Below, in pieces: positions 1-64,000 of a stretch of 64,000 nucleotides of DNA. The notes under the pieces were generated by a model. It had not been told where the DNA came from. It worked only from the letters and a program-made list of their open reading frames with translations, and ran no database searches. Source of the DNA: Xestospongia bergquistia (lineage: Eukaryota > Porifera > Demospongiae > Haplosclerida > Petrosiidae); the NCBI GenBank assembly GCA_963965975.1, contig OZ014419.1:1116001-1180000 (forward strand), given 5' to 3'. Numbering within the stretch: the first letter of the stretch is position 1; each line of letters begins with the position of its first letter. The position numbers were made by a program, and so were the translations under genes.

Positions 1-21
1 TCAAGTTACCACAAATAGTAA

Positions 22-275
22 GTATGTACATGTAATATGGTAATAATGGTATGGAGCTACCCTCAATAGGTATACATGTATATGTAATGTGGTAATAAAT
101 TAATAATGGTATGTAAGCTACCCTCAATAGGTATACATGTACATGTAATATGGTAATAAATTAATAATGGTATGTAAGCTATCCTCAATAGGTATATATG
201 TACACATAATATGGTAATAATGGTATGGAGCTACCCTCAATAGGTACACATGTACATATTAATGTGTTATGTAAA
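22..275. repeat. Short tandem repeat, about 61-bp unit
   Basis: About four imperfect copies of an AT-rich unit; the recognisable piece cctcaatagg recurs at 61, 122, 183 and about 235. The last unit is roughly 10 bp shorter. No coding sense was seen. It lies at the window edge, so its full extent is unknown. Confidence 0.85.
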
Positions 276-442
276 GGTATCGTATCTAATTTTGTAATAA
301 AGTCTCATTCCCATATCATAGATTGATTTTCATACCATATCATAAAGATTGTATGAAAAGAAGTCTCATTTCCAATCCTCATGTTTCATTCTCATGTATA
401 GAAACTGATAGACACTTCAAACTTTAAATCTCATGTTTTTAG

Positions 443-632
443 ATTATCCAAACTTGAAGAAGAGAACAGAACTTTACATCAAATATCTAATCAGCTCTCA
501 TCAGAAATAGAGGAGTATCAGAAACAAGCTAGAACACTTGTTCAAGATGTAGAAACAAACTAGAGAAGTTAAAGACTTAAAGTAATAAGAGAACATTTAC
601 AGAGAACTGAGCAAAGCAGAAGTGTCTCTGAA
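443..632 (+). pseudogene. Decayed coiled-coil exon
   Basis: After a plausible acceptor (tttttag at 436-442) a frame reads a heptad-rich, Glu/Lys/Gln-rich stretch (starting LSKLEEENRTLHQ) for about 40 codons, then meets TAG. Two further shifts are needed to keep the coiled-coil sense up to a donor-like gtaagt near 633. It looks like one exon of a long coiled-coil protein that has lost its frame. No partner exon was found nearby. The parent family is not recognisable. Confidence 0.5.
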
Positions 633-696
633 GTAAGTTAACATCAAATTGTGTTCTTGGAAATTGAACAATACATTAAAATATAATATCTTGTAG

Positions 697-991
697 GTTT
701 TGAGAATATTGGACTAAAGATGGAGAGCATGTGTTTACTACTTTTGCTCACATTCTATTTGGTTTTGGAGCCAGAATGTGTGTTGGTATGTCACAATGAT
801 GACAAATGTTATTATTGTAATAACTATATTATAGGTCGTAGAATAGATGAACTTGAATTATACATTAGTTTAGCAAATGTTATGAGGAATTTTAGATTAG
901 CTTTCCCTGAACAGTCACCAATGAAGGCTCATTTTGGAGGAGTAGGTATAGAAGTGGAAAGATCATTAAACCTTTTATTTAAAGATCTATG
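697..991 (+). pseudogene. Cytochrome P450 3' remnant (heme-binding exon pair)
   Basis: Two exons encode the C-terminal part of a mitochondrial-type P450. The first reads EYWTKDGEHVFTTFAH and then the heme loop FGFGARMCV. A 49-bp intron (787-835) interrupts the codons before GRRIDELELY, and the frame runs to TGA at 989-991. The upstream exon opens with an in-frame TGA around 702, and the usual PERW segment is damaged, so the copy is broken. No N-terminal P450 exons precede it. It resembles the intact intronless P450 at 18776, but it has an intron, so it is not a copy of that gene. A second, more decayed remnant lies before the next synthetase copy. Confidence 0.7.
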
Positions 992-1098
992 AACAGTTGA
1001 TATTATAATATTGTTGTTTGTTTTTTAAATAAATATTAATAAACTATTATTACCTCCCACACTATGTATTAGCTAGCCACACCTGTTTATATACCAAT

Positions 1099-1108
1099 GG
1101 GAATTCCC
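1099..1108. promoter_or_regulatory. Palindromic kappa-B-type site GGGAATTCCC, copy A
   Basis: A perfect 10-bp palindrome sits 32 bp before the ATG of the first synthetase gene. It is directly preceded by a CCAAT element and, a little further up, TATATA. The block is conserved upstream of the second copy. Binding by an NF-kB protein is inferred from the consensus, not shown. The site could lie at the transcription start or in the 5' leader. Confidence 0.55.
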
Positions 1109-1140
1109 TGAACTCTTCGTTGCTCTTCTCTATCACTCTT

Positions 1141-4100
1141 ATGGATCATAGTGGTGAGGACTTGTCTGTTTTCATAGTTAATATCTGTATATACTCTCCA
1201 TTGTTTGTACAGTATCTCTATGAATTCAGTTATAGGCGAGTCTTAATAATATATGATTGATTGATTGAAGAGCCTAAACCCCAGTAATTATAGTCAGATC
1301 CTCTTGCAGAAGGGAGTGTCTGGCTATGCAAGAACTGTATTTTATGGGAATGTTGTAGCTTTAATTTTGCCCATGGTTTGTATTTATATATATATATATA
1401 CATATATATATATGATCCATCATCAATATTTGATGGATATACAAGCATTTAAGAAATGAAAGATGTTAGGATATTTTGTTGTTGTCGTGGGAGAAAGAGT
1501 AGGAATAATAAAACATTTTGTTATATTCCCCTACTAATTCATTGTTTGTTTTTTGTACAGAGCAAGACACTACAGGAGGTACTTCTTTACCAACTTCAGT
1601 GTCTGAGACACAACCAATAAAGGAAGTATCTCAAGACAGAACAGCATCAATGTCTAGTGCTATTTATGATAGCCCTATACAGGAGTCTTTATCTGGTTAG
1701 TTATTAAATATTAGTAGTTTATACAATGGAACAAATAACAGTTCAAGTATACAGTATATCCTCCATTGCACTATATGTGTAAACCATTATTGTATATCGA
1801 TTATATTATAATGTTGATAAACTGCTAATAGTAATATTGATTATTATGTTTATTAGGTCACAATGTTACTCCAAGCTTGAAGCCTAAGGAAAAGAAATCT
1901 CCTCTGAGTTCTCTAGAATTTGAACATCGTAATGTAATAGGTTCACTGTCCAAAACAAACAGTACTGGTAGTTTAAAATTTCTGAAGTTTTTACAAGAAA
2001 TTTTAAAACATTTGAACTGTGAACAAGATGAAGCTAAGTGTGTGCTAAGTCAAGCCTTTCATAATATTTTGAACTCTGATAATATATCTGAAGCTGTTCA
2101 AGTTATCTCTGAAAGTTTATTCTGTCACTACATGAATTCTGATATTCTTCATGTGTTAGCTCATGCTACAGGAAATGATACCTGTATTGAAGAAGCACGA
2201 TCTTATAAAACACGTCTGAACCAAATTTGCCAAGAAGTATGTGTAGAAGAATTTCTCGAATTTAACAAGGCACCTCAAGCCACTGAAGATACCAGTATTG
2301 TGTATGTCAAGAAAAATGAACGATGGCAGGGTTGCTGTCTTAGTATAGTGATGGATACTGTTAGGACTGTCTGCAAACTTGGAGGAATATCATCATTTTT
2401 GTGTCGAATAAAGTCTATAAGACGAGGTTCTGTTGTTATGGAATTTCTTATACCAAAATGTCTAGCTCAAGATATGATACAACATCTTTGGAGTCAAAAG
2501 GAATCATTACATGTTGATTACTCAATTGATCAACTGTTTGTTGATAATGTCAACATTGTAAATCAATTTTATGAAATGGTACAATGGTCTATTTTATTAT
2601 CATATAATGGTTTATTGTATAATAGGTTCAAAGACTTCTTGAGAAAGGACAGAGTCCAGATCAGCCACTACCTAGAACATCACAGGAAGTTCTACAACAT
2701 TTTCGTACTTATTATAATGATGCTTATGACACAAGCATATACAGCCCTAAAGAGTTTTGGCATTTTTTAGGGAGAACTTGTCTGAAATGGATTCGTGGTC
2801 CTACTGCCTGTGGATTGACTCAAGATGATTGTAAAATTATTCAAGATGACACACATATTGAATGGTTTAAAGACTGTTGGTTAAATGTCACTGGTAAATT
2901 ATAATAATTCTTGACATGTTTTTGATTTATTACTGCTTTTCTCAATAGAAAACTGTCTTGATCGTCACATTAAAACTAATGGTGATAAGATTGCTATCAT
3001 CTATAAAACTGACTTTGAAACTCAAAACATAACGTAAGAATGTCACCAGTAGTTTATTATTATACTATTATCTTCTTAAGATATAATGATCTACTGAAAC
3101 GTGTCTGTCAGATTGCTAATGTTTTGAAACGACATGGTGTCCAGAAAGGAACAAGAGTCATTATACATTTACCTACTCATCCAATGGCTATTTCTTGTAT
3201 GTTAGCTTGTGCTAGAATTGGTGCAATACACTGGTAAGTATAGTTTTATCTTTAGCTGTTTATATTTTGTGTTTTCTTCTATTAGCAATGTACCATCTAC
3301 ATCTAGTGCTACTTTACTTGCCCCAAGGATAAGAAATGGTGAACTATTTATTATATGGTGTGTTTTATAAGTTCATATTGTCTCAGCTGGTGCTGCAGTT
3401 ATCATTACTAGTAACATTACTTTGCAACATAAAACAAAGGAGATCAAAATGTTTGATAATGTGATTGAAGCTATATCCATGAGTGAAGTTAAAAAAGTCT
3501 TTGTAGCACAACTAGGTCAATCTAATTTGAGACGTCTGTCTCAAACAAATTATTCAGATTATATAGATGCCCATCTGTTAGATATTGTAAGCTATTCAAC
3601 TCTTTCTGTCTCTCCATATTCATTACCTATTACATCAATAACAGGCCATACTTGATGAGTGTTCTGACTGTCCACCTCAGCCTATGTCAGGAGAGGACGA
3701 ACTCTTTATTGCATATACATCTGGCAGTACTGGTACACCAAAGGGTCTAGTTCACACACAAGCTGGGTATCTTCTTTTTGCTACAGTTTCTTATCAAGTC
3801 AGTCTTTGGAAATTAAATATTATAAACTATTATATATACATTTAAAGATAGCATTTGATTATGAAGAGGGTGATATATCAGCATTTCTTGCTGACATGGG
3901 GTGGATAGTTTCTCATACTTACATGACTTATGGAGTTCTATCATCAGGTGGTACTACTCTACTATATAATGGCAATTTAGCAGACCATGATCTAAGTATG
4001 TACAATTCAGTAATTATTTAAATAATGTACTCTTTGATTTTTAGATTTCTTACTGTCATCAATTGTGAAAGAACACAATGTTACTCAGTTAATAATGTCA

Positions 4101-7100
4101 CCATTGTTGTTAGGTAAATTAAAATCTAAACATGAGATTGAGATCTCACAGCGTTTGCCTGAAAAACCTTCCTACCTCAAATTACTTGGCTCAGGTAATT
4201 TGCAGTAGAACTGCTACTATATTAAGTTGTGCTTTTAGTTGGTGAACATTTGCCTTCTACAACAAAATTATGGTATAAAGAGAATCTAAAAATGACAATA
4301 TTTGATCATTACTGGCAGACAGGTATTTATTTTATTGTTTTAAATAAAAATAAAGAGTTTGTTACTGATAGAAACTGGTGGTATTTTATTATCTCCTAAA
4401 TTAACAAAAGGCAATGGAACACTGACAGTTTCAGATGGAATGTATCCTTTCTTTGGAGTTCAGCCACTTTTGTTTGATGAAAAAGGAGGAGTATGTACTA
4501 TATCAAACTAATTTGTTACTTTATTATATTGTATTGTATGTAGATGAAAGAGGTACATGGAGACAATGTTCAAGGGAACCTATATTTAACCAAATCCTTA
4601 CCTGGGATGGCAAGGACTATACATGGTGATCGTGACAGATACAAGAACATTTACTGGAATGAATTCTATGGTATGGTTAACTTTTAAATCTTTTAGCTTT
4701 ATCTTTTACCTAGATTGTAATCCTTGTTTTTATACTGGTGATAGTGTATTTAGAGATGAGTTTTCATTATATCATATCAGAGGAAGAGTTGATGATGTTA
4801 TTACCATTGGAGAATATCGTTATGATCCAGCGACACTTGAAGATGTCTTGGTATGTTAATCAATTCAAAGTTAATCTAGAATGAACAGAATAGATTGTTG
4901 TGTACTTTTGTATAATAGAAAAGAAATGAACATGTTGTAAAATCAGCTTGTATTGGTTTCAGAGAGAATGACAGTTCAGGTCAGTGATGTCTGTTAATTT
5001 GAGTTTATAATTTAGTAATTGTCTGGACTCATTTAATATGTAATATAATCAAACACTATTGTTCAGTTTGAAATGTTTTATACATAGGAATTATGAGCTT
5101 TGTAGTTTTGAAGAATCGAGAACTGTCATGGAAGCAAATGGAACAAGCTCTTCATGACCTATTAACTGGACAATTTCCCAATATCAATAAATTTCCCTGC
5201 AAATTTCAAGTCAGAAATATTTGATAATAGAACAGTTTCATATTTTGTGTTGTAGTTTGTGAAAGATCTTCCCACTACAAAAAGTTCAAAAACAAGTCGA
5301 CATTATCTTAGAGAGATAACAAGAAAGGGTGGTTTCCATAAAGAAACAGATTATGACACTTTAGATGACCCACGTGTACCTAAAGACATCAGTATTCAAC
5401 TCAATGTTATCAGAGGTTTATAAATCACTTTTAACACATTTCCAATATATTATTATTAGGTGAAGGATTGGCTCATGAATCAGACAATTATAGTGACACA
5501 TATAAAGCAACTGTTGAGTTTTCTGATTTGTTTTGGAGTGGACTAGCAGACAACATACTAAAACATGAGGAGGTGAATGTCTGTGATATGAACAGTGGAC
5601 ATATTGAATGGTTTAAGGGAGAATTCCTTAATGTCACTGGTAAATAATATCTAATGGAATAGTATGGAAGCTCCTCTCTTTATAGAGCAGTGTCTTGATA
5701 AATACATTGATTATGACAATATTGCTCTGATAAGTGAAGCAGAAGAAATTACTTACAAGTAACACATTAATAATTAATAATATATCTAACCTATTTAATA
5801 AATTGTTGATCATTTTAGAAAATTATTGGAAAGAACATGCAACATTTCCAATGTTCTTGTTAATAATGGAATAAAGTCTTACTCAAAAGATCAAAAGTTC
5901 CCTGATATTATTGCTATAGTTATGTCTTTAGAAGTTACTTCAGTAGCTTGTGTTCTAGCATGTGGAAGACTTGGCTTGATCCACTGGTGAGATGATTATA
6001 TCTTAATTAGTTTGTTTTATTTTATTAACTATCAGCACAATATCTCCAATGACCAACACATCAACACTTACTCAATACCTAAATGATGGTGAGTATTTTT
6101 ATTGTATGTAGTAAGATAATTAATGGATTCTTTATGTAATCTCTTTAGTCAAACCAATTGCCATTATCACTAATTATAATTTGCTGGAAAATGTGAAGAA
6201 AGCTATGACCAAAACTGGACAAAGTATAAAATTATTTGTTACTGGTATACCACAGACTACTGAAGATATAGTGGACTTTATCAATATGGACAAGGTTAGT
6301 TTTTAAATAATGATGACATACTAATCTTTGTATCTTAGGAACTTGATCAGTACCTTAACACTGATGTTCCAGCAGTCAAAGTTCCAAGTAGACATCCACT
6401 GTTTGTCATTTTAGCTTCAGGGGACTCTGATAATCCTAAGCAAGTCATTCACTCACATGCAGGATTCCTCCTCTATTCTGCAACAACTTATAAGGTCTGC
6501 TTTACAACTCTTAAACTGTTTATTACATCAAATGATTACTTTTTATAGTATGTCTTTGATTGTGGTGTTGGTGATCGATCAATTGTTACTACAGACTTGG
6601 GTCATCCATTGACACTAGCTTACACAATTTATGGCCCACTTTACAATGGAGGTACATCAGTTCTACTAAATGGACAGTTACTGTCAAATGACCCAGGTAT
6701 TTTTATATCGATTAACTAATTCACATATGACCACATGTTTTATTATTAGCTAAATATTGGAAGCTCTTAGACTCATTTAGAGTAACTCAATTTATTACAA
6801 CATCAAATATAGTTACCAAAATGAAGCGTAAATGTAGTACTTGCCAGATTAGTAGGATCAATTCATTAAGACTCATTGCCACAGGTGAGATAATGATCAT
6901 TTATTGGGTACATGCATACTTAATTTTTAATAGCCGGAGATTACTTACAAGAAGATAATTGGGAATGGCTTTATAACAATATAGGGAAGAACTCTTGTAC
7001 TCTTGTTGATTGTTATTTTTCATCAGGTTAATTTTACTAATACTTTGTAAATATTTTAATAATTATATTACAGTTGGTGGTGCTGTTATAAGTTCTCGAC

Positions 7101-7986
7101 CATGTCAAAAGAACATAGCCTTTTCTAAAGATTGTCAAAGACCTGGTGTTCCTATGCAACCATTCTATGGAGTTGATGTACAGTTGTTTGATATCAATGT
7201 ATGTTTGTTATTAATAGTTATTAAGTAAACTGATATTTCTTTGTAGACTAAAACTAAAATTGAAGAAAATGAACAGATTGGCTTCTTATGTGTAAAACCA
7301 TTCCCAGGACTGGCTATTGGGTTGCTAGGTGATCAACCTGAAAATGGACAAACAGAGTTTTATAAAATGTATTGTAGTCTTATTCCAGGTATTCAATAAT
7401 GTTACTATGGCAACTGAGATAAATGAAATGAGACTTTCTTCTCCTTTTCAGGATATTTCTACACTGGTGATGTTGCTAGAAGGACAGCTAATGGTGACTA
7501 TAGAATTCTTGGTTCTTTCACTGACCTTCTTTATATTGATGAAAAGTATATAGCACCAATGGAGATAGAGGAAACCATTGTATGTCTGTCAGCATTTGTT
7601 GTAATTTTAATGATTATTTATATTGTTAGACAAAACATAACTCTATTGTTGAAGCAGCTGTAATACAAGATGAGACCAAGACAGGTTATACTGATCAAAG
7701 ATATAATTTACAATGTACTTATACTTTAGAAATCCATGGATTTATTGTACTTGAAAATGACAAAGTGTTGGATTCTAACTTGTTCAATGAAATCAATGCA
7801 AGAATTATAGAAAGTCATGGAGAGAAAGCTCGACTCACAAAGCGACCAGTAAGACAATCATTATTTTAATATCAGGTGTATTTCATAACAATGATGTTTT
7901 TAAAATAGAATGTACTTGAAAAATTACCCAAATCTGGTAGAGGAGATAAAGTTGACAGGACATGGCTAAAGACTATATTGCAATAA
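1141..7986 (+). CDS. Tandem acetyl-CoA-synthetase-like protein with N-terminal sponge domain, copy A
   Basis: My model has 33 exons (1141-1153, 1561-1695, 1857-2578, 2626-2893, 2949-3033, 3081-3233, 3286-3338, 3387-3586, 3645-3797, 3848-3995, 4045-4194, 4239-4322, 4372-4490, 4544-4670, 4714-4850, 4919-4979, 5088-5209, 5256-5415, then 15 more to TAA at 7986) and sums to 1,562 residues. Residues about 1-290 are a helical region resembling modules of sponge Death/NLR-type proteins (inference). Residues about 290-963 form an acetyl-CoA synthetase module with ACAS-like N-terminus, ATP loop [15 protein letters not shown] near 567, QTETGG near 720, GRVDDV near 826 and the C-terminal lysine near 922. 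Residues about 963-1562 form a second module with degenerate motifs (SGDSDNPK near 1195; SFTDLL for GRVDDV). The first probably activates a carboxylate with ATP; substrate unknown. No targeting signal was recognised. Close tandem copy at 8538. Confidence 0.85.
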
Positions 7987-8096
7987 TAACTTTATCTTTT
8001 AATGCAAATAGTAAAATTATATATAAATATTGATAATTAAATAGACTTACAAACTTTGTAGTCTTAAAAGGTTACTATAATAATTTTTATGAAAAG

Positions 8097-8155
8097 TTGA
8101 CAGTTTCTGGGTGAGGCTCAAAGAATAGAGACTAGTCCACCCACACAATCAAAAC
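8097..8155 (+). repeat. Duplicated piece of the FAAP100 5' flank
   Basis: The stretch around tgggtgaggctcaaa and gtccacccacac matches 15540-15580, just before the FAAP100-like start codon. It marks the downstream edge of the tandem duplication. The FAAP100 first exon itself is not present here. Confidence 0.6.
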
Positions 8156-8162
8156 TTATCAC

Positions 8163-8410
8163 TCCAGAAGATATTTATAACATCCTTTATCCTATAAAGT
8201 TGTATCAAAGAGACCCTCAGGTATATACGCTATAACTGATTCTCATCCTTTTATCTTAATGCATCCTTTTAGACTCTATCCTATAGCTGTGCTTACATTT
8301 AGAACGCTTACCAAAGATCTTGTCCTATGATGACAAATGCTGTGATTGTTTCTAATAATAACTATACAGGTCGTAGAATAAATAAACTGGAATTATAAAT
8401 TAGTGTAGCA
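8163..8410 (+). pseudogene. Second, more decayed P450 remnant
   Basis: A short open stretch (TPEDIYNILYPIKLYQRDPQ) ends at a donor-like gtatat near 8221. By position it could be the P450 exon before the PERW region, though that assignment is weak. About 150 bp later a frame after a tag acceptor reads GRRINKLEL, then a stop, then ISVAN, matching the post-heme segment of the remnant at 836-880. The heme Cys exon is lost. It shows that the P450 tail was part of the duplicated unit. Confidence 0.5.
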
Positions 8411-8496
8411 AATAAGCTTTATATATTAAAATTAATATTAATAAACTATTATTACCTCCCACACTATCTATTAGCCACACCTGTCTTCGTACCAAT

Positions 8497-8506
8497 GGGA
8501 ATTCCC
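8497..8506. promoter_or_regulatory. Palindromic kappa-B-type site GGGAATTCCC, copy B
   Basis: Identical 10-bp palindrome, again next to accaat and 31 bp before the ATG. The flanks (ctcccacacta; ttccctgaact) are also shared with copy A, although much of intron 1 has diverged. Confidence 0.55.
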
Positions 8507-8537
8507 TGAACTTTTTGTTGTCCTTCTCTATTATTCT

Positions 8538-11500
8538 ATGGATGCTAGAGGTGAGAACATAGCATCATTGTCTATTTTCATACTTAATATCTGTATATAT
8601 TGTCCATTTTTTTACTAATAGTAGTATGTCTATGAATTCAGTTATAGGTGGTGTGAGTGAATGTTAATAATATGTGATTGATATGGGAGCCTACACCCAC
8701 ATTAATTTAAGTCTAACATAGTTGAATCCTCGTGAAGGAGAGAACATCTGGCTATGCAAGACTTGTATTTTATGGGAATATTTTTGTAGCTTTAACTTTG
8801 TCCATGAATTGTATATATACACAATCCATCATCTATGTTTGATGGATATGCAAGCGTTTCAGTAACGAAAGATGTTAGTATATTTTGTTGTTGTGGGAGA
8901 AGGAGTAGGAATAAAGTATTTTGTTATATAGTCCTACTAATTCACTGTTTGTTTTCTGTACAGAGCAAGACACTACAGGAGGTACTTCTTTACCAACTCC
9001 AGTGTGTGAGACACAAGCAATCAAGGAAGTATCTCAAGACAGAACTACATCAATGTCTAGTGCTATTTATGATAGCCCTATACAAGTGTCTATATCTGGT
9101 TAGTTATTAAAATATTAATAGTTTATACAATGGCAGGTCTGTGTTTATCCTCCATTGCACTTTGCATGTAAACCTTAATTGTAGACTATATCTAATGTAT
9201 TACAAGTCGATGAGCTGCTGGTAGTAATATAGATTTTTGTGTTTGTTAGATCAAGAAGTTATTCCACACTTACAGCCTACAGAAAAGAAATCTCCTTTGA
9301 GTTCTCTGGAATTTGAACATCGTAATGTAATAGGTTCACTGTCCAAAACAAACAGTACTAGTAGTCTAAAATTTCAAACGTTTTTACAAGAAATTTTAAA
9401 ACATTTGAATTGTGAACAAGATGAAGCTAAGTGTGTGCTAAGTCAAGCCTTTCATAATATTTTAATCTCTGATAATATATCTGAAGCTGTTCAAGTTATC
9501 TCTGAAAGTTTATTCTGTCACTACATGAATTCTGATATTCTTCATGTGTTAGCTCATGCTACAGGAAATGATAACTGTATTGAAGAAGCACGATCTTATA
9601 AAACACGTCTGAACCAAATTTGCCAAGAAGTATGTGTAGAAGAATTTCTCGAATTTAACAAGGCACCTCAAGCCACTGAAGATACCAGTATTGTGTATGT
9701 CAAGAAGAATGAACAATGGCAGCATTGCAGTCTTAGTACAGTGATGGATACTGTTAGGACTGTCTGCAAACTTGGAGGAGTACCACCATTTTTGTGTCGT
9801 ATAAAGTCTATCAAACGAGGCTCTGTTGCTGTGGAATTTCTTATACCAAAACGTCTTGCTCAAGATATGATACAACATCTTTCAAGTCAAAAGGAATCAT
9901 TACATGTTGATCACTCAATTGATCAACTGTTCATTGATAATGTCAACATTGTAAATCAATTTTATGATAAGGTACAATGGTCTATTTTATTATCTTGTAA
10001 TGGTTTATTGTATAATAGGTTCAAAAACTTCTTGAGAAAGGACAAAGTCCAGATCAGCCACTACCTAGAACATCACAGGAAGTTCTACAACATTTTCGTA
10101 CTTATTATAATGATGCTTATGACACAAGTATATACAACCCTAAAGAGTTTTGGCATTTTTTAGGGAAAAAATGTCTGAAATGGATTCGTGGTCCTACTGC
10201 CTGTGGATTGACTCATGATGATCATAATATTATTCAAGATGACATGCATATTGAATGGTTTAAAGACTGTTGGTTAAATGTCACTGGTAAATTATAATAA
10301 TTCTTGACATGTTTTTGATTTATTACTACTTTTCTCAATAGAAAACTGTCTTGATCGTCACATTAAAACTAATGGTGATAAGATTGCTATCATCTATAAA
10401 ACTGACTTTGAAACTCAAAAAATAACGTAAGAATGTCACCAGTAGTTTATATTAAAATTATTGTACTATTATCTTCTTAAGATATAATGATCTACTGAAA
10501 CGCGTCTGTCAGATTGCTAATGTTTTGAAACGACATGGTGTCCAGAAAGGAACAAGAGTCATTATACATTTACCTACTCATCCAATGGCTATTTCTTGTA
10601 TGTTAGCTTGTGCTAGAATTGGTGCAATACACTGGTAAGTATAGTTTTATCTTTAGCTGTTTATATTTTGTGTTTTCTTCTATTAGCAATGTACCATCTA
10701 CATCTAGTGCTACTTTACTTGCTCCAAGGATAAGAGATGGTGAGTTATTTATTATATGGTGTGTTTTATAAGTTCATATTGTCTCTTTCAGCTGGTGCTG
10801 CAGTTGTCATTACTAGTAGCATTACTTTGCAACACAAAACAAAGGAGATCAAAATGTTTGATAATGTGATTGAAGCTATAGCCATGAGTGAATGCAATGA
10901 AGTTAAAAAAGTCTTTGTAGCACAATTAGGTCAATCTAATATGAAATGCCTACCTCAAACAGATACTCCAGATAATATAGATGCCCACTTGTTAGATACT
11001 GTAAGCTATTCAACAATCTCTGTCTCTCCATATTCATTACCTATTATATCAATAACAGGCCATACTTGATGAATGTTCTGATTGTCCACCTCAGCCCATG
11101 TCAGGAGAGGATGATCTCTTTATCACATATACATCTGGCAGTACTGGTACACCAAAGGGTCTAGTTCACACACAAGCTGGGTATCTTCTTCATGCTACAG
11201 TTTCTTACCAGGTTGGCATTTGAAAATATAATGTTATAATCTAATATTCTTGTATATATATATATATATATATATATTTGAAGATTGCATTTGATTATGA
11301 AGAGGGAGATATATCAGCATTTCTTGCTGACATAAGTTGGATAGTATCTCATAGTTATATGACTTATGGAGTTCTATCATCTGGTGGTACTACTCTACTA
11401 TATAATGGAAAATTAGAAGACCATGATCTAAGTATGTACAGTTAGTAATTATTTAGATAATGTACTTGATTTTTTTCTTTCAGATTCACTACTGTCAATT

Positions 11501-14500
11501 GTTGAAGAACAAAAAATTACTCAGTTAATTATGTCACCGTTGGTGTTAAATAACTTAAAATCTAACCAGAGCTTGCAGTCTTTACCTAAAAAACCTTCCT
11601 GCCTCAAGTTACTTGGCTCAGGTATTTCAAAGTAGAACTGTAACTCAACTGTTACATATAACACACTTATGTTTTTAGCTGGTGAGTGTTTGCCTTCATC
11701 TACAAAGAAGTGGTATAAAGAGAATCTAGGTGTGACAATATTTGATAGCTATGGGCAGACAGGTATATTTGCTTTTTGGTTCCTAGCTGTATCTACTGAT
11801 ATTAATTTTAGAAACCGGAGGTTTATCGTTATCTCCTAAATTAACAAAAGACAATGGAACACTGACAGTTTCAGATGGAATGTATCCTTTCTTTGGAGTT
11901 CAGCCAGTTTTGTTTGATGAAAAAGGAGGAGTATGTACTATATCAAACTAATTTGTTACTTTATTGTATTGTATGTAGATGAAAGAGGTACATGGAGACA
12001 ATGTTCAAGGGAACCTATATTTAACCAAACCCTTACCTGGGATGGCAAGGACTATATATGGTGATCATGACAGATACAAGAACACTTACTGGAATGAAGT
12101 CTATGGTATAGTTAACTTTTAAATCTCTTAACTTTATCTTTTACCTAGATGGTAATCCTTGTTTTTATACTGGTGATAGTGTATTTAGAGATGAGTTTTC
12201 ATCATATCATATCAGAGGAAGAGTTGATGATGTTATTACTGTTGGACAATATCGTTATGACCCAATCAGACTTGAAGATGTCTTGGTATGTTAATCAAAG
12301 TTAATCTAGAATGAACAAAATGAATTGTTATGTACTTTTCTATAATAGAAAAGAAATGAACATGTTGTAAAATCAGCTTGTATTGGTTTCAGAGAGAATG
12401 ACAGTTCAGGTCAGTGATGTCTATCATTTGAGTTTGTAATACAGTGATTGTCTGGACTCATTTAATATGTAATATAATCAAACACTATTGTTCAGTTTGA
12501 AATGTTTTATACATAGGAATTATGAGCTTTGTAGTTTTGAAGAATCGAGAACTGTCATGGAAGCAAATGGAACAAGCTCTTCATGACCTATTAACTGGAC
12601 AATTTCCCAATATCAATAAATTTCCCTGCAAATTTCAAGTCAGAAATATTTGATAATAGAACAGTTTCATATTTTGTGTTGTAGTTTGTGAAAGATCTTC
12701 CCACTACAAAAAGTTCAAAAACAAGTCGACATTATCTTAGAGAGATAACAAGAAAGGGTGGTTTCCATAAAGAAACAGATTATGACACTTTAGATGACCC
12801 ACGTGTACCTAAAGACATCAGTATTCAATTCAATGTTATCAGAGGTTTATAAAATCACTTTTAATACACTTCTAAATTCAAATATATTATTATTAGGTGA
12901 AGGATTGGCTCATGAATCAGACAATTATAGTGACACATACAAAGCAACAGTTGAGTTTTCTGATTTGTTTTGGAGTGGACTAGCAGACAACATACTAAAA
13001 CATGAGGAGGTGAATGTCTGTGATATGAACAGTGGACATATTGATTGGTTTAAGGAAGGATTCCTTAATGTCACTGGTAAATAATATCTAATGGAATAGT
13101 ATGGAAGTTCCTTCCTTTATAGAGCAGTGCCTTGATAAGCACATTGATTATGACAAGATTGCTCTGATAAGTGAAGCAGAAGAAATTACTTACAAGTAAC
13201 ACATTAATAATTAATAATATATATAATCTATTTAATAAATTGTTGATCATTTTAGAAAATTACTGGAAAGAACATGCAACATTTCCAATGTTCTTGTTAA
13301 TAATGGAATAAAGTCTTACTCTAAAGAACAAGAGTTCCCTGATATTATTGTTATAGTTATGTCATTAGAAGTTACTTCAGTAGCTTGTGTTCTAGCATGT
13401 GGAAGACTTGGCTTGATCCACTGGTAAGATTATATCTTAATTAGTTTGTTTTATTTTATTAACTATTAGTACAATATCTCCAATGACCAACTTGTTGACA
13501 CTTACTCAATACCTAAATGATGGTGAGTATTTTTATTGTATGTAGTAAGATAATTAATGGATTCTTTCTGTAATCTCTTTAGTCAAACCAATTGCCATTA
13601 TCACTAATTATAATTTGCTGGAAAATGTGAAGAAAGCTATGACCAAAACTGGACAAAGTATTAAATTATTTGTTACTGGTATACCACAGACTACTGAAGA
13701 TATATTGGACTTTATCAATATGGACAAGGTTAGGTTTTAAATAACGATGACCTACTAATCTTTGTATCTTAGGAACTTGATCAGTACCTTAATACTGATT
13801 TTCCAGCAGTCAAAGTTCCAAGTAGACATCCACTGTTTGTCATTTTAGCTGCAGGAGACTCTGATAATCCTAAGAGAGTCATTCACTCACATGCAGGATT
13901 CCTCCTCTATTCTTCAACAACTTACAAGGTCTGCTTTACAACTCTTAAACTGTTTACATCAAATGATTACTTTATAGTATGTGTTTGATTGTGATGTTGG
14001 TGATCGATCAGTTGTTACTACAGACTTGGGTCATCCATTGACACTAGCTTACACAATTTATGGCTCACTTTGCAATGGATGCACATCAGTTCTACTAAAT
14101 GGACAGTTAATGTCAAATGACCCAGGTATTTAATACTGTTAATTATTTCACATATGACCACATGTTTTATTATTAGATAAATATTGGGAGATTTTAAGTT
14201 CCTTTAGAGTAACTCAATTTATTACAACATCAAATATGGTTACCCAAATGAAGCATAAATGTAGTACTTGCCAGATTAGTAGGATCCAGTCATTAAGACT
14301 CATTGCCACAGGTGAGATAATGATCATTTATTGGGTACATGCATACTAAATTTTTAATAGCTGGAGATTACTTACAAGAAGACAATTGGGAATGGCTTTA
14401 TAACAATGTAGGGAAGAACTCTTGTACTCTTGTTGATTGTTATTTTTCATCAGGTTAATTTTACTAATACTTTGTAGATATTTTAATAATTATTTTACAG

Positions 14501-15427
14501 TTGGTGGTGCTGTTATAAGTTCTCGACCATGTCAAAAGAATGTTGCCTTTTCTAAAGATTGTCAAAGACCTGGTGTTCCCATGCAACCATTCTATGGAGT
14601 TGATGTACAGTTGTTTGATATCAATGTATGTTTGTTATTAATTGTTATTAAGTAAACTGATATTTCTTTGTAGACTAAAACTAAAATTGAAGAAAATGAA
14701 CAGATTGGCTTCTTATGTGTAAAACCATTCCCAGGACTGGCTATTGGGTTGCTAGGTGATCAACCTGAAAATGGACAAACAGAGTTTTACAGGATATATT
14801 GTAGTCTTATTCCAGGTATTCAATAATGTTACTATGGCAACTGAGATAAATGAAATGAGACTTTCTTCTCCTTTTCAGGATATTTCTACACTGGTGATGT
14901 TGCTAGAAGGACAGCTAATGGTGACTATAGAATTCTTGGTTTTTTCACAGACCTTCTTTATATTGATGGAGAGTATATAGCACCAATGGAGATAGAGGAA
15001 ACCATTGTATGTTTGTCAGCATTTGTTGTAATTTTAATGATTATTTATATTGTTAGACAAAACATAATTCTATTGTTGAAGCAGCTGTAATACAAGATGA
15101 GACCAAGACAGGTTATATTGATCAAAGATATAATATTATAATTTACAGTGTACTTATTATGTTTTAGAAATCCATGGATTTATTGTACTTGAAGAGAACA
15201 AAGTGTTGGACTCTAACTTGTTCAGTGAAATCAATGCAAGAATTACAGAAAGTCATGGAGAGAGAGCTCGACTCACAAAGCGACCAGTAAGACAATCATT
15301 ATTTTAATATCAGGTGTATTTCATAACAATAATGTTATTTTCACAGAATGTACTTGAAAAACTACCCAAATCTGGTAGAGGAGATAAAGTAGACAGGACA
15401 TGGCTAAAGAACTTTTTGCAGAAATAA
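8538..15427 (+). CDS. Tandem acetyl-CoA-synthetase-like protein, copy B
   Basis: The structure matches copy A: a 13-nt first coding exon (8538-8550), then 8964-9098, 9250-9971, 10019-10286 and so on to TAA at 15425-15427. No in-frame stop or broken splice site was noticed, though I did not sum every exon. Module 1 keeps [27 protein letters not shown] and the C-terminal lysine context TKSSKTSR. Its A5 region reads SYGQTETGG rather than HYWQTETGG, which may alter the acyl pocket. Module 2 is again degenerate (AGDSDNPKR in the ATP loop). Two extra codons lie in exon 8 (ECNE against E). Exons 16-18 and their introns are almost identical to copy A, suggesting gene conversion. Both copies look functional, and they have likely diverged in substrate or expression. 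Confidence 0.8.
11249..11276. repeat. (TA)n microsatellite
   Basis: A TA dinucleotide run in the intron before exon 10 of synthetase copy B; it is absent from the same intron of copy A. Similar short runs occur near 1383-1410 and 21660-21677. Confidence 0.8.
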
Positions 15428-15584
15428 GTTCATCTTCTAATGCAAATGATATAATTATAGATATTAATATACATAATTAAAGGAGTTACAAACATTTTAG
15501 TTTTGAAAGGTTGATTGTTTTATGCAAAGCTGGTAATTTCTGGGTGGGGGTCAAACTAAGGACTGCTCCACCCACACATCAAGC

Positions 15585-18500
15585 ATGGTGTCTGTTCACC
15601 ATCTGATGCAAATACCATTGTCTGATTTCCAATCTTCTTTTGCTATTAACTCACGTGATGACAAGTTAGTAATAGCCAGTACTAGAGGAAGATGTGCTTT
15701 TATCTTTGAATACAAAGATGGCACATACACAAATGTAAGTTGCTGTATTGTTGTGTTCACAATAGTTTAGTGTTCTCTTTTGTTAGTTGGGATCAATTAA
15801 ATTACCTTGTAGAGTTACATCAATAACTTCTGGTCAATATCCTTGGGTAATAATATCTTTAAAATTAGGTGATATAATAGCTATTGACTGGGATAGTATC
15901 GTAAGGTCAGTTCATTTCAAAGTACAATTACACAATACAGTAATTGTTATTAAAATGGCACTGGGGATAAACATTAATTATATTTTGTGTTATTAGAATG
16001 GCACTGGGGACAAATGAAACTATTACTGATGACAATATTGAAGAGATGGATATATTTGCTTCATTGCTAGAAATGCCTATGGAACTAGAGCCCCAAGTTC
16101 ACTTTGAATGTAAATTTCACATCCTAACCTCCTTCTCTCCTTCTAACACCATTTTGTTATCAGCATATTTAGTGACAAATGTTTTGATAGCATTCTCTTT
16201 CTCACCAACCTCTTCTTCGTGTTGCACTCTCAATATTTGGAAACCCTCTAATACTCCATCTAAAAGTACAGGAACTCCTATTCTACCTCTTTATCAACAT
16301 CAACCTAATGCTACAGTGACTCATAATCATCCACACATATATCAATACAAGTCATTTCAACAATCTATTCCTTACATTGTAGTGAGTCCTTCAACATCCA
16401 TTGATAAAGAAGGTGTTATATCTATGCAAGTAGATTTGTTTACCTTTCTTTTTGGTTCAGAATGTACCTTGAGTCAGTCACTAGTGGTAGTCTATGGATG
16501 TCAATGTGGTCTTGTATTGGGCTGTTCTCTAAAGAGATTACCTTCACCAGAACATGATCATGATGGAAAGACTGGTTATACCAATCAACAAAATTTGGTA
16601 TACTACATTGATCAGCCTGTCCTCTCTATTCATCCATTTTCCCTTGAGCGTGACTCAAATTCATCTTCAAATAAGCTGCCGTTAATTGCTGATAGCTTTC
16701 TAATTATTGGTACATACGGAAAAGTTGTTCTCTTTAAAAGAAATGACACTTCAGTTTCAGTTCAAGAAATTACAGTTAACAAACCTTTACTTTCAAGTGT
16801 TCTTATCCCAGAGTATGGTTTGTTGCTAAGCAACCTAACATCGGTACAAGTAATATGTCTTAGATCACAATGTGTATCAGAAGACAACACAATGTTAATG
16901 AGATTATTTGAACAGCTGGTGACAATATTACATGCTCCTTATCACATGCTATCTTATCATATTGAAGATATTAAGGAACACATTGTATTATTGGGTTTTA
17001 AAATGGACGGTTGTCTGTCCAGTGTGACGTTAAAACCACACCTCCTTCTTGAGCCCAATATAGATGGCAATAGAGTTCTTTCTGTAGCAGAACAATTAAA
17101 GGACACTTTGAAATCTATTGAAGAAACTACCACTATTGTTAACCGATATGAAGGAGATATTAAAATCATTGACAGCGATTTAGTCAAGTTAAACAAGATT
17201 TTATCATTGTTTGGAGAAATCACTGAACCTTCTTCTCCTCCACCTATAACGGTAGATGTTAGTATCGGATACAAACAAGTAGGTGTGGTCTCTAGAATAC
17301 CTTGTCTTGATTTCAGACTAGTGTACACTGGAGCTATACCTCTTGAAAAGGGGTGTGTCCTAAGTATAGAGATGAATCAAGGTCCCTTTGGAAGGTCAGC
17401 TTCTTATCTTCCACCCACATTGGAATGTGACTCTATTACACATGTTGTATCCTTGTCATTGGAAGGACTGTCTAATGAAAAGGAACTTACCCTCGAACTA
17501 ACCATACCATCATCTTTATTAATACACAAGAGACTTGTCATCAATACATATCTCTCCTTCTCTCCTTCATTAGCATTCACATCAAATAATACTACACATC
17601 ACAAATCTATCATGATACAAGTGCATAATAGGTCACTAACTCCATTGGATTTTATCTACCCAGTCAAACCTGTTGGACAAATAATTCATAGCAGTCTCTC
17701 TGAGGCTGTCCACTCAGTTACTCTTAGTATAACAGAGACTACAGTACAGTATCTTTGTCAACAGCAATGTAGTACAGTACACACTCCTCACATGAACACT
17801 CTATCAACTATGTTAGTGAATTTGATCTGTACATCTCAAACTACAAGGTCTACTTTTCTGAATTATCTTACTGTAAAGAAGGATTATCATGGCAATGATG
17901 GAGTTGAACTGAGAGGTTTAGTTCATGATAACTCATTAGTTATATTTAGATTCTGTAAACAAGTTAAACATGACAACGAGAAGGATTTGTATACTCTCAT
18001 TGTATCAGCATCAACATTATTGTGTGCTATAGAAATGGCTGATCACATCTCTCAGGTAATAGTTGATCAACTTGTATCTTTATCTTTTGTTTGTATTGTA
18101 TCTTTGCTTCTGTTTGTTTGATGTCTTTAATATAGTATCTTATGAGATGCCAGCCTCTTTTCTATAATTTTCTTGTTTATTTATAATAGGTAGTGGTTAT
18201 TTGCATGATGTATTAATACTATACACTAGACCATAAACATTACAATCTAAATTACTAACTTCATATTAAAATATGCACATCCTGTGCTGTACGAACATCC
18301 ACTACATTTAAAATAATAATTGTAACAACAAGTTATATTGATATGAATATAAAAACTAAATATATATTAATACAACAAGTAATAACTGATAATTTTAATA
18401 TTCTTTAGAACTTGACTAGTGAGAGTTCTTATTTGAAAAGTGAAGATACTATTTGGAAGCAATTTAAAGTAAAATCTACTAATAAAATATATTATATACA

Positions 18501-18623
18501 TTTTTCAATTTACAGAAACTTGAAACTGAATTCACATCTTCTAGTGCCTTTAATACTCAGAGTCATGTACACAAGAATGCACTATATTTTATGAAAGACT
18601 ATTTAGAAAAGACGGTACATTGA
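15585..18623 (+). CDS. FAAP100: FAAP100-like Fanconi anaemia core complex protein
   Basis: Five exons (15585-15734, 15787-15905, 15997-18055, 18409-18468, 18516-18623) sum to 831 residues, close to the human protein (about 880). Resemblance to remembered FAAP100 is spread along the chain: an N-terminal beta-propeller-like half containing LFGSECTLSQSLVVVYG, then DQPVLSIHPF and DSFLIIGTYGKVVLF; a central helical stretch (AEQLKDTLKSIEETTTIV); beta-sandwich repeats; and a C-terminal segment YTLIVSASTLLCAIEMADH. In animals FAAP100 pairs with FANCB and supports FANCL-dependent ubiquitination of FANCD2/FANCI in crosslink repair. The start ATG follows the conserved flank also found at 8097-8155. FANCB, its structural relative, is the main alternative. 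Confidence 0.7.
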
Positions 18624-18775
18624 AGCAGTTGCCTATCAAATCTTGTTTGTTACACATGATGTAATATGACACCTTGAAAGTATGTGTAGTATTGTTAGGC
18701 AACAAAACACTTCTTGTTTTGTCACATGCAGGGGTAATTCTACTCTTTAATCACATTATATAAACAGAGAAAATT

Positions 18776-20362
18776 ATGCCAAACTATGAATTTTGTTATC
18801 AAACTCAGCATTATTTAAATAGCAATATGGCCTTCATTGGTTCTCGACTCTCTCTTGCTCTTCAATTTTTAAAACCAGTAAGATATGCCTCTAGTGTTGT
18901 TATAACTGATGACCCATCTTCACAAGCTGTTTGGTTATCAGCTAAACCATTCAAAGCTATGCCTGGTCCAAAATCTGAACCATTTATTGGTATTTTTAGA
19001 GATATGAAAAAAAATGACTGCAGTGATTTTTCAGCTGAGAAGAGGTATTTTGTAACTCTATTTGAACGATTTGGTCCTACTGTGAGAGTCAGTAACCCTT
19101 CATATTTTGGAGGCTCAGCAGTACATACGTGTGATCCTCAAGTCTTCAGACTCATGCTGAGAAATGAGCCCAAGTATCCTTCACGACTATCAACAATGGA
19201 AAAAAATATGAAATGGATTCATGAAAAAATGAAAGTTCCAATGTTCATGTTTTTTACTGCAGGACATGAATGGAAAAAGCTCCGATCAGCTATGGCTAAA
19301 CCTATTGTCCCTCGTAGAGTAGCCATGTTTACTCCATCATTGTACGCTGTAGGTGATGAGCTGGGAAGTCATTGGATCAGTAAGGGAAATAAAGAGAATG
19401 TTACTATCAATGATATTAGAGATGATTTGCAAAAATGGGCTCTCAAGGGTGTGATATGGTTTATATACAATGAAAATATGAACGTTTTTTCTGATGGTGC
19501 ATCTAGATTTACTGAAGCGGCAGTAGAATTTTTTGAGTCTGTAGCAAAAATTAATATGGCCCCTCCTCTTTACAAGATATTCCTTACAGAGCCTTATAAA
19601 CATTATGTTAATACTGTCACTAAAATGCACACTCTTGGCAAGGAGATCATGAAGACACGTTTTGAGGAACTCCAGAAATTAGCACAGGAAGAGGGAGAGA
19701 TTGATGAAATGAAAATTAGTGTAATGGAGCAACTTATGATTGAAGGGAAAATCACAGAACAAGAGGCCTTGTCACAGAGCTGTGACTTATTAGCAGCTGG
19801 TGTTGACACAACTTCAACCACTGCTGCTTTTCTACTTCATGAAGTAGCCAAGCGACCAGATATTCAACAAGCTTTATTTGAACAAATATCAAATGTTTGT
19901 GGTGAGAAAAAAGTACCTGACTTTGATGATTTGCAAAAATTGTCACTAGTGAGAAATTGTGTTAAAGAAACTTTACGTCTGCATCCAGTAATCCCAATGC
20001 TGTTTCGTACTGCTGAAAGTGATATGGTAATTCACGGCTATCAGGTCCCTAGAAATACAACTGTGTTTTTCAATCAAGTAGTTTTGACTAAAGATTCCAG
20101 TATTCACTCAAATCCTGAAACCTTTGACCCATATCGATGGGACAAACCCCAGGATGAAACAACTCTCTTTGGATCAATCCCATTTGGGTTTGGTCTTCGT
20201 ATGTGTTATGGTCGTCGACTAGCTGAACTAGAGCTCCACCTTCTTCTAACAAATATGATTCGTCGTTTCATTCTTGAAACAGATCAACCTACAGTCCATT
20301 CTGTGCAATTTAGCATCGTTAAACCAGGAGAGCCTGTACGACTTCAACTTAAAAAGCGCTAA
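18776..20362 (+). CDS. Mitochondrial-type cytochrome P450, intronless
   Basis: One uninterrupted 528-codon frame. Proline-rich hinge MPGPKSEP lies near 62; the I-helix oxygen-binding AGVDTT is at 341-346, ExxR at 398-401 (ETLR), and heme loop FGFGLRMCYGRR has its Cys at 477. The GRRLAELELHLLL helix after the heme loop is typical of the mitochondrial clan (CYP11/24/27 type), which takes electrons from adrenodoxin. The second Met (18827) starts MAFIGSRLSLALQFLKP, a better amphipathic presequence, so translation may begin there. Substrate cannot be told. It begins about 150 bp after FAAP100 and ends 126 bp from the convergent cullin gene. The lack of introns is odd in this intron-rich locus; the P450 remnant at 697 has one in the heme region, so retroposition is possible. 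Confidence 0.92.
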   Translation: MPNYEFCYQTQHYLNSNMAFIGSRLSLALQFLKPVRYASSVVITDDPSSQAVWLSAKPFKAMPGPKSEPFIGIFRDMKKNDCSDFSAEKRYFVTLFERFGPTVRVSNPSYFGGSAVHTCDPQVFRLMLRNEPKYPSRLSTMEKNMKWIHEKMKVPMFMFFTAGHEWKKLRSAMAKPIVPRRVAMFTPSLYAVGDELGSHWISKGNKENVTINDIRDDLQKWALKGVIWFIYNENMNVFSDGASRFTEAAVEFFESVAKINMAPPLYKIFLTEPYKHYVNTVTKMHTLGKEIMKTRFEELQKLAQEEGEIDEMKISVMEQLMIEGKITEQEALSQSCDLLAAGVDTTSTTAAFLLHEVAKRPDIQQALFEQISNVCGEKKVPDFDDLQKLSLVRNCVKETLRLHPVIPMLFRTAESDMVIHGYQVPRNTTVFFNQVVLTKDSSIHSNPETFDPYRWDKPQDETTLFGSIPFGFGLRMCYGRRLAELELHLLLTNMIRRFILETDQPTVHSVQFSIVKPGEPVRLQLKKR

Positions 20363-20488
20363 GTATTAAAACACTGTTTTAATGTCATTAAGTATCCCAT
20401 ATTTTTGCTGATCATATTGTTTGTTTGAATTTCTTTAAAAAATGTTCAAAAAGAAGTTTGTAACTAATACAACAAACAAATAATGGCA

Positions 20489-25869
<5,381 letters not shown>

Positions 25870-26120
25870 AGAAAAAAGTCTAAATCTGTAGCCACACCTC
25901 TGCTCAACCTCCACAAACGATAATAAAATTATTTATTCATTGTAAATGCTCGTCTACAAAATACAACTACCACACCCACTTATTAAAGGATTATTAACCT
26001 TCGCAAGTTATCATATCACAATAAAAGATAACACATGCATACACACATAACAATTATAAAATAAGAAAGAGAGAGAAAACTAATGAATATATTGAACAGT
26101 ACACAATAATAGGATATATA

Positions 26121-29100
26121 TTATACTGATGTACAGGGTGGAGGGTGTAATGTGGGACGACGAGAAGTGATTAAAGTGTGATTATGAGAGAGCAGTCTAC
26201 CATGCTGCATGTCATGACCTCCTTGGGAAGCTGTAAGGGGAGGAGGAGGAGGAGGATGGAGGAAAGGAAAACCAGAAGCAGGATGAGGATGAGATGATGC
26301 AACTGTATGCGGACCAGTGACTGGAGCTACAGGTCTAAGTGGTGGTGGACAAAATCTAGGACCTCTCATTCTTCCTCTTCCTCTCACATGAGGAACTGGG
26401 AGTACATGAGGATGAACTACAGGATTTGGGAGATGTTCATGTGGGAGTAATTGAGCTGAAGAGTCTGCAAAGATAAACATACTAAAAATGCTATGATACT
26501 GTGTTTACCTGTAGGCATTAAAGAAAGATGACTAAGTGTCTCTTCTAATCCACTATCACAATTAGAAGGATCCTGCAAGAAATAAGCATCATTTGATTAG
26601 TACAATGATCCCATTTGAAGCTATTTCCTTGTACATCATATACAATTCAATAAAAGTTATGAGGTCAAACTGCCAATAGGCTAACTGGAGTGCAGTTGTC
26701 ATTCCATTATAGAGTTAATTCAAGTTATCTCCAAAGAGTTTTATTTCAAAGGTAACATATGATTCAACCTACATTATGAGGGAGGGTAAGTGTCTGGTTG
26801 TCGTAAGGAAGTGGATGAAGAGGATATGGATAGTTAGGATGTGCAGATGGTGCAGTATAAGGGAGGACTTGGGGTCCAGCAGGAGTGGGCAAGAGAGCTG
26901 GAGTCTATACACAGAAATACAATAGTCTGAGTCATTTAGTTTTAAAAACACTTACATATGGAACTGACTGAACTGTAGGGACTAGAGCAGAATAAAAAGG
27001 CTATAGAAAGAGAGAGACAATAAGGTGAGAATTTAGTGCACTGTGCAAATGAAGATTATGTAACAGTGCATGCATAAAAACTTAAGTGTTTTGAGAGGGT
27101 GATTTCTAGGCTTGTCTTGGCCTGCCTGACCTTAGCTGGTTGAGTGTGATTATTCAATAACTCCCAATACCAAGCTCCATTGATGCAACTGAGCAAGTAA
27201 TCACCCGTATAGTGATGAACAAGGGTGACTTGTCTTTGGCCATTGATGTATTCTGCATTAGCAACAACAGTGGAACATAATACACAGAGTTGAATGAATT
27301 ATTACTTTGACTCACCTTGATTAGCTTTTTCATATTGACCACCCTGCAAGAAAGAAAACAAAATTCATCTGAAGAAACACATTACATATTTTACAATAGT
27401 TCTGATCACAATACCAATAACATGCAGTCTTTATGCAAAAGAATAATACAACTATTTTCTTAAGAGTCCTGTAATTAAAGACTCTTGCATTTTACATTGC
27501 TTGCATGCTTACAGTGTTAATAATACAAAGAGAAATGTCTTTAAAGAGAAAAAAATATGTTCATGCATTAAACTAACCTGTTTTCTAATAGCCTTAGCGA
27601 CGTTAATTTCCTTAGTGTCATTGAAAGGTATACTTCCCTAGAAAATGACAAAGTGAACTGCTTATATAAATCATGCAAAAGTTCACTATAAGTCATTATT
27701 CATATACCACAACCACAAATACAGCCTTTTTGAGATCTCAGACCACAATTGTGTACATGCTCAAGGGTTTGGTTACTAAATTGACCAATATCAGAATATG
27801 TATTAAACACAGAACTGTTGACACAACAGTCTACAACAAACTGAAGAATCATTACAAGTGAAATGGCACTTTATTTTGCAAAGTAGTGGGAAATAAAAAC
27901 TTGCTCAATATACAGTGTATTACTAGTGACTGGTTTTGATGGGTAACAATTAACACATGCATATAAATGATTCTAATGTTAAGATGACCACAACTGGATA
28001 GCTTGCACTTTATGAGATGATGTCATTAGTGTTATGATTGATGTTGCTGTTGCATGATCAAACACAATAGAGGTAATACTTGTTTGAATGAGTTTGTTAA
28101 ATATGAAACATGCAAATAAGCCCATAAAAGTTGATGTGCAAATTAGAAGTCCATTGAAAGAAAATCAACAGCATCAGTTTGTATTAACACTTATGCACCA
28201 AAAAATTAAATATTCTCTATTAACTGGGTCTAGTACATGTTAAGTAATATTAAATTTTAAGTATTTGTATTGTACAATTATTTGACAATTAATGATAAGC
28301 TAACTTATTATCAAATATACTAGTTGATTATGGGATAGGATATATTCAGTGATAACATTTTAATAGTCCTTGCAAAATCATAATGATTATACTGACAGAG
28401 TAAATCTGCGCTTACAGTCTGAAATCTAAATGGATTATTAACATACAGCCTGTTACAACATGCCTTTGTATAATTAATGACTTGTGCAGACGCTTACCAA
28501 AGCCAACACAGACTGAGCCTCCTCTTGCGATTGAAACGTCACAAAGCCATACCTAGTGGTAAAGTAAATACAGGGTTGTCAAATATTGATTGGGATAACT
28601 TCATACCGTTCACATGATGGGTAACCACATCAAAGATAAACTAAAATTAGATTCATTCATGCATCAGTTTACTCAACGTGTTGGATCAAGGTTGATTTAC
28701 ACCATTAGAGGTGGGCATTGATTGGGAAAAATTGCCTTTTATTTGAAAATGACGTCAACATCTTCCAGACATCAGTATTCTTTAGGCACATTGCTTCCCA
28801 TATCAAACTACTTAGTAGCTACATATGATAACAGATGCTTGTGGTGGGCATTGATTAGGGAATTATCCCATTTTGGTCTTAGAACAGGCATCAGTATTCT
28901 TAGCCAATATATCAATTATCATGTAAGATTGCTTTATAGAACAGTTAGCAAATGTTTCACATGTAAGCATGTTGTCTTAGAGTAGCGGTAGCTAGCACAC
29001 ATCACAGGATACACAAAGTCAGAGACTCGTGAGGTGTAAGCAATGACCTCAGTGTGTGCTCAAAATATATGACTTAAAAATCTATTATTATCCTAGCAAC

Positions 29101-29653
29101 CACCTGGACTATGAACTTATGACACAAAGTTTTATAACACTGACCACACTACTGGCTAGTTATATCATGCTACCATAATAAATATTATTAATAATTCATT
29201 ATTTTTGGTCAGTCATTTTGATGAATATCTTTTCTCATATACCATACACTATTATAATCATTATACATAGGTCACTTACCCTTTAGATACTCCATTTCTA
29301 TCAGTGATGACTTTTGTATCCACAACACAACCAAATCTTGAAAAGAATTCCTTCAACTCTAAGTCTTTAGTCTAACAAAATAAAAACAGAATTGAATAAA
29401 ACATTATGTCAATCTGAACAAAGAAGACTGTAAACAAAGCAACACAATAACAAAAACAATATTTGAACTATTGATCTTAAAAGTACATCACAACTAACCT
29501 CATAAGGAAGATTACCAACAAAAATTCTAGTAGGTATTTCAACTCCTTGTTGGACCATATATGGTGGTACAGGCATAAATGGCTCCTAGATTATAACAAT
29601 AACAATTATTTGGACTTAGTTTCACTTCATCAAAAATAAATGTCACTTACCAT
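26121..29653 (-). CDS. Boule/DAZ-like RNA-binding protein
   Basis: Eleven exons: 29651-29653 (ATG alone), 29499-29585, 29280-29371, 28498-28552, 27578-27637, 27316-27343, 27131-27252, 26956-27000, 26773-26904, 26509-26573, 26121-26464. One RRM spans exons 2-5, with RNP2 IFVGNLPYE, RNP1 KGYGFVTF, and the DAZ-family signature VAKAIRKQ straight after it. The rest is rich in Pro/His/Tyr with an RGRGRMRG patch. DAZ/Boule proteins bind 3' UTRs of germ-line mRNAs and promote their translation. Total coding length is 1,033 nt, one too many: a run of four A at 26520-26523 in exon 10 shifts the frame into an early stop, whereas three A would join smoothly to the open Pro-rich last exon. This may be a sequence error, an allele, or an alternative short isoform. 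Confidence 0.8.
28553..29279. other. Boule intron 3, with internal duplication
   Basis: A 727-bp intron. It contains two copies of gtgggcattgattrgg (about 28713 and 28848), each followed within about 60-100 bp by atcagtattctt. No exon with a conserved frame was seen on either strand. Confidence 0.5.
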
Positions 29654-30066
29654 TAAATAAACTCAACAACAACGACAGAACAAGACAAGAAGAAGGTGAT
29701 TTATAGAACACACTCACACCCACAGAGCTCTAATGTATCAACCATACAGAGACAGATAAGTCCACACTAACAAAGAGTGAAGGCAAAATAAGATCCACGA
29801 GGGATCACGCCTCATATGTGCTAATCAGAAACTTAATTGACGCTTTCTATCCTAGTCTTTTACGTAAATTGATTTACACTAGGTACACTGATACATATAA
29901 GACAACTGTGAGCCACGCCTAGACGCTCTTGCCTTGATTAAAAGAACTTTTAATGAAGGGAGGGGCTGAGCTCCCACTAAACCATCACTCTAATTAGGAA
30001 TGTATAATAATTATTGTAACTTTTCTATATGAGAATGAATATATTTAAAATACATTGTCTTCTAAT

Positions 30067-31086
30067 TTATGTATCAGTAGCTGCTTGTTGAGAAAGATGT
30101 GATGGATTTGGGGGAAGAATTGGAGAGTAAGGAGCAAAGAAGTCATATGTAAACTTGTATACATCATCTGGTTTATGTAGCAACAGTGATTGTATAAAGT
30201 CTGCAAGGATAGCTCCCAGTTCTGGATGATCTTTGACAAATTGAGAATGGTCTTCAATTAGGCCAGTCTGCAGAATGGATTTAGTTAGAGTGTAAAACTT
30301 ATTGGTAGTGGACTATATAGAGATTGGTTTGGGGGTGGATCATAACCAATATCCTACACACGCACACATGAATAATGTTTTTTTTTAAAATAGTCCTAAA
30401 TACTATCACAAACAACAAGTAATTATGAAATTGAAAAACTGATAAATTGTAATTTTGGGAAAATAAGTTAATTATATAATGGAATCATGGAACTAAACAT
30501 TTTCTATAGATCTGTTATATATGAGAGTTGGTACATGTTCAACTGATAAATAGCAGAATTTAATGTTCCACTATTTTACAATATATATAATATATATACA
30601 TATATGTACATGATACAATGTATAGATAACTATAACTTGCATATATATACCATATATGTGTTAAACAAATATGAAAGGTTTGCCCACTGCCAATTAATGG
30701 TAAATAAACAATATCCATAAGTCTGTCATAATTAATATTGTATAATAATATATATTAGAGTTATGACTTATTTATATATGGCAGTTGTCTATTGTAAGTC
30801 TATACAACAATGAAGTTGTGTACAATGCTACTGATCTTCACCCTCTCAACTCTAAACACTAACTATATCCAACAAAGTATGGATTTCCTGCCAGACAAAA
30901 TTAGTCGCCATGTTTTATATTTGATTCATGTCTATTAAAGTATAGTTGTAGAGATACTAGAGTGCTAGAGATTGGGGTAACAGAATATACCTTCCTATCA
31001 AGAAACTTTGAGATCATTTCCAAATCCTCTGACCACGGTAAGTAGCCTGGATTAACTGCTGGTAGCTTTTTATCCTCCTCTGACAT
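30067..31086 (-). CDS. Small RIIa-fold-like docking protein
   Basis: Two exons (30991-31086, 30067-30267) give a 98-residue protein starting MSEEDKKLPAVNPGYLPW. The second exon reads FVKDHPELGAILADFIQSL, then LLHKPDDVYKFTYDFFAP. This is the pattern of RIIa-type dimerisation/docking helices found in ciliary proteins such as CATIP, ROPN1 and RIIAD1: two helices, with KPDD and F...FF at the end. Such domains bind amphipathic helices of AKAPs or radial-spoke proteins. It is much shorter than CATIP and close to RIIAD1 in size. The exact orthology is not clear. It lies next to the Boule-like gene on the same strand. The 723-bp intron is AT-rich with TA runs near 30580-30800. Confidence 0.65.
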
Positions 31087-31155
31087 GACTGTAATTTAGT
31101 AGACTTGTTGTCATAGCAACTAGAAGGTGTGGCTCAAAACTTTGCAAAACTAGAT

Positions 31156-31395
31156 CTATTGTGATACAGCAACAACAGGGAATTCCATCACAACTTTACT
31201 TGTTGTCACTGACTCACTGGTCGGGATAGTAGTTCGAATGAGAAGAATTTCTATAGCAGTTTTTAGTATGAATTGTGTTAGTACTGTTGATGTCAATGAC
31301 ATTATATATATACTAACTGTATGTGCTAAAGGAAAGTACGTATAAGCATGATAAACAAGAATTCCCAGAAAAACAATAAAAGTAATGAACATCAC
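31156..31395 (-). CDS. Short hydrophobic ORF, unassigned
   Basis: A 79-codon frame beginning MMFITFIVFLGILVYHAYTY with two likely membrane segments (about 2-22 and 28-52) and a polar Thr/Ser/Val tail. No family is recognised. An upstream minus-strand stretch at 31435-31480 (KYGTRPVSVLLIAFLGIG before a gtaaat donor) could be a preceding exon, but phase and start were not resolved. AT-rich hydrophobic frames can arise by chance. Confidence 0.25.
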   Translation of the reverse strand: MMFITFIVFLGILVYHAYTYFPLAHTVSIYIMSLTSTVLTQFILKTAIEILLIRTTIPTSESVTTSKVVMEFPVVAVSQ

Positions 31396-31499
31396 TATGT
31401 GGCCAGTAACAGCGTAAATTTACCAATACCCAGAAATGCAATGAGTAAAACTGAGACTGGTCTTGTCCCATACTTGAGAGAGTCTGGGTATGAGACTAA

Positions 31500-32461
31500 G
31501 GCAACCCCACTTTTTTGACAATTTGATATATTTTAATCTTGTCATTACAGCTACTTTTTAATGTTTACATCATTACTATATTGACAAAACTACAATTGAC
31601 AAAATATTGTTTATAAAATTGTTTGTTAAAAATTTGTTAAGAATATAATTACCAAATTAAAGAACGTATTGTACACAAACGTTAACTACTTAAAAGTATT
31701 AAATACCAAATTAAATAAAAAAAGTTGATATTCAAATATTTTAAAAATTAAACTACAATTGACAAAATGAAGTTCAAAAATTAACAGCAAAAATTAATAC
31801 AATTATTGACATATTAATTGTACACAAATTACTTAAAATAATTAATTGTCACGTAAAGTGTAAAGATTGAAATTCAATTATCTTAAAAATACAATTGACC
31901 AAATTTTATTTAAAAACTTTAACAATAAAAATTAATACATTTGACAAATTAATATGAAAATATTTCATATCAATTACTTAATTAGCAAATCTTAAATCAT
32001 TATCTTCTCAGAGTTGTCAACACTTAATTGGAGGCAACACTGCCCCAAGTTATATCAAAAACTATATGGCTTGTTCATATTGTAAATTTCTACTTCAGGA
32101 TCTGTCTCCACATCAATTCTTTCGTGTGACTCAATTAAATCACCCACTACTAAGTAGTTTCAAAAAGTCATTTAATCAATTAATGATAAACTGACTTATT
32201 AAAACAGACACAATACCAGATAAATATTGTGTAGCAATTATCATGATAAAGTAATACCATTAATAAATGGTATTGGTTAAGCTTGGTTTTGAGAAACTAG
32301 ATCATTCACAGACTCCTCACAAGGACCATACTGTTTTGTAACAATGGACATGTGTCTATTCACAACGTATGGACGGAAATCTGGGGGATGAGATTACTAA
32401 GTATTATGCATATTGATATAATTCTGCCTCGTGTAAGGTCAACTATTTGCAAAGCAGGGAA
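31500..32461. other. AT-rich gene-free stretch
   Basis: Very AT-rich DNA with several degenerate copies of a unit containing acaattgacaaaat and aattaataca (about 31585, 31755, 31885). No reading frame of substance until the secreted-protein start at 32462. The last 150 bp presumably hold that gene's promoter; no clear TATA box was picked out. Confidence 0.5.
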
Positions 32462-33155
32462 ATGAAATCTCTTGTTTTCTCTGGTCTTATTCTGGCTCTC
32501 ATCTTTGTTACCTACAGCCCTAGAGGAGTAGAGGGACTGCATGCTGAATGTAATATTGAGTGGTAAGTGGAACAGAGTTACCAGATCAAGATAAATTGTT
32601 TCTCATTTGTTCAGGACATGGAATGTCAACTGTTCTGACGTGAGGACTGCTTTGTTGAACCAAATTAAAGCATGGAATAATACTAACTGCAATAATAACG
32701 AAAAGTGTCGTTATGCTGTGAGTTGAATAACTCTTATAGTATAATTATATGCTCTTTGTACAATTAGCTTATTAGTACCAGCAGTGACAACAAGATTATT
32801 AAAGCTACTCACACCACACCAGTCAGACATTATGTGGATGACCTGACATTTACATTTGATGATAGTAAAACAGGTGTGTGTAATTTGAAGGTGAGTTCCC
32901 CTAAGTAAAGGTTTACTAGTCAGCACACATATTAAATAGTAATATGCATACTATTTAATTTTGTTTCATATTCTATGTACCTAGGGTTACTCTACCTCTG
33001 AGGTGTGGTATGCAGTGTTGGATGATGGTACCAACTATTGTAACTTGCACAATTTAATAACAGGTGCTGCACTTGACAAGAAACCTGGTTATAAGGAGAC
33101 AACATCTAATAGCGCCTGTACACAGTACTCTTCTGCTAACTGTGACAAGTATTAA
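32462..33155 (+). CDS. Secreted cysteine-rich protein, unknown family
   Basis: Four exons (32462-32562, 32615-32717, 32768-32890, 32985-33155) encode 165 residues. Residues 1-24 are a clear signal peptide (MKSLVFSGLILALIFVTYS). The mature part has about nine cysteines, Trp-rich starts of exons 1/2 (EWTWNVNCSDV) and a compact C-terminal half with SEVWYAVLDDGTNYCNLHN, then CTQY and NCDKY at the end. The even spacing of Cys and aromatic residues suggests a disulphide-bonded extracellular module. I have an impression of similar proteins in other invertebrates and fish but cannot name a domain. It is the only + strand gene between cullin-2 and ARL5, converging on the HNH-like gene. Confidence 0.7.
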
Positions 33156-33358
33156 AATGCTATTTGATTGTTATTGTCTCCCCCCTTAATTATTGCTATA
33201 AATATTAATTGTGTTATTTGTATTATGTAAAATTATGTAATGATCAGTGTTCTGATAACTGATTTCAATAATTATTAACCATAATAACCAGCTGTTATTA
33301 CAAGTAGTTGGTATAAAGCTGTATGAGTTAATAAATTACTAAGTTTTCAAAGAATCAA

Positions 33359-34453
33359 CTATAATGTTCCCAAAGCAGCTATGATAGAAAAAAACCACAG
33401 CGTTAGATGAAATCGATCAACAGATGGAAAGGATTCAAGAAATAAGACAACCTTCTTCCAAATAATTAGTAAAGGAAAATTAATAATTAGATCTGATAAG
33501 CGTTGCTGGTTTGATGAGCTCTGATCTAATTGTACTTGAGGTGGAATAGATTCCGATAATATCTCAGCACTAGGTGGTGCTACTGGTACAACTGAGGTTA
33601 CTTCTACAGTTGGCTCTGATAAATAAGATTTGAAATACACCAAAGCCAAAGGAAGAGGTAAAAAGAGATGATACAGACGAAGAGAAAAAGGGTGAGCCAC
33701 AAGTGACAAATGCTTATCATTTCCTCTAAGGCTAGCTGCTTGTTGACTTGAACATTTCTGACATTGTGGATAAAATTTTTGTAAGACACTATTCTCTTTT
33801 ACTATAGTATTTTCATTTGCTACTCTCACTAGCTTATTTGGAGGTTGATGATCAGCAACAAATTGAGATACTTTAAATCTTGTACCACACGAATGACATC
33901 CATTTCTGGCTCCCAAATTTTGAATAAATTTCCTTTGAATTCCATTGGCGTAGTTAGTGGAATGAGCTGGGATCCATTGGACAGCATAAGCTCCTGGTTT
34001 TAATAAATGACTTGGCAATGCAGACACAAATCGACCACCCAATGCTCGATACAACACAATACTAGCTGTACTAGACACTAGTAAATCAGTCAAAGTATAT
34101 GAGATGGTATGAGAACCAGAATGAGTCTCAGATTCTGGGATCCAGGCTCTAGAAAGTGAATAAGTTTTTACAACAGCACATGAGGCAGCTAAAGATGCTG
34201 TTGTGACAGAGACTCCACCCACTGTAGCTGCTATCAAGAGAGGTAACCCAGTAGATAGTCTTAATGGTTTAAAGATACCCACTTGAGTTAGACCTAAAAC
34301 TAAAGGAAATGTCACAGCACCAGCTCCTGCTGCTACCAACGACTGTTGAGGGCTTAGAGGCAATTGAAGGACATCCAATTGAAGATTTGAAGTCATCAGG
34401 CTGGCCTCTTGAAAGACACACCTACTCTCACACCCATAATCTATACAGAGCAA
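33359..34453 (-). CDS. Multipass membrane protein with HNH-like zinc motif
   Basis: A single exon of 364 codons; a second Met at 34396 (MTSNLQLDVLQLPLS) is an equally good start. About residues 40-90 hold two hydrophobic segments (LVAAGAGAVTFPLVLGLTQV; LPLLIAATVGGVSVTTASLAA). In the middle lies CHSCG, 18 residues later DHQPPNKLV, and then FYPQCQKCSSQQ: two CxxC pairs around a D-H-x-P-P motif, the layout of a treble-clef HNH-type zinc site. Two more hydrophobic segments follow (LYHLFLPLPLALVYF; FHLTLWFFSIIAALG). Whether the motif cleaves nucleic acid or only binds zinc cannot be decided. No named family recognised. Spartin lies upstream on the same strand. Confidence 0.65.
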   Translation of the reverse strand: MLCIDYGCESRCVFQEASLMTSNLQLDVLQLPLSPQQSLVAAGAGAVTFPLVLGLTQVGIFKPLRLSTGLPLLIAATVGGVSVTTASLAASCAVVKTYSLSRAWIPESETHSGSHTISYTLTDLLVSSTASIVLYRALGGRFVSALPSHLLKPGAYAVQWIPAHSTNYANGIQRKFIQNLGARNGCHSCGTRFKVSQFVADHQPPNKLVRVANENTIVKENSVLQKFYPQCQKCSSQQAASLRGNDKHLSLVAHPFSLRLYHLFLPLPLALVYFKSYLSEPTVEVTSVVPVAPPSAEILSESIPPQVQLDQSSSNQQRLSDLIINFPLLIIWKKVVLFLESFPSVDRFHLTLWFFSIIAALGTL

Positions 34454-34696
34454 GAGTTATGAATAATTTAACAAGAACAGAAACAAATATCCATCAAATG
34501 ATTGAAAGAGACAGTTGTGACCAGAATGACTCAGCTGTGGTGTGTTCAATCTCATATCTACACAACAATGTCCCTATTCACTTATTCCTGTTGCCTTGTT
34601 GTGAATGCTGTAAAATTAACACTAACCAATGAAGTAGATGATATATAAACTGTTTACATACTATAAAATTTATTTTAATATGGACAATCTAATATC

Positions 34697-37318
34697 TTAG
34701 GCATATAGAACTTCTTTCTTTGTTTTGACTTGGGGATGAGATTTGATGACTGGTGGTGGAGTATAGGTCTGAGACTTAGATACAGTACTGGAGATTGAGT
34801 CTCTAGTAGAAACAGTATCTGTCACGGGTCGTGGTGGAACAACTGGTTTCTCTTCTTTTTCAACTTCTTTCTCCTTATCCTGACTAGCAATGACTTTGCC
34901 AACTTTACCAAGAAAACTAGTAAAGGAAGAGTCGATAAACAATGTCAGTACATATATTGTTATATTGTCTTACCTGATTCCCCAGGTTTTCCAACTCCAG
35001 TAAGTCTACAATAAAAATAATAAATAATAACCTCAACAATATCTGTCTACTTACTGAGGCTAAGTCAACAACATGTCCAGCAGTTGTTAGAGAATCATCA
35101 CTAACTCTACCAGCTTGTTCACCATATCTAACACAAAACAACAGAAAATGTCTACAATCACTTACATTGTCTTACTTGTGTCCAACAGTTTTACTTGTTT
35201 CTTGTCCAGCTTCTCTGATAATGGATCGAGCACCACGTTCAAGATCACTAAACACTTGACCAGCACCTAACAACAAGGGTCTGTTCATTCATGAAAATAT
35301 GTTGACATCAGCATAACATGATTTGTCAATAATTATATTTAAAAACAAGCACTCAGTACAAGTACATGAACTAGCTGTGTAATACGAAATGGTTTTACAA
35401 GTTCTAACCTTTAACAGTTGACTTGGTGACCTTCCAAGCTTCCTTTGCATGAGGATTGATCTCTGTGTCCTTCATCATCTAATGTGACACGATTAAAATT
35501 AAATTATTAAAACAAAACTAAAAAAGTCAGTCAGTCCTTACATCTGATTCTGCCACTGCAGTACCAATCTTCTTTCCAACAAAAACTGTTCCTTTAGCTA
35601 AGGTAGTCATTAAAAAGTCACTCACTCCGACTACAGCACCTATAATAGTTTGATAAACAGTAGTACTGTTACAACACAAGCACAATACCTGATACTTTTC
35701 TAGCATAATAGGCTCCCGTTTCCACTGACTGTGGGATCTCAACAGGCTCCTCTCGTGGTTCAATATTGTCACGTACCTTATCACCACCCTAATATGGTGA
35801 CAAACAAATTCAATTTATTTGACCAGGTTTAAATTACCAACCTTGTTCAGTAGTTCACCTGCTTTATCAGTCCCTGTTGAAATTTTACCAGATATCCACG
35901 ATACTCCTGCATCAATTTTCTACAAATTCTATATTATAACATTCACATTGATTATAACCATTACCTCTGATATAGAGACACCCCAAGTGGGCATGGTTTC
36001 TGACTCCTCCTTGCCTTTTCTATCTGATCCAGGTTGAGCACTGGTGGTGACAGGTTCATCCCCAGAGACTCTGAAATCACTCAAGACAGAGAAGACCTAA
36101 AACAGACAAACTTACAGTAGACATTATTTATTAATACTCACATGATTTAACTCCTTTAATTCATCATTTGGCATTGAACTAAATACAATACCCACGCTTC
36201 CACCATCTGTGTCGATATCTGGGAATACATAGCCTCTGTGACTGGTATGAAGTACTGGAGATTGTCCTGGTATGAGAGGATAAACAAAGTCTCCACATTG
36301 TAGGAAGGCTGGAGGTTGACCTGGAAGAGAGAATACAAATGTACATCATGATGTGTAACTATCGCGTGTTTTGTGACCACACCCACCTGGTATGCGTTGC
36401 TTATATCTGAAAATATTCAATGATTCTGAGGGTGTGCATTTCAAGACACGGCCACTATTATCAACACGAACAACTTTACATCCTAAAAACAAGACTTGAC
36501 AAACAATCAAAATTAAACAGACCTTACCAACACTAGTAGAGAAAATAACATCAGCTTCAGCACCCACTGTCTGTCTCCCTCCTCCTCCTCCTTCAACAGT
36601 TTTGGTTCCCAGGGTACTACCAGCTGTTGTAGAACCAACAGTCTTATTTGGTGGCTTAGTAGTGGAATGGGAACCAGTCTGAGTAGACTTGGTACGAGAC
36701 TGGGACTCCTCTTCTAACAATACCTCCATACGGCTTTTAACTTGTTCTTTAAGTCTACAAAGAGAGAAACAAAATGTGAGATCATTTTATTGGTCAAACT
36801 TACTTCTCCATTTTTTTCTTTAATTCTCTCATTGTGGAGGTCACCTGTTGACTTGACTGGATAATACTGAGTCCAGACTGCACAGCATTGAGAGCTTTGT
36901 TATACAGATCAAGTGCCGTCATACGATCATTCTTTTCATCTGATTTGAGAGCACGTTCAACAAACCTGTCATAAAAATAACACCATCAAGCATTAGCAGC
37001 ATAATGGTATCAGCCCCAGACGTTAATACACTTAGGTCTGGGACTGAGACTACAGAGTCATCTTTATAGTGATATTACTTTGTTATATATAGAAAGGTAG
37101 GTTTTAATTTTGTAGTATTATTAATATAGTATGTAACATGATGTATGTACATGTACACGTACATGTAAACATTAGTGTATTTATTTATACCTTTTAGCAT
37201 CATCAAAGTAATCTTGTATTAATTCAGTCTTGTTTTTCTGATGAATGACAGAAATGTCACTGCTGATAGAACTGGTCGTGGAGGACGTTACTGTTACCCC
37301 TCTACGTTCTTGTAACAT
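34697..37318 (-). CDS. SPART: Spartin
   Basis: Fourteen exons (37191-37318, 36804-36965, 36528-36754, 36387-36482, 36142-36320, 35965-36096, 35842-35919, 35689-35788, 35542-35639, 35409-35478, 35176-35266, 35055-35127, 34974-35005, 34697-34916) sum to 561 residues (human 666). Residues 1-100 form an MIT domain (FVERALKSDEKNDRMTALDLY), which binds ESCRT-III tails. Then comes a Gly/Ser/Thr linker and the conserved PPAFLQCGDFVYPLIPGQSPVL region. The C-terminal senescence/plant-related domain (GAVVGVSDFLMTTLAKGTVF; KYGEQAGRVSDDSLTTAGHV) binds lipid droplets. The tail adds a PPRP stretch. The 32-nt exon 13 is read by phase alone; its sequence is not conserved. It is head to head with ARL5. Confidence 0.88.
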
Positions 37319-37540
37319 GTTAGTAATGATCTACTGTTTGATATTAGAGAGTGACTCATCAATATATTACCACGTGACCACACCCAATAATAGATCTAGT
37401 TTGGGGCGTGGTCGAGTCATTCAAGGAAGTGAGCTCATTGCCTCAAACTTCAAAAGACCCCAGTTTGTTCATGTTATTAGATCTATAGTAATAGAGATTG
37501 CCTTGGCTCGAGAGACTCTTATTTTACTTTATAGTTTACA
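37319..37540. promoter_or_regulatory. Shared spartin/ARL5 divergent promoter
   Basis: Only 222 bp separate the start codons of spartin (minus) and ARL5 (plus), so both promoters and leaders must lie here. The stretch contains tggggcgtggtcgagtcattcaa and several CACGTG-like or cacccaa pieces. No TATA box was clear for either side. Confidence 0.6.
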
Positions 37541-39297
37541 ATGGGACTATTGTGGGCAAAGTTATGGAGTTTGTTTGGTAAAGAAGGTAAGTCATGTCAT
37601 TACGTGATTGGATAGTTTTTTGATGAAACTTTGGTAGAGATACTGATTATAACTTTGAATATACGCATAGTTCTTTATGTGATAATGTCATTCTGTTCTC
37701 TGTATGTGTTTCTCTGTAGAATATAAAATTATAATTGTTGGACTCGATAATGCTGGGAAAACAACCATTCTATATCAATTGTGAGTAATATTGATATAAC
37801 CATTTTATCCAGGGAGATTATAATACGTTGTTTTACAAATTTGCAAAGTGATTTGAAATAGGAGAGCAACTATCAGTTAGATTAGTACTTGGGGGAGTCT
37901 TGGACAAGTTCAGGGTTTAAAGTTTAGGATAATGATGATACAGAATAGTTGGTTGTTCTTTGTTAGTGAGTAATATTAAGAGTATGTTAGAAGTAATGGT
38001 TACCAGTGTTGCCTGAGATCATGACCATTATAGTCAATGCCAAAAGCATGCTTTATCCACCTCTTAATTTGGCCACCTGGTCTCACAAAGGTGTCCATAT
38101 TTTCCCATAGTAATTAATATTGGAAAGATAAAACATGAAAGACCACTATTATAGTAAACAGGGCATAGCTTATAGATTGAATGGATAGATGGATGAATAA
38201 ATGGGTGAACAGTTTGACATATGAATGAGTATAAAAATGAATAAACAATTAATTATTATGTTATAAATTGTTATATCAGGTTTCCTTTATAGACAGGTTG
38301 ACTGTGTTTGACCACTAAGTGAATGTGTTGAGTGTGTTGACACACTTAGTGAGTAAATGGTTTAGTCTGTATCTATAAGAGACAGCAACCATATTGATGT
38401 AATAGTTTATCTTTTGAAAGATTTGTTTATAATCAATATAGTACATACACATGCTATAATTTTGTTATTGTACAAGATTTGTTAGTCACTTTCATTTCAT
38501 TAGTATTCAACTAATGGCTGTCTTGAATTGGATAATAATATTCTATGTTCTTTTCTAGTTTAATGAACGAAGTTGTACATACTTCACCAACTATTGGTAG
38601 TAATGTAGAAGAGGTATGTATTCTCTCCATACATATTAGAGTAAAAATATTTATACTCATCTCTATTTTCCTCCTCATTTCTCTCTTTCACACACACAGG
38701 TAAGATGGCGTAATCTTCACTTTGTAATGTGGGACATTGGCGGACAAGATTCTTTGAGACAGGCGTGGAGCACGTATTATTCTTCAACTCATTTTCTTAT
38801 ACTTGTAGTGGACAGTACCGACAGAGAGAGATTAGCAACAACAAAAGAAGAGTTATATCAAATGTTAGAACATGAGGTATGCAACTTAGACTAAACTTGT
38901 CTGTAATGGTATGTTTTGGAATGAAAGTAATAACAACTATGAACAAATAAAAGTGACAACTATTGGTCTCTTTTGTAGGACTTAAAAAAAGCTGGTGTAT
39001 TAATTTATGCTAATAAACAAGATGTTAAAGGGTCAATGAGTGCAACGGAAATCACTCAACACCTCAATCTAACTTCAATCAAAGATCATGGCTGGCATAT
39101 ACAAGCATGCTGTGCATTAACTGGAGAAGGGTAAGGAGGAATTATGACAAGTTGTAGCATTAGTTTAGTACAAGTCATTAGTAAATAACATACTCTGGTT
39201 TAATGTATCATAGGAATATCATATAACATGACATTCTTTACTTAGGTTATATCAAGGATTAGAATGGATTAGTTCACAAGTACAAAACAGAAGATAA
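37541..39297 (+). CDS. ARL5: ARL5, ADP-ribosylation-factor-like GTPase
   Basis: Six exons (37541-37586, 37720-37780, 38559-38613, 38700-38876, 38979-39130, 39246-39297) give 180 residues, the family length. It starts MGLLW, with Gly2 for myristoylation. Motifs: GLDNAGKTT (P-loop), [11 protein letters not shown] (switch 1), MWDIGGQ (switch 2), NKQD (guanine specificity) and CCALTGEG. The SNVEE and QACCAL segments are specific to ARL5. ARL5 proteins act at the trans-Golgi, recruiting the GARP tether for endosome-to-Golgi transport. Intron 2 (37781-38558) is long for this genome and contains inverted 9-mers cactaagtg/cacttagtg near 38311-38350. Confidence 0.95.
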
Positions 39298-41100
39298 CTT
39301 GTATTAGCATCACTTTAATTTCTCCTCCAAGATCTCTCCCACCTTGTCTCTGGTAACATTCTCTCTTTTCTTTGTTTTATCGTGTTCATATAACATTATT
39401 TAAAAATAATCAAATAAACAGTTTATTTATGCTCTGTAATAAAATTTGAAACATCAGTTACTTTTGTTGAAATCTGTAGAAATGAGACAAAATATTACAA
39501 CTGTAGCCCTACTATTATCACAAGACACCATCAGATGTCCGGACATGGACAAAATTTTTACATCATACCATGTACAACATGGAATACTCAGAACAGGTCT
39601 GTGTATAGTGTTCATCACTGGTGTCTAACCACGCCCATTATGTACCTGTTTCATCAGGATCCCTACTTCCATCTTGTCCTTGATCTGAAAGTATACACAA
39701 TTATGTATTAAGATATATTGCTAACAAATTAGATAGCACTCAAATGTCAATAGCATTGACATTTAATTTCATAATCATGGTTGTCATAGCGACCCAAAAG
39801 TGTTTCATCATTGTGCTATATACCATATCCTGTGTAGCATCATTAAGTATGTTACTCTTACCAAATAAGGTAATAGTTGTCATAGCTGATTAACTTTGGC
39901 AGTGATATGATGATTGGGTCAGCATTGTAAATAATCCAGGGGAAATATTAGCAAGTTTGCCCCTCTAAGGATCAACAAACAATAAACATATCACTTCATA
40001 ATTATTTGATGACGTAATTTGAAATTGTACTGAGGTCAGGCCTCAGTTTGGTCTCAGTTTGTCAATGGACATCACTTGCTGTCAGACATATGCTTGTCAA
40101 TCGATCATCATTGACCATATATGGTAATAATACATATCTATACTAACCTGAGATATTATAGCCATCCTAGTTTATATCATACTGTCCTTAAAAAACAAAT
40201 TAATAAAAAATATATACCGTTATGTTTTCCTTTCTGCAAGCACAAGAAACAACCTAAGTATTGTTAATGTGCTCTGACAATGTAGGTAAGATAGATATGT
40301 CAACATTCTCAACAGTTTGGTCAGTCAGTGTTTATTCAACCATGTCATCATTGCACATATCATAAATTGTATAAGACATACCTCATTGTCCTCAAAGTCC
40401 AAAGGGCTAGGAGCTAGCAATGGAATCATTCTTCAGGACATGTACCATAACTACAAAATCAAACACTATATTCTATATCACATATATATTATGTCCATGT
40501 GCTCAGAACTAAATGAATTAAAGTCATTAATTTTGTAGATTTCATGTCTTCTCGACAAACAATCATTGCACATATAAAAGATATTATTTATGTACCTTTT
40601 AGTTTTGGTCTTGTTAATAATAAGAGTAAATAATTTATTTATGTTAATAAACTAGAAAAAGAAATATAACATACATAATCAAGAATTTTTCCTTTAAAGA
40701 TTGAAGCCTCAGTGTGCAAGAGGACAATACTTTGCATCATAAAATAAATCAAAAATGCCATTTATACAGTAACATCATCGGCTTCAGTTAGCAAATTTTA
40801 AAACAGGATGACAGATTTACTCTACCTAAAGATCAGCCATTCTCCTAACACCAAAAGCGACCACGTGTTTTATGCACATGCGCATAACTGTGTAAGCTTT
40901 ACTTTTAATAGGCGTGGTCTCTTATCTTCTATATTTAGTAACATACAAGCCTAGGCTTGCAGAGAATGCTGATGTGTATAGAGTAGTATTAAAGGTCAAT
41001 AGTATACTGGCTTCCTTCTCATGACTGACTCATGATTGCTTATTTATGGTGTAACATCTACGAGTAAGACGTTGCATCATTTCATACATTGGGGTTAGTC
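39298..41100. other. Gene-poor stretch between ARL5 and MAPKAPK5
   Basis: No convincing gene. On the minus strand an ATG with a donor (40148-40165, MAIISQ) could join a 42-nt segment with splice-like ends (39645-39686) and a short frame after it, giving about 31 residues; nothing supports it beyond splice signals. The frame at 39446-39628 on + is open but looks unstructured. The rest is AT-rich, with tandem poly-A/T tracts. Confidence 0.4.
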
Positions 41101-41434
41101 CCTGTCGAGAAAGGTGAGAGAATTTATAAGGAGATCAGGTCGATCGAATCTCTTGTAAACTCACGAATCGCCACCAGTTTACAACAGGCAATTTGTATTG
41201 CTGTTGTGGAAGGTAAGTTAGCGTGGACTAAGTAAAGATTCATGGGACAGTTTATAAGGTAGATCTTGTAGACACTTTGCTCAACAACCACTCGTATTTG
41301 TTTGCATGTAGTAATTTGCCAGTGGGATTTAGTCTGTCACTAGACACAGCCATCTATATATACTCATATGATCTACTACAAAAAAGAAAATTATTTTAAT
41401 ACTTTATATAAAAGTTGATAAAAACATCTTTCAG

Positions 41435-42920
41435 TTTCAGAGTCAAACAGAAACCACAAATCAATATGACAAAGTACGACAGAGACCCTGAGTTTAAAAG
41501 GACTCCTATCTCAGACGATTATGAAATAAGATGGAGTCGTAATCTTGGTACGGGAGTGAGTGGACCTGTAAGATTATGTATCCATCGAGCTACAGGCAAA
41601 GAGTACGCTCTCAAGATACTTCTTGATCGTAAAAAGGCTGAGATTGAAGCTACCCTTCACTGGCGATGTAGTGGTGGAGATCATATTGTGAGGATCGTCG
41701 ATGTGTATCGTAATGAAATTAAGCAGCCAGGAGAGATCAGTGCCAAGAAAAGGATTCTATTAGTTATGGAATTAATGGAAGGGGCTGAGCTCTTTGAATT
41801 TATTTCCAAACGGCATCACTTCACTGAACGAGAAGCAAGTAAATATGTGTTTCAAATTTCCAAGGGAGTTCAATTTTGTCACCGTCTCAATATAGCTCAT
41901 CGAGACATCAAACCTGAGAATCTTCTCCTCCTTATTAAGACAACTGACCCTGAGAATGTTAATATAAAACTTTCTGACTTTGGATTTGCTAAAGTCGATA
42001 ATGGAGATCTCAAAACACCACAGTTCACTCCATATTATGTTGCTCCTCAAGTCCTAGAAGCCCAAAAACGGCAGAAAGAGATTCAGTCTGGTTATAAACC
42101 ACGAAGTCCTTATTATTATGACAAGAGTTGTGACGTATGGTCCGTGGGTGTTATCATGTACATCATGTTGTGTGGTTATCCACCATTTTACTCGGAGGTA
42201 CCTCATCAGTCCTTGAGTAATCGAATGAAACAAAAAATAATGAGTGCTGATTTCGATTTTCCAGAGAACGACTGGAAGACGATAACTTCTGATGCTAAAG
42301 ATCTTATTAAGAAAATGCTTTGTGTTGAGCCGAGTGAGCGTCTTTCTATTGATGAAGTTCTACGACATCCTTGGATTGCTCAAAATATGTCACCCAATTC
42401 TGATCTCAACTCACCTCTTCTCATTTCTGACAAAGACACGCTGAACGAAGTTCAAGGCACTCATGCTGAGTTTCTTCAGAATTTACGTCGAGACGATTCT
42501 GGTTTCTTCTTGAAACCTATTGGACTCGCCAAAAATCCTGTGCTGGAAGCTCGGAAAAAGAAGCAGACTACCACTGCATTGGAAGATAATGAGTCATTTG
42601 GAGTAGTGGACCCTAACGAAGCTCTTCAGAGTATTAAAGCCCTTATTGATGCTTGTCAAATGCCTCCTCCACTGTTTGCTATGTCCACTGAAAGTCTTCC
42701 CGATCCTTCTTTTAACGAAAGCGTCAAGAGGGCTTTAACTCTGAATGAAAACAATACTGCTTTATTAGAAGCATTGGAGCAAGAATCATGGAACGGGGTT
42801 GAGTTTGGTGGCCTCGTTAATCGTAAAAGATTGGCCAAATCTCTCGAAGATATCGTTGACTCGTCTCAAATGGATGTGCTCACACCTAATGTAACTGTTA
42901 CTGAAGTTTCTACCTGTTAA
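41435..42920 (+). CDS. MAPKAPK5: MAPKAPK5 (PRAK) protein kinase
   Basis: The coding region is a single exon; the likely start is ATG at 41466 (484 residues; human 473), because atctttcag at 41426-41434 is a good acceptor for a leader intron (possible 5' exon ending at 41212, gtaagt donor). The kinase domain has GTGVSGPV (Gly-loop), ALKILLD, HRDIKPEN (145-152) and DFGFAK (from 171). The activation loop LKTPQFTPYYVAPQVLEAQ keeps the Thr that p38 or ERK3/4 phosphorylates in PRAK (T184 here). The C-terminal part keeps NPVLEARKKK, matching the PRAK nuclear-localisation/docking region, and SWNGVEFGG. It is a stress-responsive Ser/Thr kinase. The insertless T-loop and the C-terminal homology separate it from MAPKAPK2/3. 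Confidence 0.93.
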
Positions 42921-44956
42921 TTATTACATAATATATATTGCATTTTAGATTCTTTGTAGTTATATATATATCAACCACATATTATTTGATAAAACGTTAG
43001 CAGCATTATTATAATAATCACACTCATTATTATTAAATTTTAATAATTTATTATTAATGAATAATTAATATAATTATTATTGAGTTATCACATACCAGCT
43101 CCACCCACATATGTTATTGAATACAAACATAAAAGATGACATCCCACGCTTGAGTTCCCTTCAGTCGTAGTCAGAAGTCTACTACAGTCCAGCACTGCAT
43201 TACTCAGTGAAATAAAGAGACAACTGTTCCTTGATGTTTGTGTATATCATATCTCCTCAAACAAATTGGTATTAGCTGAAACAAAGGAGGAAAGGAGGTG
43301 TTAGATTTTTTATCAAGACCTAGAAAAACTACGTGAGTTCTTTCCTTTTGTCACTTACTTTTATAACTATATATTATATGTGATATATTATTGAACTAAA
43401 CATTTACTCGTTTTGTGTGTTCTTCCTGTAAAGCTTTAACATGTCAGGGTTACTAAATTTATTAGTTGTCTTACTAGTTGAACTTAACACAAACTTGTAC
43501 TAGTTTACATAAGCCATCTTTTGATGTGTGAGAAGCTTAATAAAGCAAAAAGCTTCACAATTTCATCCTCTGTTTGCTACTCTAGTATGAAAATGAGCCT
43601 ATAACTACTATATTATTGTATAAACATGTTTTTCTTTCCTGTTAATTGTTTTGTCTCTGATTGTGTTGTCCCACTCTACGTACAAGACTTACCAACACAA
43701 CAAAAGTATCCTCATGTGTATATTTCAATCATGTTCTTTGACATTAGAGAAATCACTATAAACAAAATACCAGATTATCTAGTAATGCAAGTATTGTTTT
43801 CATTCCCTGAGTTTCCAGTAGTGTCGGTAGCCTTTGCTTCCTCTTTAAAACATTTCTATATGTGACAATGGCATACACTGTGATATAAATATTGTTGGTA
43901 ATTAGTGACAGTCAATATCCTGACCAATGGGATATACAGTCCTATAACTTCATGATATAGAATTGATAAGAATTTCTACTATTTACTACACTCAATGATA
44001 TAAAAAACAATGCCCCTGTTCTCATAATACTTCAATATAGACTCTAATATTAAGCTAGTCCATAACAGGTGTCAAATACTACATTCTTCTCTCTTATCTA
44101 ATTCATTAAATCATACTGCACATGTTTGGTACTCTTGCAGTAAAGAATTATATACTGCCTTCTTGTACACATTAATAAAACTCTTCTATAAAGGTATTTG
44201 CAGTCCTACTCATAATTAGTAGTCGTTTTTCTTTCCATAATTGATAACAAACAAGCTGAACGGGTTAAAGTTGTATGCGTACGTATTCTCTGATCTGGTA
44301 TGATAACAATGCTGACAAGACTTCTGATTATGTATTGTATGTGAGTAAAATGTTTTTTGAAGACAACAACAGCAATTTTCTAAGTCCAACATGGACAGAT
44401 TGTAGCACCTGATTATAATGGTAACTTTGAGTGTAGTATAGAAGTCTTGACACAACGTCTTGTCACTAACAAAATAATAAATAGACTTGTCAGAACATAA
44501 TATGTCACTGTCTCTCTTATTTAGCTGAAGTCTTGTGTTAATTGTTCAAGTGCTTGTTTTTAACAATTTGATAACATTATTTATCTTGTTATTGTTAAAA
44601 CAAATAATTATAATCTTTTCAATACTCCAATAAACAATATTCTGTTCCTTTTTAACCCTTTGATGACTACATATGCTATATGGTGTATGTCTGTTTTAAT
44701 CACGTTTCCAAATTTTCTTTTCACGCATGATTTTTATGGTCACAGAATGTAAATTATTAAAGTAGGTGTGGTCATTAAAGAGTTAACTCCATTCCTTTTT
44801 AATAGTCCAACATTTAAGTCTATTCCTGAAATCAGAACACCTTATTTTAATAGTACTATAATAAATGCTTGATTTAATATTACTGCCTCATTGCATAATT
44901 CATATTATATTACTTGTTAACAATAGGTTATTGTCATTTACATTATCATTATATAG
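42921..44956. other. Spacer and probable 5' leader of the scaffold gene
   Basis: The first 220 bp are extremely AT-rich. From about 43140 to 43332 the DNA is less AT-rich and ends in a gtgagt donor; with the acceptor at 44956 this would be a non-coding first exon and a 1.6-kb leader intron for the next gene. The open frames at 43626-43865 (+) and 44216-44455 (-) have no recognisable features; the latter is Cys-rich by chance or a transposon relic. Confidence 0.4.
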
Positions 44957-44965
44957 GTGAGAACA

Positions 44966-46626
44966 ATGCCAGAGTTTCGTTTGAGACGGAAGAAGGACAA
45001 AAACAAAGAACAACCACGTCGTCACACTGTTCACAATGACTCTGAAATGTCTGCCCGATTACAAGAAATGGCCATGTTATTTCAACAAAATGAAATAATA
45101 TTTGGACCTAATGAAGTAGTAAGCATTCTTATTATTATAAATAATACAGTACATTGGTATGTTAACTGTCTTTTAGGACTGTCCCTGAGTATATCCTAAT
45201 CTAATAACACTTCTTCCATAATAGTAATATCCATATATAGGATTCTTAGAGTAACCAAACAAACCTACACACCTTACTTAGTGTAGTATGATATGTACTA
45301 CTTGGCATGTGATCCTTCATTTGGTTGTCAAAATAGTGAAAACATTTGACCATATTCAGATAAATTATATATGATATGACTTGGACTCTTGAAATCATAA
45401 TATGTAACTAGAAGCTATAGATAATACCATTACTATAATATCAGTGTTAATAGTAATGAGTTATAGATTGTACCAATACTGTAGTATCAGTGCTAATAAA
45501 GTACTAATACTGTAGTATCAGTGCTAATAGTAATGAGTTATAGATAATGCCAGTACTGTAGTATCAGTGTTAATAGTAATGAGTTATAGATAATGCCAGT
45601 ACTACAGTATCAGTGCTGAGCTGTAGACTTTGTTCGTAGGTTGTCTGATGTGTTAACAGATAACAACAAGTATTGGATGCTTTTATCTGATACTATTTCC
45701 TCAAATTTCTAAGGTTAAAATAATTAGTATCGTGTTTGTCAAATTATAGGCTTACTTCCTGTACACCAAATACCAATATTTATCTATATTTGCATAAACA
45801 TAAATATCTTATCTTCTTGTATATTATATAATTTTACATTAATTGTGTAATACCTTTCACTTTCAACTTTCTATTAGTGTGTTGATGATGCTGTTGAAGG
45901 ACGTCGTCAACCTATCAGAAGTCTGGAGGCTGGGGAGATGTTTGTTAGTAGTCTGAGTTCATCTAAGCCATCAATTAAAGCACCAACTGATCGAAAAATC
46001 CCCTCAAAATATAGTGGTGAGTTCCAATGAGATAATTATATTTAATTAGATGTGGTAAGGAAAGAATGCAAACTTGTAATAAGGAATGATAGGTATTTGA
46101 ATGTATAGGATACCATAGTGAAGATGAAATATGATGCCATCTCTCTCTCTCTCTCTAGAATGTTTATTTCTACGCCATGGTGCTGACATGCGACGTTGTC
46201 CTATGCCCTCTCCTATTACTCTTAGTACTATTAAACAGCTCTTTATTAATCTCTTTGACTTGAATCCCACAATAAGCAAAGATCCTGCCTGGCATCTTTT
46301 TATTCTAGATCGTTCAAACACTTGGAAACCCTTGGATACTATCAGGTATGGTGATACCATGTTTGGTTCAGATTGTCTTCATTTTATTTCTTGTCTGCTT
46401 TTCTAGTCTTATTCATGATCATTGTACATTACTTCTGGTAGACAGCTCTGATCTGGGATCATTGGCAGCTAGTCCATCTCCGTATGATCACCTCATTTCA
46501 CGGAGTTCGACAGGAACCCCTGACGAACAGCTTTCTCCAGATAATGAATGTCATAGTACTACACCCACTACACACAGAGATGAACCAAGGTTAGACAGAA
46601 TAGATTTTTGTACATTGTAACTAAAG

Positions 46627-46667
<41 letters not shown>

Positions 46668-49600
46668 ACTCACTCAAAGGAGTGTCTTACCTGAACAAGG
46701 AAGACTAGAGGGACAACAAGATCAAGATGACAGTCTAAACATATTATCAGTATCTCTCCCTTCACTCACCTCTCAATTACCTAGTTCTTCCACCGGCATA
46801 TTTTTGACCCCACCATCACTTCCTCTCCCTCATCGTCCTTCTCTTGTACCTCAAACACTGTACCAATCAGTACAACAACTCAGAAGTGACCTAGTTACTT
46901 TAAAAAATGAACATCAACAGAAAATGGCACAACTTCAAATGGAGCTGAGCATGACTAAACACAGAATAAAAACAGCTATACAAGGTTCATTAGTACCAGT
47001 ACTACAACTATTATATATCTGTTTTCTTTCTGGCTATACATAGGTGTATCAATGGACCCTGTTCCATCATTTCGTCAAGAGAGGATGGCTATTACACCAC
47101 TTAAAGAGGAGTACATAAGAAAATCTGAGACCATTTTAAAAGAAATAAGGTGCACAATATAAATCTATGTTGAAAAATTCTATGTTATATTTTCTCTTAT
47201 ATTATTGTCATTTGTTTATGTGTCTGTCTATCCCTGTCTATATTAATGTACTATTTCTATTTCAGAGTATTACAGAGTATAGGAGAAGGTCTTAGAGTTG
47301 ATGCTGTTAATCGTCATTGTAAAATCAATTCCGAAGAAGTCAACACATTACTTTCTATAGTCAATGAATCAACTGCAACACTCACTACTTTAAAAGGTAA
47401 GTAAAGTTGCTTTTTATGTAATGTTGATGTCAACTTATCTATAGGTCAGTTTGGGCCATTAGAACAGAAACTAAAAACTATCATGAAAGATGAACTACAA
47501 GTTATTGTGACTGAAGAAAGGTCAGAACACTACCAGTAATAATAATACATGATTTTAATGTACTCATATAAACTGTAGGTTGATAGAAGAGGAGGCTGAA
47601 AAACTTGAGAAGGCTGATGAATCATGTCGAAATCTTGTCAATACTCTAAATGCACTACAACAGTAAGCTCTTATACTGCAATATAGCAATCATGTTGAAA
47701 TCTTGTCAATACTCTAAATGCACTACAACAGTAAGCTCTTATACTGCAATATAGCAATCATGTTGAAATCTTGTCAATACTCTAAATGCACTACAACAGT
47801 AAGCTCTTATACTGCAATATAGCAATCATGTTGAAATCTTGTCAATACTCTAAATGCACTACAACAGTAAGCTCTTATACTGCAATATAGCAATCATGTC
47901 GAAATCTTGTCAATACTCTAAATGCACTACAACAGTAAGCTCTTATACTGCAATATAGCAATCATGTCGAAATCTTGTCAATACTCTAAATGCACTACAA
48001 CAGTAAGCTCTTATACTGCTATATAGCAATCATGTCGAAATCTTGTCAATACTCTAAATGCACTACAACAGTAAGCTCTTATACTGCAATATAGCAATCA
48101 TGTCGAAATCTTGTCAATACTCTAAATGCACTACAACAGTAAGCTCTTATACTGCTATATAGCAATCATGTCGAAATCTTGTCAATACTCTAAATGCACT
48201 ACAACAGTAAGCTCTTATACTGCAATATAGCAATCATGTCGAAATCTTGTCAATACTCTAAATGCACTACAACAGTAAGCTCTTATACTGCTATATAGCA
48301 ATCATGTCGAAATCTTGTCAATACTCTAAATGCACTACAACAGTAAGCTCTTATACTGCAATATAGCAATCATGTCGAAATCTTGTCAATACTCTAAATG
48401 CACTACAACAGTAAGCTCTTATAATGCAATATAGCAATCATGTCGAAATCTTGTCAATACTCTAAATGCACTACAACAGTAAGCTCTTATACTGCTATAT
48501 AGCAATCATGTCGAAATCTTGTCAATACTCTAAATGCACTACAACAGTAAGCTCTTATACTGCTATATAGCAATCATGTTGAAATCTTGTCAATACTATA
48601 AATGCACTACAACAGTAAGCTCTTATACTGCTATATAGCAATCATGTCGAAATCTTGTCAATACTCTAAATGCACTACAACAGTAAGCTCTTATACTGCA
48701 ATATAGCAAAATTTGGCAAAGGGATTTTGTTGACAAATTCATTCCATTCATAACAATTATCCCAACCCAACAAGTACAGCTGTTTGGGAATATTTATTTT
48801 GCCAAATTTTCTTTTCCTCTATGCATGCAGTGTACTGATTTTTATTATGTTGTAGGTTATCACTGCTCCAGTCTCAAAGGTCACCACACATTCCCATCTT
48901 CTCTACAGTAGATGATGAATCCAACAGATTTGCTCTGATACAGAGCATCAATGCTATCTCTCCTGATCACTTAAAGCGAATGGAATCCATTGAAATGGCT
49001 GAAACTGTCATCGAGAAGAAGAAACAGTTCAGTCCAACTGTAAGAGCACTGAGGAAATTTGAATCAGCTTTACAAAAAGGTCACGATCAGCTCAAACCAT
49101 CAGGGAATGACTTGATGACTTTAGATAGAGATATAGAAGTGAAAACAAAGACATTGTACATGGATGAAAAACTCGAGCGGCAAAAACAAATTGAAAAAGA
49201 AATTGCATTAGCTGAAAGACTTCTCAATGAAAAGAGACAGAAGGAGTTTGCTGAAGTTGAACAACGTTTACAAACTGTAAGTGCAATACACAAAAGCAAA
49301 GAACAAGACCAAATGAGGCAATTGGATGAAGAGAGGAGACATTTGGATGAAGAAAGACAAAGGCAGGAACAAGAGAGACAGAGATTGAATGAACTACGAC
49401 GACAACAGGAACAAGAGCACTATAGGTTGAGAGATGAGAAAAGGAGACAAGAGGAAGAGAAACGGCAACTTGAGTTTGAAAAACATCAACAAGAAATAGC
49501 TAAAAAGAAAATCGAAGAAGACCGTAAAAAGTGGGAAGAGTTTCACTCAAAATTAGACAGCGATAGCCCCGATGTTAGGGCAAGACGTAAAGAGTTGCTA

Positions 49601-50542
49601 TGGCAACACATCCAGCAACAAGTCCAATCTGAACTAGAAAATGAACGCCTGCAGAAGCAAAGACAACAGCGTAGTCATCAGCTGACATTACAAGATAATC
49701 CATTAGTAATTGATAAAAACTTGTCCCAATCTAGTGGGTGTGGCTTACATGTGAGTCATTTCAGAGAGCTAGAGAATGCACCAATGATTTCATCATTAAT
49801 GTTTCCACAAGCACAGAACTCAAGTTCTCATCGTGATCTCAGACGAAGAGAGTCTCCTCAATCTGCAGAAATGAGCCGTCGACTTGTTCCCACTCTTAGC
49901 AATGAGATAAGAAGACCTTTTCCAGATACACTTCCAAAGTTTAATTCAGAAGACAGTTTAGTAAAACAAAACTTGTATGATCATCCTTGGACCAGCAAGC
50001 AGCTACTACTTGTTCCTCCATCAAACAGACGAGGTACAACTGGTTCAACACTAGCCAACCACAGGAGACATAAATCGGATGTCCATGAGACTCCACCCAT
50101 GATCCCCAAACACAATGGCACTGACCATCGTGAATACCAAACCCCATCACCCAAATTCTTGCAATCCAATGGACGCCCACCAGTTCAAGGCAAAAGTCTA
50201 AGTCTTTCTCGTGATCCTCCAATGTCTCAAAGTGGTCCCATACGAGTCAGAGATGATGAGAGAAATCATCAGTCCAGTTATTTTCTTTCTCGGCATACTC
50301 CGCCTAATAATGCAAGGATCAGTCCTCCTATTGTCCGTGGGTACAGTCCTCCTATGTTAAAAAGTAATGGCTTAAGTAATGGTCTTCCTTCATACTCTCA
50401 AGCTCTGACAATAAGTTATCCTGCCTATCATTCTAGTAATGGAATGCGTCAACGAAGTAACACAGTAGAGCCTCGATTGACACACTATCCTCTGTCAACC
50501 ACTGGCCCAGAGAAACAAAAACATTCCATATCGTATGTGTAA
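44966..50542 (+). CDS. p140Cap/sickle-tail-like (AIP3/Bud6-type) scaffold protein
   Basis: Ten coding exons (44966-45118, 45878-46016, 46159-46345, 46407-46589, 46680-46984, 47044-47149, 47266-47396, 47445-47520, 47579-47662, 48856-50542) sum to 1,016 residues. Exons 3-4 read ECLFLRHGADMRRCPMPSPI, then DPAWHLFILD and a DTIRSLIHDHCTLLLVD ending, which matches the ubiquitin-like N-terminal unit of human KIAA1217/SRCIN1 in layout. Exons 5-9 are helical coiled coil (YQSVQQLRSDLVTL). The last exon carries a long Glu/Arg/Gln coiled coil (residues about 530-690) and a Ser/Pro-rich tail with PPIVRGYSPPM. Family members link the cytoskeleton to Src/cortactin signalling. Introns hold large tandem repeats. 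KIAA1217 versus SRCIN1 cannot be resolved. Confidence 0.65.
45418..45617. repeat. About 46-bp tandem repeat in intron 1 of the scaffold gene
   Basis: Imperfect units built on tactgtagtatcagtgttaa and tagtaatgagttatagataa, four to five copies, one internally deleted. No effect on exons is apparent. Confidence 0.85.
46619..46678. repeat. CT-rich microsatellite next to acceptor of exon 5
   Basis: A run of CT/TC dinucleotides, with CACTCACTC at the end, directly before the exon 5 acceptor at 46679. A second CT run (46140-46156) forms the tract before exon 3. Both serve as polypyrimidine tracts. Confidence 0.85.
47622..48713. repeat. 68-bp satellite copying an exon-intron boundary, 16 copies
   Basis: The unit starts in the last 41 nt of exon 9 (tcatgtcgaaatcttgtcaa ...) and runs through its donor cagtaagc into 27 bp of intron. 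It recurs with an exact 68-bp period, from 47622 to a last unit at 48642. Units differ by single bases (gtcg/gttg, ctgcaa/ctgcta). Only the first unit belongs to the exon as modelled. Confidence 0.95.
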
Positions 50543-50705
50543 ATTAGTATGTAGTTAGTCTCAATTAATTTTAATAACATGATCCTATTATGTGATATTT
50601 GAATTTTATTATCTATTCTAACAAAAAATTTAATTTTATTTTAAATATATTATACCAGTAAGAGCGCCTTGACGTTAATTTCCTTTTTCGCCGAGCAGGA
50701 GCGAA

Positions 50706-52264
50706 ATGTCAAGGAGTTTTGGGAAGAAACTAACTGTGTTGTCCTCAATGCTGGGGCTAGTGTCTGCTATCCGCTCAGTCTATCCTCCAGAGAATGCAGC
50801 TAATAATTCACGTGTTGACCTTTACTTTGGTTTCATCACATCTTTTGGAAACACTTATAATAGTTCAGGCACTGTACCTGCTGTCCAGATTGCATTAGAT
50901 CTCATCAACGACCATCCTACGCTGCTACCAAATTATAAGTTACACTATCAGCTAACAGATTCACAGGTTTGAATGTTACAACTAGTACTAATATTAAATT
51001 TTGATATTACAATCTTTCATTGTTATGTTAATAATTTTTGCTCAATTTTAGTGTAATCGCTCGGTGGTATTAGATGCCTTCTTCACACAAGTTTTTTCAG
51101 ATGTTCCAAAGTTAGGCATTGTTGGGTCAGGATGTTCTCTTGCCACTGAACCAACAGCTGAAATCAGTCACTTTTATAACATCACACAGGTACGAGTGAA
51201 AATAGATAGAAAGAAAAAATAAAACACAAATTCTTTTTTGTGTCTCTTGACAGTTATCTTGTGCTTCTTCGTCTTCTGAACTGGCTGATCGTATCATATT
51301 CAAGTCATATTTTCAGATGCTTCCTACTGAACTTGAACTTGTTCCTGGTTTTATTGCCACGTTAAAACAATATAACTGGAGATATATTGCCATTATAAAT
51401 CAAGAAGAAAACGTATTTATCAATGTAAGTTATCAAGGTCTATTTACAATACGTAGAACATGTCATTTGTATAGTGAAAGCCAATGTAAATTAAACTAAG
51501 TTTATATTTCATGCAAGCTATATACTTCTTAAGTGACACATTTTTGCTGAGTACCTTAAAACTAGATAATAATAATATCTTGATTTGTATAGCATTTAAA
51601 TTTGACTTCCATGCTATCTGTAGAGATTGCGACAGTATTTATTAATAATAATGCTATATGTGTGTTTCTAGTCTTGTAAACCCTGATTCAATCTTTACAT
51701 ATATAAACTAAAGGGTTGGGTTAAACCAACTATTAATGGATTTTGTAGAAACCATAATTTACACAGTATTACTACACCTATGACCACAAGGATGGATATT
51801 AAGGAAGGACTTATTTCTTTATTAACAAAATATAGTACTTTAGAATGTCTTGAGTGCTTGTCCATGACTTCAACACTTCTTATATTGATCTCAAATATTT
51901 TATTTACCTATTGTTATGATATTTCTTTGATATCATATTAAGACAACTTTATAATTTGGTAGTTAACCAGACCCTTCCTCTCAGGTATCTGCCCCAATAG
52001 AAATTATGTTAAAATCATCCTCTATTTGTTTGAAAATACCAATTTTACTGTAAACACTAGAGTTTTGAATGCTGATTATATAGCAGAAGAATACAATAGC
52101 TAGAAGAGAAGATAGAGAGGGAAGTTAGCAAGACTATATGGGAAGCATTGGTTACTAAATGTGTGTCAGCAGTTAATGAATACAGTATAATCTCATTCGT
52201 CATCTTACTTGCTGCACACAACAATGGAATAAAACGATGACATTGAATAATTACATAATTATAA

Positions 52265-52302
<38 letters not shown>

Positions 52303-55300
52303 GCCTCCTTGGAGTCCACTTGCAAAATGACTATGGGAAAAATCACCAAGGCTGCTGCTTATCATTAAGCCCATAATATAACACTAAATACTATTATTAT
52401 TACAATCTATCTTCAACATGATTGACTAAAACAACATTTTGTGATAGAGTAACTTATAATCATAAACTATATCGTTTTCCATCAAACTATTAAGGAAATC
52501 AATATCATATTCTCTTCATAATTAATTACACAAAATAGTTGAGAAATCAATATACCTAGAAAAAATAAACAGATAACATTGATAATACCTTTTCAAAATA
52601 ATGAAACATGATGGCGATGACATCATAACTAAACTACACCTCAAGTTGGATAACAAAACATATATTGTGGTTATAAGTAGTAATCCTATTTTGTCAATTT
52701 ATTATTTTACAGACAGTCAATAATCTGAAAGTGCTGTTCCTCAATGAAAATATTAAATGGAGTCAGAATAAATTTGAAACTAAGGATGGTCCACTGTCAC
52801 TAGGAGATGATCTCTTTGTCAGTTAAAAAAAAATTACATTACATTTAGTTCTTTAATTCTAACTTTATTCTCTTTAGGAAAATGATGCTAGGATCTTCTT
52901 TCTGGCAATGTATCCACCAAATACTATAACAGTATTGTGTGAAGTAAGTCTCTATTGTACAACAAACTGCTAACATTCCTTGTACAAGGCTTTCAAAACT
53001 GGCAGAATATATCCTCGATATACTTTCATTACATATGGTTGGTATCGTCCTGGATGGTGGCTATCTAATAATACAACTTGTTCCACACAAGACATTATGT
53101 CTGTATTAGATTATAGTCTTGCTCTAAACCAGGATCCTGATGGAACCAATAAAACAGCATTGACAGATACAGGCATTGTAAGTTAAACTATTTAATGTTA
53201 ATTGATTTTGTTATGATGTACATTTTAGAGTCATAATCAATTTAGTGAAGAGTTTACCAGAAAACTAACAGAGTTAAATTACAATTATATATTTGATGGT
53301 CTACAATGTTTTGATGGAATATGGACCTTTGCCTTTGCACTCAACCTAACAATTAATGGTAAGTATTTCAATTAATATGTTAATTGAAACATTAATTTTT
53401 AGAATTGGCTAACAATGTATCACTCAATACATTGGCAAAGGAGGCTAATGGAGATCATTACAATGATACAGATGAATTTAAAATAGAGGACTTTACTTAT
53501 AAAAACTATGTTGTAAAACAATTGATGTTCAATCATCTCTCTAATACAAACTTTGAAGGAATCACTGTGAGTGACATGAAATGAACATAGAGCAAGTTTG
53601 AACTTTTTAGGGTCCTGTCTCTTTTACATCTCAAGGTATACGGACAGTAAACAGACTACGTGTTCTTCAATATAGAGTAAATGGTACAATACGATGTATC
53701 TATTAACTTTAATGATTAACTTACTACTTTTGTTAGCTTCAGAGTATCTTTCTTTAAATGAAATAGCATCAGTCTTTGTAAATCAAGATGATCCTGTTTT
53801 TAGATATCATTCTAATATAACAGACCAGACTGTTTGGACAAGTAATTATATAATTGTGTCTCTATTATTGTGAATTAATTTTCATTTCAGTCATTCCATA
53901 TGATGGAGTACCAGAGACAGAGATTGTTTCTGTAGCTCTACCTATAACAGTGATCTATACTTTACTAGCAGTATGTGGTATAGTATTTTCTATAGGATGT
54001 CTAGTGTTCATTCTTGTCTATAGAAAGAAAAAGTAACTACATTTATTGACTGACTACTACTTTCTGTTGTTATGTAGATTGATAAAATTAACAAGTCCAA
54101 AGTTGAATTACATCATTATTATTGGAGCTATAATTATGTACATAAGTGTTGTTATCTATACTATACCTGGATACACTCAAATTGCTGAGACTATTCTATG
54201 CAATGTATGTTATCATGACATTTTAAGTGTTTATTATTTTGTAGATCCGACCAAGACTATTTTCACTTGGTTATTCTCTTTGTTTTGGAACTATACTAGC
54301 AAAAATGTGGAGAGTATATTACATTGTCACAAATCCTTCACCAAAGAGGAAGGTAACCATGTACTCATTATTAATTATTTCATTCATCTACTTGTCTGTT
54401 TGTCTGTCTGTCAATACATTCATCTTTCCATAAATCTCTATTTACAGACAGTCAAAGATTGGCATCTTGCCTTATTTGTACTTGTGGTGTTACTCATTGA
54501 TTTAATATTTATTGGTGTATTGACTGCAATAAATGGTGGAAGAACACAAGCAGAATTAATCAATAGGAAAGAAAAACCATCAGATGAGAGAGGAGTCAGT
54601 TGTAACTAAATATTGTCCACCATATTAACAATCTAATCTCTCTTTCATCCAGGAACTGGGTTACAAGACTAATTATTTTACATATGTTTGTGAATCAAAG
54701 GAACGTGATATATGGCTAGGGATTCTATATGGATATAAGGGTGTCCTTCAAGTTATTGCCCTATTTTTAGCGTTTGGAACTCGCAAAGTTAAAGTGAAAG
54801 GACTCAATGATTCCAAGTTCATAGCTGCTACAATTTACATCACAAGTATTGTGTTAGTGATAGAAATTATTGCATCTATCACTGTTAATGAATATGTGAA
54901 TACCTTCTCTGTTTTGTTTGCTACTTCAATTCTCATTATGGCTACTGTTATTCTTTCATTGGTGTTTATTCCACAGGTCAGTTACATAAGGGGCGTTGTC
55001 CTGTTTCTTGCATTTTAATAACATCAGAAAGACAGTGCTAACAATTGGTTTCCTTAAATTACTTGCTACTAAACATGTTTTAAACAAAATCTTAATTAAT
55101 ATATAGAAAACATTGTGCTGCTAATTATATTAAGGGATGCTATCATATTTTTATTATAATGTGTCATACTTTATATAGATGGTAGGATTGTATCGTGATC
55201 CAACTGGAAAAAATGTTTTTTCTGAAACAACAGCTAATTCTGTACATAACAATAAGTCAGACAAAGTTACCTTAGCTGCATTTTTGACTACAGAAGACCT

Positions 55301-55497
55301 CAAAGTGGTTAATGATCCCTTCCTAGGTGACAAAGAAAAGATAGAATTCTTAGCAAAGAGAGTAAGTGAACTTGAGGGAAAGGTAAGTCAACCAGTCTAG
55401 AATCAACATATAAATATCATGTTAATAGATGGAGGAAAAAAAGAAACAAGAAATTGTACAAAATAAAGAATCTGAGACTTCAATTACCACCTTATAA
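50706..55497 (+). CDS. GABA-B-like class C G-protein-coupled receptor 1
   Basis: Seventeen exons (50706-50966, 51052-51189, 51254-51424, 52713-52817, 52878-52943, 52989-53177, 53229-53358, 53403-53566, 53611-53683, 53737-53841, 53891-54032, 54078-54204, 54245-54352, 54448-54594, 54653-54976, 55179-55382, 55429-55497) sum to 840 residues. A signal peptide is followed by a Venus-flytrap ligand domain (GFITSFGNTYNSSGTVPAVQ; IVGSGCS; KQYNWRYIAIINQEENVF). No Cys-rich spacer follows, as in GABA-B receptors. Seven membrane segments lie in exons 11-15 (TEIVSVALPITVIYTLLAV first; SVLFATSILIMATVILSLVF last), with LGYSLCFGTILAKMWRVYYI as TM3. The cytosolic tail has a short coiled coil (KEKIEFLAKRVSELEGK). 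Ligand unknown. Intron 3 (1,288 bp) has a TA run at 52266-52300. Confidence 0.88.
51425..52712. other. Long intron 3 of receptor 1
   Basis: AT-rich intron, far longer than the gene's other introns. It contains (TA)n at 52266-52300. It does not resemble the same intron of receptors 2 and 3, so it was replaced or diverged freely. No exon recognised. Confidence 0.5.
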
Positions 55498-55720
55498 TTA
55501 GAATTATATGTTTGTTAGTTTTTCCAATATTTTTTTAATAATTATTGTTGTTTCTTTATCTATCCTTTTAATTTTCTAATTTATTTCTCAAAATGATTTA
55601 CCAACATGTCTGCCTTCCTTTCTTTATTGTACATATATTCTTAGATTATGTGTCCAAAGAAAAAATCTCTCCAATGGTATGCATTAACTGAAGTGTCTAG
55701 AATACAGGTAATCGAATGCC

Positions 55721-55799
55721 ATACTTTAATGTGAAATTAATACATTTAGGTTCCAATGTTTAGGGTCTAGGGTATAGTATTAATTTCACATTAAAGTAT
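55721..55799. repeat. Perfect 22-bp inverted repeat
   Basis: Arms 55721-55742 (atactttaatgtgaaattaa plus ta) and 55778-55799 are exact reverse complements with a 35-bp loop. They lie in the 456-bp spacer between receptors 1 and 2. It may be a MITE relic or a transcript-end hairpin. Confidence 0.85.
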
Positions 55800-55953
55800 A
55801 GGATTGTAGTACTAGCAGTTATAGTCGATTAATTTTAAATATATTTGCATAAATAACCTATTCTTAACAAAATTCACTTAATAACAGTCTACGTATCTAT
55901 AGTGTTCGTTTTGCCGCCTCTTTTTTCGACATCCAAACAACTAGAAAATATTA

Positions 55954-58900
55954 ATGGATCTAGGGACAAAACTAACTGTATTGTTCTCAATTATTGGACT
56001 AGTGTCTGCCATTCACTCAGTCTATCCACTAGAAGATGTAACCAATGACTCACGTGTTGACCTTTACATTGGTTTCATCACATCTTTTGGAAACAATTAC
56101 AACAGTTCAGGCACTGTACCTGCTGTCCAGATTGCATTAGATCTCATCAATGACCATCCTACACTGCTACCAAATTATAAATTACACTATCAGCTAACAG
56201 ACTCACAGGTCTCTGTCATTTATAATAAGCTATCATGACCATCAAAATCATCTTGTTTAGTACTAATATTTCTTTTTGTTGTGTTTAGTTTTTATTATCA
56301 TTTTAAGATTTTATTTCATTATTTAGTGTAATCGTACAGTGGCCTTAGAAGCTTTCTTCAAACAAATTTTCTCAGGTGTTCCAATCGTCAACATCGTTGG
56401 GTCAGGATGTTCTGTTGCTACTGAACCAACAGCTGAAATCAGTTCCTTCTATAACATCACACAGGTATGAGTGAATAGATAGAAGGAAAAACAAAAGTTC
56501 TTTTTCTGTGACTTCATTTCGTTTATGACAGATATCTTGTGCTTCTTCATCTTCTGAACTGACTAATCGTGTCAGATTCAAGTCATATTTTCAGATGCTT
56601 TCTACAGCAATTGAACTTGCTCCTGGTTTTATTGCCATATGTAAACAATATAAGTGGAGACATATTGCTATTATAAATCAAGAAGAAAATACTTTTGTCA
56701 ATGTAAGTTGTATTATGAAGCACACAATATTGAAAAAAACTTTGTAAAGAACTGATCAACAACAAACAATAAAAAGGTTTCCTCTTATAGTTTATATAAT
56801 ATTATATGTACGTTATCACAAGTGAAAGGGGTAGCATTATTGAGATATTAAGCTAGTAGTTTTAATTCCCTTTATTTAAATTGATTACCTCCTCCTACTA
56901 GACCTACATACCAAAGGATGTTCACACTACTAAAAAATGCAAAAAAATTTCTTAGTTGGAGTATGTTTATTATTAAAATGTTTGAGCAGACCCTTCTTTG
57001 AGTATCTGTAGACTAGATTTAGATGCAATGTAGATATCACTTTAGTGAAAATATCAACTCAATACTATCACATACCTAATTGAATATTGATATCCTTTTG
57101 TAAATTATTTTGTCCTAATTAGTGAACTTTCTCTATTATAAATGACAACAGCTGTAAACATTCTGGTAGATAAACCAGATTAGTCTGCTCTTGGAACTAT
57201 GTCTTTCCTACCAGTAAAATAGTAGTTCATTTTATATATAATGAATATGATCTCTATAGAAACTATGTCTTTAATAAACTTTCACCTTAGTTAAGTAAAC
57301 TATTACAAATTATAAAAATTTAAGCTAACTTTATTTATCAAAATAGTAAGCACAATGTACATAATAAACATGATGTGTATATAGAACTATGTCAACTGTT
57401 CATTAATAACAATGTTGATTGTGTATACAAATACAATGTGGATTATATATACCTTATTAAACTGACATTGTATAGAATGTATAGCTTTTGGTTCAAACTT
57501 TCAGTTTTGCTGAGGCACTAATAGGTGTTATTGAAAACTGCAATATATTACCAAACATCGTCTATGTTATCGGTAGTATTTATATAGTATATATTCTCAG
57601 TTATTAAAGAAGTAGTTAGAGTATATATAGTATGACAGGATGATAAGCATGTGTTCTATCCATTAACTATAACAGGAGCCTATAGATTTAAAATAGCATA
57701 ATAGAAGGAATTAAATTTTCACAACTAAACTTTATTTCCGATAGTATTGACAACTTAAATTTACATTTTATTAAGAAATGCCATTGTCATTTCATATTTT
57801 AGACTGTCAATCGTATCAAAATGCTATTCCTCAATGAAAGTATTACATGGAGTCAGAATAAATTTGAAACTAAGGATGGTCCACTGTCACTAGGAGATGA
57901 TCTCTTTGTCAGTTAGAAACAAACTACATTACATTTAGTTCTTTAATTCTAATTTTATTCTCTTTAGGAAAATGATGCTAGGATCTTCTTTCTGGCAATG
58001 TATTCATCACATGCATTAACAGTATTGTGTAAAGTAAGTCTATATTGTACAACAAACTGCTAACATTCCTTGTACAAGGCTTCCAAAACTGGCAGAATAT
58101 ATCCTCGATATACTTTCATTACATATGGTTGGTATCGTCCTGAATGGTGGCTATCTAATGATACAATTTGTTCCACACAAGACATTAAATCTGTATTAGA
58201 TTATAGTCTTGCTCTAAACCAGGATCCTGATGGAACCAATAAAACAGCATTGACAGATACAGGCATTGTAAGTTAAACTATTTAATGTTAATTGATTTTG
58301 TTATGATGTACATTTTAGAGTCATAATCAATTTAGTGAACAGTTTACCAGAAAACTAACAGAGTTAAATTACAATTATATATTTGATGGTCTACAATGTT
58401 TTGATGGAATATGGACCTTTGCCTTTGCACTCAACCTAACAATTAATGGTAAGTATTTCAATTAATATGTTAACTGAAACATTAATTCTTAGAATTGGCT
58501 AACAACGTATCACTCAATACATTGGCAAAGGAGGCTAATGGAGATCATTACAATGATACAGATGAATTTAAAATAGAGGACTTTACTTATAAAAACTATG
58601 TTGTAAAACAATTGATGTTCAATCATCTCTCTAATACAAACTTTGAAGGAATTACTGTGAGTGACATGAAATGAACATAGATCAAGTTTGAACTTTTTAG
58701 GGTCCTGTTTCTTTTACATCTCAAGGTATACGGACAGTAAACAGACTACGTGTTCTTCAATATAGAGTAAATGGTACAATACAATGTATCTATTAACTTT
58801 AATGATTAACTTATTACTATTGTTAGCTTCACAATATCTTTCTTTAAATGAAATAGCATCAGTCTTTGTAAATCAAGATGATCCTATTTTTAGGTATCAT

Positions 58901-60711
58901 TCTAATATAACAGACCAGACTGTTTGGACAAGTAATTATATAATTGTGTCTCTATTATTGTGAATTAATTTTCATTCCAGTCATTCCATATGATGGAGTA
59001 CCAGAGACAGAGATTGTTTCTGTAGCTCTACCTATAACAGTGATCTATACTTTACTAGCAGTATGTGGTATAGTATTTTCTATAGGATGTCTAGTGTTCA
59101 TTCTTGTCTATAGAAAGAAAAAGTAACTACATTTATTGACTGACTACTACTTTCTGTTGTTATGTAGATTAATACAATTAACAAGTCCAAAGTTGAATTA
59201 CATCATTATTATTGGAGCTATAATTATGTACATAAGTGTTGTTATCTATACTATACCTGGATACACTCAAATTGCTGAGACTATTCTATGCAATGTATGT
59301 TATCATGATATTTTGAGTGTTTATTATTTTGTAGATCCGACCAAGACTATTTTCACTTGGTTATTCTCTTTGTTTTGGAACTATACTAGCAAAAATGTGG
59401 AGAGCATATTACATTTTTACAAATCCTTCACCAAAGAGGAAGGTAACCATGTACTCATTATTAATTATTTCATTCATCTACTTGTCTGTCTGTCTGTATG
59501 TCAATCACTCATCCTTCCATAAATCTTTATTTACAGACAGTCAAAGATTGGCATCTTGCCTTATTTGTACTTGTGGTGTTACTCATTGATTTAATATTTA
59601 TTGGTGTATTGACTGCAATAAATGGTGGAAGAACACAAGCAGAATTAATCAGTAGGAAAGAAAAACCATCAGATGAGAGAGGAGTCAGTTGTCACTAAAT
59701 ATTGTCCACCATATTAACAATCTAATATCTCTTTCATCCAGGAACTGGGTTACAAGACCAATTATTTTACATATGTTTGTGAATCAAAGGAACGTGATAT
59801 ATGGCTAGGGATTCTATATGGATATAAGGGTGTCCTTCAAGTTATTGCCCTATTTTTAGCATTTGGAACTCGTAGAGTTAAAGTGAAAGGACTCAATGAT
59901 TCCAAGTTCATAGCTGCTACAATTTACATCACAAGTATTGTGTTAGTGATAGAAATTATTGCATCTATCACTGTTAATGAATATGTGAATACCTTTTCTG
60001 TTTTGTTTGCTACTTCAATTCTCATTATAGCTACTGTTATCCTTGCATTAGTGTTTATTCCACAGGTTAGTTACACAAAGGACATTGGTTCACATATTTT
60101 AATGTATAGCTCACACATCGTAAGAACTCAGAATTCTTCTATGTATAAATTGTCTAAGGATTAATATTATGTCATCCTACAGATCTCTATTCCCTAGACC
60201 CTACATTGTAACATAGTAACATGCCTTTTAAAAAATAGTAGTTACATGGTACGATGCTACATAACATGTTACACATAGACAAATCCCAAAATTTAAGTAT
60301 ATATAATGTTATAGAAAACATTGCACTGCTAATTATATTAAGGGATGCTATCCAGTTTTCATTATAATGTGTCATACTTTATATAGATGGTAGGATTGTA
60401 TCGAGATCCAACTGGAAAAAATGTCTTTTCTGAAACAACAGTTAGTTTCAACTCTACAAATATCAACCAGTCAGACAAAGTTACCTTGGCTAATTACTTG
60501 ACTGCAAAAGACTTCAAAGTAGTCAATGATCCTTTCCTAGGTGACAAAGAAAAAATAGAATTCTTAGCAAAGAGAGTAAGTGAACTTGGAGGAAAGGTAA
60601 GTCAACCAGTCTAGAATCAACATATAGACATCATGTTAATAGATGGAGGACAAAGAGAAAGAAGAAATAGTAAAAAGTGAAGAACCTGAGATTTCAATTA
60701 CTACCCTATAA
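55954..60711 (+). CDS. GABA-B-like class C G-protein-coupled receptor 2
   Basis: Seventeen exons collinear with receptor 1 (55954-56208, 56327-56464, 56532-56702, 57803-57907, 57968-58033, 58079-58267, 58319-58448, 58493-58656, 58701-58773, 58827-58931, 58981-59122, 59168-59294, 59335-59442, 59537-59683, 59742-60065, 60387-60596, 60643-60711), also 840 residues. The start MDLGTKLTVLFSIIGLVSA is a signal peptide. Exons 6-15, covering the lower ligand lobe and all seven membrane segments, are almost identical to receptor 1, introns included; exons 1-3, near the ligand cleft, differ more (FKQIFSGVPIVNIV). The pattern suggests shared signalling with altered ligand recognition, or recent homogenisation. 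The tail after TM7 has a three-residue-longer linker (SFNSTNINQSDK) and a coiled coil. Confidence 0.88.
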
Positions 60712-61455
60712 TTAGAATTATATGTGTGTTAGTTTTTCCAATAATTTATAGTTGCAGCTGTTACTTTTACTTATTATTAGTTTTATTTTCTTATATTGAC
60801 TTGTTTGACTTTACACATATTTTAATTACACATACATTGAATTAAATAAACTCACAATATCAATTGTTGACAATGTCTTAGATTGTGATTTAATTAACTA
60901 TGAATCTAGTTCATTACAATACTTAATAACTTAGTAATAAAAACAATGAGAGGCTAAAAATATTTTTTTATGATGCAAAAAATAATTTAATTTCAAAAAT
61001 TAAAATTGACACAAAATTATGTTTAAAATATTTTACACTAAAAATTAAAAGAAAAATATTAAGAAACTAAAAGAAAACTTGAGAGAGCTCTACATTTGGC
61101 CTCATACTTTATGCTTTTGTCGAAATAGTCTTTTGTTATTTATATCAGAGCTACTACATTTTTATATGCCTGCACTTATTCAAAGTGACATACACAGCAG
61201 AGATGGAGGAGTATAGTGTCAAAGCTAAGAAAAATAACTCGTATGAAGAGACATATCTGTCAGGAATATTTTGTTTTGTAGAATTCGACATAATGCATTT
61301 TGTCATGATAAAATTTGTGAAGCAAAAACAATAAGAAACACTACGTTTCTGACGTTTGAAACCATGGCCTAGTTCACGTACCAGCTCTCCCCTGCTCAGG
61401 GGGAGGGGTGGCTACGCAAGACTAGTTGCAAATTCCAGAGACGCCTTAATTTTAC
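60712..61455. other. Spacer between receptors 2 and 3 with GC-rich foldback
   Basis: AT-rich for 650 bp. Then at about 61371-61426 a GC-rich piece reads ctcccctgctcagggggag, followed by tggctacgcaagactag. The ends CTAGT and ACTAG also pair. Read through, it adds 35 codons before the receptor 3 Met. A related tggctaygcaaga piece occurs near 1321 and 8750. Confidence 0.5.
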
Positions 61456-61460
61456 TCAAC

Positions 61461-64000
61461 ATGATCTTTGCTGTACTGTTCTCAATACTGGGGCTAGTGT
61501 CTGCCATCCACTCAGTCTATCCTCCAGAAGATGTAACCAATGACTCACGTATTGACCTTTACTTTGGTCTTATTATGTCCTTTGGAAACGCTTTCAACAG
61601 TTCAGGTACTGTACCGGCTGTTCAGATTGCATTAGATCTCATCAATGATCATCCTACACTGCTACCAAATTACAAGTTACACTATCAACTAACAGATTCA
61701 CAGGTAAGTATAAGTACTATTATATGGTATAATTGTATGCACACAATCTATAGTATACTTGTGTTAGGAGTAGACTATTGTAGCTTTTGGGATAGTCCTC
61801 TTCTCTTAAGTAAAAGCTAGAAAAGTTACATTTGAATCTATTTTTTATAGCATATATATGTGACCTGATTAGCGAAAGGGGACCACTTCTGTCAAAACAT
61901 TTGTGACCTGATTTGATAACAAACTACTGTTAAAACATCTCAAATATCTAAGATTTATAAACATACAGTTGGTATATATGCATAAGTATTCTAAATGTAT
62001 ACAAAAAGTGTTTTTTTATGTTTTAACAGTGTTTTTTTTACAAAATGTTTTGACAGAAGTGATCCCTTTTTACAAATCAGGTCACATATGTACCTTACAC
62101 TGACTCTGCCATGTGATACAAGTTTATACAATAAATGTACATGTAATATGGCTCCTGCCTTAGTTTGTCACAGCACCCTCAATATAGGCCTCGATGGGCT
62201 TGGGATTATGATTAGGAGGGTTGTTGCAAGCCCTTATGCTAATTTGTTACTCTCATTTTTATAGTTCAATTTATTTTTAGTGTAATCACACAGTTGCATT
62301 AGATGCCTTCTTCAAACAAATTTTCTCAGATGTTCCAAGGGTTGGTATTATTGGGTCAGGATGCGCTCTTGCTACTGAACCAACAGCTGAAATCAGTCCC
62401 TTCTATAACATCACACAGGTATGAGTGAATAGATAGAAACAAAGTTCTTTTTCTGTGACTACTTTTCTTTCATAACAGTTATCTTGTTCCACTTCGTCTT
62501 CTGAACTGACTAACCGTGTCAGATTCAAGTCATATTTTCAGATGCTTCCTACTGAAGTGAATTTGGCTCCTGGTTTTATTGCCATATATAAACAATATAA
62601 CTGGAGACATATTGCTATTATAAATCAAGAAGAAAACACTTTTGTCAATGTAAACTTTACTTAAGATATAACTATGAAAGGACATTTCAGACTTTATGTT
62701 TGTCTGGACAACCATTACTAAAAATCAGTATTGGTTGTCTAGACAAACATAAAGTTTGAAATGTCCTTTCATATCAATTACCCCTCTGCCTAAGACTTTT
62801 CAACATTTACTTATAACTATTTACTTTACTAACATTCTGCTATATTGTCATCTGTATATTGTGTACTGTGTATGTAGATATATAATAAAGTGATTATGAC
62901 AGATTGACATTTTCCAAATGATTACATGCATGAACAATAACATCTACTCTAGTGTTATTCGAGTACATGTAAATTATGTTAGTACATAGCATTAGTTCCA
63001 TTATTTTTACTATAATTTTTGTTCTATTAACAAAATACTAGAACAACACTAACTCTACACAATTATCAAGTTAACTGATTTTATGACTTATTGTTTCAAA
63101 ATTATTCATTCTTGTATTTGATATATTTAGACTGTCAATCGTATCAAAATGCTATTCCTCAATGAAAATATTACATGGAGTCAGAATAAATTTGAAACTA
63201 AGGATGGTCCACTGTCACTAGGAGATGATCTCTTTGTCAGTTAGAAACAAACTACATTACATTCAGTTCTTTAATTCTAATTTTATTCTCTTTAGGAAAA
63301 TGATGCTAGGATCTTCTTTCTGGCAATGTATTCATCACATGCATTAACAGTATTGTGTGAAGTAAGTCTATATTGTACAAAAAACTGCTAACATTCCTTG
63401 TACAAGGCTTTCAAAACTGGCAGAATATATCCTCAATATATTTTCACTACAATTGGTTGGTATCGTCCTGAATGGTGGCTATCTAATCATACAACTTGTT
63501 CCACACAAGACATTAAATCTGTATTAGATTATAGTCTTGCTCTAAACCAGGATCCTGATGGAACCAATAAAACAGCATTGACAGATACAGGCATTGTAAG
63601 TTAAACTATTTAATGTTAATTAATTGTGTTATGATGTACATTTTAGAGTCATAATCAATTTAGTGAACAGTTTACCAGAAAAGTAGCAGAGTTAAATTAC
63701 AACTATGTATATGAAGGTCTACCTTGTTTTGATGGAATATGGACCTTTGCCTTTGCACTCAACCTAACAATTAATGGTAAGTATTTCAATTAATATGTTA
63801 ACTGAAACATTAATTATTAGAATTGGCTAACAATGTATCACTCAATACATTGGCAAAGGAGGCTAATGGAGATCATTACAATGATACAGATGAATTTAAA
63901 ATAGAGGACTTTACTTATAAAAACTATGTTGTAAAACAATTGATGTTCAATCATCTCTCTAACACAAACTTTGAAGGAATTACTGTGAGTGACATGAGAT
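61461..64000 (+). CDS. GABA-B-like class C receptor 3, cut by the window end
   Basis: Exons seen: 61461-61703, 62281-62418, 62479-62649, 63131-63235, 63296-63361, 63407-63595, 63647-63776, 63821-63984; exon lengths from the second onward match receptors 1 and 2 exactly. I chose the Met at 61461 (MIFAVLFSILGLVSA, a signal peptide aligning with the paralogs); an in-frame Met at 61356 would add residues encoded by a GC-rich foldback. Only the ligand-binding half is present; membrane exons lie beyond the window. The third-lobe region differs from its paralogs at several sites (NYVYEGLPCFDG; YIFTTIGWYRPEWW). Intron 1 holds an inverted-repeat element and intron 3 a long hairpin. Confidence 0.85.
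61853..62090. mobile_element. MITE-like element with long terminal inverted repeats
   Basis: The left end (tatgtgacctgatt ... cacttctgtcaaaacattt) and right end (aaatgttttgacagaagtg ... aatcaggtcacat) mirror each other over about 50 bp. A further inner pair, actgttaaaacat/atgttttaacagt, extends the arms. It is non-coding and lies in intron 1 of receptor 3; the paralogs lack it. Confidence 0.75.
62674..62772. repeat. 41-bp-arm hairpin in intron 3 of receptor 3
   Basis: Arms 62674-62714 and 62732-62772 match at 39 of 41 positions, with a 17-bp loop. In the + strand transcript both mismatches become G-U pairs, so the RNA stem is unbroken. It may be a foldback transposon relic or a small-RNA precursor. 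Confidence 0.85.

What the first reader, a model, noticed from the sequence alone, without database searches (positions are those of the whole stretch)
1141..15427. Duplicated genes fusing a sponge-specific N-terminal region to two synthetase modules
Each gene joins about 290 residues of helical sequence, reminiscent of modules in sponge Death/NLR-type proteins, to two acetyl-CoA-synthetase-like modules in one chain. I know of no described animal acyl-CoA synthetase with this layout. Both copies keep open frames over 33 exons; for copy A the exons sum to an exact 1,563 codons. The fusion suggests a metabolite-activating enzyme controlled by, or feeding, a sensing system.
Basis: partly seen in the sequence, partly recalled or inferred. 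Interest (0 to 1): 0.85.

Follow-up and report, generated by a model that had tools for sequence, protein, structure and literature searches.

The report
Duplicated double acetyl-CoA synthetase fusion genes
Two neighbouring copies of a many-exon gene each join an unnamed front domain to one acetyl-CoA-synthetase unit that looks able to activate its substrate and one that looks dead; the copies differ at the residue that sets which acid fits, an unusual arrangement of a well-known enzyme family.

Summary
Both genes rebuild as 33 exons, all introns GT-AG, 1,562 residues plus stop, about 90% identical. Each encodes a front region of about 290 residues and two acetyl-CoA-synthetase (ACS) modules. 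The front region has no significant family or PDB match, so 'sponge-specific' and 'Death/NLR-type' are unsupported; part of it is predicted, at low confidence, alpha/beta.

New: (1) the modules arose by internal duplication: 14 of 14 introns agree in order and phase. (2) Module 1 keeps the adenylation residues but has changed CoA-side positions; module 2 has lost essential residues yet is under purifying selection. (3) The acyl-pocket 'Trp wall' is Trp in copy A, Gly in copy B, a change reported to widen ACS substrate range (PMC8383264). (4) A perfect kappa-B palindrome lies just upstream of both start codons: one ancestral site, noticed post hoc.

Best reading: an acyl-activating enzyme with a built-in dead partner, duplicated and diverging in substrate, perhaps NF-kappa-B-regulated. 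New variant of a known kind.

The parts
1141..7986 (+). Gene A: 33 exons, 1,562 residues plus stop
8538..15427 (+). Gene B: 33 exons, 1,562 residues plus stop; identical to A at 1410 of 1566 alignment columns
1857..2578 (+). Exon 3 of A: about residues 50-290, the front region; helical first half, second half (window 2213-2578, residues 169-290) predicted beta-alpha-beta-beta-alpha-beta
   Evidence: pLDDT 44.9; pLDDT 56.0; no significant family match
9250..9971 (+). Exon 3 of B: same front region
2626..5415 (+). Module 1 of A (exons 4-18): ACAS_N, AMP-binding, AMP-binding_C; adenylation residues retained
10019..12844 (+). Module 1 of B (exons 4-18)
   Evidence: by alignment to A
5460..7986 (+). 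Module 2 of A (exons 19-33): degenerate ACS module; 14 of 14 introns match module 1 in order and phase
12897..15427 (+). Module 2 of B (exons 19-33): degenerate ACS module
   Evidence: by alignment to A
4313..4315 (+). TGG codon, Trp719 of A: acyl-pocket 'Trp wall' (S. enterica Acs W414 position) kept
   Evidence: alignment; coordinates read
11753..11755 (+). GGG codon, Gly718 of B: same position, Gly
   Evidence: alignment; coordinates read
4045..4322 (+). Exons 11-12 of A: with the 13-base exon 1 (0.77), the exons least alike between copies (0.77 and 0.76); exon 12 holds the acyl-pocket motif
4919..5415 (+). Exons 16-18 of A: near-identical to B (1.00, 1.00, 0.994), possibly gene conversion
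1099..1108 (.). GGGAATTCCC palindrome (kappa-B site sequence); 32 bases lie between it and the start codon of A
8497..8506 (.). GGGAATTCCC palindrome (kappa-B site sequence); 31 bases lie between it and the start codon of B

Best explanation
Two recent tandem duplicates of a divergent acetyl-CoA-synthetase gene. An older internal duplication of a 15-exon ACS unit gave each protein an ACS module that looks adenylation-competent (module 1) and a degenerate one (module 2), both behind an unnamed front domain carried mainly on one exon. Inferred mechanism: module 1 binds ATP and a short carboxylic acid and forms acyl-AMP, then probably acyl-CoA, although its CoA side is altered. Module 2 does not catalyse but is kept as a structural or allosteric partner. 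The front domain localises or regulates the enzyme. After duplication the copies split substrate range: A keeps the acetate-size Trp wall, B opens the pocket with Gly. Transcription may be under NF-kappa-B. Shown from sequence: gene structure, shared introns, residue losses, dN/dS below 1, the W/G difference and the kappa-B sequence. Inferred: catalysis, substrate, regulation by module 2 and the front domain, NF-kappa-B control.
For: Gene models open in both copies. ACS domain order and best PDB match 5jrh at 1.8e-98 for module 1 of A. 14 of 14 intron phases identical, 12 of 14 positions within 2 alignment columns, 8 exact; 0 of 20,000 random placements reached 12, largest 7. Module 1 of both copies keeps the TSGSTG P-loop, W309, E388, D411, Q415, T416, E417, D500, R515, R526 and K609 (S. 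enterica numbering); module 2 lacks W309, E417, R515, R526 and the P-loop consensus. dN/dS 0.51 for module 1 and 0.38 for module 2; Fisher p 8e-4 and 2.8e-5. Trp-to-Gly at the wall widens an archaeal ACS to longer acids (PMC8383264 passages), and acyl-adenylate subfamilies using larger substrates have Gly there (PMC3098103 passages).
Against: No cDNA or protein evidence. Both modules of A score below the curated ACS cutoff (467.3 and 307.1 against 724.95 bits, TIGR02188). Changed CoA-side positions in module 1 (R191Q, R194K, A357S, G524E or Q, R584T) cast doubt on the thioester step. Module 2 still has D411, D500 and, with a one-residue gap, the catalytic Lys, so its deadness is inferred. The W/G site lies in a divergent patch (exons 11-12), so other pocket changes accompany it. 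The front-region selection signal is weak (dN/dS 0.52, p 0.057). dN/dS between two copies can reflect constraint on one copy only and is blurred by conversion.
Confidence: 0.55

Rival explanations
1. An ordinary metabolic ACS paralogue family: the degenerate module is a stability or dimerisation relic and the front region a localisation tag, with no sensing role; the copies are a recent gene-dosage duplication.
For: ACS modules are the only recognisable domains; copies about 90% identical with near-identical patches; no signalling domain found.
Against: Divergence from canonical ACS is large (module 1 about 34% identical to the bacterial and 33-34% to the two fungal enzymes, which with the bacterial one are 52-62% identical to each other). 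The W/G change alters a known specificity residue. The front region is open in both copies.
Confidence: 0.25
2. An acyl-adenylate enzyme that no longer makes acyl-CoA: module 1 adenylates an acid and passes the acyl group (or acyl-AMP itself) to another acceptor, for example a protein lysine or a signalling target.
For: Adenylation residues kept while R191, A357, G524 and R584 are changed and R194 is Lys.
Against: R526 and the catalytic Lys are kept; the two fungal enzymes also have Lys at the R194 position. The CoA roles of R191, R194, A357, G524 and R584 are recalled, not from a call.
Confidence: 0.12
3. Separate or decaying transcription units: the model joins neighbouring genes, or one copy is an early pseudogene.
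For: No cDNA; the automatic model missed or shortened exons.
Against: The 44-base (A) or 52-base (B) intron between modules 1 and 2 leaves little room for a terminator plus promoter; both copies have the same 33 open exons and dN/dS below 1.
Confidence: 0.08

Closest known systems
AMP-forming acetyl-CoA synthetase (AcsA / ACSS; Pfam ACAS_N, AMP-binding, AMP-binding_C; PDB 5jrh, 1pg3/1pg4, 5ifi)
   Same: Same domain order; module 1 aligns over nearly its whole length and keeps the adenylation residues.
   Different: Two modules in one chain, the second degenerate; extra front region; below the curated ACS cutoffs; altered CoA-side residues; Gly instead of the Trp wall in copy B.
Acyl-CoA synthetases for longer acids, with Gly at the acyl-pocket position
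   Same: Copy B has the Gly that these subfamilies share (PMC3098103 passages).
   Different: The rest of module 1 is ACS-like: for module 1 of A the best NCBIfam models are acetate-CoA ligases; module 1 of B is 89.7% identical to it.
Sponge NLR / Death-domain receptors
   Different: No NACHT, LRR, Death or CARD match in the whole of protein A, scanned in three overlapping pieces, or in exon 3 pieces; PMC12909245 (passages) describes NACHT-LRR receptors with CARD or Death, and the term AMP-binding does not occur in its main text.
ACT and PII-like regulatory domains
   Same: The low-confidence model of front residues 169-290 has strand-helix-strand-strand-helix-strand order; best Foldseek match an aspartokinase ACT domain, E 3.4e-3.
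   Different: No match at E 0.001 or better, model pLDDT 56.0, about 15% identity: a fold-level hint only.

Membership tests
AMP-forming acetyl-CoA synthetase | ACAS_N + AMP-binding + AMP-binding_C order | tested here: met
   Copy A: module 1 all three above Pfam cutoffs; module 2 same order, ACAS_N below cutoff. Copy B by alignment only
AMP-forming acetyl-CoA synthetase | Curated equivalog score (TIGR02188, 724.95 bits) | tested here: not met
   467.3 (module 1 of A), 307.1 (module 2 of A); B not scanned
AMP-forming acetyl-CoA synthetase | Adenylation residues: P-loop, QTE, D500, R515, K609 | tested here: met
   Module 1 of both copies; module 2 does not meet this
AMP-forming acetyl-CoA synthetase | CoA-side residues R191, R194, A357, G524, R584 | tested here: not met
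   Q, K, S, E (A) or Q (B), T in module 1; functional roles recalled
AMP-forming acetyl-CoA synthetase | Trp wall limiting the acyl pocket | tested here: inconclusive
   Met in copy A (W719), not met in copy B (G718)
AMP-forming acetyl-CoA synthetase | Acetyl-CoA formation | not testable with these tools
   Needs enzyme assay
Pseudoenzyme (module 2) | Recognisable family member with loss of catalytic residues, kept by selection | tested here: met
   AMP-binding E 7e-37; E417, R515, R526 and P-loop consensus lost, D411 and D500 kept; dN/dS 0.38, p 2.8e-5. Loss of activity itself needs an assay
NLR / Death-fold protein | NACHT, LRR, Death, CARD or DED domain | tested here: not met
   None among Pfam matches up to E 10 in protein A or exon 3 pieces (only DUF2755, SMC_hinge and Clathrin_H_link, all below cutoff). 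A strongly diverged Death fold could be missed
NF-kappa-B target gene | kappa-B site near the start | tested here: met
   GGGAATTCCC at 1099 and 8497, the only two in 64 kb; expected 0.013-0.017
NF-kappa-B target gene | Binding and induction | not testable with these tools
   Needs EMSA or ChIP and expression data

The most novel reading that the evidence does not exclude
An NF-kappa-B-inducible metabolite effector of early animal immunity: a regulatory front domain and a pseudo-synthetase partner gate an acyl-adenylating module that has drifted from its CoA role, with tandem copies tuned to different (possibly microbe-derived) short-chain acids.
Probability: 0.1. Interest if true: 0.85.

Novelty: new variant of a known kind. 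Interest (0 to 1): 0.5.

Why it matters
The ACS enzymes I know of are single-module metabolic enzymes (recalled). A gene that fuses an ACS module to a degenerate sister module made by exon-for-exon duplication, adds an unknown front domain and then splits its acyl pocket between tandem copies would be a natural case of pseudoenzyme partnering and substrate divergence. The kappa-B palindrome, if functional, would link short-chain acid activation to immune signalling in an early animal and gives a direct bench test.

Tried and rejected
Tried without result: the whole genome of the window (none held); relatives of exon 3 of A in viral contigs (3 stretches matched a pattern, 0 confirmed) and genome contigs (16 stretches, 0 confirmed); sequence searches of the front region (Pfam best E 0.099 and 0.033, all below cutoff; PDB best E 0.85; PADLOC 0 families up to E 1; PHROGs best E 0.093); structure of exon 3 alone (pLDDT 44.9) and its Foldseek search (0 matches at E 0.001 or better, not interpreted); Rfam on the window (0 matches at gathering score). 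Ten literature searches; six aimed at the architecture, whose listings show no description of it: 1, 0, 1, 0, 10 and 0 papers listed, of which I opened only PMC12909245 (passages).

Considered and rejected: two unrelated synthetases fused (14 of 14 shared introns); gene-prediction artefact (two copies with the same 33-exon structure; they are recent duplicates, so not fully independent evidence); front region as a Death or CARD domain (no match). A retained intron 31 in copy A (45 bases, read through by the automatic model) was rejected because the copy B intron is 56 bases and must be spliced to keep the frame. The kappa-B count is one ancestral site seen twice and noticed post hoc among many possible motifs; with the looser consensus (recalled) GGGRNWYYCC there are 4 matches, the same two places on both strands, against a shuffle mean of 1.21, and 5 of 100 shuffles reach 4. 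The FastTree result grouping modules 1 and 2 (support 0.999) uses only three outside sequences and long branches and is given little weight.

Full report
Observation. The window (64 kb, 29-37% GC in 2-kb steps) holds two tandem genes on the + strand. A codon-usage and splice-site gene finder gave 29 exons for copy A and 31 for B. In A it missed exons 12, 26, 27 and 33 (it put a different last exon at 8104-8235) and read through intron 31; in B it missed exons 20 and 27; several exon ends were shifted in both. I completed these by reading the copies against each other. The final models have 33 exons each, 32 of 32 GT-AG introns, and 1,562 residues plus stop in both copies. The proteins are identical at 1410 of 1566 alignment columns. 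The duplicated block is 1024-8152 against 8426-15582, 90.5% identical over 7,260 columns. The start codon rests on a 4-codon first exon; the next Met is residue 35 in both copies.

Domains. These scans used copy A. Module 1 (exons 4-18) carries ACAS_N, AMP-binding (2.1e-60) and AMP-binding_C. Module 2 (exons 19-33) carries AMP-binding (7e-37) and AMP-binding_C, with ACAS_N below cutoff. Best PDB matches are acetyl-CoA synthetases: 5jrh 1.8e-98 for module 1 and 5ifi 1.1e-61 for module 2. The best NCBIfam models are acetate-CoA ligases, but both modules fall far below the curated cutoffs (467.3 and 307.1 against 724.95 bits for TIGR02188). They are diverged relatives of ACS. The modules of copy B are 89.7% and 92.8% identical to those of A.

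Origin of the two modules. When modules 1 and 2 are aligned, all 14 introns within the modules of A pair one to one in order with the same phase. Eight are at the same column, 12 within 2 columns, and two differ by 9 columns. In 20,000 random placements none reached 12 within 2 columns (largest 7). The chance of the same 14 phases by shuffling is 1 in 72,072. The second module therefore most likely arose by duplication of an intron-bearing 15-exon unit. Protein identity between modules 1 and 2 of A is 168 of 574 aligned positions, so the event is old. I could not compare introns with a housekeeping ACS gene of the same animal.

Active site. Against the S. enterica enzyme (rows copied) and two fungal enzymes (rows), module 1 of both copies keeps the TSGSTG P-loop, W309, E388, D411, Q415, T416, E417, D500, R515, D517, R526 and K609. 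CoA-side positions differ: R191 to Q, R194 to K (also K in the fungal rows), A357 to S, G524 to E in A and Q in B, R584 to T. That these five positions serve CoA is recalled from the ACS structural literature; a search for it listed nothing. T311 is Val in both copies, P389 is His (A) or Cys (B), and V386 is Val (A) or Ala (B). Module 2 has H for W309, D for E388, a gap at E417, S or F for R515, T for D517, Y for R526, and a broken P-loop (SGDSDNPK in A, AGDSDNPK in B); it keeps D411 and D500, and its catalytic Lys is matched only by placing a one-residue gap. Module 2 is unlikely to form an adenylate, though only an assay can show that.

Trp wall. The residue that caps the acyl pocket (W414 in S. 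enterica numbering; Trp439 in Cryptococcus Acs1 and Trp416 in the archaeal enzyme) is Trp719 in A and Gly718 in B. Passages of PMC8383264 say that this Trp limits the pocket to acetate and that Trp-to-Gly in the archaeal enzyme admitted alkyl groups of up to seven carbons and branched acids. Passages of PMC3098103 say that subfamilies using larger substrates have a conserved Gly there. The codons are TGG at 4313-4315 and GGG at 11753-11755. The site lies in exon 12. Exons 11 and 12 and the 13-base exon 1 are the least alike between the copies (0.773, 0.762, 0.769), and introns 9, 11 and 12 are at 0.57, 0.63 and 0.57, whereas exons 16-18 are almost identical (1.00, 1.00, 0.994). This pattern suggests conversion or exchange among copies, so the pocket region may carry an older history.

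Selection. Nei-Gojobori dN/dS between copies is 0.47 overall, 0.88 for residues 1-49, 0.52 for exon 3, 0.51 for module 1 and 0.38 for module 2. Fisher tests give p 0.057, 8e-4 and 2.8e-5 for exon 3, module 1 and module 2. The degenerate module 2 is conserved at least as well as module 1. The signal for the front region is not significant at 0.05.

Front region. Nearly all of it is one exon (exon 3, 722 bases). It has no significant match in Pfam, PDB sequences, PADLOC or PHROGs, and no relative was confirmed among viral or prokaryotic contigs, where none would be expected. AlphaFold on exon 3 of A alone is poor (pLDDT 44.9). Its second half, with both copies aligned, gives pLDDT 56.0 and strand-helix-strand-strand-helix-strand. 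The top Foldseek matches are aspartokinase ACT domains (E 3.4e-3), with PII-like proteins among the first 50; none reaches E 0.001. I take this only as a hint of a ferredoxin-like, possibly regulatory domain. I recall similar stretches in sponge and cnidarian receptor-like proteins, but no call tests that.

Promoter. GGGAATTCCC occurs exactly twice in the 64 kb, at 1099-1108 and 8497-8506, with 32 and 31 bases between it and the two start codons. It was found in 0 of 100 shuffles, and the expected number is 0.013-0.017. The looser consensus GGGRNWYYCC (recalled) hits only these two places, each read on both strands (4 matches; shuffle mean 1.21; 5 of 100 shuffles reach 4). The stretch around it is identical at 110 of 133 columns, so this is one ancestral site kept in both copies. 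It is the palindromic kappa-B probe used for protist NF-kappa-B proteins (PMC8677719 passages), and the sponge Amphimedon queenslandica has an NF-kappa-B (PMC13042239 passages). It was noticed post hoc and is a lead.

Verdict. The gene pair is well supported and the layout is unusual. It is best described as a divergent ACS with an internal pseudo-ACS partner and an unnamed front domain, duplicated in tandem with substrate-pocket divergence. It is inferred to work like an ACS in its adenylation half, but it does not meet the curated family thresholds. The sensing role is open.

Noticed in passing
710-787: Fragment resembling the heme-binding end of a cytochrome P450 (50% identity over 26 columns to the P450 ORF at 18767-20359, E 0.056), upstream of gene A. 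The adjoining stretch 789-878 recurs upstream of B at 8321-8413 (81% over 95 columns).
   Followed up: partly
18767-20359: Cytochrome P450 ORF without introns (Pfam p450 4e-73).
   Followed up: no
41430-42917: Protein kinase ORF without introns (Pkinase 4.7e-63), resembling MAPK-activated kinases by recall.
   Followed up: no
47620-48709: 68-base tandem repeat, 16.0 copies, 98% matches.
   Followed up: no
24154-24473: 45-base tandem repeat, 7.1 copies, inside a 151-codon minus-strand ORF (24126-24581) that reads as a repeated 15-residue unit.
   Followed up: no
52691-64000: Large tandem duplicates (52691-54986 with 57784-60075 at 96.8% identity, and a further partial copy at 63112-63997) around weak ANF_receptor and 7tm_3 matches below Pfam cutoffs: perhaps a class C receptor cluster.
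   Followed up: no
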